Source of the DNA: Isoetes taiwanensis
Lineage: Eukaryota > Streptophyta > Lycopodiopsida > Isoetales > Isoetaceae
Length of the DNA: 64,000 nucleotides
Direction of reading: 5' to 3'
Assembly: GCA_021234155.1 (NCBI GenBank)
Contig: JAJEKV010000001.1
Coordinates: 17,625,382-17,689,381, forward strand
The notes beneath the pieces are model-generated. The model was not told the DNA's origin. It made no database searches and was given only the letters and a program-made list of their open reading frames with translations. Positions 1 to 64,000 of the stretch are shown here, piece by piece. The first letter of the stretch is position 1; every line of letters begins with the position of its first letter. The position numbers and the translations under genes are program-made.

Positions 1-1225
1 CGGTTAAGTCAAGGGCAGCACGGTAGCAAGACGTGCGTAAATTAAGTAGTAATGCATAATGCAGGACTTAAATTCTACGATTTTTTGTAGAGCTAGCTTC
101 TAAGTCGCCGTAACACTCACGGGCCAACTTTCAAAAATTTTGGATATGGTTTAGATCAAAATAGTTTGCACTTCTAGAGCGATTAGGGCCTTTGTTGTTG
201 GTAGTAGCACACTTAAAATCCAAGTAAGGCCAGGACACAAGGCCTCTTCATTAGAGGAAGTCACAGAACCCGGGGAGGCGAGCCCAAAAAGCACTCACAG
301 AAGCTGGAAAACCTTTTCTGGCGGTAGCTCGTAGGAAATGCATGCAAAGACCACCTCGGGATCTGGGTTCGAGTATCCGGCCAGTTGAATCCTTTGTTCG
401 GGAGCACGATTAGAAGATCAAAAATCCAACATCCGTCGGGAGAACATGTATATCAAGCGGCGGCGTCTGAGCGGCGATTGTAGAAACCAAAGTGTTTTAC
501 ATGGAATTCCGGACATTCGCGGAAACTCGAAATGCCGATCGCGTGCCGCTCTCGTCAGGAATGCCAAGAAGAGTATCCTAGGGACAAGTTACGATGGGTT
601 TGCAAAGAAAGAAACGCACTTCGCCCTACATTTGTGGTATTGACCACCTCCTATAGGCCAATTGACTGCGAGTCGTTGCACATGAGATAGTTTGGTAGCT
701 ATTACGAAGGGGCCGTACAAACTTGATCCCTAGGGCAATGTTAACGTTCGCGGAGTCCGTGGCGAGAGAGCGAATCCTTGTTGGGATTGAAGAGGGAAGT
801 TGCGTCCGTCGCCCGGGGCCTTGGGGAAGACTTTTGGGGCAAAAGTACGCTGGGGTGGTTTTAGAGGTCAGGTGCTGCGGCGTCCAACACCCTCTCGTCC
901 AAGACGGTATGAGTCTAGTCAAATCACGACAAGCATATACCAGAGCCTCCGGCATCTAAACCACATGAGTTTGCCGGGGTTACAGCGGGGTTTCTGCGTT
1001 TGAGTCTTGAGAGTTTTTGGTCTTTTCAAGCAGGGCGTAATCGCATCACGATTGAAGCGAAGCAAGCGGGCTGGCGGAATGGAGTTTGGACACGTACTCA
1101 CTCTCCCGTTGTATGGCGGTTAAAGTCAAGGCGCAGCTTTTGCGTTAGCAAGACGTGCGTAAATTACGTAATTAATGCCATAGATGGGACTTAAATTACG
1201 ATTTTTTGTCATTGCTTCTAAAGTC
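1..1225. repeat. 1.1-kb spaced direct repeats at window edge
   Basis: The first ~95 bases recur, diverged, at about 1114-1215. Both copies share the block GCAAGACGTGCGTAAATTA, then GGGACTTAAATT-like and ACGATTTTTTGT blocks in the same order and orientation. The spacing is about 1.1 kb. This fits either two units of a long tandem (satellite-like) repeat or the two ends of a small LTR-like element. The left copy is cut by the window edge, so these cannot be told apart. The short ORFs inside have no recognisable homology and overlap one another on both strands, so I do not call genes here. Confidence 0.55.
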
Positions 1226-1299
1226 GACTAGCTTGTTGAGATAAACTACATCTTACATGTGTTGGTAGGTATAAGTTCTCATAGCGGGGACAAAATTAA

Positions 1300-1301
<2 letters not shown>

Positions 1302-1372
<71 letters not shown>
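1302..1372. repeat. (TA)n microsatellite
   Basis: About 35 uninterrupted TA dinucleotides. It could extrude as a cruciform. Confidence 0.97.
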
Positions 1373-1373
<1 letters not shown>

Positions 1374-2944
1374 ATATATGTATGTGCGTCATATGGCAGT
1401 ATACGTAGCTACATATACTGTGTTGGGAAACCTAACCTTTTAAATCTAACAAAGAATAAAATTTTAAGATAAACTTCTACATCTTTGCATGTTGGTAAGG
1501 TATTGATTATATGCATTAGCGGTAAGGTATTACTAGTTATCATCATGCATTATTTATATACCTCATAGCTCCAGCGGATGTACCACAAAACATTGAACAT
1601 TTTTTATGGTGGTATATTTCATAACTGCCGGGTGTAGCAAGTCAAATAAGCCCTATCAGTTAAATAAGCCATGTATCAAGTGTACATGCATTCTATACTA
1701 TTTAAAAAAAAAAAAAATTTTTTTTTTTTTAGTCATCATCTTGTCGTTACAAAGCGTCGTTCAACGACGAATTTTGTAAAATTGGATTTAACATTCGCGA
1801 GAAATCGTTAAGCGGCGACACATGATTGCATCAGCAGCAATCCGTGAAACATTCGACAAGCAATATGGAGGAGCATTTTTGAAGCTGTGCGATTTTAAAG
1901 TATGGGATCTACTTTGAGGTCTATTCTAAGTGTAAAGACAATAACTTCATACAAGAGTATGTGCCACCGGATCCAACCAACTCGTTTTTGAATCCTATAA
2001 ACTTGTTTTAGGTAGATTTAGGGCTTTTTGTATTTATTGTTTGTTTCTTCCTTCAACCTTCATTCTTCTTCTTCATTCATCCTTCTTCCATACATATTCT
2101 TCCATTCATATGCTGCGGGTCTTCCTCCTCTTATACCACTATACCCTCCCTCTTATTCAAATTCTTATGTAATCCTCCTCTTAGCTTCATCTTCTTAGTA
2201 TTCTTCCCTCCCCTTTTAGGGTTCCTCCTCTTCTTCTTAGCCTTTTTTCTTCTTGGTCTTCCATTCTTCTTCTAATTTTTTCCCATCTAAGAAGTCATTA
2301 AAGGCAGACCCTTCTTCTTTCCAAAATTTTCCTTATTAGTTGTTTATACTATTTCTTTTTCTAATCATTGAATTTTTTTGTTTTGCATGTACACTCTAGC
2401 AAAATGTTGTTCTTAAAGTAAGTTAGCTACCTCTTCGGTGGGATTTAGTTTTTCAATATTTAATAAAATACTAAATGCTTTTATTTAGGTTAAATTGTTA
2501 TCCAAGAGGGGCGTCATTGCTGACACCCCATTGATTTTCCATATTTTTTTTTTCCTTTAAGTTGTTTATTTATACTAATATTTTTACTAATCAATTGTTA
2601 GATTTATTGTTTTGCATGTACCTCTTTCTAGCAAATGTTGTTGTGTGTGCAAAACAACTTTCCCTGTACGGGTAAGCATTTAATTTTTCAATATGTAATG
2701 TATTGGTCAATATATTTGTAATTTATTGATTAATGTGTTAGCTTCTAAAAAATTGGGGCTTCATTTATTTTGTATTTTTTAATATATTTAAGCGACATCA
2801 TTTAATGGCGTTAAATCTTATATTTCTTTATTGGTTAAATTCATTTTATAGGCTTTAAATTAAATATTATTAACTTCATTCATATAAATGTGGTATTATT
2901 ATTTTTTCAATTTAAAAAAATAATTTTTTTTTTTTTAAATACCA
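1373..2944. other. AT-rich region without genes; pyrimidine-rich stretch
   Basis: No ORF or RNA gene is supported. An A-run abuts a T-run at about 1704-1730, forming a perfect A/T palindrome. The stretch from about 2043 to 2345 is strongly C/T-biased on the plus strand with many CTTCTT and CCTCCTCTT motifs. The rest is AT-rich unique-looking sequence. Confidence 0.5.
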
Positions 2945-3345
2945 TTAAACTAGGTCGTTGCGGCGTTGCTTGAAATATACGTCGGCGGCGCTTAGCGCCC
3001 ATGTACAGCGCCCGGCAGCGTGGGCGCCCGCGATGTCTGCGTAACGTCGTTGCGGCACGTCAAACAAATGTTGCCACGTCATTTCTTCCGCTTCGCGGCG
3101 CCATCTTTGGCGCGGCCGTATTAGCGCGGCGATACGCGTCAATGCGTGGCGTCGTTGGCGGCGGTCAGTGCGGCTTTAAAGGCGCCCGGTTGCGTAATAT
3201 AGCGGCGTAAGGTCGTTCTCGGCGCTCAAGCGTCGAAATAGAGCGTCGTTGTCGGCGCGTTTTGGCGCGTGTCGATCGTAAACGATCTAAAACGCGGCGT
3301 CTGGACTGGCGTCGTAATGAAGCGTGCGTAGCGAGGGGATTTAAT
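2945..3345. other. CpG-dense GC-rich patch in AT-rich surroundings
   Basis: About 400 bases packed with GCG, CGC, CGTCG and GGCGCG motifs, flanked on the left by A/T homopolymers. CpG is abundant and not depleted, unlike old methylated repeats nearby. Both strands show open frames of 65-69 codons here, which is expected from high GC content. No protein family is recognisable. It could be a young repeat or the GC-rich part of a mobile element. Confidence 0.5.
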
Positions 3346-3464
3346 TTTGTAGTGCTAGGAATGCACGTACTCTGATGTCTGCCGGTCGGGTTGGGTTGGT
3401 AAAATCTCTAGAGCTTATTTGCACTATATCCACTGATCATGGTATTTATGGTGGTCAAAAGCAA

Positions 3465-3530
3465 ACAAAGATGCTGCGCGGAGGTTACCCATCCATGGCC
3501 CGGGGAGAGTGAAGTGGCTTAAGTTGTAGT
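3465..3530 (+). repeat. dispersed repeat R1, left-end copy (diverged)
   Basis: A diverged copy of the left end of the family best seen at 25099-25260: AACAAAG, TGCTGCGCGGAGG, then GGCCCGGGGAGAGTGAAGTG and GGCTTAAG. The right end is absent. Confidence 0.6.
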
Positions 3531-4373
3531 TATGTGGAGCAATAGGTGTTTGAATCCCGAAGTATTTTAAGGTATTGACATTTTGTGAGCGTGTTGAGTG
3601 CATTTGCATTATAAGTTACGCTTGGGTGTGGGGTGTTGTTGTTGGAATTAGGATGTAGTTGGACATATGGACTTTGGGATTTGGCGCAAAGGTGGTGGTG
3701 TTTGGTGCTTGGTATGGAACTTCTACGGTTGGCGGGGCTTTTGAAAGTGTAATAAAGGAGAGAATGGATGTACATGTTTTGTAGTATGGCTTAAATGTGT
3801 AGTTGAGATTATGTTTTGACATTTTGGTGAAATTGGTACTTTTAGACAATAGAGTACTTGAAACCATATGAGTTTATTAATAGGATGATATACATTGAGT
3901 ACTTGATAGTTGATAACATACGAAACAATTTATGAAGAATCGAAATAGAGGAACAAGAGATCAATTTTTTTGTGGAATCCTTCTCAGTGCTCCTTTTGTG
4001 GTACGACTTTTTGATGTACACGTGAGACAAGTATACTCAATGCATAATTCAATGCTGCCTAGAAATAGGACTAACTTGTTGTAATATACATTTTCAATAC
4101 AATGTTTTTGTTGTTTGGTGGGACTTAAGTTGTTGTGGTAGGTGTTTATTCAAGAATATATATATGAAAGTAACAGTGGGCAAAACACAAATTGATAGCG
4201 TTTGGGAGCAATGTTTGTTTGTGCCATGTCAAAACAAATAATCAGGTGAATAGGAAACAACTATAATGGTTCCAGTTTCTTCACTTTGGCCGTTAATGTG
4301 AACATGCCCTCCATTTGATATGGCACATGTTTATCTCGCCGCAGATGGCATTTTAAATTAAATCAGGCAGAAC
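3531..4373. other. no gene seen
   Basis: G/T-rich then AT-rich sequence. The minus-strand open frames here are rich in simple-composition residues and match nothing I recognise. Confidence 0.4.
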
Positions 4374-4375
4374 TC

Positions 4376-4872
4376 AATGGCTTATATGACATGGCCCATA
4401 GGGAAGACTGTTGCTCAATATTATGGTCCACCGGATTTGATGCTGTACCACTCCTAATCTTAGATATAACAACGTCACACGCAGATGCACCAACTTATGC
4501 ATTTGCGTTAGATTTCTCCACGGGAAGCAATGTAGATGCATCTTAAGCCACAAATTCATCTACGTACTGAGCTACGTGAATGCTTGCCTCTGTTGGAATG
4601 TCATATTTTGCTGGTTTTGTTTTCTGAACAAAAATGATGTCCTTGGGTGGCTTCTCCGGAAAACATGGGCTGGTTGCAGTGTCCTGGATATTTGAACTAC
4701 CAACCTCAAGAGAAAGCTGGTTCATCTGCATTGGTTCGCATGAATATAATGGAGAGACTGATGCCCATTTGTTTCCATCTAAAAGGCTTCTGAGGCATGC
4801 GTAAACCCAGGCTTGTCGAAATCCATGAAACCAAATCTCCCGCAAAGAGCATGCTCCTTCACGCATATCCAA
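4376..4872 (-). pseudogene. decayed ORF of unknown function
   Basis: On the minus strand a 109-codon frame (4872 to 4543) starts MDMREGACSLREIW and ends at a TAA. Beyond it the same frame continues with protein-like sequence (DASTLLPVEKSN, then after a second stop VISKIRSGTASNPVDHN) as far as about 4376. Two in-frame stops therefore break what looks like one exon of a longer protein. I do not recognise the family. It lies 600 bases downstream of the quinolinate synthase exons on the same strand, but it does not resemble the quinolinate synthase C-terminus. It may be a separate captured fragment. Confidence 0.35.
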
Positions 4873-5481
4873 GATAGTACATCAAGAAAAGCATAGGCAC
4901 AGCTGAGCCTATATGCTAGATAGACGTGCAGCAAAACCTAAACCATCTTTTATTCTTTTCTCTATTCCAATCAACCAAACTTACAAAATTAAGCTGAACA
5001 CAGTCCAAGCTGAACACTTCGACATCCTTTCCCAGTAATAACTCAACATCTAGAACACCCCCGCGTTAACATTAGTTTATACATTGAATGAGGGCTGGCT
5101 TGGAAGGAAAACCCAACCAGAATTCAAATTCAAATGATATTTCCCTCTAAATAACTGGTAAAGGAGTTATCCAGTGGCTGGAATACTTGGCAGTTCTACA
5201 TCATGCTGTCAATTAATAATGGAGCATCGGGCTGATAGTTCTCTTTTCTCTTCCACCCTTTCTTTGGGTTATACAACAATAATGGGCTACAGGCCTCATT
5301 ACCTCTTTCAGACATGTAGGTTGTTCCAAAAGAAATAGCTTGCAACAACTCCCAACCTTCAGAGTCAGCAGGCTAAAAACTAAACTTAATGCAACACTAT
5401 TCTCTTTAAAAAAGCTTACCCTGCATAAAGGTCATGAAGTCAATTACATCTTCAAAGAATACTTAATGCAAACACACCCAC

Positions 5482-5766
5482 CTCATCATAACCAGCTTGA
5501 TCCAAAATTGCACGTGCATTCTCGGACATGAAATCTACTCCTAAAACTGCAATATATTTGCACCCAGCAGCTACCATTTTCACAGCACGGTCAGCCATGA
5601 CAAGGGAATCAGAAATATGGATGTGAGGCCAGAATTTCTGTGCTGCAGCCAACACGCCTTGCACCTCAGGGTCCATATAGAAGTGTGCAACAACACCAAT
5701 CTTCTTGGTTTCTAGAAGTTTTGCCAGCTTTTCCACTTTTGTACTATCTGGAAACAAGTACTTAGC
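5482..5766 (-). CDS. quinolinate synthase exon (NadA domain, N-terminal part)
   Basis: Exon of 95 codons on the minus strand, phase 0 at both ends, bounded by TTTCAG at the 5' side and GAG|GTGGGT at the 3' side. It encodes the start of the NadA-like domain: KYLFPDSTKVEKLAKLLE, then VVAHFYMDPEVQG, HISDSLVMAD, AGCKYIAVLGVDFMSEN and ARAILDQAG. This is the characteristic plant quinolinate synthase sequence. The enzyme condenses iminoaspartate with dihydroxyacetone phosphate to make quinolinate for NAD, in plastids, using an iron-sulfur cluster. There are no stops or frameshifts in the exon. The following exons of the domain are not found downstream, so this is a partial gene copy. Confidence 0.8.
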
Positions 5767-6505
5767 CTGAAATAATATAAGACATGACAAGCTGTCAGGG
5801 GATGTAAATGATTAACAAGGAAAAATGTTCATTCAGCATAAGACTAATAAAATATAATACATATTCAATGTCTGGACAAGTTGGATAATGCATGCGTTTT
5901 GTGACTAATTTGTGATAGCTATCAACTTTAAAGTTACTCTATGCAGTTCTGCCCCCCTTTGTATAGAAAAAGCTTCTGCATAAGGATATGCAAATATCGT
6001 GCCGAAGTTGCGGACTACCTCTTGGTCAAAGAAGTAAAAACTTGGGCAAACTATTGGATGACAACATCAGGAAGACACTTACGCTTTTTATGACAAATCG
6101 ATGCTATGAATCCTAGATGACGGTGCCAATAGACATGCCAATAATTGTAAATATTGAGATGGACACAATTTTGTGAGCAGCCGAAGGGATCTATAAGTAA
6201 TAACTATAAGCAATTTGAACTAGCAAAATAATAGATTAGGAATCACCACATTTGTCACCATGGCATCTTTTAGTAAATCCATTTTTCTTTATATACCTCA
6301 AGCTTTTAAATTGTGCAAGTAGGCTGAACAGAGGTTTCAATGGCTTCACCATTGATAACAGCGAAATGGAATCAGGTATTAAGAGGCAAATCCTAATAAA
6401 TATAGGAATTTACACAGACCACAAGCTTGATTTCGAATTTTTAACACTTTGTATAATTGATGATAATCAATCGTAAGCTGAAGTTAGGAAGAAATATCTA
6501 CTAAC

Positions 6506-6772
6506 CTGTGCCACTGCAAAATCACCCTGCGGGACTATATCATTTGCAGTAATAAGAACAGAAGGAAAAGGCTGGAAAGTAGGCATTCCCTCCTGCTCCG
6601 CTAGTAAAATGCGTGCCTTTTTTTGCATCGTAACAAGCACATTATACCACGTATTAGTTCTAGACATTGTTCCTCCAATCCCTATTCCAAGCCTGCCCAA
6701 CAAGTCCGGGGAAGCTGCAAACACTTCCTGAGGTCTGGAACCATTCATAGCTGAAACAAGGATCCGCACACA
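6506..6772 (-). CDS. quinolinate synthase exon linking SufE-like and NadA domains
   Basis: Minus-strand exon ending at CACAG|GTTAGT, which joins in phase 0 to the next exon (5766 downward) to give AVAQ-AKYLF. It encodes the end of the SufE-like domain (RILVSAMNGSRPQEVF, LLGRLGIGIGGTMSR, NTWYNVLVTMQKKAR) and the linker into NadA (PFPSVLITANDIVPQGDF). Plant quinolinate synthases are SufE-NadA fusions, so the order is right. Upstream, the frame meets a TGA about 15 bases before GEDCVRI and no good acceptor is visible in between. The remaining SufE exons are not found. The two exons are separated by a 739-base intron (5767-6505). It is best read as a truncated copy or a gene fragment. Confidence 0.7.
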
Positions 6773-6844
6773 ATCCTCTCCGGTTAGCCAGTTTCAAGAG
6801 TGGCTGCCCAACAACGAAAACGACCTAACATTTACAGCCAATAA

Positions 6845-6955
6845 TGGGTTTTTAGCAGTCATAGGCATATTTCAAGCATATACTGGCATATATCAATAAT
6901 ATGCCACAAACCCACATAAACAAGGGTTTGCCCCCTTAGGGGCAACCCAAAAATC
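6845..6955 (+). repeat. dispersed repeat R1, right-end copy
   Basis: Contains GGGTTTTTAGCAGTCAT, several CATATACTGGCATATA-like motifs, CCACAAACCCACATAAAC and the terminal palindrome block GGGTTTGCCCCCTTAGGGG followed by CAACCCAAAAA. Nearly the same arrangement occurs at 38198-38307. Confidence 0.8.
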
Positions 6956-7179
6956 TGGAGGTATATATTTATGTTCTGTTTGTGAAAAATAGTGATGTTC
7001 TATTCCTCCTATGATCTGCCAAAAACTCAAACACAAACAATGAAGATTTGGATTAGAAAAAAAGAGGATTATGAGAGACATATGAAAAGGGCATTGGACT
7101 AAATGGAAAATTGCGGTCACTTACAACAGAACCCTTGGGGACTTCGAGCAAGAGCATGTGAGAAAATGATAGACATGTA

Positions 7180-7370
7180 ATGAAATATTAGAATTAGAAT
7201 TAGAATTAGAATTAGAATTAGAATTAGAATTATTGTCCCTACCCTAAGGCCCCTGGACTGATGTAGCATGGGAGCTCCCATAGGGTGCTACTAGCGAATT
7301 TATGTAATGATATTTCTAGACATTTATGTAATGATTATTCTAGATATTTATGTAATGAAATATCTAGAAT
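7180..7370 (-). repeat. LINE-type 3' tail and short tandem repeats
   Basis: Read on the minus strand, a CCCATGCTACATCAGTCC-type end is followed by at least six AATTCT units (plus strand 7187-7230). Other LINE 3' ends in this window finish with different 5-6-base repeats. Immediately to the right (7298-7370) a TTTATGTAATGAT-TCTAGA motif is repeated three times. Confidence 0.5.
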
Positions 7371-7894
7371 ATTAGAGAATCCATAGTATATAAAACTGCA
7401 GTATTTACAAAGCAAAAGCATGTACATGGACATGTAAAAAAAAAAAACAAATATCCATATTATATGGAGAATTATCCATGTTATACAAAACTGCAATCTT
7501 TTATTCTTTTTTAATATATCTCCTATCACATAAAGTACTTTGCTATGTTAATGAAAGCTATATTATGCATGGATGGACAAGAAAGTCAACATTTAAGCCA
7601 CCATATCATCCTCAAAGAAGCAACGATAGAACTACATTATAGGAGTTGTTACTGGAAGGTTGGAAATAGATGGTTTTTTAGATCTTTACCAACAAAGTTT
7701 AAAAATAGCCTTTATAAGGGCTTTGCATTTACACAATTGATTAGGCAACATATCTAAAAGTCAAAGATATATGAAACACATATATAGGGACAGTATATGT
7801 GGTTGAAATGGTCCTTCCACTATCAACTTTATAATGATGCATGCAACCTTCACAATGAGGCGTTGAACTCGTGACCTTGGGTATGTCGGTTTTG
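7371..7894. other. no gene seen
   Basis: AT-rich sequence with short unrecognised open frames on both strands. Confidence 0.4.
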
Positions 7895-8170
7895 GGTTTA
7901 GAAAGAGAAGGGACAGAGAGAGAATAAATATGAAATGAAAATGTAGAGAGAGAAGCCTATCGGGGAGGGGGGGAGAAAATAATGCGAATAGAGAATACAG
8001 AGAGACAAGATAAAAGAGAATATAGAGAGAGAAAGTATCAAGAAAAGAAAACATATTGAGAAATACATAGAGAAAGATACCGTGAGACTAGAGATGAGAT
8101 AGAGAGGAAATATATAGAGAGAAAAGTTAGAGAGAGAAATGCATAGAGAGAGAAGAGAATAGAGAGATGA
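7895..8170. repeat. (AGAGA)-rich low-complexity tract
   Basis: Dense GAGA and AGAGAGAA motifs, strongly purine-biased on the plus strand. Open frames here are compositional. Confidence 0.8.
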
Positions 8171-8749
8171 CCCATTGATATGGTGTGGTGGTTCATTAAC
8201 AGGTTTCTAACCTTAGCCCAACAATGTTGGCTTGATTTGCTAGTACTATACAATAATAGAGGCAGATGAAACTGAAGACCTTTCTCTAAAGGATGGAACG
8301 CGGTAAATTTTACTCCACTATTTCTCTCAATGCCATCTAATCCCAAGGTGAAATTTCTTGCCTCTTTGGGATGCTTGCCTTTAAGCATGTGGAACACTCC
8401 AACGTCATGATCACGAGAAATGAACCCTTGACTCTAATGCCAACTGGATGGAATTAACCTCTAGCCCAATCAACACATCAAAAGGGTGAATCCTTTATGG
8501 GTCCTATCCTCCATATGGACAATCCCATACCTTGAAAGGTTTTGTATATGAAGTATTTCTAGAAGTTGATTTCATGATGTTAGGGAAAAATAGTATTATT
8601 TGGCACATAAAACATTCTATATTATAATTTTATAGCGTAAGTATGTAATGGACCACGCCCTAATTTGGACGGCTAAGATCATGAGATTGCATTCAAAGGA
8701 TGAGATTTATCGCACGGCTTTCCACCACCATGATTGGTCATGCATTGAT
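8171..8749. other. no gene confirmed
   Basis: The minus strand around 8397-8170 has a 70-residue stretch (MLKGKHPKEARNFTLG) that reads like protein, but it runs into the adjacent GA-rich repeat. I do not recognise it. Nothing else is seen up to the polypurine tract. Confidence 0.3.
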
Positions 8750-9780
8750 CTCTTCAGGGGAAAGGAAAAGGAAAAGGGAGGATGGAAGGGGAAAAGGGAA
8801 ACGGCAAGAAAATGAAAAAATGACATAGAAAAAGGGAAAGAGAGGGAAAAGAAAGGGGGGAGGGAGAAAAGGGAAGAGAAAGGGGCAACCGAAAAAAGGG
8901 AAGAGAAGGGAAAAACAGTGAAAAAGGGCAAGAGAAAAAGTGAAAGAGAGAAAGGGAAAAGGGAATGGGAAAAAAGGAAAGAGGGAAAGGGGTGAGGAAA
9001 GGGAAAAAAGGAAGGGAAAAAAAGCATGAGAAAAGGGAAAAGAAAAAAGAAACGGGGAGGGAGAACATGCACAAGGGAAAAGGGAAGAGGGTGAAAAATG
9101 GAGGAAAAGGGGTACATAAACAAGGTGAGGAAAAGAGAACGGATAAAAGGCATGGGAAAAGGAAGGGGAAAAGGAAAAGGAAATGGGGGAAGGGCGTAAC
9201 AAAGATGAAAATGTAAGGGAAAGTAAAAGGGAAAATTGAGGTGGAAAGATGAAAATGGGAGGGAAAAAGGGCATGAAAAAAAGGGAGAGGGAAATGGGAA
9301 AAGAGAATGGGAAAAAGGCACTAAAAAAATGGGAAGAGAGAAAAGATGAGGAAAGGGAAAAAAGGAAGGAAAAAAGAGCATGGAAAAAGGAAAGAAAATA
9401 GAAAAACCGAGGGGGAATGGGAATGGAAAAATGGGAAAGAGGGTGGGGAAAAGAGGAAAAGGCGCACATGAAAAAGAAGGGAAAAAAAGAAGAGAAAAAA
9501 GGCATGGGAAAGAGAAAAAAAATGGAAGGGGATAATTAAAGGGAAAAAGCGCACGGGAAAAAAAGAAAGAGGAGAGAGAGGATAAAAAAGGAAGGGAAAA
9601 AGTCCGTCAGAAAAAGGAGAAGGAAAAAGGGAAAGGAGAAAGGGAACGGGAGGAAAGGGAGAAAAAAAGAAAACATGTAGGGAAAGAGAAAAGGAAAAAA
9701 AGAAGATGTGTACGAAAAAGAGAAAAAAGGGAAATATAGGATAGAGCAGAAAGGCAAAAGGAATGGGAGAGAGTGTCGAA
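8750..9780 (+). repeat. 1-kb polypurine (GGGAAAA-type) tract
   Basis: Almost pure A/G on the plus strand for about 1,030 bases, built from irregular GGGAAAA, GGAAAAGG and AAGAGGGAAA words with rare interrupting C or T (often as GCATG or GTAC). The long minus-strand open frames (up to 255 codons, nearly all Phe, Ser, Pro and Leu) follow from this composition and are not genes. Such mirror-rich purine tracts can form triplex DNA. Confidence 0.95.
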
Positions 9781-9925
9781 TGCACAATTGGGCTTGGTTT
9801 CTCTTATATTAGATTTAAAGAAGTTTGAGTTGAACAGTTTCGTACAGTTTCGTACACGTAGATTCCCAACTTATGCCCAGCAGCGCTGTGCACCATTCCT
9901 AGTCCTCTATATTAAATATTAGATG

Positions 9926-10047
9926 CAATTGCAATAAAAGTTGCATCTATATCTTAGAAAGAAGTAAAAACCAAGAAGGGGAGCAGCAATTGCAATAAAA
10001 GTTGCATCTATATCTTAGAAAGAAGTAAAAACCAAGAAGGGGAGCAG
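9926..10047. repeat. 61-bp perfect tandem duplication
   Basis: The 61-base unit starting CAATTGCAATAAAAGTTGC at 9926 is repeated exactly at 9987. It is followed by short GGGGAGCAGGGTAA repeats. The perfect identity means the duplication is recent. Confidence 0.95.
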
Positions 10048-10081
10048 GGTAAGGGGGAGCAGGGTAAGCAAATGAACGAAC

Positions 10082-10249
10082 CTGGAGGGTAGAAGTATAC
10101 TCTTTCATATTGACATATCCAGCATTATTAGAGTATCTCATCCATTTTCCTTCAAGCAATCTTTCCATGTTATACAACTGGGCATAAGTTTCCGTGACAA
10201 CATTGAGCAAAGTGACCTCATTGAAATATACCTGGTCGACCAAAGACAC
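10082..10249 (-). pseudogene. alpha-kinase domain exon (fragment)
   Basis: Minus-strand exon of 56 codons between CTTAAG| and CTCCAG|GTTCG. It encodes NEVTLLNVVTETYAQLYN and then ERLLEGKWMRYSNNAGYVN. The second block matches the alpha-kinase signature (E-x3-EG-x2-K/R-Y-x-NN-x-GYV), which in complete proteins is followed by AFSHFTYE. The next exon with that motif is not found. Together with the vWA exon just upstream, it suggests a vWA/alpha-kinase (VWKA-like) gene. The phase of this exon does not fit the donor of the upstream exon, so an exon or a base has been lost. Alpha-kinases are atypical Ser/Thr kinases and are rare in plants. Confidence 0.6.
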
Positions 10250-10314
10250 CTTAAGTAACAGAGAAGAGAACAGTACAGCATTAAGCATGAGTAATAAGGA
10301 AACTGAGCAAGTAC

Positions 10315-10699
10315 CCGTTTAGCGCCATGGAACGCTCCGATCTGCCGGTTGAACTCCACGGCCATTTGACGCTGTGGGTGCCATGAAAGCTGTTTGTGAA
10401 GTTGCACTTTTCCCAATCATCCTCGTAATCCCTGTATACGACGAATCCCACTCGCAACGTAGATTCAGGATGCTCCTTAGCTACCCTGCTGCTGTTTCAA
10501 TTATGCTGTCTCTTACCATATTGATGTAGTTTTTCATGCTACCTGTGCCGTCGAACAGAAAGGCCAGATCCAGGCTCTGGGCGGATTTTATTTGTGATTT
10601 TATCTCTTTGTTGCGAGATTCAATCCCTATTCTCCGTGCGAGTCGTTCCAAAGTTTCTTCTTCTGCTATGGTGATCAGCCTGGGCACTGCACGAGACAT
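10315..10699 (-). pseudogene. von Willebrand A domain exon with frameshift (VWKA-like)
   Basis: On the minus strand a frame beginning MSRAVPRLITIAEEE runs through a helical stretch (LERLARRIGIESRNKE) into SLDLAFLFDGTGSMKNYI, the metal-ion-dependent adhesion site of a vWA domain (here D-G-T-G-S). It stops after DSIIETAAG. Shifting one base at about 10486 continues the domain: VAKEHPESTLRVGFVVYRDY, then EDDWEKCNFTNSFHGTHSV. This is the second strand and the conserved YRD of VWKA-type vWA domains. A single-base lesion therefore breaks the gene. A donor AAACGG|GTAC ends the exon, 65 bases before the alpha-kinase exon on the same strand. Confidence 0.65.
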
Positions 10700-10749
10700 C
10701 GATTTGGCTGGAGTACTAGATGCGGTTCCTCTCTCAATAGGTTCGGTTT

Positions 10750-12780
10750 GAATCCTTTCTTATTGTGCCCAAGGGATCTGCTAAGCTATCTGCTAATAGT
10801 AAATGTTTGTAACTTGTAAGGGTAATGTTCGCTAGCTGGCCATTACGCGGGGTAAGGGCCTGGCGAGCCAGTGGCTGCACCTAACACTTTGTACTTAGAA
10901 TTTAAAATAAAAAACAAAAAATCTACGGGATTGTATCTAACTTTTAATTACAAGCCAAGTGAAATTTTGACACGTCAAACAAATTAGTACGCTTTGACAT
11001 ATTCCACTTTCCTGGTCTTTAAGGGCATATGCCAAGGTGTCATTATTACGCTTTGACATATTCCACTTTCATACTTTCCTAGTTCTTAAGTGCATAGGCT
11101 AAAGTGTCAATATTTTTAATTATATTTTTTAACTGTAAGGAGATAACAGTTGTCCTTTAAAAAATAAAATATAGGGAAAACTACCAAAATACCCTTATGA
11201 ATTTGTGTAATTACCAAAATACCCTTATGAGTTTCAAAATTATCAAAATGCCCTTCTATATAGTAGATGTGTAGGGGATTTTGGTAATTTTAAAACTCAT
11301 AAAATATAACCACTTGTCTCATATGGCGACGTGGAAAAAAAAGTTACCATCCCATTCTTGATCTGCTTTGTTTTAATGAGACAAGCATGAGCCAGTGTAT
11401 GATTCAAAAATATTTCTTCGAAAAAAATTATCATCCAAAAACTAAATAAATTTCTGAATTTGACGAATACATTAGGACAACAGGTCTCGCTTATATTTAT
11501 AATAAGTTCCACTTTAATGTATTCATAACGGCCAACTTCCAACTTCCAGTTACTCTTATATTATAACTAATAATGGTGTCCAACATTGCTGGGCATAAGT
11601 TGGGTATATCTAGATGATCAGAGAGAAGAAAAGAGTCAGACATACTTGAAATGTATTATAAATGTCAAAGCTGCTTCGTTCTAATATTAACATTGTAATC
11701 TTGAGATATTATAAACTTCAGAGCTGCTTCATTCTAATATGGAAATTCATGTATGTTATTTGGTCGGATGCTTGGTACATTAATTTTCTCTGTTCGATTC
11801 TAATAAGGCATTTTCATTATATTCTAGTTAGCATTTTCATTGAAAAAACAATAGAATAAGACTTTATTTTCCAGAGTAGCTCTTATTCCTAGGCTTAAAG
11901 TTTCTTGTTTTTTGCTTAAAGTATTTTAGTTTCTTTGAACTCTGCACCAACCGGATGCATTCTTTTGCATTTAAAAGCAATGGCTGATGCTTCCATAAAC
12001 AATTGGAGGATGATTTAAAAGCATTTGTTAAAAAATGTAGTTTACACTCAATAATACTAAGAAACCTGCTCTACGGTTTACAATCCAATTGCAAAAAATA
12101 AGTGTCATCCTATATCAACCTCAGGCATTCAGATACTTCAATTCATTTTTCCTTTAAGCAATAAAATAACAAGATGATGTAAGCTAAAGCCATCATGTAC
12201 ATCAAATTATTTAGCAATGGTAAAGATCATCTATATGGTAAGAATACAATCAAAGGGCAATCCTGTTAGCACCTGAAGAAATATTTAAACTTGATTAATG
12301 GGCGGTGTATTCATTTCTTTAGCTTTTTTTAATTGGAATCTAACAGTCGTATGCCAACAGCAGTCATTACTGAAAAAAATAATTCAAGCGTGCTTGAGCT
12401 TTACGCAACTAGATATTGCTCTAAAGAAACAAAAGTAAAACTGAAAGGAAGCAAAAGAATATTAACGAAAAATGAGAATAATAACACATATTCTTGCCAA
12501 CCGACCTCATTAATGATTGCAAAGGCTTCAAAGTAGTCTGGCTAGCAATCCTTCACAACCATAGACTTGTATTCTATCCTTGATCCAGTGCCACACTGCT
12601 ATAATACAAAAATTGTGTTTTCAAATCAATTCAATTTCAAACTACAGCAATATCGAATAATTGCACTGAAGACGAAAAACAACAATTGAAAACACATATC
12701 TTAAAAGAAGAGCTTCATATTCTTTCATATCAGAGTTCCCGCTGTCAATATCCAATCATGGTCTTGGCAACTTTCTGTAT
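10750..12780. other. no gene; short tandem repeats
   Basis: At 10985-11105 a ~65-base unit (TACGCTTTGACATATTCCAC) occurs twice in tandem. At 11180-11260 the motif TACCAAAATACCCTTATGA is repeated with a third diverged copy. The rest is AT-rich with no convincing coding sequence. Confidence 0.5.
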
Positions 12781-12781
12781 C

Positions 12782-12785
<4 letters not shown>

Positions 12786-12817
<32 letters not shown>

Positions 12818-13430
12818 GCAAGGTGGGTTTTATATTCATAGATTAAATAAGATACATCAAAATATAATAGGACTCCAAAGGAGACCTATTAAGAAAAAGT
12901 AAATCCTCCATATATGGAGGAACAACCTGGTTTAAGATAAATAGATAGGGCATATTCAGGTTGCCAGTTCCTGTGTCCATGGAGCAGCATAGAAAATTTG
13001 ACCAGTCACAAAGAACAGTCCAAAAAAGCATAGCTATTCCTGGGATAGCTTAATGCTAAGGTTGACCTTTAAGTATTTGCTTCGATCAGATCCTGCAGGG
13101 ATAGGTCAGAAACTCTAGAGTTGCCAAAAACACTGAGCATTTCCTCCAGCTCCTTGGTAGTATATGAGGTGAAGTCCATCAGCATAAGCACTCGGGCTTC
13201 CCTCCTTTGTTGCCAGTGGTGAAATAGAGCCTCAAACATAGGCTTTAAGCTGTTGTGTCTCCAAATAGCCTGTTTCTTGAGCAGCTTCTTAATGGCCCTG
13301 GCATGAATCACCTCCTGTTTGAGTAGAATCATGTTTTCTTCCATCCTAATCCTTCACATCTCTTCCACTGCTACCAGGTGATCAGAACTTCTCGGGGGGG
13401 CTCCCATTTGCAGCATCCTCCTGTATCATC
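12786..13430 (-). pseudogene. poly(A)-tailed copy of unknown protein family U1
   Basis: The minus-strand frame reads SDHLVAVEEM, stop, RIRMEENMILLKQEVIHARA, IKKLLKKQAIWRHNSLKPMF, then KELEEMLSVFG and SDLSLQDLIEANT, stop at 13069. It aligns over its whole length with the C-terminal ~95 residues of the proteins at 22249-22746 and 33493-34533: conserved positions are ALK/IKxLL, xxW, LKPxF/FRPLF, ELxxxL and LxDLI. One in-frame TGA breaks it. About 255 bases past the stop, the minus strand ends in 29 A residues (12786-12814). This suggests a reverse-transcribed, 5'-truncated copy. Confidence 0.6.
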
Positions 13431-14598
13431 TTTCAACCGCGAAGGTTTTGCCAAAATCGCACGGTACTAATGAGGTGCTATTGCTTCTGAGGCTGTAAAA
13501 TGATAAAGATAGACCTTTTTTTGCTTCAGTAGATAAGACTGTAGCAGTGCAGATGATTATCTGTTCTTGGGTATCAAAGAGCTATTATCATGTTTGCAGA
13601 TGATTATTATCACTTGGGTATATCAAATCGCACTTACCAAGATCTGCATGAAACAAACGTGTTGGACAACAAAGATGTAGGGATGTTATGCTCCTGCCTA
13701 AGATTATGTAGCCTTCAAGATCACCTACAAATGTACCACCAAATTTCTATGATGTATATTATAATATGCAAGTATGCCAAAGAAATTAAAGTCGTTGTGA
13801 GGGTCTCCATTCTTGTGAGGGTCTCCATTCTGCACATGGAATCTACCATACAAAATTGCTCGTTGCTTAGATGAGCTTGCAAATTAGAGATCAACTTTTA
13901 CTTGACTACAAAAGTGTATTGCATGTCAATTTTTCTATACATGAAGAATGCAACGAAACATAGATTAACAACAAAATGGAGTCGAATAGAAAAATAGTCC
14001 CATTGAAATAATTAATTCTTTGTAGTAGCTTCAACCTAGAAGAACCATGTATAAGAACTTGGATCAACTTCTCGTTAACTACGAGAGAATACCTAGCATA
14101 AACAAGAGAAACCAACATAAACAATGGAATAAGCTAAACATATGCATGACGCTTTTCCCCTTGATGTTATATGAAGAACAGGCAATAAAAATATTGAGAA
14201 TTTAATGTTATGTTGAAGAATAAAGCAATGCAAGCTAGAAGAGCCAAATAAGGCATTTTTCACATGGAAAAATATTTCAACCACATAAGAACTAAATGCA
14301 AACACATGTTATCTCAAGACCAAAGGAAAATGATACCTGGCCTGAGGTGTAATAGGTATTTAAGTTGTGGTAAACCGGCAACCTGATATAATGTCATTGT
14401 CAGCTCCATGTATTACTGAAAGCTTTATGTTTTCCTTGTGTTCAAAACAATAAAATCCCTTCTGACTTTATCCTTGCCCATGCATGGAGCTCAGACATTC
14501 TACATTCACCTCCACATCCATAGCCCAATGCGGTAATTGCATGAACAACCTAGCCCTTAATGGAATAGCCCGGAAGCTTTGAGTACAATCATTGCATC
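13431..14598. other. no gene seen
   Basis: Short unrecognised frames only. A GTGAGGGTCTCCATTCT unit is tandemly doubled at about 13797-13832. Confidence 0.4.
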
Positions 14599-15115
14599 TA
14601 GATGGGTACTTCTACCTAAATTGTGCACAAAGAACTAGTCTAAACACAACAATTTTATACAAATCTGGCCCATATTTCATTTTAAAACTGCCAGTGATTG
14701 TGTGAAGCAAGAAATCATTTCGCAAAAGCCTGCAAGTCAGAGCTCATTTTCATCTAACCTGTGTTGTCAATCTCAAAGGCTGATACCCTGCTCAGAGCTC
14801 TGTTTTCAGTTAACATTTATTATTAGCACAATAGAAATAATATTGCTTGCCTGATTTTGAGTACATTGTTGAGCTTTATCTTAACTCAATGCAACCATTT
14901 GAAAATGTTCTAAATCAAGCTCTGCATGATGGAGAATAATGCACGACCAACAGGTCCAAAGCTTTTGTACCTAGATGGATACTTCTACCTAAATCGTGCA
15001 CAAAGTACCAGTTTAAACATAAACAGCTTTATACGAATCTGACCCAAAAATTAGTTTAAACCTGCCAGTGATTGTGTGAAGCAAGAAACCCATTTCACAA
15101 AAAGAGCATGCAAGG
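14599..15115. repeat. pair of ~140-bp direct repeats, 372 bp apart
   Basis: The block ACTTCTACCTAAAT, GTGCACAAAG and CTGCCAGTGATTGTGTGAAG with CAAGAAA occurs at about 14600-14735 and again at 14971-15110, roughly 80% alike. It may be a diverged tandem duplication or repeats bounding an element. Confidence 0.65.
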
Positions 15116-15737
15116 CATTGCAAAGGCGTAGAAATTAGGGATTCAAGAAGGCTGCATGCCCTTTCTGAACTTACCTTTAAAGCGACCATAGTAGTGCTTG
15201 AGAGTAGCAACACCGGCTACTCTAATGGGATGAGAGTACCAAATCGATACGCAACATCTACCAGGGACCCAATTCTAAGCGATGTCTGGCATGCCCTTCG
15301 CTTCAACGAGCCGAAATCCTAAGAAACCTCCTTTTGAGCCTTGCATGCTTTGAACCCTAAAATACCTCCCTTCGAGCTTTGATTTGAGATATATTAAGAA
15401 TTATGGGCGTAACCATTGGGAACTGCCACGAAAAATTAATTTGAGCATATGTGCACTCTAGATATATGCCTTAGTACATCCAGTCAAATACATCATCAAA
15501 TCATAGTAAAACCATATCTAAAAGCATATAAAAATATAAAGGCAACCCTATGTTATTATGCCAGATATTCAAGTACTAGTGTGGGCCATGTTCCAGGGCT
15601 AGATTAACCTGCGTGTGGTAGTGCTCTCGCATGAGTGGCCGCATCCCACAGAGTGGTAGCAAAGCACTCATTCAAGTGCGCCTCATGTCCCTTGGCATCA
15701 GGCATAGTCACAATCTGCTGGTAGTCCATAGACCACG

Positions 15738-16025
15738 TTGCGACCCACCCCTTACAGTGCTCCCACCATACTCTCTTCAGACATTGTGGCCCTTATTCCA
15801 ATAACAAGAGAAATAGGACCACCTTCATTATTTGCTACATTTAGTATGGCAGAACCTAATTGGCATGATTTATTTGCATGTCTGAAGCTTTTGAATCCTG
15901 ATATTGTCTTGGAAAATGTTGAGCATTGGGATGAAAAGAAGCTTGTCTTAAGTTAGTTAGTGTTACATGTACACGCTACTATGTAAATTGCATTGATGCA
16001 ATGAAAAGAATAGAATAGAATAGAA
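15738..16025 (+). pseudogene. possible Helitron N-terminal domain scrap with repeat tail
   Basis: A short plus-strand frame contains ITREIGPPSLFATFS and WHDLFACLKLLNPDI, which resembles the conserved GPP-(S/T)-LFxTxS-x-DLxWPDL core of the Helitron replication-initiator N-terminal domain. It ends at 15956. Then follows a GTTACATGTACACGC segment and a (GAATA)3 tail at about 16006-16023, like the LINE ends elsewhere here. The match covers only about 30 residues, so it is weak. Nothing else of a Helitron is visible nearby. Confidence 0.3.
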
Positions 16026-16539
16026 AGCACTTCAGGAAGATGGTAATTTGGCAGGTTTAGTAAAGGATTATGTATGCGTAACACAATTAAGACAACAAGA
16101 ATTGTTACAATATGGGTAAGGCTGCAGATCATATAAATGGCATTACCAAACGTTCAGTTTTGGGAATACGTATGGCCGTCAATCAAATTTGTCATCATAT
16201 AAAAGTCTACAATGTATGAGGAACACACATGAAACAGTTAAACTTCTAGAGATTGATGAGATATCTACAGTAGGTTTGACACTATTCTATGCAGTGGGCC
16301 ACATGTGCAATAGGTAAGTGGTTTGCTAAATGTCATATGATGTGCTAATATGAATTTCGGTGATTATAATTCCTTAATGTCCTTGGCCTCAGCATTTAGC
16401 TGTAGGGTTTAATCTCAGCCATTGATCTCTAGATGTTATGTGAGTAACATTATGTGGCCCAATCGGTTATGACCATAACAAAGATGTTATGGCCATAACA
16501 TTTCCCCTGCTGCCACTGGTGATTTTCTTTCTTTTGGGC

Positions 16540-16625
16540 CCTCCGCCATAGCCAAGCAAAAATGCCAGGCAATAAATCCGTCGCCATAGCCAAGCAAAAA
16601 TGCCAGGCAACAAATCCGTATACAG
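16540..16625. repeat. ~43-bp tandem duplication
   Basis: CGCCATAGCCAAGCAAAAAT followed by GCCAGGCAA-AAATCCGT occurs twice head to tail. Upstream, at about 16482-16501, lies the palindrome TGTTATGGCCATAACA. Confidence 0.85.
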
Positions 16626-16878
16626 GAAAGGCAGGCTGCTTTAAATTCTGCAGGGGAAAGTTCTGTTGACGCGCGTTAGCGTGGACACAGAACTTGACCC
16701 CGCATAAGGCAGCCTGCCTTTCGTGCAATGTGAATGTAAGGAGGCAAATTTTCTGATGTGGCGTCCAACGTGGCGCTGGCGTGGAAAAGAATTTAGAGAG
16801 AGTCAGACGAAACATTTTCTCTCTCGTTCTCCTTCGCGAGCACGGCTATGGCGTTCTGATCGGCGCCAGGCTGTTTTC

Positions 16879-17039
16879 GAAGGCGCCAAATCGTTCTGGC
16901 GAGTATTTTGGTGGCGCTCCTTCTTTTTGAAGGCGCCAGATCGTTTTGGCGAGTTTTTTGGTGGCGCTCCTTCTTCTTTGAAGGCGCCAGATCGTTTTGG
17001 CGAGTTTTTTGGTGGCGCTCCTGCTTCTTTGAAGGCGCT
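16879..17039. repeat. 50/51-bp minisatellite, three units
   Basis: Units start GAAGGCGCC at 16879, 16929 and 16980, with a partial fourth at 17031. The unit is 51 bp (17 codons), so every frame stays open and yields a repeating peptide. This is a by-product and not evidence of a gene. It lies in the putative 5' untranslated region of the ORF at 17364. Confidence 0.95.
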
Positions 17040-17363
17040 AGGGTAGTTTGCATTTGATTCTTGAGTTTTTTCTGTGTTTTTAGTTAGATTTAGGTATATT
17101 CTAACAAATCTTGCTTGCAAGTGGTCCGTGGAGTATTCTGTCGAGGATCTAAGCTTGTTTTGGAGTTCTGGTGGCGGTTGGAATCCTTTGGAGTCCTTTG
17201 AGAGCCCTTTGTTCTGATTTTTCAGCGTTCTTGCGACCTTTGAACTGATCATTTATAAAATTTGTAAGCAAGATTTATATTCTTATCTCTGTTTCTTATT
17301 TCCTATGCTAATATGTCGTTTTTTGCTGCATGCAGGTGATCTTCAGTGGTCTGGAGGTGCGAG

Positions 17364-18077
17364 ATGGCTAAATGCCGAGTAGTTTTGTTTTTTATATTGT
17401 GTAGTTTCTTAAGCGCTGCTTTTGTGCTTCAAGCACTGAGTTATGGTGAGGTGAGATTTATAGGAATGGATGCGCCTATGTTTAATATTCTGGAAGATCA
17501 GAACACTCTTGAAAATATTACGAACACTATGCATGTTGATTCTGAAGAAATACCTGTTATTTCGATGATAACTGAGGAAATCATGGACATGCATGCATAC
17601 AAGGAAGCAGAGAATGTAGATCCTGCTAGTGTTCTACCTAATGTGCCTTGTTTTGGTAGTTTTGTTGCAGCTGAGTCTTCTAGCTTAGGTCTGTCCGAGT
17701 TTGAGTCGGAACTGGTCAATGAATTTGGAGAGGATGAGATCTTGAAATATATGAAAGAAGCTGAGAATTCTGGCATGCTGAAGACAGTTGTAGTGCCTGT
17801 CAGAAATCCTACATTGCTTTCTAATGCCTGTAGAATGCCATTTGTTGAGCTTGACGAGGAACTTCAAAGACAGGTTAATGCTGGTAGCATTTCTAGGTCT
17901 GCAGCAAAGATACAGTGGGCTAGGAAACGGTTTGACCTTTGGAGGGAGTTTTCTGGAATTAGTACCGAGGTGAGAATTGAGGATATGGATCTTTTAGAGT
18001 TTTCTAGGTTGCTGGAACGTTTCATATTGCAAGTTACGAAGAATAATGATCACATTAGGGCGGATTTAGGATCTTAA
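17364..18077 (+). CDS. 237-aa protein, Crypton/DUF3504-like N-terminal recombinase domain
   Basis: The first ATG (MAKCRVVLF) lies just after a good acceptor (TGCATGCAG at about 17336), so a 5' intron is likely. The N-terminus is hydrophobic (VVLFFILCSFLSAAFVL) and could be a signal peptide or anchor. The middle is acidic. The C-terminal third reads SAAKIQWARKRFDLWREFSG, IEDMDLLEFSRLLERFI and LQVTKNN. This resembles the SAM-like N-terminal domain of Crypton-type tyrosine recombinases and the related ZMYM/QRICH1 proteins (W-x2-W/F, D/E-L-x3-L-x-RF-x2-EV-K). The protein then stops. No recombinase core (R-H-x-x-R-Y) follows downstream, so it is truncated or a derived protein. The assignment is by pattern only. 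Confidence 0.4.
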   Translation: MAKCRVVLFFILCSFLSAAFVLQALSYGEVRFIGMDAPMFNILEDQNTLENITNTMHVDSEEIPVISMITEEIMDMHAYKEAENVDPASVLPNVPCFGSFVAAESSSLGLSEFESELVNEFGEDEILKYMKEAENSGMLKTVVVPVRNPTLLSNACRMPFVELDEELQRQVNAGSISRSAAKIQWARKRFDLWREFSGISTEVRIEDMDLLEFSRLLERFILQVTKNNDHIRADLGS

Positions 18078-19122
18078 AATGGCCTCATAAGAGCCATTCC
18101 ACGTCAGATTTCTTATTCTTCTCCCCAATGCCATGTAGATTACCTACCCTTCATAATTATAGATTCTCATGGATTTCGAGAGATTGTGCATTTATTGTCC
18201 CATTTTCACATATTAGAAACAAATAAAAAATATTTATAGCATTAAACCATCGCGACTACGACTAATAACGATGGCGTATTGACATTCATGAGGCAAAGGA
18301 ATTTGAATATAAAAAAGTGATGGTTGATGTTGAAAGGAGGGCGCTGATGATATCCATTCCTCATTGAGAATGAAACAAGCTTGAGATGCTCTATCGGACT
18401 TGTTCCCATATATATAGCGAATACATCTCAAAGAACAAGATGCAAAGAGGTTTGTGGAAGCCCCTAACAAAATCATTTAAGCTCATATAGATGCACTCAG
18501 TACATGCATATACTATGGGTGCATGCACCTCCTAGGGCGCATGCACTTGGTTTTATTAGAAATAGGACAATTATGAAGTGGACAAGGCATGGAGAAATCC
18601 CGTAAGCATCCAAGGTAGCTTTTTTCGTAGAAGCACTGAAAGGGGTGGAGGAAAAATAGTACCATCCCTCTTAGATATATGACAGAATGGAGATATGATT
18701 AATAGCTATGCCAAAATAACTTATTGTGTTGAAGAGGAGGAGATCACTGGAATAGCATCGATCAAAGAAGTACCCCTTTAAGGAAGGGGAAATGTCCGTG
18801 AAGATGCTAATAAATGACATTATACTTTGCAATGCGAAGGGTTTATACATCCTTGAAGTACAAAGGTTATGGTGTTTGTGTTTAGATACCTCTAATACAA
18901 GAAGTCTTTGACTACTTTTCACAATAGATTCCTTTAAAAATCTATTGCTATTTAAATTATAGCAAAAATGAGTCTTGAAACTCTTTAAGTAGTAGAAGAA
19001 CTCTTTGACTAGTTATCCATTTGATGACCATTTTTTAAGAAAATATGATATGTGACATTCTTATATGCAAACATTCATAAAATTTATGAACATTGAAGGT
19101 CAAAGCCATTCTTGTTTAAAGA
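18078..19122. other. no gene seen
   Basis: AT-rich sequence with short unrecognised frames on both strands. Confidence 0.4.
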
Positions 19123-20080
19123 GGATCATATGATGCGAAATCTTCATGCGCAAAAGTAATTGCATATAAGAAATTCGCCTGATGTGATCCTTGCGTAAAA
19201 AAGTAAATAGAAACACAAATATTGAGCTTACAACTTAGCGTAAACAAATAGTATTTTAATAAACCATAAATTTACATACTAACACTTTACACTTTAAATA
19301 AGATATTTCTTTTTTTCCTTTTACTTGAAGGTATTTTTTTTCAAGATGGATCACACCAAGCGAATAATACATATGCAAAAAAAAAGGGACACACTAAATT
19401 TGCATGGTGTGATCCACTTTCTTATTTGCTGTCAAATTAAAATTAAACGCTTTACCACTCTTAAGTACATAAGTCATTATCCCTTTTCAAAGAGCATATT
19501 CTTTTTTAAGAAGGATCACACCAAGCGAATAGTACATATGCAACAAAAATGGAACACACTAAATTTGCATCGTGTGATCCACTTTCTTATTTGTTGTCAA
19601 ATTAAAATTAAACACAAGTACCCCTTCTCATTTAATGCTTTACCACCCCAAGTGCATAAAGTTATTAGTCCTTTTCAAAGAGCATATCTTTTTTTAAGAA
19701 GGATCACATCAAGCGAATAATACAATGCAAAAAAAAAAAAAATAGAACACAATTATTTCGCATGGTGTGATATGCTTTCTTGCTTGTTGTCAAATTAAAC
19801 TTAAACACAAGTACCCCTTCCTATTTGCATCTAAAATACTTTACCAACTCTAGTTATACATAAAGTTATGAGCCATTTTCAAAAAGCAAACACTTTATCA
19901 ATAAATGAGCACGTCACATATCCACACTTAACTTCAAATAAGACACATATATATTTCTTTTATTAAAAGATAATCAAAGTAATTTTACTATAGGAAGTCA
20001 ATCTTTTTCCAAAAAGATCACACCAAGCGAATTTTGCATAAGCTAAAAGGTTGGAATATACTAAATTCGCCCATGTATTA
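19123..20080. repeat. array of five 68-bp hairpin units
   Basis: Inverted-repeat units open with GGATCACACCAAGCGAAT and close with ATTTGCATGGTGTGATCC. They lie at 19123-19190, 19348-19415, 19513-19580, 19701-19772 and, more diverged, 20015-20080. The first three are exactly 68 bp. The intervening 100-150 bases are also similar between the middle copies (TTTCTTATTTG-TGTCAAATTAAAATTAAAC, CTTTTCAAAGAGCATAT), so larger units of about 165-190 bp were tandemly duplicated with the hairpin inside. Confidence 0.85.
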
Positions 20081-20089
20081 TTGAGGGTG

Positions 20090-21089
20090 CAAATTTGCAA
20101 ATATCCTCCTCTTCAAATCCCTTCCCCCCCTCCCTTCCCCTTTTTTTTTGCAATATACTATCCATAGCATTTATTTTGAACCCTATAGTTCTACCTATTC
20201 ATTGCGTATGAATGTCGCTCCGGCGATGTAACTCCATAGTCACCCTTCATTAAGAATAGCATTCTTACCCATGAGCCTATGGATAGATATCCTTCCACCG
20301 TCATGCCTTTATTGTTTTGTAAGTGATGAACTGCAGAAGCAATGTAGGAGTACTAGGAGCAATGATGGATGCAATAAAAGATACAGATCGGTCGTTGAAT
20401 TGTAAGAATGAATGGCAGGGAGCAATACAATGAATGGGAAGAGCTGAAAAGTAGGAAAACTTCAGAATGAAAATTTGGGTAGTAAAAACATGGCATGTAA
20501 CGTACGTTTGCTTGTCCGCACATCGCCTCGCCGTTGTCGCTTAACTCTATGCTCGCCCCTCATCGATGCTATAACATACTCACCCATGAACCTTTCCTAC
20601 TTCTTGACCTTGAGTGTTCTGTAAATGGGGCAAAAACACAGACACTATTGGAGACTTGGATTCCAAATGAAGAGTGAAGGCGGAAAGGATGCACATAGCG
20701 GCGCTAATGTGAACAATGGAAATCTTGGTGCCAAAATTTGAAAAGGTGGTTGGTGCATGTGGGATTGTGCACAGTAGGCGGAAAAAGTAGCTATTATTTT
20801 GGTCCGCGATACGATTTTCGAAAAATGCAGGCCATTAATGTGGTTGCAATGAATGCACAAACATGTCCTATGAAATTTCGCCATGTGGATGCCAAGTAAG
20901 CCTGCTCCTCTTTCTACTTGCCAACTGCGCAAACATCATTGGTCGCGAGAAACATGACGTGGAATTCTGGCATCCAAGTTATGGGCCATTTTGAGACCCC
21001 AAATCCGCCCTAATGATTTTATCCGCCTGAATCGTAAGTTCATTGCCAATCTGGTGCTTTAGGAACTCTGAAATCAAGGGGGATTCACT
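20090..21089. other. no gene; diverged direct repeat
   Basis: A segment with GTCGC, AACTCTATGCTCGCCC-like, CATTCTTACCCATGA and TGTTTTGTAAATG-like blocks at about 20200-20330 recurs at about 20515-20640. No coding sequence is supported. Confidence 0.4.
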
Positions 21090-21330
21090 CATGTATAGGG
21101 GGGATATGCCATCTGCCTGCATGGGGTGGCAAAAAAACCCCCTGTATATGGATCTTTAAAAGCAAATTTTGACCCCTTTCAAATAAAAATTACCTAGGAT
21201 AGTGCAAAAAATACTAGAAAAAGGACCCCCTGCCGACCGTATATGTACGAAAATGGGTCCAAAAAACCCCTTTCCCGTGCATGCAGATGGGTTATACGCC
21301 CAAAACTGTGAACCCCCCTTGTCTGAAATG
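21090..21330. repeat. possible MITE with imperfect inverted ends
   Basis: The left end reads GGGGGGATATGCCATCTGCC and TGCATGGGG. The right end reads CCCGTGCATGCAGATGGGTT, ATACGCCC and CCCCCC. They are imperfect inverted repeats of about 30 bases around a ~180-base centre. Target-site duplication is not clear. Confidence 0.4.
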
Positions 21331-21456
21331 CATAAAGAATCCATTTCTGTCACTACTTAAGTTACCTTTCTACATCATCAGACAGAAATGGATAAGGCTT
21401 TGCTTCATCAGATAAGTACCCAGAGTAGAAATCTGATAGTAATGTCAGTTCATACT

Positions 21457-21975
21457 ACAAGTTGTGTTATGTGAACAACCCCTTCTTCCCAACAATTTTA
21501 AATCCCACATTATTCTCTGCACTAGTATCTCTATTCCCCTTGCCCGTTTCGACGATCTTTGCCCATTTCAGCTCTGACATCCCTAAAACTGCATGCGCTG
21601 GAATCGCCAGTTTCGGCTCTGACATCTCTAATGCATCTACTGGAAGCTTCTCCTATGCATTAATATCTTTTTTCTTCTCCTGTGCATCAGATTTCATTCC
21701 ATCTATCATTGCCTTGCCATTTGAACTATCTTCTTTGGCCATCTTCTTCTTTTTCGACATCCCTAAAACTGCAAAATTATCTTTCCAATACTTGGTTCTT
21801 TGAGTTGCCAAAATAATTGCATCCAATATTCAAATGAATATATGCACATAGGTGCACAAATGAATACATGAATAAAGATAAGCTTATACTTTTACCTTTC
21901 TACTTCTTCTTCATCATATTCCTTCTTCTTTTTTGCTTCTTCTTCTGGTTCCTTCTCCTTTTCCTTTTTTAAAAA
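21457..21975 (-). pseudogene. exons of a highly charged protein of unknown function
   Basis: On the minus strand a Lys/Glu-rich stretch (KEPEEEAKKKKEYDEEEVER, about 21975-21905) ends at GAAAG|GTAAAA, a good donor. Farther down, from about 21780, the frame reads FAVLGMSKKKKMAKEDSSNG, MIDGMKSDAQEKKDINA, stop, EKLPVDALEMSEPKL, HAVLGMSELKWAKIVETGK and NNVGFKIVGKKGLFT, stop at about 21457. One in-frame TAG breaks it, and the motif AVLGMS occurs twice. The open frame on the opposite strand is a shadow. I do not recognise the protein; composition suggests a basic/acidic nuclear protein. Confidence 0.35.
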
Positions 21976-22248
21976 TAAGCACTGTTTCATTATATATGGA
22001 CTTTCCCTGAGTCCATACGCCTCCGAAATTGACGCACATTTTTGGAATACTATGGTTTTTTTTAATAAAGTGATGCAAATTTTCGGGAAACGTGCAGGTA
22101 GGTGAGATGGCAGGTGCTATTTTTATTAAGCCAAGAAACACACAGCAAACTTGGGGTCGCGCTAAAGCGCCTTCTGTATAAGAGGTGTTGCTAGTCAAGC
22201 TTTGTTTTGCAAATCTGTGTAGCATAGAATCATAACGAAGCAGTGAGA

Positions 22249-22746
22249 ATGGTTGAAACGAGGCGCCGGTATGGACTAACAATGACTGAAATGCAATCCC
22301 ATATTAGTGAGCCAATCTTAGCCCACGCGAATGAGTTGCAGGTTGAGGTGCAGAATGAGATAAACCAGAATGGAAGAAAGGAAATCAGTGGGCAGGTCAT
22401 GAAGCTCCTCCGTGGGGAAGAGTTGTTAAAGGAAAGCAATGATCAACTCAGTAGGGTGGAGTTGGAAGCTTGCCTGATATCATTGAAACGACATGTTTAC
22501 AGGGGAGAGGCCCTGAAGAGGCTACTCGACTTAGAGGATGTTTGGCTGCACAACACCTTCAGGCCATTGTTTAAGAAGCTTTATAAGAAGGAAAAAAGGC
22601 AACGTGAAGCTTTGGTAACCAAGCTCATTGTCAAGACTCCTCACTCGATCCTTGAATTGGATGAATGGCTGGATATGTATAGCAGAAATTACATTGATGA
22701 GTTCGATCTGGGTGATCTTATTCAGGTCGAATTAGGCATTGACTGA
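22249..22746 (+). CDS. 165-aa protein of unknown family U1, single exon
   Basis: Complete ORF from ATG (MVETRRRYGLTMTE) to TGA. It is predicted mainly alpha-helical and charged. Landmarks: ILAHANELQVEVQNEINQNG (about residues 25-44), NDQLSRVELEACLISLKRHV (about 67-86), ALKRLLDLEDVWLHNTFRPL (about 91-110), KKEKRQREAL, then ELDEWLDMYSRN and FDLGDLIQVE near the C-terminus. The last ~95 residues align with the spliced gene at 33493-34533 and the broken copy at 13069-13430, although identity is low. No signal peptide or membrane segment is seen. About 40 bases downstream a LINE reverse-transcriptase fragment begins on the same strand. I do not know the function. It could be a small host gene family or a protein carried by a retroelement. 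Confidence 0.6.
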   Translation: MVETRRRYGLTMTEMQSHISEPILAHANELQVEVQNEINQNGRKEISGQVMKLLRGEELLKESNDQLSRVELEACLISLKRHVYRGEALKRLLDLEDVWLHNTFRPLFKKLYKKEKRQREALVTKLIVKTPHSILELDEWLDMYSRNYIDEFDLGDLIQVELGID

Positions 22747-22784
22747 AACCTGGCTCTCTGATATTTTCTACTCTCTATTCTGTT

Positions 22785-23225
22785 TGCTATATGGTGTTCA
22801 AGTGAAACCAGTGATCCTTTATGGTAGTCCCATTTGGGGGGCAGGATTATCAAAGAAGAGCTGAAATGAAATTGAAAAGGTTCAAAAGAGGTTTTTGCTC
22901 ATAGAATTTGGGGCGAAACCCCAAATACCATATGAAATGTTGTTGGCAGAGGCAGGCATGCTTCCACTTGAGGTAGAAGCTCTTTGCAGGACCATAACCT
23001 ATGTAAATAGGGTACTTGCTATGGATGGTGACCGATACCCTAGATTGGCTTTAGAGCAATCCACTGTTAAAGGTTGGTATTCGGAGGTCAAACATTGGAC
23101 AGCAAGATGGCTAGGTGCAATCTGGACTGTCTCACTTAAGTTCATGGAAGTTCACGCACAGGTTTCTGAAATAGTTGTCAAGAAAATGTGGATATTGGAG
23201 TCAGAAAAAGAGGTTAAGTAGGTTT
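22785..23225 (+). mobile_element. LINE reverse transcriptase C-terminal fragment
   Basis: The plus strand reads VKPVILYGSPIWGAG, a stop, EIEKVQKRFLLIEFGAKPQI, EAGMLPLEVEALCRTITYVN and WYSEVKHWTARWLG. This is the region after the reverse-transcriptase palm in plant LINEs (xLYGSEIWG, EKVQKRFLK, ELGxxPLEVE, YWxRL). One stop codon is present and both sides are missing, so it is a dead fragment. Confidence 0.8.
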
Positions 23226-25098
23226 TCCTATAGATTCAGATTCAAGAGGGCAGCACGTCGACTCTGGATTCTGCTCTAGGTTTTTCCATAGTTTTAGATT
23301 CAGTTTCAAGACTGGCTTTGTTTTGATAGCTCGGTTGCAGCTACTCAGCCTATGGAGAGCCTTGGCTCTTCATTTCATAGATGTTGTCGGCCTATGGAGA
23401 CCTTGCCTCTTCATTTCACAATGGTTGTAGTCATCTGATTCAAGGAGGGATAAGTTATGTAAAATATCTACTCAACAACATTCGAGGTCGCCATGCCTCT
23501 GTTTATAGTTTCATATGTCTCCAGTCAACAACAGGCACATCCCATCTGCAGTTGTTTTCTTTAAGGCCTTGCTATGGCGAGTTTGACTCCAGCCATGCAT
23601 CATTTAATCCGTATATATTAGAAGAAATTCTCGCTGGCATCAATTCTTGGATTTGTTCGGGCTACACGATGAGATATAGGTACAGGTCCTTCACAAGATT
23701 AATTATGTTCTAATCTGCTTATCAAGGCCTTGAAAGGGGTAAAAAAAAAATTTTTGTTAACATAAACCATTACATTCAACACATAGTTTAAGTGCCTATT
23801 CACACGGGGGTGACGTATGGCAACGAGAGCTCCTTTTGTTTTTCTAAAAACTATTTGATACATGTACAAAATCAACACCATTTAGTACATTGCCTCAAAC
23901 CTTATTTTGCAAACCTCGTTATACAGTATGTTGAAAGTATTGAAAGTTGTACAAGCATATTCCATAAACGAGGATCGTTATCTACGGTCTAAATGGACGA
24001 ATAACTGGCAAATGTTCCCATCCAATAGCTCTCGATGTTCAGAGTCAGACCATGTAAATATGCATTCAAACCAAAAGGAGTTTCAGGGAAATTTAAAACG
24101 ATGTGTTGAGTGTAATGCTTTCCGACGCCGGAAGTTTTTTTTTTCGTATTTTTGACGTATTATATTTCAAATTTATGCCATATCATTCGAATAATACGTA
24201 TTGAGTATAAAACGTGTTGAGTATTGAACCAATCCCTGCTCCCAAATCCACTTATGGCTCTTCAAAATCCATATGGCCTGTTATTATGCCAATTAAAAAG
24301 GACCTATGCTCGATACAACCAAGGGTTTACAATAAAAATGGATCTTCTGGATGAATATACTGCAAAAAGAACGCCTAGAAGGACCGGATAATGAAACCTA
24401 GAAGTTCACATTCTTCCATTTATCGATTTTGTGAACCAAACCCAACACGCTCAACAAGTCGAATAACGGATTCCGACCCTACTGCTGCAATTCTGGCCCG
24501 AAGCCCCAGTTCTTGAAAGGAAAGGAGGTCCAAGAACTCTTCGAATGCATTTCACTCATGCCCGATCACAAACCTGGCAAACTTTGAATTTCCACGAGCG
24601 GTGCCATAGCCAGGCTAGGCGATACGAAAAAAAGCAATAGGAGAATCAAATTTTTTGGGGTCGGCCTATTGTTTCCTCATAAACCTACGTGGCATTTCTA
24701 GGAGCAAGCATCAACTAAGGATATTCGAAGAGCATATTTCTATTACGATTATACATGTTTAGAGAATTTATCAGGATCAAATATTCCAAACACCATGATC
24801 CCTTTGCATCTGCCTAACAATCGCCATCAAAAGGTGCTCTTTGGGATATGATAAAGGTTTTTGGCTGATTCATGAGGGCCTAGCAAAGGCCTACAAGAGT
24901 GCTTTTATTCTTCATATGTATAGCTAGTTCTTCAAGCAATTATATTTTATCAAGCAAGCATTGCCACATTCTATAACAACGACCGTGGTAAGAATTATTG
25001 ACTGCCATATATCAAACTCCTGCTCCTTATTACCAGGAAACATCTATAAAAACACAAATAAATTTAAGCCATGAATCTAACACTCACATTACATACAT
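23226..25098. other. no gene; one dispersed repeat copy
   Basis: No supported coding sequence. The stretch around 24655-24770 (TAGGAGCAAGCATCAACTAA followed by GATATTCGAAGAGCATATTTC) recurs at about 32860-32945. Confidence 0.45.
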
Positions 25099-25260
25099 AA
25101 CAAGGTGCTGCGCACGGAGGGTTGCCCTCCGTGACCCGAGAGTGAAATAGCTTAAATCACACTTCAAAGTCATGTTTTCGAGCATATACTGACATATACT
25201 TGGAATATGCCACAAACGCACATGGATGAGAGTTTTCCCCTTAGGGGCAACCCAAAAAAC
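25099..25260 (+). repeat. dispersed repeat R1, full-length copy (both ends)
   Basis: The only copy with both ends. The left end is AACAAGGTGCTGCGCACGG, then the palindrome CGGAGGGTTGCCCTCCG and GACCCGAGAGTGAAATAG. The right end is TTTTCCCCTTAGGGGCAACC then CAAAAAA. The middle carries GCATATACTGACATATACTT. Total about 162 bp. Both ends contain a short GC-rich palindrome with GGGTTGCCC. Confidence 0.8.
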
Positions 25261-26139
25261 TGGACTCAAACATATCAGTGGAATGCTATTTCCATGCCCA
25301 ATTCATAATTCATAAGGCAAGGCATTCAAATACGTTAATAACTCACAAATTCAATGTTGCAAATAGGAAAAAGAAACACAATCCATTGGTTCCATTCAAA
25401 CCTTGAACATATCGCAAGAATGATGATTTCGTTGGTGTTTTAGTTTTCTTTATCGTGGCTCAACACATGCACGCACTGTAGCCCGGTTCTCCAAGATTCA
25501 AGGAATTCGATTTTTTATTGCTATTTTTGTTTTCTAAATTTGGAATTGCCTCTAAGATTTCCAACCACCTTTATTGATTTTAGTACTAAATTGGGGGACA
25601 AAAGGGACATCGAAAATGAGACACCCCAGTGTGCAGACATTTGTTTGGTTCTAAAACTACAAGGTTGAATCCATTATTAATGTTCGACATTTTATGGTAG
25701 AGTATATCTCTCAATTTTGAATGGCGTGGAAGACGATCTTGAATATGTGGGATTTGAATGCCCAAAGTCTAAGCATACGAAAGTGTAATTATAATGGCTA
25801 AGAGATAGCCATGAAGCAACCACCATCCATGAGTATTCATGTTCACAATGAATATATTACATCCAAGAGGCCCTTACAATCTATAAGGTACTCTAATTAT
25901 TAGCCAGATAACTTTATTTATACTTACTCCATATATCATAACCATCATAATTGTATTTAAAGGCACCTAGTTTCATCTCAACAGGGCAACAACAGCTTGT
26001 TTACAAACTTCAGAAAGCCATTTAAGGCTTAAAACAGTCTTCTCGTCAATGGTACAAAACCATCCATATATTTCTCTTCAAAAAAAAGATTCACAAGGAG
26101 CGAATCAGGTTGGAATATATGCTAAGTCTTCTCTCAATA
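25261..26139. other. no gene seen
   Basis: AT-rich sequence without recognisable features. Confidence 0.4.
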
Positions 26140-27690
26140 ACCCTAGGCGCCACTGAAACCCTAGGCGCCATGTAGTGCAGCTTTTCGCCGGCAACACAGT
26201 TTCTAGCATAACTTTTGATCCAGGATTCCGTTTCAGGTGAGGCTTATTGCGTTGGAAAGCTCTTTCCAGGATCTTTCCGATGATGTATGGCATGCCCATA
26301 TTTGGTTACGTTTTCTGTGTCAAAACAGTCCTGTTCCGGCCGGCTTTGGTAGGGTTTGCAGTATTGGATATTGTGTTTCAGATCTTTTAGATTAAGGCTT
26401 CTGCTTTGATTTAAATTTTGTATATAGCCGCTTTGATTTCATTTAGAGAGCTTCACCATGACAGAAAGGGCCAGTAATAAGGAGAGATTTGGTGTAAGGA
26501 TGGCCAGGGAAAAGAAAAAGCCTCCTACTCAGGAATCATTGTTTGCACAGGAGGTCCCTCGTCCCACAAGTGCTCGGTCTAGCATACAGCTCCATGGTCA
26601 AGGGCAAGCTAATTCCAGTGTAATAATGGATTTGCCATCTTCTCTTTTGGTCCCCGCCCTCTTCATATCGGCACAAGCCGCCCTGGTACATTTACCTTCC
26701 AAGATCGGGAGGATCTCCAAAGTGCTTTAGACCCTGCAAGTTCGGTGTTTTCGCCTACACTTCGTGACCAGGTACAACTCATTCATTCTGAGGGAGGAAT
26801 GACGGCCACATCTATGATCGTGTCTATTGAGATATGGACACACTTATTACAGTTAATACATGCCTTCGTTCCAGACCCTAAAGCCCAGTATGTGGGCACA
26901 AGTGATGCCTCAGTACAGACACTAGATACAGAATTACAGCCACAGAAGAAACATTGTGTTGAAGCGGAAGTGCCGACATTGGAAAGGGAACATGTTGAGG
27001 TGGGCATACAGACATCTCCACAATCCCAAGGGGACCAGGAGTCGCAGTGCCGAGCTAGCAGACAGGAGCAGGCTACCTCAGTATCTTCTGTTACTAGGAG
27101 CCTGAACTTGCGTATTATAGGGGTTGCAGAGGCAGAAGATGATGCCCTTTCTGATATGGATGCTGCTTTGCATTTTTTCACTGATGTCATGCATGTGAAG
27201 CCTGGTGGAGTTGTCTCCGCTGCTAGGGTGGGAGCGGCAAGACCTGATCGTCCTCGCCATCTTTTGGTTCGGTTTCAAGACACTCTTAGTAAACACATGT
27301 TCTTCAAAGATGGAAACCATCTTAGAGGGACTAGTTTCTCAAGACAGAGGACCTCTCCCCTCTTCAATTGTGTACCGTAAGGAGGAGCTGCGAAGGTGAG
27401 GGCAGCCCCACCGCAAAAGAAATGGGGTAATGGGGGAGGCGCAGCAATTATTCTAGATCAATGGCCTTCCAATCCTTGGACTGGCTATGTCTAGATAATT
27501 TTAGAAGCATAAATTTACCACTAGCATTAGCATTATCTTATCTTATTCTTGGTAGCCTTTTAATATTTGGTTATTGTGTTTGGTGATGGGGCCTAGTGCC
27601 CAGGTTTTAGATGGGTTGTTGCCCTTGCATGTGCCGTCCCATAACCCGTTGGGTTCCCGTGGACGTAAAAAATTCATCTTATCTTATCTC
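26140..27690 (+). mobile_element. LINE derivative carrying ORF1 only, with 3' tail
   Basis: A probable 5' region starts near 26140 (tandem CCCTAGGCGCCA). A coding region from 26458 (MTERASNKERFGVRMAREKK) continues in shifted frames: GTSRPGTFTFQDREDLQSAL, SSVFSPTLRDQVQLIHSEGG and, at the C-terminus, SLNLRIIGVAEAEDDALSDM, ALHFFTDVM, AARVGAARPDRPRHLLVRF, PLPSSIVYRKEELR and KVRAAPPQKKWGNGGGA. This is the L1-type ORF1 RNA-binding region (NLRIxGxxE, AxRxG, RPRxxLVxF, YRKEELR). At least three frameshifts are present. ORF1 is followed directly by a 3' untranslated region ending GGACGTAAAAAATTC and (ATCTT)n. There is no ORF2, so the element is internally deleted or never had one. Confidence 0.7.
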
Positions 27691-27780
27691 AATTTGTAAT
27701 ATTGGTCGAACAACCAAATATATAAAATGAACTATTCTGTTCATATTTGCTAAAGATTTATAAAGCCACAATGTACCCAG

Positions 27781-27860
27781 CATATGCTAGGCATATGCCG
27801 GCATATACCTGGATATGCCCACAAACCGAGGGTTTGCCCCCCTAGGGGCAACCCAAAAAA
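27781..27860 (+). repeat. dispersed repeat R1, right-end copy
   Basis: CATATGCTAGGCATATGCCG, ATACCTGGATATGCC, CACAAACC, then GAGGGTTTGCCCCCCTAGG and GGCAACCCAAAAAA. Confidence 0.8.
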
Positions 27861-28367
27861 GACTACATTATATATGTTGCGAAAACTGCCACCAACTATA
27901 TAGCTTCACCAAAGCGTGACGATAAATGAAATATCATGATTTCTAGACCATATTGAATGTTTATTCGACTACAAAAGAGACCAATGTATGCAATGAAAAG
28001 CGACATCATTTAGGAACATAAGACAGACAAAAAGGACATGCAAAAGTAGGTGTATGGTGAAGGAAACGCTTTTTAGAATTTTTTGAACTTTACAAAAGAA
28101 ATATTTCATCATTTGATGAAATGGGAAGAAAAATAAATAGTCCAGTAGTAATCGCAAATTAGCAATTGCTCTCGGCACTTAACAATGATGCCCCTCCATG
28201 CAATCATATTGGTGCTTGCCTATAATACATTAAGTGATATACTCTAGTATTGAGCTTGGATATTGGCCCTGCTCTTGTTTTCTGATAAGCCACGAACCAT
28301 TGTTGCTGGTGCTTCCTGTCATAGAAAATAAACAAGGATGAGAAAAACAAGACCATCAATCGCCTCT
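27861..28367. other. no gene seen
   Basis: AT-rich sequence between repeat R1 and the decayed minus-strand exons. Confidence 0.4.
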
Positions 28368-29526
28368 TTATCCTTTACTCTTGCAACTTACATTGTCCTT
28401 CGTCCACAAAGCCAGCTTTCCCTTCAACTTTTTCTTGAGATCATTAAGACTTTTCTCTTCCAGCATGTTTTCCTTATCGACTATGTTACATTTGTGATGC
28501 AGTTCTTCGGTTGACCTTGCACACTGAGAATCTGCATCTTTGATTCCCTGAGAATCTGCAAACAGTCCACTTTGCTTAGGCGTTTCGGGGAATTCCCACA
28601 CACCGCTTGCCGGTCTTTTCTGAACATTTCTTTGATAGCTCCTTTGCAATCTTCTTGATTTGCCTCAAACTTTTGCCCTCTAGGTTCACCTTGCAAACAG
28701 TCTCCTCTTTCTCAATAATCAGCACATCAAGATCCTGCTCCATTGAGTGCACACCCTGCTCTCCTCCATACAATATTTGATGACGCTGTTGGAAGGACTG
28801 ATGAACTATGGCTATTGTACAATCAACATGACTATCTGCAGAAGAGTTTGTCAGCGTAACTTCAATACTTTCTGAAGCATTTTGTTTCCTCTTAGCACCT
28901 TCTGGGTTCACACCATGACTTTCAAGTTGAAAATTTTCCAAATGATCAGCAACGGTGTTGGGCAGGCCAACAGCTGCATTTAGAATGCCATCATTAACAA
29001 TATGCCCTCCATCTAATATGCCCTCCATCTGTCTTACAGGCCTCATGTATCCTAGGGGCATTGCCTGCATTTACGGTCCCCAGAAGTGCAGGTTTGATGC
29101 TAACCTGCTGCTCACCTTCAATCTCATATTGAGATATGAGCTCCAATACATCACCTTCAATATGCGTCCCTGATGTATAAAATTCAATATGCTTTTGCTG
29201 GAGCATCTCATTTTCCGATAAAAGATCTGTATGTAAAGGGCTGATTGGTACGTTATCTTCGACATGGATTTCTGATGCACAGTTTGTCACAGTGGTTGTA
29301 TTTCACAAAAGTGTTGCTTCCAAACTCATCATTTTCCACATCATTGTTCGGAAAATGTTTTTCTGGAGACAACATAGACGCATCAGCAATTTCTTCTGCT
29401 TTCATATTCTTCGACATGGATTTCTGATGCACAGTTTGTGACATTATGGTTGAATTCCACAAAAGTGCTGTTTTCAAATTTATCATTTTCAACATCATTG
29501 TTCAGAAAATGTTTTTCTGGAGACAT
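28368..29526 (-). pseudogene. decayed gene of unknown function with internal ~150-bp repeat
   Basis: Minus-strand protein-like sequence in several frames. A repeated block [20 protein letters not shown] and TNCASEIHVE appears at about 29526-29400 and again at about 29375-29255. Then come ISPLHTDLLSENEMLQQKHI, DVLELISQYEIEGEQQ, a 164-codon frame (29070-28576) ending SLRQIKKIAKELSKKC, and finally MLEEKSLNDLKKKLKGKLAL. Stops and frameshifts interrupt it. It is acidic and low in complexity with short basic helices at the C-terminus, possibly a nuclear or coiled-coil protein. It abuts the broken kinase exon at about 29527 in the same orientation, so the two may form a chimera. Confidence 0.35.
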
Positions 29527-31354
29527 GACTATTATTAAGATCAGGTCCCTGCCTTGCCAATCCAAAATCTGAAAGCTCAGCATCTAACAAAATATTGGAA
29601 GTCTTGAAGTCCCAAAATATTACCTAAACATCAAAACAATAATGTGGTAAGCAGCCCATTGCAGCATGGCCATAGGCATGAATTAAACAGTAAGAGAGAA
29701 ACATTAGCAGCTACATGACACGGTAAAATTTTTGTTTCTGCTCTTCATAACTAAATGAGTTTCTTGAAAATGACGTAAAAACAATTGGTATTCTTCTTTA
29801 TATGATATTATTAAGGACACTTATTTTCCAAGTGAGAGCAAAGACAAATACTTTAGGCCTGTCTAAATCTAAACAAGACACTATCAAGACTTTAGCCTTA
29901 TCATCGACAATCTGGAACCAAAAGACTCAACTAGCAGCCTAAAAATAAAATATAACGCTTCAAATGAATGTTATTATCAAGATTTTGTTATGTGTTCCTA
30001 TTTAACCTCAATTACCCTTCCCTCTGTTAATACATATATTATGCCACAATGTACATATGAACGCAGTTGTGTTGTGCTAAATTCCTTACAACCGCCGTAA
30101 ATCTAGAACTCTCACGTGCGCCAATTTAGATTCTATCATAATTGTAATTCCCAACTAAAAATCAGAAAGCATGTGAAAGAACCTTACCTGAAAATCCATT
30201 TCCTCATGCAAATAAGCTAGGCCCTATGCAGCCCCTAAGGCAATTTGAATTCTTAATTTCCACGGAAGTACAGATTGCCCTTTCCCAAATAGATGGGCAT
30301 CAACACTTCCATTTGACATATATGCATAGACTAGTAACATTTGCGGTCCTCGACTGTCATCCTCAGAACAGTAACCGATAAGCTTCACAAGGTTTGGATG
30401 GTCTACAACGCCTAAGTATTTAACCTCTGACAACCATTGTTTGCGGCCCTGCAACAAACAGGAAACAAATATATCAATAAATTATTGAATCCTTCAGAAT
30501 TCTTGTATGTATAAATCCTGAGGACATAGACACTAAGTTATGCGACCACAAAAAAACAAACTAAAGCACAAAATATTGCTGCATCGAGGAACATTGCAAA
30601 ATTAAGCGAAGGTTGAATATACCATGACGACAAAAAGCATCTATCTGATCATTTTACAGGATATGACATTGGAAGATTAGATTAGGAAAATGAGAAATAT
30701 AGCTAGAAAAGCCTGAATGTTTTCCTGTGCTGTACATGCATCCTTTATGTCTACTCATCATATTTATCAAGAAAGCTTAAATACATGCATAGTAAGTGAC
30801 ATTCTGTACCTGCATTATCTTATCTTATTATTGGTAGCTTTTTAGTATTTGGTTATTGTGTTTGGTGATGGGGCCTAGTCCCCAGGTTTTAGATGGGTTG
30901 TTGCCCTTGCATGTGCCGTCCCATAACCCGTTGGGTTCCCGTGGACGTAAAAATTCATCTTATCTTATCTTATCTTATTCAATTGCTTAACTGCAACTTC
31001 AATCTTCGCATCTCCAGCAGAACCTTTTAATTTAATCCATCCTTTATATACAGAGCCAAAACCCCCCTCTCCTATTTTATTGAAATGGTGGAAGTTTTTT
31101 GTTGCAACTTTCAGCTCAGAAAGGCTGAAAACGCGAAGATCATTATGCCTTACGGATATGCTTGGCAAAAAACCCGTGTCAGGAGAGCCGAAGCTAAGAT
31201 CAGTTTGATAATTTAACTCTGAACCCGATGGTCGTGCTTCAGAGTTAAATTCCCCACTCGAAGATACTCCACTCGAAGAAATCCCATACGAAGCTTTTGT
31301 GGATTTAAGATCAGAATCCTTTCTCTCAAGTTGAGTAAAATTAAAACACTTCAT
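29527..31354 (-). pseudogene. receptor-like cytoplasmic kinase (PBL/RLCK VII type), broken
   Basis: Exon 1 starts at 31354 (MKCFNFTQLERKDSDLKS) and reaches kinase subdomains I-II: FSLSELKVATKNFHHFNKIG, EGGFGSVYKG and VAVKQLN. A LINE 3' end interrupts it at about 30979-30811, after which the remnant TGCAG|GTACAG gives the donor. Exon 2 (30448-30188, 87 codons) reads [38 protein letters not shown], then ALGAA, TAG stop, GLAYLHEEMDFQ, donor CAG|GTAAGG. Exon 3 starts at 29623: [31 protein letters not shown], then breaks off at about 29527. The subdomain VIb Arg is Trp (WDFK for RDFK) and the rest of the kinase is missing. Intact relatives act in immune and developmental signalling at the plasma membrane. 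Confidence 0.85.
30811..30979 (+). mobile_element. LINE 3' end inserted in the kinase exon
   Basis: Nearly identical to 27530-27690: TTGGTTATTGTGTTTGGTGA, TGGGGCCTAGT, GTCCCATAACCCGTTGGG, TTCCCGTGGACGTAAAAATT and a (CTTAT)n tail. It sits antisense inside exon 1 of the minus-strand kinase. The high similarity to the other copy suggests a fairly recent insertion. Confidence 0.85.
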
Positions 31355-31837
31355 ATTCTGCTACTGCTAAACATTCATAAGCTTCGCGTTTTTGCTAATA
31401 CCTAAACCCTAGCCTCGCATGAAATCTGAAAAATCCCACACAAGTGATCAATGAACACCAGAAGCACGGAAATTAAGTCTGATGCAGCGCATTGGTAGCT
31501 GATTGTATAATTTTCTTGTTGCTTGAACTCCAGCTATGGGCTTTTCTTCGGTAGAAAACCAATTTCTTAAATTGCTGAGAAGGAAAACCCCTGGAAATGC
31601 CTTTCAAAACAACAAAAACTAAGAAATTATGCTCAGACAACAGCTTGCTCTGGGTCTAAAAGCTGAGCTTTCCGGCAGGGCTGTGGCTAAGTCGCTGGAT
31701 TGGGTGCTAAAAAGGCTGCTGTGCGCCTCCTCCATTTCCTTTTTGGGTTGGTCCACTGCCAAGAAGGGTCGAGCTGCGCCATAGCCACGCCTGGATGACC
31801 GAGAGTTTACAGGCAGCAGCCAGTTTGGAGCAGTCAC
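31355..31837. other. upstream region of the broken kinase
   Basis: Contains a minus-strand open frame of 81 codons that I do not recognise. It probably includes the old kinase promoter and leader. Confidence 0.3.
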
Positions 31838-31901
31838 TAGCATATGCTGGGCATATGCTGGCATATACTTGAGGGTTTGCCCCCTAGGGGCAACCCAAAA
31901 A
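31838..31901 (+). repeat. dispersed repeat R1, short right-end copy
   Basis: GCATATGCTGGGCATATGCT, GGCATATACTT, GAGGGTTTGCCCCCTAGGG and GCAACCCAAAAA. Confidence 0.8.
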
Positions 31902-33100
31902 GGGTACTATATTCATATATTTATTCGATTACAAAAAAACTCTTTCAACTAAGATCACATATCTATATCTGCAATACATACACAACAAACCAAGACATGT
32001 CAACATTACTCTTCAGTGAACCAACTCTTAAAGAACTTCTTCAAACAGCTAGAACAACTCCAAATTTACCATCCTCGCTATTTTCAACACTAACCATCCA
32101 AGAACAGTCTTCACAACTAAACACAATGTCCACATCAAACACAAGTTCAATAGGACATCAATAGGGACTGTTCGATCCTAATCTTCCCCCCATATAAGAC
32201 ATATCCAAAAAATTAAGAGCATTTCCACTTCATCTATTACAACACCAATATCCTCTAGAGACAAAGCTGAAATCTCCTTATCATACCACAACATCTACAA
32301 TGACATTCCCATCACAAACATAAAAATCCAATGGAGTTTTCCATCTCTTTGCTTAAAAGAAATAACACTCTCATCGTCCTCAAACACAAACCACTAATCA
32401 CATCTCCGATACTGGCAGCTGTTCATCTTCTCCATATGGGATAATCTCCCCATGTTTCCGCTTCTTTGCTGCCATGTTCACACATAAAACAAAACCACCC
32501 TTGTATACATAACTCATAGATCTGTCACCAGACAAACTATAATATGGAATATAATTATCAAATCGGACATTAACTACGGTGATTATCTATATATTCATAT
32601 AATACAACTATCACTATAAGAAAAAAAACACAAACGACACCTCTTCATCAAAAAGTTGCCACCGTCCTGTTGCACATCACTCGAATCTACTCCAGACCCA
32701 TTCTGTCCAATTCCCAACAACTAGTTGTGCCCAAAATTGCCTCATGCACTTCCTTGTCTTTTCAAAACCGACACATGCTCAAAAATTCATGGCATTTTAG
32801 AATTGGTTTTCCCATATTTTTCGGCCTTTTTTTAATCCCTATTTTTTCCTCAAAAATCTAGGTGCCACTTTCTGGAGCAAGCATCAACTAAGAATATTCA
32901 AAAGGCATATTTCTATCACAAATATATATGCTTAGAAATCCGAAATTAAGGATAGTCTTTGCAGCATCTGGGCTGTTGACTTTCTTATATTTCACTAATT
33001 TCATTATAGGGTGTTAGTTATACGTAGAAGCAGATGAAAAGAGTAGCATCTGGTTTCGTCTGAGTCATGGGAGCCAGTAGATTGCGCGTGCCAAATGTTT
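31902..33100. other. no gene; second copy of a dispersed repeat
   Basis: AT-rich. The segment about 32860-32945 (GGAGCAAGCATCAACTAAGA, ATATTC, GGCATATTTCTATCAC) matches 24690-24760. Confidence 0.4.
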
Positions 33101-33104
33101 GTCG

Positions 33105-33228
33105 CAGTCTATTTTCTTGCCAGAATGGCATGAAACTTTGTAGATTCTTTATTATTTTCTTACATGAAATTTTGCAATTATTTCTATCTTCTTGCCAAAA
33201 TGGCATGAAATTTTGCAGATTCATTTCT
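33105..33228. repeat. ~73-bp tandem duplication
   Basis: CTTGCCAGAATGGCATGAAA CTTTGTAGATTC-like blocks at about 33115 and about 33191. A further direct repeat pair (TAGCATTGAGGTTATGCTTC and TAGCATTAAAGTTATGCTTT) flanks a 24-27-base T run at about 33411-33436. Confidence 0.7.
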
Positions 33229-33492
33229 AAGTATATATGGACAAGAGAAAGACTGTATGTGAGGTTTATTTGTAAAATCTTGGCAGTGCAATAGCGAGCA
33301 GAGCTGGTCAGTTATTCCTGTGGACATTGCTTTAATTGGAGTTTAGGGTTTGCCCAAATTCGTTATTAGCATTGAGGTTATGCTTCTAGATGGAAAAAGC
33401 CAAAATTCGTTTTTTTTTTTTTTTTTTTTTTTTGAAGGACGAAAGCCAAAATTTGTTTTTAGCATTAAAGTTATGCTTTCGGATCGGAAAAA

Positions 33493-34533
33493 ATGACTAA
33501 AAGGGTCGGACATGAGGATATAAAGATCAGAAAGGTCAATACATGTATAGATCTAGATGTTGGTCTGAAACTACTGGCGTCTAACTTTACTACCAGACAT
33601 GGCTTCAGAGCCAGACATACAATAGGAATGCTTCTGGAAGAGGCCTATGATGCTTCTAAAAAGGACCTCTGGAAAGTTCTCTGCTCCATGCTACGAGCCA
33701 GGTAATGCTTTCCAATATAGATGAAATATTTTACATTATATTTTTATACCTTTGCAGACCTTCCTTCAACATTTGTGACTGGAAGCTCCAAAAGCCACCT
33801 ATCTTTTGTTCCTGAAATTTGTCTGCATTATCTCTGAGATTTGATATATCGACAGTTCAGTAAGAATGGGTGCGAAAATTGCTCCTTCTTTAGTATGGAT
33901 CAAGTCCAAGATAGAATTCTCGAGTGCACCACTGGTAACTTTTTAGGTTATGCTCCCGTTATCCATATCTATCTTATTCTTATATTCGCCTTTTTTTTAG
34001 GTTAATATCATCAATGGATCTATCAAGAAGCTTGGTAGCCCGATGCTTGAAATAAGTAAGACCTCCTTGTCCAGTTATGTGATTTCCTTTGCAGATTTTA
34101 GAATGCTTTTGTATGCTCATTATTTCCCACAATGTGAGAAACATAAAGCTGATGACTCAAATTGAAATTCAACAGCCAGGGATTAAAAAAACTCCGCCCT
34201 TTTAGATTTTTGAGGAAACAACCTTAGTAGAAAAGCATCATATCAGAGTCACATCAGGAGGTACTCGAAGCTCTCCTCTGGGTCAAAACAGAAACTATTA
34301 TGATTCGAGCACTTAAACGAGTTCTGGAAGATGAAGATATTTGGCAATTCAAGCAAGAGCTTAAACCATACTTTGAAGATAAGCTCGGCATCTGTGAGGG
34401 AGCGCGGGATTCTTGGATCTTACATATTCTGGATGCTTCCGCTTATGGGGCAGTGGAGCTGGACTATCTGCTCAACAAGTATACTGATCAAGCCTATGCG
34501 GTTATAACTCTGGATGGAGTTATGGATGATTGA
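33493..34533 (+). CDS. 209-aa protein of unknown family U1, four exons
   Basis: Exons 33493-33701, 33856-33934, 34001-34055 and 34247-34533 join to exactly 630 bases with no stop: donors CCAG|GTAATG, CTG|GTAACT and AATAA|GTAAG; acceptors GACAG, TTTTTTTTAG and TATCAG. Phases agree at all three joins. The protein starts MTKRVGHEDIKIRKVNTCID. The middle has VWIKSKIEFSSAPLVNIING and IKKLGSPMLEI. The C-terminal domain reads SHQEVLEALLWVKTETIMIR, ALKRVLEDEDIWQFKQELKP, then ELDYLLNKYTDQ and ITLDGVMDD. That domain aligns with 22249-22746 and 13069-13430. There is no signal peptide or membrane segment, and it is mainly helical. An A20 run lies 225 bases past the stop. The function is unknown. Introns argue that this copy is a real gene rather than a retrocopy. 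Confidence 0.6.
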
Positions 34534-34758
34534 GATAGATGTTGAAGAACTTAATATCTTGATGTCCTGCAGATAATTATATTTCCTGTTTTTCTTTGGT
34601 CCATATACCTAAACAGTGTTTCAGTTTACTTAAAATATCCTCCTCGCTCGGGAGAGATAGGCCATTTTGTTTAAGTATGGCCTTATAACAGAGTTACTCT
34701 CTGTATTTTGTATTACTATGTACCTTTTGCATGTAATATAATACTACTGCCGTTTCTC

Positions 34759-34778
34759 AAAAAAAAAAAAAAAAAAAA
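34759..34778 (+). other. A20 run downstream of the four-exon gene
   Basis: Twenty A residues about 225 bases after the stop, preceded by GCATGTAATATAATAC. The position matches the poly(A) of the 13-kb copy (about 255 bases after its stop). Confidence 0.7.
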
Positions 34779-35000
34779 ACATCATAGACACACATTGACG
34801 TGGCTACCAACCTTGCATGTTAGATATATGGATGGGGCCAATTTGACTTTTTCAAAAAACAATTAGTTCCATGATTTCGCTATTTAAGTTACTTCTTGGC
34901 ATAACGATTCCAAAAATGGCCAATCCAAACTATGCTTATCAATTTATCTAAGGTAAGTGGTGGCTAATATTTTACGCCCCTTCAAATATGTAGGGAGATT

Positions 35001-35047
35001 AACAAGGTGCTGCGCACGGAGGGTTGCCCTACGGTGGCCCGAGAATG
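35001..35047 (+). repeat. dispersed repeat R1, left-end copy
   Basis: AACAAGGTGCTGCGCACGGA GGGTTGCCCT and GGTGGCCCGAGA. The right end is absent. Confidence 0.75.
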
Positions 35048-35566
35048 TGTTTTCATGTTTCTTGTTGTCGTTTCGTTTTCATGGTTCTTGTTGGGTCATT
35101 TTATGTGTCGGGGCTTATTAATGGTTTGAACGTGGGGTTTTGTTTTGTGTTGTTTTGTTTATGAATTGTACATGGACCAAGAAGAGGCTTGCAAACCTCA
35201 GTATTTAGACCAATTAGGATTGACGTGATTATGATCTTTGTCTAAAACATATTAGCCATTTATGAAGAATGCTTTTTGTAGTTATATTAGTAATAGAAAT
35301 TGTACAGGGCCGGTATGAATACATGCTTTCATTTTCTTAGTGAATGCATTCAAATATTAAGAATAGAGTACCCAATGGTACAAAAGGACCAATTCGTGCT
35401 TTGGTAATATAACAATCCCATTTCGAATATGCGTGTTTAAGTGCCTTGATGATGTAGTAATCCCATTTCTAATATGCATGTTTAACTTGGTTGGTGTCAG
35501 TTAATTTTGGTTCGGCATAGTGGTGAACCATTCTTAATCGAGTCCTCATATTTTCTTGCATCTTTA
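35048..35566. other. no gene seen
   Basis: AT- and GT-rich sequence. A repeated TAATATAACAATCCCATTTC / TAGTAATCCCATTTCTAATATGC block lies at about 35405-35485. Confidence 0.35.
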
Positions 35567-35777
35567 GATGAATGAATCACCAGGAGCTCGTATGAGAGTT
35601 GGTTTAACCGCTCTAACCATGGCCGAATATTTTCGAGATGTTAATAAGCAAGACGTACTTCTATTCATTGACAATATCTTTCGTTTCGTTCAAGCAGGAT
35701 CTGAAGTTTCTGCTTTATTAGGTAGAATGCCTTCTGCTGTGGGCTAACAACCAACTCTCAGCACAGAAATGGGTTAT
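35567..35777 (+). pseudogene. atpB: chloroplast atpB fragment in nuclear DNA (NUPT)
   Basis: The frame from about 35570 reads [59 protein letters not shown], stop (TAA where Tyr is expected), QPTLSTEMG. This is the catalytic beta subunit of chloroplast ATP synthase, about 68 residues of ~490. Both ends stop abruptly in unrelated nuclear sequence. The in-frame TAA and the Pro-to-Ser change show decay after transfer. Confidence 0.92.
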
Positions 35778-36305
35778 ATTAATTGATTTACACTTGGAAC
35801 AAGCGCATTTTGGCTTCCATTCTTCTTTCCATGTTCTATTTATTCTTTCACAATCTAATGATAAGCAATGACAGAATGGGGAGATTTCAAAGCTAGATAA
35901 TACAAATCTCTACCACATGTCTTTTAGCAAAAAAGAATATTACTATTTGTGGGTCAATCTGAAAGATTCCAGCAGGTCCACTTTGAGTCCATTAGAAGAT
36001 ATATTGCAACTTTGATTATGTTTAAAGGAAGGCATCTGCAGGTTAGTGGAGGCTTCCTCTTTGTCTATTTGAAGCACTAGAAGCTTTAGCATGAAGAAGA
36101 CCAAGCAAACACCAGAATACTTCAAAAAATATAGATGCATCCGTATATGGAAGAAAATTAAACAGACGATGCATTAAAAAACAGGACTCTGAATTCTGTC
36201 AAGGAGACTGCTCTCTCCATCACAGAACAGAGTCCTGCATAGCTCAATAGGTATCCAATATTTAATTTTACAAACCCCAAGAGCCAGAGTCTTCCAGACT
36301 GTTTT
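35778..36305. other. no gene seen
   Basis: AT-rich sequence downstream of the receptor kinase remnant. Confidence 0.4.
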
Positions 36306-38160
36306 ACGGATCCGATGACCTCTCCGATAGGCTATCCTTGAGGTCACAGAGAGGCTTGATAAGCTCTAGAATCTGCACAACTTCTGCCATAGATGGCCAT
36401 AATCAGAAATGAGGGCATTATGGTTATTGTCTAGCAAAATATTACTAGATTTTAAATCATAATGTATAACTTGAGGTTGGCATCCATGATGAAGATGACG
36501 AAGGCCAAGTGCTGTACCCAGAATTATCTTAAATCTTTCTTGCCAAGTAAGTGGAGGAACACCCGTGAATGCACATTCATGCAATCTGCTGTATAAGTTT
36601 CCATTAGGGTCATATTTATATATGAGCAGCTGCAACTGGGATGTCCAATAGTAACCCTGCAATGACACCAAATTGGGATGCTGAATTTTACCTAGAACTT
36701 GAACTTCCCTTTCGAATTCTACCTGTGTATTTACCAAACCTGGCACACAGAGCTTTTTCACTGCAAATACTTCTCCATCAGGCAGCAGAGCCTTATACAC
36801 AATTCCAAATCCTCCCCTTCCAACTTCAGTATCCTTGTTAAGCAATGCATGTGCACTCGTAAGTAAATCCTCGGATTTTGTATCAGATCCTTCTGTAAAC
36901 ATTACCAGCTTTCCTATTGCAAAATCTTCAGCTGGAGAGCCTGGCAGACTGTCAAACACTAAGAAGTTCGACTTTGAAGGAATAGTTTGGGCCCTAATAT
37001 TCAACACAGAAACTATGATAATGCCTACAGCGATTACTGCTGCGGCAGATATCGCAGTGATGGCAGATACACTCAGAATAATCTTTCTTCTTCCACCAGA
37101 ACCTCCCATCAGATCAGGGGTTCTGCTAGCATTTGGATTCATGACTATTGGTTTTGGTACTGTTGGACATGCCTGATGAGCAACAGTTCCACAAAGACCA
37201 TTATTCCCTACATAGGAACTTTCATTAAAAACATTCAGAATGCCTCCTGTTGGAATTGGACCAGTTAGCTGATTATGAGAAACATCAAACTTCGATAAAC
37301 TTTGGAGCTGGAGCAGTTCCTTTGGTATTTCACCCGAAAAGTTGTTCCACGAAAGATCCAAGTACTGAAGACCTCTAAGTTTTCCAAGCTGAACAGGAAT
37401 GCTTCCATCTAGATGATTCAACGATACATCTCTTGCCACAATGTAATAAAATGTTCAGACATTTGAAAGCATGTTCGCCACTATATTGCAAGAAATCAGT
37501 AGATCTCATAGCCATCTATGGAGCATATAGAAATTCACTAAAACCTAAATGGGCAAAAGTATGCTGGTGGGGTGCAAAAGCACGCGTCCGGACGCATGCT
37601 TTTAGCACCCTATTTGGAAAGTGCTGAAAATCTTTGGAAAGTCTTTGGGTGCAAAGTCTTTGGAAAAGTCTTTGGTCTTTGGAAAGTCTTTGGAAAGTCT
37701 TGGAGTCGGGAGTCTTTGCGTCGCGTTTATTTGTAACCCACCAGCATACTTTTGCCCAAATGAATCTGAAATGAATTAGAGAACATTTTGAGGTATAGGA
37801 ACGACTTAGAAACATGGGTTATAAGAAAACTTACAGTTCCATCAATCTTGTACATCTGGAAAGCTCCCGAGGAATAGGACCAGCCAAAAGATTGTTTCTT
37901 AGTCGGAATAATACAAGAGATGCAATGTTGCCGATGGCGTTGGGGATATTTCCGGTGAGCTTATTTCCACTTAGGTCAACCGCAACCAACCAAGCTCCCC
38001 CAATTCTGGTGGTACAACCCCTGACAAAGAGTTCTCTGCGAGATTGATGGTTCTTTAAGGTGTTCTACTGATCCAAGGATATCAAAACCGGCATCACTCG
38101 CCGCCTCAAATACTTCATCAGATTGGAGCTGCCAGTTACCCGGTCCAGAACATCCTTGAT
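36306..38160 (-). pseudogene. LRR receptor-like kinase with deleted kinase core (PXC-like)
   Basis: The upstream exon (down to 37835) holds leucine-rich repeats: INLAENSLSGVVPPELG, then after a one-base loss VDLSGNKLTGNIPNAIGN and RLRNNLLAGPIPRELSR; another shift lies just before INLAENS. Donor AACT|GTAAGT joins in phase to the next exon (from 37431), giving ELDVSLNHLDG. That exon continues with LRRs, SSYVGNNGLCG, a transmembrane segment (ITAISAAAVIAVGIIIVSVL), the Gly loop GRGGFGIVYK, VFAVKKL and VIHYDLKSSNILLDNN up to ISDYG. There the sequence jumps, one frame over, to WPSMAEVVQILELI and the C-terminus at about 36312. Roughly 130 kinase residues (activation segment through subdomain X) are deleted. 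Intact relatives are plasma-membrane receptors. Confidence 0.85.
37549..37761. mobile_element. MITE inside the receptor-kinase intron
   Basis: Inverted ends TGGGCAAAAGTATGCTGGTG (left, 37550) and its complement ACCAGCATACTTTTGCCC (right, to 37758) flank a centre made of GGAAAGTCTTT repeats and a GCACGCGTCCGGACGCATGC palindrome. It lies within the intron 37432-37834. No protein is encoded. Confidence 0.8.
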
Positions 38161-38197
38161 CCACAACGCAACTGACCGTGCATTTACAGGGAACAAA

Positions 38198-38307
38198 GGG
38201 TTTTTAGCAGTCATCAATATATACTGAGTATATTCCAGCATATACTCAGTATATCCCACAAACCCACATAAACGAGGGTTTGCCCCCCTAGGGGCAACCC
38301 AAAAAAT
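38198..38307 (+). repeat. dispersed repeat R1, right-end copy
   Basis: GGGTTTTTAGCAGTCATC, ATATACTGAGTATATTCCAG, CCACAAACCCACATAAACGA, GGGTTTGCCCCCCTAGGGG, CAACCCAAAAAA. It lies immediately upstream of the LRR exon remnant. Confidence 0.85.
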
Positions 38308-40007
38308 ACCCTGTTGAGAAATCATACTTATCTGATTATTCATGCTATAGGAGAACTTTGTTGAAAATTCGGGGGTAAAACTATCCTACAAATTTTTAAA
38401 AAATATGAAAATGCCCTTAAAAAATGGTTCTTTGGTGTTAAATCTCTAATGACACACCCTTCACAAAGTCTAAAGAGTTAAAACATTTCCAATGATAGCC
38501 AATCAAGGGCGCATCTCTGTTCGGGAGTTCAGAAGCCTTGCCTTTGCTTCGTGCAGAGATGAAATTTCTTTGGCCTTAATCAACCCAGTTTCATCCTCCG
38601 TGGCAAAGGCATCTTTCCTTTCTTCAAAGGTCCTTGGGGACTTCCGAATTGCCCAAGTCCAGCCTTGGATTTGTCTTCTAGCGAGCTTAATTTGTCATGT
38701 AGTCGTTGATCTTTGTTTTGTAGCTCAATTACAGTTTGTCCCATAGCTCAATGCAATCAGTCAAGAAACAAGAAGCTTAGCCACCGTAATGGGAATGGTA
38801 TGCGCCTTACAAATTAAAAGAGCCTAGTTTCAGTGATATGGCAAATCAAGTTTTTCTATAATGGCGATGTGCCCTAAGTTGTCTAAGTTGGTGTTGGAGT
38901 TTGTAGACTACACATCCTTCAAAAAGTTTGGAAACTCAGAATCTTTTCAATGATAATAGAAGCTTTAAGTTGTTTAAGTGGAATCGGAATTGGCAAGTTG
39001 AATTTGAAGGATGTTGAACAAAGAGCATGACTTGTGAATTCGAACCCGGATGAAGAATTTGATGAGTTTTGAAATGTTCAAGATCATTTTTATACTTGGA
39101 TTAAGACTTGTGAATCTGAGCTTAGATGAAGAACTCGATGAGTTTCAAAATGCCCAAGGTTATTTTTAGACTTGGGGACACAGATCTTCTTCATTGGGAA
39201 TTAGGTCTGAAGATTCCCCATTAGAAAAATCCATGCATCTCCACAGTTTTTGGTTTGCTTCTGTAAAGCAATTAAAAGGTAAATTTGGGAAGTCACATTA
39301 TAAATATAGAAATTATTCGGTTTGTTCATTGTGGCCACATAACACACACGATTGTATGCCAAGGATAAGAAAAATATGCCTTATTTGCGGTGTCATAGCT
39401 CTATCTGAGTTTTGTGCATCTGAGTTTTGTGGATCTAAAGCTTACATCACTAGGGGCCTCTTCTACTAGCATTTTTTCTACTATGTCCCAAAAGAGGATC
39501 AATCAAATAGCTCCAATCTTAATACTACAATTGCCACTCTCATTTTGAATTTAGAAATTGTTCAATAGGCCTTTATAGTCTCATGGAGGATGTAAGTACA
39601 TGGAGAAACCATCAATTTCGAATCCATCACCATATGCCATTATCGTTTGCTTCTATCTTAATTAGATGTTCCTACAGGCTAGGAGCCTACAAAACAACGT
39701 CAAGTTGCTAGATTATTGCAAGAAAAAATGTAAGGAGTTTACAAAACAACATCGTTAGTATATTTATATTTGAATTGCCATCATAGTTTGAATATAAATG
39801 TTCTTTGATTTGTTCGGATATTATTACATAAAGGAACGGATGGCGATATTTCTCATGATTTTGGCCCATTTTATATCTAGCAATAGTCCTCTTGATGGTC
39901 ACCTGATTTCTAACATCAGGGCCGAGGAATTTCTTGGATGTTTCAGCTTCAATGATCAAGGAGGAGCGCCGAAATATCGTCATATTTCCCTTTACGTAAG
40001 GTAAAGT
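38308..40007. other. no gene seen
   Basis: Unrecognised short frames only. At about 38985-39170 a CTTGTGAATTCGAACC / CTTGTGAATCTGAGC block with GATGAAGAA-TTGATGAGTTT is repeated twice. Confidence 0.4.
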
Positions 40008-42457
40008 CCAAGAGAAGGCCATTTCGCCTGGCAGTTCATAAGACTGCGTTTAGGACAACCTTTGGATATTATGAGTTTTTGGTCATGCCATTTGGACTTA
40101 CAAATGCGCCAGCTTCTTTTACGAGGCTAATGGGGCGAATATTTGAGGATGTGCATGGCATTTATGTTGTTGTGTTCTTTAATGACATATTAGTTTTTAG
40201 TAAGTCTGAGGAAGATCAATACTTGCATTTGCAGGAGGTTTTCCGTCGGTTAAGGGAGGAGTCTATTACTCTTTATCCTAAGAAAAGTATCTTTTTCCAA
40301 TCAGAAATTGAATATTTGGATCATATTGTTTGCGCTGAGGGTCTTAAAGTTGATCCCAGTAAGGTACGAACAATTGTGGATTGGCCAGTACCTACTTCAG
40401 TTGCTGCATTGCGTTCCTTTTTGGGTTTATGCAGTTATTATAGGAAGTTTGTACAGAATTTTGGTCGTTTAGCTTCAGATTTATATTTGTTGCTACGAAA
40501 AGATGTTCCTTTCCAATAGAATCATAATCATCAGTTTGCTTTCCAAATTTTAAAGGATGCCATGGTTAATCCTCCTGTTCTGCGTTTGCCAAAGTTTGGT
40601 CTACCTTTCTTGTTATGTGTTGATGCAAGTGGTATGGCTTTGGGCGCGGCTTTGATACAGGATGGTCATCCTATTGCTTATGTAAGTCGAAAGTTTTCTG
40701 ACACAGAAAGTAGATATAGTGTTTATGATAAGGAATTTCTGGCTATCATTCATGTTTTGAAAGTGTGGCGACACTATCTTATAGGGTCAACGGTTCATAT
40801 TTTGACTGACCACCAAAGCATTAGGCACATTGTTTCACAGAAAACATTATCGGGAAGGCAGTTGAAATGGGTTGCTTTTAGTTGTAGCTGATGCTTTAAG
40901 TAGACGTTATGCAGTTTGTTCTCTTTCTATAGCACAATCCAACCATTTGGAGGGAATGAAGCCATTGTATGCCACTGACCCTGATTATAAGGATATTTGG
41001 TTGTTAGCTCAAAGTGGCAATGCATATGGATATAAGATCGTTAATGGGTTCTTGTATAAAGGTCCAAAGCTATGCATTGTTCGGAACTTTCGGTCACTTA
41101 TTCTTAAAGAAGTCCATGATGCACCTACTGCGGGTCATCGTGGCGTGGGGGCAACTTTGGCAAAGCTTGAACCATACTTTATTTGGCCTGGATTGCGGAG
41201 AGATGTCTTGGTTCATATTCGTCATTGTGTTACTTGTCAATGGATAAAGAAAGCGAACAAGAAACCTCATGGTGTTCCTTTATCCTTGCCTATTCTGAAG
41301 GCAAAGTGGGAACAGATCACTATGGATTTTATTGTTAGTCTTCCTCCCAGTTCTCGCAAGAACACTGTCATTTGGACAATTGTAGATTGTTTAACTAAGC
41401 ACGCTCATTTTATTCCTTGTTCGGATAAGTTGACGGCTTAGTGCGGCTACGCTCTTTATCAAAGAGATATTTAGGCTACATGGGTTGCCAAAGATTATTG
41501 TATCCGATCGTGATACAAAGTTTACTAGTAAATTCTGGAAGGCATTATTTATGCAATTGGGGACATAGTTAAGGTTCTCCACTGCTTTTCACCCAGAAAT
41601 TGATGGACAATCCGAGGTGGTAAATAAAGTTATTTGTTCCATCTTAAGGGGGTTTGTCAATGAACATCAAGGTCATTGGGAAGAGTATTTGCCTATTGCT
41701 GAATTTGTGTATAATAATACCTATCAGTCTACCATAAAGATGACCCCTTTTCAGGCAATCTATGGTCAGCCTGTACGGGAGCCACTCTTTCGAGTGTGTG
41801 AGGATGTTCCAGCTGCTGATAATTTGGTTATTGAGCATAAGGATCTCATAGACTTGCTTCAAGCTCGTATTCGAGATGCTCAAGCATCTTTTGCAAATAA
41901 ATCATCTAAGTTGCGGCAACCAATAGTTTTTAAAAGGAGATTGGGTATGGATGAGGATCCATAAAGGCCACTTTAAGAAAGATGCGCGCAAGAAGGATCT
42001 TAAGTTGGCACCTCGTTTCCATGGACCATTTCAAGTTATTAAAGTGGTCAATGAGAATGCATATCAATTAAGATTGCCTCAAGGTTGAAAAATGCATGAT
42101 GTAGTGAATGTGTCATTCCTAAAGGCTTATTATGATAAGGAGTTACCTCAACTTGGGAGGTTAACTAAGCCAGAATTGGTTGATGATTCCGAAGTTCTAG
42201 AGCCGGAAACAATTTTGGCGGATAAATCCACTAGTGGTTCAAGACAATATTTGGTTAAGTTCGCTCACAAACCTTTGGAGGACGCTTCATGGGTGCGTGG
42301 CAATGTTTTAGAAGCTTATCCGGATATTCTTAGGAAATATAAAGATCGGAAAGCAAAGGAAGCCGAGAGACAAGAGGAAGTCCAAGCACAGGCTTCTACT
42401 AGCCGGCGTAAGCGAGGGCCAAGGAAGGATTATGCTCGGATGGCTAAAGGTATTTAG
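40008..42457 (+). mobile_element. Ty3/gypsy chromovirus pol remnant
   Basis: Truncated at the 5' side within reverse transcriptase: FRLAVHKTAFRTTFGYYEFL, MPFGLTNAPASF, then VVVFFNDILVFS (the catalytic YxDD is FFND, first Asp replaced by Asn). RNase H follows (FLLCVDASGMALGAAL, KEFLAI, LTDHQS), with a deletion at about 40880 joining to VVADALSRR. Integrase has the H-H-C-C finger (AGHRGVG, CVTCQ), [19 protein letters not shown] and HPEIDGQSEVVNK, so D, D and E are present, but stops at about 41440 and 41568 break it. The C-terminal frame (42092-42457) carries a chromodomain-like block (EPETILADK, YLVKFAHKPLEDASWVRGN). It is inactive. There is no gag, protease or 5' LTR. Confidence 0.92.
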
Positions 42458-42489
42458 ACACCCTTTTGCAGCAGAGGACTGCTGCAATG

Positions 42490-42504
42490 TCAAGAGGGGG
42501 GAAT
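42490..42504 (+). other. polypurine tract of the gypsy element
   Basis: AAGAGGGGGGAA directly precedes TGCTATATGCC, the expected TG start of a 3' LTR, 35 bases after the end of pol. Confidence 0.8.
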
Positions 42505-43045
42505 GCTATATGCCAAGGACGTGGATGGCTCTTTGGGCTTTTCGTCCAAAGAGGGCCTTTAGTCCAGAAGGGGGCCTATGGTCCAAAGAGGGCATTTGGT
42601 CCAAATGAAGGACCAAAGGGGGCGTGCATGCTATATAGTAGCTCGGGGGAGAGCTCTGGGGCAGCTGTGCCTTAGATGAGGGCTCGTGGTTGGGTGGTGA
42701 GATAGCATGCCACATCAAGAGTCCATTTTACACGGCTTGGAAGAACCTAGATCTTTTGATTAAGATAATTCTGTCCAGAGATTCATGATAAAGCAGGAAT
42801 CCAGAATATGAGAAAAAACTACTGCTTTAGAACTGCATGCATATCATGGGTCTACACTACAAGGCAGGCTTCATTCATCAATCCAAGTTTTTGGATGACC
42901 GAGCTTTTGAATTGCAATTGGGGCCAATTAAGGTTGATAGAATTGTTAATCCTTTAGAAACAGAGGGTTTGCGTCGGTTTTAGCTGCAGAGTCAATAAAC
43001 CCATAGACGAATTCTTAGACTGTGATTGAAATCAGGAATTACGGA
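42505..43045 (+). repeat. 3' LTR (right boundary uncertain)
   Basis: Begins TGCTATATGCCAAGG. It contains four ~20-base repeats of the type GTCCAAAGAGGGCxTTTxG (42548-42615) and a TATATAG box at about 42631 that could be the LTR promoter. The right end was not determined because no 5' LTR is available for comparison. Confidence 0.55.
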
Positions 43046-43445
43046 TTACTACAAGCAAGAAACAATTTGCATCGGTGCGGATTAATGAATCTGGAGGGAT
43101 AGAATGATGGGATGGGCAAACTGGAAAAACTTTCTGGATAAGAGGAAGCCCTTTTACTGGGCTTTCGGTGTTGGACGCGCGTCGGCCCACTTGAAGACAA
43201 CACCGAAAGCCCCGTAACTTAGTCTCCATTCTATCCCATCGTCCAATGAGATATCGCCATGTGTCCATTTTATCCCATCGTCCAATGAGATATCGCCATG
43301 TGACAAGTTTCATTTCCAAGAATCTTCATTTACTTGCCCACTTTTACTTACATTCTATTTTTTTCCACTAACATTCTTGATTTTAGCCGCTGGATGTTTG
43401 ACTTGTGTCATAAAATGGACGACTAAGTGGTCTCCACGTTACAGT
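43046..43445. repeat. hairpin and 39-bp tandem duplication
   Basis: GGGCTTTCGGTGTTG at about 43159 pairs with AACACCGAAAGCCC ending at about 43214. Next, a 39-base unit (CATTCTATCCCATCGTCCAA TGAGATATCGCCATGTGT) is tandemly doubled at about 43227-43305. Confidence 0.75.
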
Positions 43446-43543
43446 AATGTCAATTTACTTGACATTCCTGAGATGTCAATAGGGCTCCGCGGTCCGGTGC
43501 GTCGCCCTGTTTCCATCTCAGGAATGTCAAGTAAATTGGCATT
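43446..43543. mobile_element. 98-bp hairpin element (MITE-like)
   Basis: AATGTCAATTTACTTGACAT TCCTGAGATG at the left is the reverse complement of the right end with one mismatch in 30. The interior has an additional AGGGC/GCCCT pairing around a CG-rich loop. Confidence 0.85.
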
Positions 43544-43833
43544 CTTGTATACATAAAGGGCGGTTGAACCACTTCGACGTCGCCATGTGTGCCTGCATAA
43601 AAAAGAAACGGTCATTAAAAGCGATATAATGGGGCGACATCAGGAAGAAGCTCCATTATGCCATGCTGTGCAACTACAAGAAAGAATGGAACAAAGACAA
43701 TTAATTGCAATCACATAGTCCAAGGTTTTCAATCAATTGGTACTGATGTTCAATGCCTGGCATGCCTCCTTGCCAACCTGTCATTTCCCTATGCAATTGT
43801 AAGAGGAGGACGTAATGCATGGGGCCTTCAATG

Positions 43834-45358
43834 CTAGAGGCACAACCTGTCAATGTGCCTCAACTCCCGCAGCAGCAAGGCCCTTGCCAAGTTCATGTGA
43901 CTTCTCAACGGTTGCCTCTTCCTGGCCGACACTGCAACTTCATCCCACTCCATGCTTCCTATGGTCTCCTCCAGCTCGTGAAACAGACGCTCCAGTTGCA
44001 TACGAAGCAGACGCACCAATGCCGCAACAGTTTCTGCAAGAGTATTTATATTCACGATACTGGTGAGCAGTTTGGATGCCACATGCGCACGCTCTACCTG
44101 TGCAGATGCCACAGGAGGATGTGAGAGGCCACTGGAAAATTAGGTTCTCCACAGAGGGGAACTCAGGGAGTGGAGGCTCAACTGATCTGTTGGGAGGGGT
44201 GAAGGACTCCACGACCTCATGCTGCCCATTCTCCACAGAGGCCACATAAGCCATTGGCACATGCATCTTCCTGCACAGCAGGCAGCACTTCATTCCTGTT
44301 AGTCTCCCACAAGCAATGAATCTAAAAGAACTAATAAGTACAAACAAAATAGAAGGAAATGCAAACATGGCAATCCCCCATCCCCATCTCCAGGACTGCA
44401 TGCGTCATCATAATATCTCTTCCTCGCTTTATCCATTCGCTCAATAGGCTGCATGCCTGCAGGGACGTTAAAGATAACACAACGAACATCACTGGGCATG
44501 GTCTGTGATGGCTTCAAAGTTATTCTCCACGCTGCCTTCACATAGTGCTCTGAAATGAAGGCACATTTAGTAGGCAAAATCCATTGGCTAGATAGTATAT
44601 GAACTTCCCCGTCCTCAACATTCGACAAACAGTGTATACACAAGGGAAGCAGTGAGCTACTTCCTTTCATTGTACTTCACAAAATGATGAGCTCTATGCA
44701 ACAAATTCTTATTGTCCAAGACTATGACACTTTTCAAATCACCTGCACCATGAAGAAGGTACAGATCTTTCCCATCTCGATTTGTTTCTCACTCACGTTA
44801 TGGAGGTACACCTTGAAGTGCACCTTGCCAAAATTCTCACGCAATAGCCAACCAGACCCTCAAAGCAATGCATTCTCGTGTTCTTCAGCGCCTTGCAGAT
44901 CAACAAAATACTCGCTAGCTTTTGGGATCCCCACCCAAAGAACCTCTTAATGGTAAGTTCACAACACTTGGTGTTCTCATGCTCGTTCTCAACACCTCCT
45001 GACAATGCAGATGATCCAATTCGGATCCTCTCTCAAGCGCCAGAGCATCTGCAATAGTCTCCTTCTTCACAAAATCCACCAGTGTCTCAAACATGTGGAC
45101 CGGGACGTCCCTCCCAGAATAGCCTAGAGTCAGGTTCACATCTAGCAGCTTATTGCCCTCATTCTCATCACCCACCCTAGCTTTACCCTTACTGTTCCCC
45201 TTTGTATTCCCCACACTAAAAACATCATCTACACAAGGGAAATTGGTCTTAGGAGGAAGGGCCTGCTTTTTACACCTAGCTGCCCTCTTCAACATGTTAC
45301 CTGAATTGCAAACGCAGCTGCAGGCCCGACACCACAATTGCAAAAGATAATTCCACAA
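43834..45358 (-). pseudogene. HUH Rep-like endonuclease of a transposon, decayed
   Basis: On the minus strand, starting within MLKRAARCKKQALPPKTNFP, the sequence reads LLDVNLTLGYSG, MFETLVDFVKKETIADALA, LERGSELDHLHCQEVLRTSM (HxH-Q as in HUH motif II), then after a frameshift TIKRFFGWGSQKLASILLIC and MHCFEGLVGYCVR (Tyr-x-x-Lys/Arg, as in the catalytic Tyr motif). After another frameshift come ENFGKVHFKVYLHNVSEKQI, a stop, SVIVLDNKNLLHRAHHFVKY, a stop, and a 123-codon frame with LSSQWILPTKCAF, VKAAWRITLKPSQTMPSDVR and RYYDD. The order suits a Rep/HUH protein such as those of Replitrons. At least two frameshifts and two stops make it dead. The assignment rests on motifs only. Confidence 0.5.
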
Positions 45359-46759
45359 GATAGTTGCAGAAGCAAACAGATGAAGACAAAGGTGACTTCA
45401 TAGAATTCCTACTCAACACCGATGCAGCCGAAACTGCCACAGACCAGAATTTATATACCACACTTACCTGGGACTCCAATACATGTCGACGAACTCCACG
45501 GCCATATCTTGAAGTCCTCCTCCTTAGCTCCATCGCCTCGGACTGCCATGGGACGACTACAAGGACTCCACCGCCATAAGGAAATCTCCCTTCATCGCCT
45601 CCATGCACCCGCGAGGCCACTGCCGGAACCGCCGCTCGCAGAATGAAAGGAACTCCAACAAACTCCCGGCCATGCAAAACCCAAACCACAATTACTGACG
45701 TCAGCAATATATGGTTGGGGCATACTTATACCCCCCTTAACCATACCAACCTTCCCATCAATTGCACAAGATAATACCTTATGAACACTTACAGCAGGGT
45801 GGCTATACTTAATATTCCTAGATTTATGTACATAAAATTAACATGCATGAACCTTGTGAATCAAAGTGGGGAATAGTCCTAGACAAGCAACAATTTCTAG
45901 GACATAAGGGTATGATAGTTGTGAGGACCTTTGTCATGCATATTTCGTGAAGCAAAGTATTATGTCAATTCCTCAAGTTGTGGAATACCATAGATAAGAA
46001 TTCACCCTGAACTAGAAATTGACTGGGGATAAGTGGGGACGCCTTTCATGCATGACATGTGACCCAAACTATACAAATGTGGCAGGACCCCTAGATCCAA
46101 GTGAAGGACTCCTAGTTCCAAGTGAAGAATGCGTGTCGAGGGAAAGCGCAAATTGGCAGTATTGTATGATACTCTATGCATAACCAACTGACAATTGGAA
46201 GTAATGTAATCTAAGACTCCATGGCAACAAAGATAAACCATTTCAAGGTCAAGCTAATGGGCCATTGGGGAGGCTTAGAAAAAGCTAACAAAAAACAAAA
46301 GAGAAGATTTGGGGCCAAAGAGGGCGATTATTTTGAGCAATAAAAGGCAACACGAAGACGTGCATGGCTGACTGACGGGCTGGCTGCAAGCGATGAATTA
46401 TTGGGCAATCACGTTAAAAAAACCAAGTAAAGCCAAAAAGGGTCACGGATTTATGAACCGAGACATAGCTGCAGATTCTAAAATTTTGGATCAGACATTG
46501 GCAACGGACATAGCCAGCGCACATAGATCCTTCCCAGACCCCGACACGATTTCTAACCTCCTTCTGACAGCCGCTGCAGCATGGTAACACATTACCGTGA
46601 TTTTTGTACGCCCGTTATAAAGCATCTTATGCTACAACGTGAAAACAATTGATTCATATCAATGTGGCATCAGGCTCCTGGCTAATTTATATACCCAGAG
46701 CAGCTGCAGCAGCAATAGTCTATTACACAGAGCTTTCACACAGGCGCCGAGCTCTGGCT
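45359..46759. other. no gene confirmed
   Basis: 45300-45700 is open on both strands but I recognise nothing. It may be the N-terminal or leader part of the Rep-like element. From 45710 to 46759 only short frames are present. This includes the upstream region of the proline-rich gene, with no clear TATA box identified. Confidence 0.35.
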
Positions 46760-47792
46760 ATGGCGGAGATGCAGCAGAGGCTTATATGCAGTTCTGTTTT
46801 GGCTCATGCATGGCTCAAATGCTTGTGGGTTTTTGTTCTTTTCTCAAATGCAGGTGCATTTCAGCTTGATTTGGTTGATATGCTGAAATTTTCGGTCTCT
46901 GATGATACTCCTACTACTACACCCTCTGCTCATAGATATTTCAGGTACCTTTCTCCTCCTCCTCCAGTTCTAAATGGCTCCCCTGCTCCTGCCTATAGGC
47001 CTAAATCTCCACCCTCCATTCCTCCTAAATCTCCTCCTTACAGAGCATCTCCACCCTTAATTCCTCCTCCCAGCCCCCCTCAGCTCAAATCTCCTCCTTA
47101 CACCAGCAAATCTCCACCTTCAATTCCTCCCCCTCCGCGCAAATCTCCACCCTCGGTTCCACCTCCCTACAGAGCCTTTCCTCCTCATTTCCCCCCTCCC
47201 TCTTTCCATAGACCCCCTACTCCAATAGCCCCTTCACCACACTATCCACTAAATCCACCTCCACTTCACAAATTTCCTCCTCCAAGCAGAGCATCTGCCC
47301 CTCCGCCCTTGTACCGACCTCCCCCTTCATTTCCCCCCTACCACTCCCCTTCTCCTCCAAAATCCATACCTCCATTGCCTCTGCATAAAGCCCCTCCCTC
47401 TTTTTCCCCTACCACTCCCCTTCTCCCCCCCCCCAAATCCATCCCTCCATTACCCCAATATAAAGCCCCTCCCCTTCATTCCTCCCTTCCCCAAACCCAT
47501 GCTTCCACCACCCCAACATAAACCTCCTCCTATTGCCCCCTACCACTCCATGCCTATATTACCCCCCTCTCCACCCTCCACCTCATCGCGCCCCTTACTT
47601 TCCACCTCAGCAAAATCCTCCTCCCAAGAGCCCCCCTCTGTACCACCCCCCTCCCCCCCTACCCCAACAAAACCCCACCCTACTTTTCCCAGTTTTCCTC
47701 CTAAAGCTGGTCCTCACCCTTCCACCCCTCCTGCCCCATACAACCCTTATAAGACCATTCCCCCCTACAACCCTTATAGTCCCAAATCTTAA
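46760..47792 (+). CDS. proline-rich extensin-like cell-wall protein, frame breaks
   Basis: The best start is ATG at 46760 (MAEMQQRLICSSVLAHAWLK), because it places the hydrophobic stretch CLWVFVLFSNAGAFQ as a signal peptide. The mature part is dominated by KSPPSIPPPP, SPPYRASPPLIPPP and PPPLYRPPPSF-type repeats with scattered Tyr and Lys, typical of secreted hydroxyproline-rich wall proteins that cross-link through Tyr. The frame ends at 47521, but Pro-rich coding continues in another frame from about 47440 (MLPPPQHKPPPIAPYHS) to a stop at 47792 (YNPYKTIPPYNPYSPKS). The shifts lie near the C10-12 homopolymer at about 47424-47435 and in CCCCTCCCC runs. These are either sequencing errors or true lesions. 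Confidence 0.6.
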
Positions 47793-47868
47793 TTCGGGTT
47801 CATATATCCGCTCCCATTCCAATCTGCTGCTAGTTTTCATCTTCTGTGGATTCGAGGATGCCAGATGA

Positions 47869-48393
47869 GTACAAGAGTAACAACTGCGTTTGTCATGGAT
47901 TCTATGCTCTTTCCTATTTCGTACACATGCATGATTGCATGCTACTGAGGAAAATAATATGTTTGTACTATACTATATTATCATATGTCATTGATTGATG
48001 TCAATGGTCATTCATTACTAGGGTAACCATTGACACCCATCAAATATGATGTGATGTTTTTGTCCATGTGTTTCTTATAATCTATATTCATCCCTTCTCC
48101 ACATGGCTTTAAGTACAGAGAGCAACATGAAAGGTTGCTTTAGGTAGTTCTTAGATGGAACTACTCATTGAAGTGCATCATATGGTTCAACTATTTTTGC
48201 GTCAAAGTATTGGGTAGTATTCGTAATCGTCTAGAAAACTACTTGAGTATTATCCTTTTTGAAGGAATATACATAGTTTTTCTTCTTCCTTTTTAGTATT
48301 GCAAAACAGTGAGCGTCAATATTAAAGAATTTTCTTAAAATAAGAATCAAATTTGTATAAGAAACCAATGCACGTACCAATTAGCTTGGCAAA
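47869..48393. other. no gene seen
   Basis: AT-rich sequence after the proline-rich gene, probably including its 3' untranslated region. Confidence 0.4.
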
Positions 48394-48560
48394 GATAATA
48401 GAATAGATATTTTAACGTCCACAAAGACCAAGAGGTCATGGGACCAAAACAATCTAATTTTTATTATTGGCAGAACTTTCTTTCTTTTTCTTCATAAATT
48501 TTTTTTTATCACATTCTCAAAGGCCCTTCGGGACAAGGGTTTTTAATCACGTGTGAGAAA
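48394..48560 (-). mobile_element. LINE 3' end (antisense copy)
   Basis: Read on the minus strand: GGTCCCATGACCTCTTGGTC, TTTGTGGACGTTAAAA, then a TATTCTATTA tail. It is the same 3'-end consensus as at 27690 and 49490 (xCCGTGGACGTTAAAA plus short repeats). Confidence 0.7.
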
Positions 48561-48723
48561 TTGTTGATGTTAGGAATTTTATCTGGACAAGTTGGTAGTC
48601 TAAGTAAGATTTTGAGGCAAAGGGATATTATTGCCTAGGTCGAAATGAGTTCAATGGTTTGTATGACCTGAATCCTAATGCAATTGTTGAGTAGCCGAAT
48701 AAACTTTTTTATATGGGACTCAC

Positions 48724-49490
48724 ATGCAAAAAAAATTCTTGCGGGGGCTAAGCGGTTGCTGCCATGCACTAAACTTAGTGGATCAGCAGGCACTTACATA
48801 TACGTTTCAAATTTCCCCTGTAAAATTCCCCGCTGTTGCCAGTTCTGATCCTGAGCTTTTGCAACAATATCTCAATGGTCGTTTTTCTCAAAAGATATGG
48901 GACGCAGTTACTTTGGCCCAAGTGAAAACTGGTCATTATCATGCACACATAAATCCCACCTTGGCACCAGGGCCCCAAGCTTATTTGCTTGCTTCATTGT
49001 CCAGGAACAAGCTTGTAGCTATTGCATCAATTCAAGACGGGGTCCCACAAGCTACGGGATTGAGCAGGGTAGATGGGAGCGGCCGCAATTGCCGCGAGAA
49101 GCGAGACTATGTGCCTGTTGCCGCCATGTGTTATTGAAGATGAAAGCCATACTCTTCGAAGGTTGCCCTGCTTTTGAGATAGTCCGGAATCATTTTTGAC
49201 CTTAGCATTCCATTCCACGCTTCCACAACTTCTCTCGAGCACCATCGTGTGCATGACTTGGCATTATACATACTTGAGGTTCTAGATAAACGTGCGCAAT
49301 TCGCGAGCCCTCAGTAGTCATTATCTCTGCTTGTCTAGTATCATCATTACTGCAAAGGTTTTTCCCTTGAAAACCTTTCGAGGCAGGGGTTTTTTAATCC
49401 TAGTAGTAATGATTGTACTAGCCCATTGTATGGGTTCCATGACCTATTGGTCTCCGTGACGTTAAAAAAACTATTCTATTCTATTCTATT
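48724..49490 (+). mobile_element. LINE C-terminal end with (CTATT)n tail
   Basis: A plus-strand frame (48724-49137) of LINE ORF2 C-terminus: LNGRFSQKIWDAVTLAQ, then in the next frame YGIEQGRWERPQLPREARLC and ILFEGCPAFEIVRNHF. The latter is the typical GR-x-R-x3-PREERLCxxC...H-x-L-x-CPAY motif of plant LINEs. The H position and a frame are damaged. The 3' untranslated region runs through GGTCTCCGTGACGTTAAAAA to (CTATT)4 at 49472-49490. Confidence 0.75.
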
Positions 49491-49809
49491 CCTTCTTTGG
49501 CCGACATGGCACCTGCCTTCAGTAGGAAATGATGCAAAACGGACTTGCGGAGGCACTAACTCCTCCATTTTTTGAAATAACTTAGCCTTGATTGTTCTTA
49601 ATCCATCCCTTATTTGCCTCAGGCTGCTCTTCACCTCTACGGCAAGGATAGTCAAGGCGCACAAACCAGATTGGCCATGCCATCTTCTAGTTCATTTCCC
49701 TGCGATGTAGGATAGGTTATACATCCTGAAGCTCTCAAAACCAATGGCTCTCAAAACCTCCAGTTGGGTTATCTTTAGCGCCTCCAACATCATTAGCATT
49801 ATTTCCTTC
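49491..49809. other. no gene seen
   Basis: Unique-looking sequence between two LINE 3' ends. Confidence 0.35.
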
Positions 49810-49941
49810 TTGTTTAGTTTCTTTTGTTATTTTGTTTGGTGATGGGGCCTAGTTACTAATTTCTAATTGGGCTTCTGCCCTCTGTATGTATTGGTCCCAT
49901 AGCCCAATTAGATTCCCCTGAACGTTAAAAATCTCTTATCT
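49810..49941 (+). mobile_element. LINE 3' end, 5'-truncated copy
   Basis: TTGTTTGGTGATGGGGCCTA, GGTCCCATAGCCCAATTAGA, TTCCCCTGAACGTTAAAAAT and CTCTTATCTT. Confidence 0.75.
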
Positions 49942-49959
49942 TAAACTCATAGCTTAAGT

Positions 49960-50960
49960 TGCTTTTTGGAATTGAAAACTCTTATAAAACAATTGTTCTT
50001 ATTCATATTGGTATTAGAGCTAGTAATGACAAACAAACTTGGACCTTCTTTGTTAAGAGGAGTGGCACCCTTCAAGGAGAAGTTGTCTTTCAAGCATGGA
50101 AAGAGCAAATGAAGGATGTGTTGCAGGCTAAAGATCTTTGGGATCTTGTTGCTAGAGAAAGTAACGATGAAGTTGAAAATAGCACATCCAATTCTGGAGG
50201 AGGTGCTACAAGTCAATGCTCTATTAATGCTTCTACTGGAAGGAGCAATTTAAAAAGGGGACAACAAGCAAGATGCATCATCTCTAGCAAATTGAGTTCT
50301 AGCATTATGTCCAAGCTAAAAAAATAAAACATCAAAGGAAATGTTGGATGCCTTAATCAAGAACTATGAAGTAAAGAACTCATTATCAATTGAATATGTA
50401 GCAAAATAACAGGGGGTTCCAGGGGGATTTGATATAGATATAATTCTTGAAACCATAGAACATATCCCTAAAACAATTCAATGGGTTATTATAAAAAAAA
50501 ACATAGATTTAAGATAAAAAATAGTCACATTAGCTCACTGGTTAGATTGGTTAAAGTAGTCTTATTAGGACATTGAGTTATTTTGGTAGAGGTTCGAATC
50601 CCCGTATTTCATATTCTAAAAGCTTAAGCGAAACCGTATAGAGGCTCGATATACCATCAAAACCTTAGGCAAACTCGTATTCGACATCTTAAAATCATAG
50701 GCGTCCCCAATCATAATTGAGCTACTGATAAGGACTGAAATTGAGTAGAGGAAAAACCTTAAAGAAGAAAAAGAAGAAGAGAGTAGTGAGATCATATTTG
50801 CATGATAAAAGTAAGCTTGGATGTTGTTTCATATGTAAGTCATATGAGCATTTGAAAAATAATTGTTTAAGGTAAAGGAGAGTAAATGTTACGATTGTGA
50901 AGAGTATGGTCACATAGCAGTTGCATGTCTTAGCCCTAAACAATCACAAAAGAAAAAGGT
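49960..50960 (+). mobile_element. Ty1/copia gag remnant with two zinc knuckles
   Basis: The plus-strand frame has VVFQAWKEQMKDVLQAKDLW DLVARES and RSNLKRGQQARCIISSKLSS, the copia gag pattern (W-x2-M-x3-L-x3-DLWD). A frameshift then leads to KEMLDALIKNYEVKNSLSIE-like sequence. Near 50817-50930, in two frames, lie two CX2CX4HX4C zinc knuckles: CCFICKSYEHLKNNC and CYDCEEYGHIAVAC. Stops and frameshifts interrupt it. No protease, integrase or reverse transcriptase follows. Confidence 0.7.
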
Positions 50961-51172
50961 AAAAACAATGCTAGTTTGAAAGAGAAAAGGAAATAACTTT
51001 AAAAGTAAAGATGAAGGCCTGGCCAGTGTGAATCTCACCTAAGATATTAACACAGAGGAGGAAGATTGAGATGCTGAGATAAACCTTATATTGCTTGCTC
51101 TAGTTTTGAAAATAGGACTCACAAATACAATGATATGCTTGTGCGAAATATTGGAGCTGAGAGATTTGTAGT

Positions 51173-51660
51173 TAGAATTGAATCGAATTGAATTGGATTT
51201 TATCATCCATGGAGACCAAATGGCCTATGGGACCCAAACAAAAATAAACAAATACAGAGAGCAGTCAACCTTTTACTGTCCATGATTAAAAAATCCTTGT
51301 CTTAAAGGGTTTTCGAGAAAAAAATTAGCAGTTGTAGGCTTAATGACAAATTATACATTTGTACCTGGCTATATGATGATCAAGAGCATAACTGAGCCTC
51401 CATATCCAATATCTCATGAATGTAAGATGCCAGGACTCCTATTGCATGTATGTTCATCAGCGCAGAAGTGGTCGGATAGGTGTGACCAACCCCTCATAAT
51501 GTGTCCAAATAGGTGCAAATGCTGGGCAACATTGAAGAGTGTGGTCCTCATCTTTAAAAGTTGGCTACAAGGGACCACTTGCAACCATGAAACAAAATCA
51601 TCATTTTTAGAGACTCTACATACCATCTTTTGGAGGAGCATGCTAGAATGATGATTGGAA
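51173..51660 (-). mobile_element. LINE C-terminal end (minus strand) with (GAATT)n tail
   Basis: On the minus strand at about 51545-51470 the frame reads EDHTLQCCPAFAPIWTHYEG L, the LINE C-terminal H-x-L-x2-CPAF motif. Farther down the strand, AAAACCCTTTAAGACAAGGA, GGTCCCATAGGCCATTTGGT and CTCCATGGATG lead into a GAATT-rich tail (plus 51173-51197). Confidence 0.65.
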
Positions 51661-51768
51661 TTGCCCATGATTCGAATTGAATGAGCTTTGTTTTTGTTTT
51701 GGAGGATTACTTGTTTTGTTTATCCCTCAACCCGCATCTAAGAGGGCAAGCCATAGCATTGTAGCGCC

Positions 51769-52229
51769 TCATTATTTGATTAACTTGTCACGTTTATGTT
51801 GATATCTTTGGCTGTAAAGGGAAAGGTCGGCAATAGTGGACCATAGTAGAATTGATCAAATTTACTAATAATATCGAATAAAGTAGGTGAAAAATGGGTT
51901 CATTGCTAATTATGAGTCTTGGTCTATCATAGAAAATTTGAATGGTCCGTTTTATTATGAGTAGACCCAATTTCATGGGTAGATTTTATGGGAGAATGCA
52001 TCTGACCCATAAAATCTACCCATGAAATTGGGTCTACTCATAATAAAACGGATCATTCAAATTTTCTATGATAGACCAAGACTCATAATGAGCAATGAAC
52101 CCATTTTTTACCTACTTTATTCGATATTATTAGTAAATTTGATCAATTCTACTATGGTCCACTATTGCCGACCTTTCCCTTTACAGTCAAAGATATCAAC
52201 ATAAACGTGACAAGTTAATCAAATAATGA
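51769..52229. repeat. 461-bp near-perfect inverted repeat (long hairpin)
   Basis: Two 224-base arms, 51769-51992 and 52006-52229, are reverse complements with no indels and only about five mismatches. They are separated by a 13-base loop. The centre is CCCATGAAATTGGGTCTACT-type sequence meeting at TTATGGG/CCCATAA. The twin 60-codon frames on opposite strands are a consequence of the symmetry. No clear target-site duplication flanks it. It ends 30 bases before the methyltransferase-like ORF. Confidence 0.97.
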
Positions 52230-52259
52230 TTAAAACAAAAAGGTGACGAGGAGGTAGAT

Positions 52260-52934
52260 ATGAAAACAAAAAGAAAATATTCGGAGTTATTTACAGGTAA
52301 ACCCAAGTTCTCATGGGCAGCTATGGAAGGCGACTTCGTCCTCAAGAGCCAAGCAAAAACCTCTTATGTCTATTACATAGTGAAGGAGCTGGTTCCATTG
52401 GAAGGTTGCGTTCTGGATTTCTTCTCAGGCGGAACTGCCTCAAGGGTAGCTTTGATGCAAGGAAAACGGAGTATTGCTTTTGAGTATGACGACAAGGTTT
52501 GCCGTTTCCTTAGATCTTTCTTCGAGATTCTTGAGAAAATGGCAAGGCCTGACAAGGAAGAGCAAGGTTACGACATGCCGGATGTTAATATAACACAGGG
52601 AACAGATCTCCGCAAGATGGATCAGATACTAACCGGCCTGGATCAGAAAAGTTTCGAAGAGAGGCTGCAGGAGACCCGGGCACTGATAGAGAAGACTGAG
52701 AAGGCACAGGCAAAACTAGATCCAACTTTCAAAAAGCTTGAAGCACTGAACAAGAACATGGACTCCTTACTGCCAATAATAACCAAGCAACTGGACAAGC
52801 CGATTCCTAATTTTGAGTACGTGGGAACTTCTGAAGGCGCCTCCGGAAGTGAGAGAACCTCTGCCGACCCTTCACCAAAAAGACGTAAGCCTATGGTACC
52901 CCTCATGAATATTCTTTGGCATTGCAGGATCTAA
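52260..52934 (+). CDS. DNA-methyltransferase-like motif protein with coiled coil
   Basis: ORF from ATG (MKTKRKYSELFTGKPKFSW) to TAA, 224 codons. Residues about 45-75 read LVPLEGCVLDFFSGGTASRV ALMQGKRSIAFEYD. This matches the SAM-binding region of beta-class N6-adenine/N4-cytosine DNA methyltransferases (VLDxFxGxGTT, then GRxxIGxE). The catalytic (D/N/S)PP(Y/W) motif is not seen in this ORF or in the hairpin upstream. The rest is charged and helical (EERLQETRALIEKTEKAQAK) and ends with a basic patch SPKRRKP that could be a nuclear signal. The last ~10 residues may be intron read-through. A short downstream frame (53033 on, MDSPRTLAIGKEHIARLAAQ) may be another exon. It is probably a partial or domesticated methyltransferase. 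Confidence 0.45.
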   Translation: MKTKRKYSELFTGKPKFSWAAMEGDFVLKSQAKTSYVYYIVKELVPLEGCVLDFFSGGTASRVALMQGKRSIAFEYDDKVCRFLRSFFEILEKMARPDKEEQGYDMPDVNITQGTDLRKMDQILTGLDQKSFEERLQETRALIEKTEKAQAKLDPTFKKLEALNKNMDSLLPIITKQLDKPIPNFEYVGTSEGASGSERTSADPSPKRRKPMVPLMNILWHCRI

Positions 52935-54117
52935 TTGTTGGATAGCGAGGATATGTCGAAAGCGTGTTAAAACGCAAAGACAAAAGGCAATGGATGTTGA
53001 CATCCCGTAAAACAACCGGATATCTGAGAAATGGACTCGCCACGTACACTTGCTATTGGAAAGGAGCATATTGCAAGACTAGCTGCTCAATGTGGTGTTG
53101 ATCCAGAGACTGTATTAGAAACTCAGTGATAAAGCCTTCGCATTTGTGCTGGGCATTTTGTACAAAGTTTTTGTTAAAACATTGTGTTTACATTTTCACC
53201 TCTTTTTGGGTTCACTATGAGTTATACTTTTTGGGTTCACTATGTGTTATACTTTTGTTCACTATGCTTTTGTGTTTTCTCAACATTGAATTGGATAAAC
53301 AAAGTAGTCTGGAAGATCGCGGTGGCGCTTCTGTACACCAGATATACATCCTCCAGATGGTACCTTGACCACGAAGCACACAATGTGCTATTTGTATTCT
53401 ACATTCACTTGTTTTCGCAAGAATTGCAATGGCGATCCTTACGACCACTCATGATGCTGCTCGAACCCCTCAGTTACTGTTATGACAGCTTTGGGCTACA
53501 CGCCTGGTATCAAATTATGGCGAGTATTATTTTTTCAAACTGAACTTACAATTATTTTCGCTTTATTTTGGTTGAGAGGAATCATTTCTTACCATCCCCG
53601 GGGTGACCACGACCTATTTCGTTGTTAAACGAGAAAACGAAATTTCTCTAATTAATGAAACCATGCTTTTAAGCCAAGAGCTTTTGACATATCAATAAGA
53701 AACATATTTAATATTTCGTTTTGCATAATTCTTAAATAGTCCACTATTGGCTCATGTCTTAGTGGAAATGCATACAAGTTGATTTTGTGTTTTTTAGGAG
53801 ATATGTGGGAGATACCATATTAGCATACGTGAACCCTGACATTTACTCACAAAGCGTTACAAATTTCTATAAACAAATTAAACTGCAAACTTTAAGTATA
53901 GGAAAAAATAGTAACTATTTGAAACCTACAATAAATTGCAAACCATCGCCCAATAATTTGCACTCTATATACTGTTCAACACAAGAAAACTCCATAATTT
54001 CTCTGATGCATCCTTTCCTAGAAAGATGCAGAAGCAGTTATTTTTATATTGCAGAGAACTTCTTTTGAAGTAGTGTACAAATATTCTTTGGAATCTCCAA
54101 TTACAAAATAAGGTGGA
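52935..54117. other. no gene confirmed; 24-bp tandem repeat
   Basis: At about 53207-53262 TTTTTGGGTTCACTATG-GTTATAC is repeated with a partial third unit. A possible exon (ending PETVLETQ at about 53130) belongs, if anywhere, to the preceding ORF. Nothing else is recognised. Confidence 0.4.
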
Positions 54118-54405
54118 GAAGTGCAAAAATCTTACAAGAAGTAAAAACTCGTATTCAAAGGAGCCAGGAGATAATGGTTTCTAGACTTGCAAAGAGACGA
54201 AGGAAAGTTGACTATGAAAAAAGGTCAATGGGTTTGGATATTTCTTCCCAAGAAGCGCTTATAAAAAATGGGTAACAGGTACGTAAAACTGGCTCTTAGG
54301 TATTGCGATCCATTTCAAATTGATAATAAAATAGGTGAGGATGTCTATCGTTTGCATTCGTATGGAAAATGGACTAATCTACGCCATGTTTTTAATGTTG
54401 GAGTC
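54118..54405 (+). mobile_element. gypsy integrase C-terminal scrap
   Basis: Plus-strand sequence in two frames: ILQEVKTRIQRSQE with SRLAKRRRKVDYEK, then GNRYVKLALRYCDPFQI, IGEDVYRLHS and LRHVFNVG. This is the end of gypsy integrase (KLAPRYxGPFxIxxRIGxxAYRL...VFHVS). It is cut at 54405 by the LTR of the next element. Confidence 0.65.
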
Positions 54406-55899
54406 GTGACGCTCCCCGAACCTATACGACGCTCCCATCATATAAATACAGAAAATTCCCTCCCATGACAATTCCATCACCACGAAAGGGCCCTCTGTCT
54501 GACTCGGAGCACTTGTGATGGGCGTGTCCAGGTGAAGGAAATGGAGGTGTCATTCGTTCCACACCTTCTATGGGAATCCTATATAGCGGAAGCATACGTA
54601 CATGTTAGCACCTGAAACTAATACAAATAGATAATATACCACCAAGAATGGTGATCCATGCATCATCATGACAACATCACATAATAACAATACACGTACA
54701 ACAATGCATCAAGAATGAAGGTTCCACCCCAAGCTCAGACTCCAAAGGGATCAACTGACAATCAGGGCCTCTGGATAACAACAGATGGAATCACGACAAT
54801 GGCGTTGGCTGGCATAGAATAATGGCTAGGGTAGTCCACTCCATCCGTCACTCTTGTGCACACTTTGCAGATAGGTTGGAACATGCTATGGCGTAAATGT
54901 AACCCTCCGGAGACATAATCCTATGGAATCACCCTATGAAACTACTCCAGGTTGCATCTCCCCAGTCCCATGAGCCAAGTCAGGGATGAATCCCCTCCCG
55001 GAGCACAATGGTTCCATGGGTGGCTAGAGGATCGTGGCACCACAGGCACCCATGCACCTGACGTGCACCCTAAATATATAGATCGGCTCACTGCACCTAG
55101 GATCCAGGGGGTATTAGACCCATACCTGATCCACATGCAGTGACCGACTATAAGCCTAGCACATTATAGGGGCCGCAGTAGCCATGCTCAGCAAGGCCCC
55201 ACCTCCACTTCACCATTGTACCTGTTATATGATGCTCATTCTTGGCATAACATCCACGGCAAGGTGGGCTCTTGTGCACCGACCGCATTTATTAGGATTT
55301 AAGGGATTTTAGCTCGGAGCACCTCTACTTCTACATAGCCTTTGGGTCTCTACCCCCTGTAATCCCACAAGCACAAGAGGTGCAACAGAAGAACTACCAT
55401 AATTCATAAATCCATTCATAACTTCAAATAGAAGATAAGAGATTAATCATCCATCTAAACAACCAAGAGTTAATCTCTATCTAGAATCTCATGCTAACTG
55501 AGCCTACTAATAGGTATCTGAGCTAGATCTCCCACTTCTCGAGTTCCCAGGCTCTGCTGGTTGAATAGGCTCCTCCTCCTTCTCCAATTGCCCCCAAATC
55601 GAATTGGGGCAAATTGGGGATGAAGCCCCCAATTTGATTAGGCCAAATTTAGCAAGATCTCGTGGGCCCATCGATTTGGCCCAAATGGCATTTGCTTATC
55701 TAATTAATCACTAATTAGTTAATATAATTAGTTATTAATTAATTATCTTGGGTATTTAGCTTCTTTAATTAAATGAAAAATTAACATAGCTAACTTTAAT
55801 CCTTTTGGCTTATTCAATAATGGCCAATGCACCATTACGTACCCCTGGTGACGTATCATGTATTTGTATGTATAGCATTCAAATACGTGGAACGTCACA
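54406..55899 (-). repeat. 3' LTR of minus-strand LTR element (1494 bp)
   Basis: Read on the minus strand it starts TGTGACGTTCCACGTATTTG at 55899 and ends ATAGGTTCGGGGAGCGTCA at 54406. It matches the other LTR (58224-59009), except that about 650 bases (roughly 54755-55405) are absent from the other copy. Confidence 0.8.
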
Positions 55900-55912
55900 T
55901 TCTCCCCACCTT
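55900..55912 (-). other. polypurine tract of the LTR element
   Basis: On the minus strand AAGGTGGGGAGAA directly precedes TGTGACG, the LTR start. Confidence 0.8.
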
Positions 55913-58204
55913 AAAGAGGATGTTGTCCTTAACATCAAGACTATTCTTGCTCTTGCGCAACACATGACATGCTGGAAGGAAGTCTCCCCTCCATGAAGAG
56001 ATAATGTGAGATTATAAGTCATACAAAAGTTGTCATGTTCAAAGTGATCAATTTTGAAATGACTTTGCAATTTATAAGTCTGAGAGAATTCACGTCATGC
56101 GGAATGTGACATATGGATTCATGGAAATGTTTGAATACGAAAATGCATATCTCGCAATGAGGCGAAGAGTGGAATATTAAAAGGCATGAGGACAATGGTC
56201 GCAGGACATATATCCGGTATACAGATACTTTGAAGGTGACATGGATTGAATAACGACCTTTTTAAATATACGCCTAATGCTAGGAAGGTATATTGACAAG
56301 CACAACAGTTTACATATAGATATGGTATGCGGCAACTGTAGTACGACGTATGCATAGCAAGCTGAACTAGGCAAAGTTTCTCTAGAGGTTGATGACTAAG
56401 CGCACATTAAATATTTCATCAATACATAAGTAATCATGTAGAATTGCTGAAGGTTTGGAATAACGAGTGGGAATGTATCCGTAATTTGGATCCATACTCA
56501 AGGAAAATGGCTATCATGGTATCTGTGATCCCATTGAATCACTGGAATTTAAGTGGCCTAGGAAGGCATACTTAATAATTACAGCAATTTCTTGGCCATT
56601 TGGCACATACATTTCCATGTTGGTGGTGCTTAAAACACACCTATTCATAAAGGGATATACGATTCAACTTATGATGATACTCCATATAATTGAGGGAGAA
56701 CTGGCCTATAATTATACGTGCCAAGGTACGAACTAAAGTATAATTACCCATCATAGGAGAAGTGGAAGTTCTAACAATAATGGTGAAGATATAAAGTGTT
56801 GATCCTATATTTATGCCGTTTGCCACTTGAATCGAGATGTGATTCATGGGAAGCTCAAAGGTTAATGGCGTCTAAGGGCGTGGATCCATAAGGTATGGAT
56901 CATAAAATTACATATAATTTGTATTTCATAAGAAGGTTTAAGTTCCTAAAGTGTGCCACATAGACGTAAGGTTATGCATGAGTAAGATGAGAATGTAGTC
57001 GCCTACAAAATGGAAATGAATTTGCATTCATATCCATTTTGGCGAGATGCCAATAGTGTGGGGCATAGTTTCCACACAAGGTCAAGAGAACTGAGGTCAA
57101 AATAAGCGAAGACGAGCTAGGTGTCCTATAAGACCGTTAGAATGGGAAACGACAATTGTTAATATATGGCGCAATCGTCTGAAAGCGGCAAGGTATGTTG
57201 GAGCTTTGGTGAAGCCATACTATTATCGGAAGTTGATCTCCAACGAATGATGTAGTAGGAAGGCAAACAATGTACCCAAACGACAATGTGAGATAAGGGG
57301 AGCATGAAAGTTGTTGTGAGAAACATTTTAAATAGAGGAAATGTGAAGGGACACTTTGAATAACCCAAAGTGTGGAATATGAACAAGATAGGTGCCCGAT
57401 GGACAACTGTCCAAGAAGAATGTGGTCTGGACTTGGTATTGTGGTTTGTCTCACCAGGAGTAGCTCCATGTTAGTATATGCCTAGTAGGAACATTTAATC
57501 CAGAAGCAAAGTAGAAAGGGTGTATAAAAGAACTTTTCGTTCACAGTCCGTATGATATATATAAATAATGGAGAGAAGAGTTCCTATGCTAAGCATTGAA
57601 CACGTTCACTAGGAACTTAGGGTGGCAGCTCTCATTGTTGAATGTGTGACAAGAGCTTAGGGATGAAGTCGAACTAGAATTTTTCTATGCATATTAATCA
57701 GAGACTCAGAAAAGTGGGGTGTTAAACCACAACGTGTATATGGTACAAGATAAACGAGTTGAGAAAATGTGTTGACGCAAGAAGAAGTTGAATTTTTGGT
57801 GGATACCATCATCCATTAGATTGTTATATGGGAGCAGATTATAATTACAGGCTATGATAAGAGTATACATGGAGGAACACATGTATTAGATATGTAGGTA
57901 GTGAGAATTGTACAATATGGTAGGCAACTATGAGCATAGCTATGTGGCTATGTCAAACAATCACATATGACTCTAGACTTAGGAATGGCTCACACATGTT
58001 ACTACATGAAATAATAACAAGGTAGCGGTTGTGGATGTTGGAAGAATTTAGTAGCACTCTCTCCTCCCCCACTGCATTTCTCTTCCTAATTAAACCCTCT
58101 TTCGTATACATAAGCTATTCGGGCATATTACATGGAGACAGGAGGATTTTCTACTTTAATGCTCACTACTAGCTATTCGACCTAACTAATTAGGGCATAG
58201 AGGT
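55913..58204 (-). mobile_element. internal region of the LTR element, no clear coding
   Basis: 2.3 kb between the primer site and polypurine tract. Only short frames are present (up to 110 codons, 57469-57137 minus, without recognisable gag or pol motifs). No reverse transcriptase, integrase or zinc knuckle is seen. It is either a decayed or a non-autonomous element. Confidence 0.6.
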
Positions 58205-58220
58205 CATGGCTCTGATGCCA
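58205..58220 (-). other. primer binding site (tRNA-iMet)
   Basis: On the minus strand TGGCATCAGAGCCATG lies 3 bases inside the 5' LTR. It differs by one base from the usual plant tRNA-Met primer complement TGGTATCAGAGC. Confidence 0.85.
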
Positions 58221-58223
58221 TTG

Positions 58224-59009
58224 TGATGGTCCTTGAACCTATACGATGCCCATCAAATCTGTCACCAGGAAAGGCCCTCCATCTGACTCAGACTACTTGT
58301 GATGGCCAAGTGTCCGAGTGAAGGACACAAGGTGTCATTCGCCCCATGCATTCTCTGGGATATTCTATACTGCGGAAGCGTACATACATGTTAGCACTAG
58401 CAACAATACATACAAATAATATGCCATCACAAAAGGGTGTCCCATACATCATCATTATGGACATCAACGTAACATCAACATCGCATGCACAAAGCTTTAT
58501 AAATGAGGGTTCTACCCCGGGCACAGACTCTATCCATAACTTCAAATTGAACATCAATATAAGGTCAACCATTCATCTAAGCGCACAAGGGTTAATTCAT
58601 AGCTAAAACTTCAAGTTATCTATTCATGCTAACCATGACTTGACTGGATCCAGTATCTCTCAGATTCTCCATCTTCTTTGGGTTGAGCAAGCTGCTCCTC
58701 CTCCTTCTCAAAATCCCCCAAATTGATTTGGGGCAAATTGGGGTGAGATCCCAATTTTGATTAATCCTTGATTCAAGTACTTAGGCCCAGTCGAGTTGGC
58801 CTAATTGGCACTTGCTAATAACAATATTCACATAATTAATTATTAGGTAAGTAATCTTACATAATTAGCTTATTTAATTAATGTCAATTTAGCATAGCTA
58901 ACTTTGCCTCATTAATTCATTCCCTAGGTGATCAACACACCTTTACATTCCCATGGTGACATATCATGTATTTTGTACGTATGACATATAAAATACTTGG
59001 AATGTCACA
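58224..59009 (-). repeat. 5' LTR of minus-strand LTR element (786 bp)
   Basis: On the minus strand it begins TGTGACATTCCAAGTATTTT at 59009 and ends GGTTCAAGGACCATCA at 58224. It aligns with 54406-55899, roughly 80% alike by eye, so the insertion is old. Confidence 0.8.
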
Positions 59010-61646
59010 GAAACCACCTAATGTCCATGGCCATTATGGAGGATAAGTCATCTCATATGCCAAAAGTGACAAAAGGTGTAGGCATCAGACATGCATGTTA
59101 AGCGTGGTAGGATACAAATCTGTTGGCCTTTATGGGAGAAGCATCCGTTCCCTATGCCAGAGGAATGTTGCATCCATGTAGCATAGCATAAATTAAAGTA
59201 AAACTCTAACTAGCATGATGTGCTAATTGCAGGCCATAGAAGAGATGGCAAGGAATGAAAGGGAGCGCATGACAACAGGAATAGAATTCTATAGAAATTT
59301 GTCCTAATTTTGGGACTCTTAATTACGTTAATACAATGTACAAACTTTTTGAGGTTATATAATTATGTATAAGTACGTGAATATAGCTTTCACAATTATT
59401 GATTACTATATCGGAAGTTTATCTCCATGCCATGGCCCGAGTGGGTCCCCACGGATATAAATTTTTTTTATCTCCACCATCTGCTACAACCTCAAATCTC
59501 TCTCTCAATTCCAATTCAAAGATCATCTTTGACATCAGAGCGTGCTACAGTAGCCCTCGAAGCACACTCGCGTCAGTTTGAGGAGCGCCTATTCCAAACT
59601 ACATGCAAGAGATGGAGACCCCTAGAGCTGAAGGTAACACTTCAAAAGCAGGTATTTCGAGTAGAGTAGTACATCTGAGAGTTAGCATTCGAGATGGGTT
59701 ACCGTGTCATATCTCTAGTAGGGCAATCCTAGGACCCACAGTTCTGATCATGAACTTTATTCAATGAACCCTAACTGTAGTTAGATGCATGTGTCTAAAA
59801 TTTAATGATTTTCTTCTTATTGAGTTATGTTGATATATGATGTTGATGATCTATGAATGCGCCTCTTGTGTATGGGGGGTTGCTGTAGACTAGAATACCA
59901 TCGTAGAGGAAGGAACGAAATGACACTTCCATATTCTCTACTCGACTATTTGGTCATCACAGACACAAGTTAGATGGAGGACCCATACGATGGCTAGTCG
60001 TTAGATGGGGCAATCCCTCCGGTGTATACGGTGGGCAGCCATATATAGCATAAGGAGCATCACATAGGCATTAATGAAACTAAAATAAGGATTTTGATTT
60101 TTATATTTCTAACTGATGCATTCATCATCTTATTTTCAAGTTAGAGTATTAGTACATTAGAATAATAGTTGATACATGTATAAAAGTCGTTATACTAGAA
60201 GACCACATATATCTCTTCTTTGAAGCCTATTTATTATATGCCAAAGAGGAAGGCATGGGTGCTCCTTAAGAAGAGTTACTTTATTACCGAATTTAGAAGA
60301 ACACAAACACGAATGTTGAGGTTTCTAAAATGCATGCAACAAAATGCCCAACTATGATGCCTCAGGAAAATGGAGTACTTCCATTTGCTATAAAGATATG
60401 TGAGTGGTGGCAAAGGTCTTGTTAAAGATCACATACTACAACTTATGATAAGAAGAAGAAAAAGGACGGCCTCGTCAAAATGGATGCAAGCAAGATAAAT
60501 AGAACAATATTTGTGTGATGTGCATGACTCATAGACTAGCCTCCTCCTCCTCCTCCTCGGAGCAATGATTATATCACGATACATTTCTTACATTTTATAT
60601 TAATTATAATTAAAAGTGTTGAAACCCATTCCTCATCCAAGTAAATACCCAATAATATTCACCCCAGATTTGAGGGAGCCGATAACCAAAAAGCAAACAA
60701 GCTGCAACATAAATGGCAAAATATGAAGAGTTTGAATGAAGAAACAGATGTTTTATAGTATTAAGAGAGAGATAAAGCAAAGCCTTCAAATTGAACTTTG
60801 GAGGGGACTGCCACACCTCTCCTTGAGCACTGCCACTACTCCCAATCAAACCATGGAAGGAAGAGGAGGGGAATGTATTTCCTCGTGATGTTTATAGTTT
60901 TCACAACAAAATCTAAACTGCCTTATATCTACCTCTTTATCAAGTCCATCAAAATCACCTCTTAATCTTCACCCTTCAATTCTACACCTCTTCATCTCTA
61001 CTATACATTGCCATATTGTAATTTGTTTGAAGGATGACAAACTTTATTTAAAGTCCAAGCCAAAAGACATATACAAATGCACATGCAGGATTAACATTTC
61101 AGATGATAATCACGATCCATTGAGGAGGACTACCAGACTATGCATAAGACAACGCATTTAAATAAATCTCAAATATCAACTGTCACTTGACAGGAGCATG
61201 CGAAGAGCAACGGTAGGCCTTAGCAATTCTATCTTGTGCATCCTGAGGGATAGTAGTAGCAAGAATATCCCCAAGTCCTTAAGACATATATATACTTCTG
61301 CGTTTTCAGATAAACCATTCTGACGCTAACTAAAAGGCTTGCTTTGCAACTTGTTCCAAGTATTCAGATAAATTACCCCCTTATAAATTACCCACTTTAA
61401 CCATTGCCTGATTATAAATTATCCACTTTAACCATTGCCCCAAATTAATTTATATAACCATTGGCCCAAATAATTTCTTCTTAGTAGCCACATAAACATG
61501 TTGAACCACAAGTAGTTCAACAAAACGGCTCAATGAGTTTAATAAAATTATTCTTCCATTAGAAACATACAGAAGAGCAAACAATCTTACTTATTTAATA
61601 ATTTTATAGACAATGCCAAGTAAATCTAGATGGGTCATTTGCTGAG
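59010..61646. other. no gene confirmed
   Basis: AT-rich sequence with short unrecognised frames. A (CTC)n run lies at about 60541-60559. A repeated TAAATTACCCACTTTAACCA / TAAATTATCCACTTTAACCA block lies at about 61383-61440. Confidence 0.4.
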
Positions 61647-62751
<1,105 letters not shown>

Positions 62752-62813
62752 GTTGGAAATCAACTAGATGGGTTGAAGATGGCAAAGGATGAATGCAATT
62801 TGGAATGAACTTA

Positions 62814-62828
62814 AGGGTTAAATAGGTT
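62814..62828 (-). promoter_or_regulatory. possible TATA-like element of the peroxidase gene
   Basis: On the minus strand CCTATTTAACCC lies about 65-75 bases upstream of the ATG. It is weak and assigned by position only. Confidence 0.3.
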
Positions 62829-64000
62829 GATTAAGAATGTTGAAAAGAAGAATGCTGACGCAAGGAAGTGTAGTGGGTAGCTATGGTGGCCTGGTCTATA
62901 GACTAACATACTTAAATCGAGTAGTGGTGCAACATTTGACTAGACGTATTCTATTTTAATAATCTGAAAAATTATTCATGACGTGGGATTGGCAGAGCCG
63001 TAGTCTACCACGCGCTCAAGATTCTACCATGGCATTAGGTTATTGCTTTTTTGATGAAATCTTGTGCATCTTTTTGGTCTTCAATCGATAGCAGCAAAGT
63101 AGTTTCGATGAAATTCAGCACACATATTCCGACATTGGCATCCCTATTTGCAAGGTATGAACTCATGAAGCAGGTTCGTTCTGCCATTCCCTTCAATGTT
63201 CTTGCATACAATCCGCAAGTTGATTGCCTTCTAATTTGCAAAAGTCGACTTTTAAATCTCATTTTCAACAAATAAAAGCAACATTCGATATATTTGGACA
63301 CAGGAAGTGTTTTCAACAATAGTGCTTTGTTTATAGGTGAAGGGTCCGATTTGTGATAAAGTGCATAGGTTCATTCTAGAATGACTTGCTAATAAGAAAT
63401 CGTTATTTAATGGTTATAGAAAGCTCTTGGGACGAGACCATAAAATGACAAATACTAACCAAAGACTTTCTCATTGTCTTTGCAAACTAATTCACCTTTA
63501 CAAAGGTAACCGATATTTCTTCTTCAAATCCGGATGTCGGACAAGATCGAAACCCAAATGTTGTTGCAAAGCCCATTTAGATCCATATGTCCTACTTATT
63601 ACCCCGTTCTCGGCATCTACATCTTTGCTTAACAAGTTGATTGGCTTTGCGAGATAACTTAGTAATTTAATAACAATATAAAAGTTTGAACCCGCTTTAG
63701 ATCATAAACAACGTGGTATTTCAAAATCAGCCAGACAAGAATGTACACTAAGAAATATTATCCTATGAGTCGTTTTTTGGAATTACTTCCCATCTAAGAT
63801 AAGTTGATAAGTTTAATACTTTGGGTTGGTTGCTCTTTTGATCCCTATATATTTATAAAGTGTAGTGGCCCGTTCCAATTACTGTTTGATTGTTGGATTT
63901 GGTGCTATGCATTACTTTGATGTATGACATGAGCTCCACTGTAAATGGCTCATAAGCAAATAGCATACTCGAAAACATCATTCATTCAAGCTTATTGGCG
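62829..64000. other. no gene confirmed
   Basis: A minus-strand frame (63319-63035, 94 codons, MAERTCFMSSYLANRDANVG) reads like a short protein or exon but I do not recognise it. The rest to the window end is AT-rich. Confidence 0.35.

Follow-up and report, generated by a model that had tools for sequence, protein, structure and literature searches.

One unnamed protein domain in L1-like LINE 3' ends and a DNA transposon of the lycophyte Isoetes taiwanensis

Three loci in a 64,000-nucleotide stretch of Isoetes taiwanensis DNA (the window, i.e., the whole stretch analysed) raise the question of whether a protein domain that they appear to share belongs to the host or to its transposable elements. 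A sequence-only reading of the window had proposed that one unnamed domain is present at all three, and phmmer searches of the six-frame translation of the window bore this out with significant matches for all three pairs in both directions (full-sequence E 1e-15 to 6e-15 between copies A and C, 4e-8 to 3e-7 between B and C, and 4e-4 to 2e-3 between A and B). With copy A as the query, the top score over 40 Markov-shuffled 64-kb windows was 7.2 bits, compared with real scores of 51 bits for A and C and 15 bits for A and B. The residues K80, A88, K90, L93, W99, P106, F108, R119, E136, L137, L141, and L154 (A numbering) are identical in all three copies. It is thus confirmed that A, B, and C encode one homologous C-terminal domain of approximately 95 residues, here called U1. 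The N-terminal halves of A and B show no likeness beyond chance (330 of 2000 shuffles were as good), and similarity among the 3' UTRs of B, C, and A is not above chance. Copies B and C lie in the following features.

12785 to 13420, minus strand: 5'-truncated LINE 3' end with U1 copy C, 3' UTR, and poly-A (plus-strand poly-T at 12786-12814), recognised by its target duplication (TSD) and its match to locus L061
13069 to 13353, minus strand: U1 copy C, a 94-aa domain with own-genome matches
33493 to 33701, plus strand: "exon 1" of the earlier gene model for copy B, a low-copy sequence unrelated to U1 with 7 genome matches
34243 to 34779, plus strand: 5'-truncated LINE 3' end with U1 copy B, 3' UTR, and poly-A (34759-34779), recognised by homology to locus L060 and flanking repeats
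34249 to 34533, plus strand: U1 copy B, a 94-aa domain with own-genome matches

Copy B had been read as a gene of four exons joining into one ORF. Homology to other genome copies, however, begins at 34248 and continues through the poly-A at 34779 (85.6% to L060 over 535 columns), and the insertion is flanked by a short TSD, the 7-bp CATCATA, at 34236-34242 and again right after the poly-A at 34780-34786. The 7 genome matches of "exon 1" are itself and six sequences of 47-60% identity, each of the six containing a stop. The four-exon gene is therefore an artefact, with exon 4 being a LINE insertion and exon 1 being unrelated low-copy sequence. Copy C had been described as a locus running from 13430 to 13069 with one stop and a poly(A) tail. 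The tail and the single in-frame stop, which lies immediately upstream of the domain, both stand, but the start at 13430 does not, since the insertion begins after a 10-bp TSD (GATGATACAG, at 13430-13421 and adjoining the poly-A), making the first bases at 13430 target duplication. Copy C matches L061 at 91% over 386 columns.

The LINE context was read in three related loci of 1.0-1.5 kb each, two of the B type (L059 and L060) and one of the C type (L061), and in 3 of 3 U1 is the last ORF, following a frame that bears a zf-RVT domain. This domain scores above the cut-off in L061 (E 8.8e-10) and just under it in L059 (E 1.4e-5, 26.1 bits against a cut-off of 27.5), and for L060 it is inferred through 75% DNA identity to L059. 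The upstream frames of L059 and L061 are homologous (score 291, with 0 of 500 shuffles as high). In L059, which has a 1286-aa frame among the matches listed, U1 is fused to the zf-RVT-bearing frame, and in L060 and L061 it overlaps the end of that frame by 26-71 nt in the +1 frame, assuming a first-ATG start. On the strength of zf-RVT, poly-A, 5' truncation, and TSD, B and C are identified as 3' portions of L1-like LINEs, truncated on the 5' side. Plant LINEs of this kind share with them the zf-RVT found here upstream of U1, the poly-A, the 5' truncation, and TSDs of varied length. In canonical L1s ORF2 comes last, whereas here an extra conserved ORF or C-terminal domain, U1, lies beyond zf-RVT; no U1-like LINE ORF was seen in the few literature searches made, which covered the field in part.

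Copy A lies in a different kind of element.

21977 to 22785, plus strand: left end of a DNA transposon with terminal inverted repeats (TIRs), cut off at 22785, with the terminal repeat AAGCACTGTTTCATTAT at 21977
22249 to 22746, plus strand: U1 copy A, a 165-aa ORF of the transposon with own-genome matches

The left end at 21977 is supported by 25 of 29 other copies, which align from within 25 bases of it, whereas the alignment of the remaining 4 starts about 60 bases in. In most other copies the element runs on beyond 22785. Copy A itself lies about 270 bp inside the left inverted repeat. The full transposon measures 11.6 kb and has inverted repeats, a 4-bp TSD, a DUF7869 gene, a methylase-like gene, and many palindromes. 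On L040+L047, 21 of 25 terminal bases are identical between the two ends, and the left TIR is present in 16 of 16 A-type loci, themselves selected for carrying U1, with 0-5 mismatches of 25. The right end was read in 2 of the 16, giving the TSDs CTTG and AATC, the second of these loci being rearranged. The transposase-like gene on the right-hand side matches DUF7869 (PF25273) with an E of 4.6e-35; this is its sole Pfam match, and its top match among PDB sequences is a repressor at E 0.14. Among the remaining frames scanned in the element, none had a Mutator-type match. Copy A is an ORF of a TIR (class II) DNA transposon. Its earlier description as an intact single ORF agrees with an open frame of 172 codons, but length alone is weak evidence: while base composition predicts 0.09 frames of that size per window, 6 of 40 dinucleotide-Markov windows had a frame of at least 172 codons.

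The palindromes of the transposon follow a 20-bp motif, AATTGGGC-N4-GCCCAATT. There are 73 exact palindromes in the 157 kb of the 16 loci, compared with an average of 0 in 20 shuffles, and the spacer is 4 in 73 of 85. Frames of at least 120 aa make up 45% of this sequence, and 64 of the 73 palindromes fall outside them. One of the transposon's proteins may bind at this recurring palindrome.

Searches of the plant's own genome returned at least 151 matches for copy A (identity 58-100%), at least 150 for copy B (68-100%), and at least 150 for copy C (51-100%), these counts reflecting the best 150 of 1767-2932 candidates, and most of the U1 matches listed are stop-free. Bit scores between types are 43-68 for A and C, 35-44 for B and C, and 16-29 for A and B, and copy A gave no significant match to the U1 of the B-type L059 (E 0.22). 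The suggestion that the copies are diverged yet keep their spacing under selection was upheld by way of their relatives: codon comparison of A, B, and C themselves is saturated (dS 1.8 or infinite), but dN/dS is 0.04-0.09 in four LINE pairs and has a median of 0.27 among transposon U1s (415 of 435 pairs). This shows that purifying selection acts on U1 in the LINE and transposon settings alike.

At the thresholds used, U1 has no match in Pfam, PHROGs, or PDB sequences, so that the alternative of a known retrotransposon ORF holds in part: B and C are retrotransposon ORFs, but their domain is not one these databases recognise. There is no convincing match to any known domain or fold, a search for a nucleic-acid-binding domain within U1 found none, and searches of viral contigs and prokaryote genome contigs gave no match. 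Protein-database searches with A and A1 also gave no match; a transposase-like control found one relative there, indicating that this database is poor in such proteins. The structure model of U1 is entirely helical; an earlier model, built from 3 sequences, had a pLDDT of 61.

We consider it likely that U1 is an undescribed protein encoded by transposable elements rather than by the host. The earlier suggestion of a retroelement protein holds for B and C but not for A, which is part of a DNA transposon, and the U1 family consequently spans two element classes. The other suggestion, a host family with retrocopies, was not supported, and a host gene family whose mRNAs and genes were captured repeatedly, by elements and as retrocopies, seems improbable. 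Capture of host genes by transposable elements is frequent, and a low-copy parent would be compatible with matches that are the best 150 of so many candidates, but B, the sole candidate with introns, is a LINE that inserted next to unrelated sequence, all 16 A-type loci retrieved have the transposon end (albeit among loci selected for U1), and U1 follows homologous upstream frames in both LINE types. More improbable still is that U1 rides along in the LINEs as a passenger, an exon picked up by 3' transduction and multiplied without having a function. U1 does sit at the extreme 3' end, where 3' transduction appends sequence to LINEs, but the low dN/dS of the four LINE pairs and the retention of U1 by B- and C-type LINEs through their divergence speak against this.

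U1 would then have moved from one of the two kinds of element to the other, probably from a LINE lineage into the DNA transposon, a direction suggested, in a comparison of three U1 groups without a root, by the presence of U1 after homologous upstream frames in both LINE types and by the transposon U1 being nearest to that of C-type LINEs. The two classes have no transposition chemistry in common, so U1 would serve a step that both go through, and its well-conserved sequence suggests that it may help both kinds of element spread. It is possible, if rather doubtful, that U1 is instead a structural partner of each element's machinery, binding nucleic acid or multimerising for the LINE particle or the transposition complex without a host target. 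In the LINEs, U1 is either fused to the ORF2-like frame upstream of it or produced along with that frame, and the all-helical model would fit an assembly protein; however, a single partner is less natural for classes with unrelated enzymes, and the domain search bearing on nucleic-acid binding was negative. The role that we judge likeliest, at somewhat less than even chance, is a host-directed one, in which U1 would counter silencing or recruit a host nuclear or chromatin factor. The case for it is built on the sharing itself and on the parallel with the VANC proteins. More tentatively, U1 may be a portable host-directed propagation factor (an anti-silencing protein or a recruiter of chromatin) that was transferred, in a lycophyte, between one lineage of LINEs (class I) and a DNA transposon (class II); in the transposon it would act alongside a DUF7869 transposase and a recognition system based on the palindromes.

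VANDAL elements are Mutator-like, whereas the transposase-like gene here matches only DUF7869 and, in the frames scanned, nothing of Mutator type. Arabidopsis VANDAL elements encode VANC anti-silencing proteins, have accessory ORFs besides the transposase, and carry a short motif that recurs in their non-coding parts (PMC5735166). Our transposon shares the accessory ORFs and the repeated motif, mostly outside frames of at least 120 aa, but its motif is a 20-bp palindrome, to which binding by U1 is hypothetical. Bdelloid rotifer ORF3s are common to LTR retrotransposons and Penelope-like Athena elements (PMC5408684) and likewise place one accessory ORF type in unrelated mobile elements; sharing there is among retroelements, whereas U1 links a retrotransposon to a DNA transposon. 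DUF7869 proteins are matched by the transposon's right-hand gene, but here that gene shares an 11.6-kb TIR element, flanked by a 4-bp TSD, with U1, the palindromes, and a methylase-like gene. The Pfam entry for DUF7869 states no function, and the name was not found in the literature searched, which was covered in part.

Accessory genes of plant transposable elements are poorly understood, and the sharing of U1 separates what elements need for movement, for which their enzymes differ, from what they need to persist in the host, which is shared and becomes testable. If the portable-factor reading is true, one accessory gene serves elements with unrelated transposition chemistry. The uncharacterised DUF7869 family gains an element context of TIR, 4-bp TSD, and partner genes, and there is also a warning: U1 frames free of stops are numerous and could be taken for host genes in annotation.

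Two further features of the window were noted.

22868 to 23110, plus strand: LINE-like frame remnant after the cut transposon (tblastn 40.7%, E 2e-14, to a frame of locus L034)
52260 to 53668, no strand assigned: methylase-like fragment (52260-52934), matching a transposon frame, and TIR-like end (53652-53668), with 14 of 17 terminal bases matching

The remnant has, by eye and without a Pfam match, the look of a reverse transcriptase. The methylase-like fragment is about 41% identical to the transposon frame over 76 aa (E 9e-11), and with its TIR-like end it is perhaps, judging from these resemblances, a diverged relative of copy A's transposon.

The undescribed protein family U1 had been read from the sequence alone at three loci in the window, with a C-terminal domain of about 95 residues described as helical and shared by all three copies. 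As delimited in this analysis, U1 lies at:

22249-22746, plus strand: copy A
34249-34533, plus strand: copy B
13069-13353, minus strand: copy C

Searches of the window's six-frame translation with phmmer matched A to C (E 1e-15 to 6e-15), B to C (4e-8 to 3e-7) and A to B (4e-4 to 2e-3), and the top score of query A against 40 Markov-shuffled windows was 7.2 bits, which upholds the shared domain. The conserved positions were recovered too, with K, W, P-x-F and E-L spaced identically across the alignment. The stop-free frame of copy A, which had been thought notable, is not so by its length, as a frame of the same 172 codons or longer was present in 6 of the 40 shuffled windows. Judged by sequence comparison, the domain common to A, B and C is real, and the case for it is carried by homology and not by frame length.

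The block common to copy A and its relatives elsewhere in the genome (A-type) opens at 21977; among 29 other copies, the match begins no more than 25 bases from this point in 25 and only about 60 bases inside in the remaining four. In A the block stops at 22785, past which it goes on in most other copies. The full element (fetched loci L040+L047) is 11,635 bp long, with ends that are inverted repeats matching at 21 of 25 bases and CTTG flanking each side. A second copy (L032+L048), with its tail inverted and AATC shown, is broken up by LINE-like frames, as judged by eye. The left end was present in all 16 fetched loci, every one of which had been picked for carrying U1. U1 points inward from this end, a DUF7869 (PF25273) gene, matched at E 4.6e-35 on L042 and 1.9e-33 on L047, faces the right end, and between them lies an opposite-strand gene, which in one part shares about 41% identity, across 76 residues, with a fragment at window 52260-52934. 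Copy A is an ORF of this TIR transposon.

The palindrome AATTGGGC-N4-GCCCAATT occurs exactly 73 times in the 16 transposon loci (157 kb, flanks included; shuffle mean 0), the spacer being 4 in 73 of 85 cases, and 64 of the 73 lie outside six-frame frames of at least 120 aa, which cover 45%. Half sites are densest in L044 (C1076:1870000-1879800), with 48 in 9.8 kb versus 4 in the 64-kb window. Small transposon frames at L034:7122-7418 (minus), L034:7394-7819 (plus) and L036:7001-7297 (minus) show, to the eye, a similar L-PW, IH, W pattern.

Copies B and C are, by alignment to relatives, LINE 3' ends. B aligns to the B-type LINE L060 from 34248 through the poly-A and is flanked by CATCATA at 34236-34242 and 34780-34786; C is 91% identical over 386 columns to L061, the one C-type relative read, and its insertion has a 10-bp TSD. 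The four-exon gene proposed at B does not survive this comparison and is an artefact: its "exon 1" (33493-33701, plus strand), rejected as part of a B gene, is unrelated low-copy sequence, so what looked like a splice site falls at the 5' end of the insertion.

In the B-type LINE L059, U1 closes a long frame, listed at 1286 aa, of which 498 aa were read; zf-RVT lies upstream of U1 (E 1.4e-5, narrowly below the cut-off). In L061, zf-RVT was found at E 8.8e-10, the upstream frame is broken, and a 128-aa U1 frame overlaps its end by 71 nt (+1); the corresponding overlap in L060 is 26 nt (+1), both lengths assuming that the first ATG is the start. The frames that precede U1 in L059 and L061 are homologous to each other (score 291, matched by 0 of 500 shuffles), which makes the two LINE types look like a single lineage carrying U1 at the same position. 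B-type matches also lie in longer frames at G000:C1018:38055363-38055644 (1092 aa), C974:18248755-18249036 (311 aa) and C1090:1282393-1282668 (370 aa), perhaps further fusions.

The own-genome search covered 1,658,258,908 bases in 1110 contigs, the window being C907:17625382-17689381; a passage of the assembly paper gives 1658.30 Mb in 204 scaffolds and 909 contigs (PMC8566536). Copy A had at least 151 matches (the best 151 of 2729 first-look candidates, themselves unconfirmed), B at least 150 (best 150 of 1767) and C at least 150 (best 150 of 2932). Counted by hand among the matches listed, about 100 of 151, 138 of 150 and 121 of 150, respectively, were stop-free, intact copies being over-represented because these matches are the best-scoring and include the window's own copy. 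Selection on the domain, previously suggested from its kept spacing, is borne out by dN/dS: 0.04 (B-L060), 0.09 (B-L059), 0.09 (L060-L059) and 0.08 (C-L061) in the four LINE pairs, and a median of 0.27 among A-type copies (415 of 435 pairs, those with dS 0.05-1.5; 30 fetched copies, 12 with a stop), where one pair exceeded 1.

A host family had been one suggestion for U1. With copy A placed in a transposon and B and C at LINE 3' ends, U1 is instead probably a TE accessory protein present in two element classes. Bit scores of 43-68 between A-type and C-type, 35-44 between B-type and C-type and 16-29 between A-type and B-type copies fit passage from LINE to transposon, a pattern that unequal rates could mimic. 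The predicted U1 model (20 sequences) is all helical (pLDDT 76.9, pTM 0.74), and a fold search with it gave no convincing match. Since the two classes have U1 in common but no transposition enzyme, its role, on the simplest view, would lie outside transposition chemistry. Two papers offer precedents that frame such a putative role: bdelloid retroelements of differing classes have ORF3s in common, likewise accessory ORFs (PMC5408684), and VANDAL transposons encode VANC, which binds a motif recurring within the element and leads to DNA methylation being lost (PMC5735166).

Other features were found in the window:

52260-52934: methylase-like fragment (PF01555 E 0.008, below cut-off; PHROG DNA methyltransferase E 0.0025)
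within 52260-53668: TIR-like end in inverted orientation, matching at 14 of 17 bases; the region may be a relative of the U1 transposon that has diverged
51769-52229: near-perfect inverted repeat, 461 bp, 97%, immediately ahead of the methylase-like fragment
49336-49485 and 51181-51363: two stretches matching a frame of the L034 locus (41-50%, E 2e-8 and 4e-10)
44915-45397, minus strand: weak match to the Replitron HUH endonuclease domain PF21859 (E 0.0011, below cut-off)
17340-18077, plus strand: open frame of 245 aa, no Pfam match; its end presumably resembles Crypton-like tyrosine recombinases in their N-terminal part
26613-27380, plus strand: frame of 255 aa with only a weak unrelated Pfam match, which we take to be LINE ORF1-like
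33352-33490: T24 run between near-identical AAAGCCAAAATT(C/T)G, within a short tandem duplication; possibly a very short retro-insertion
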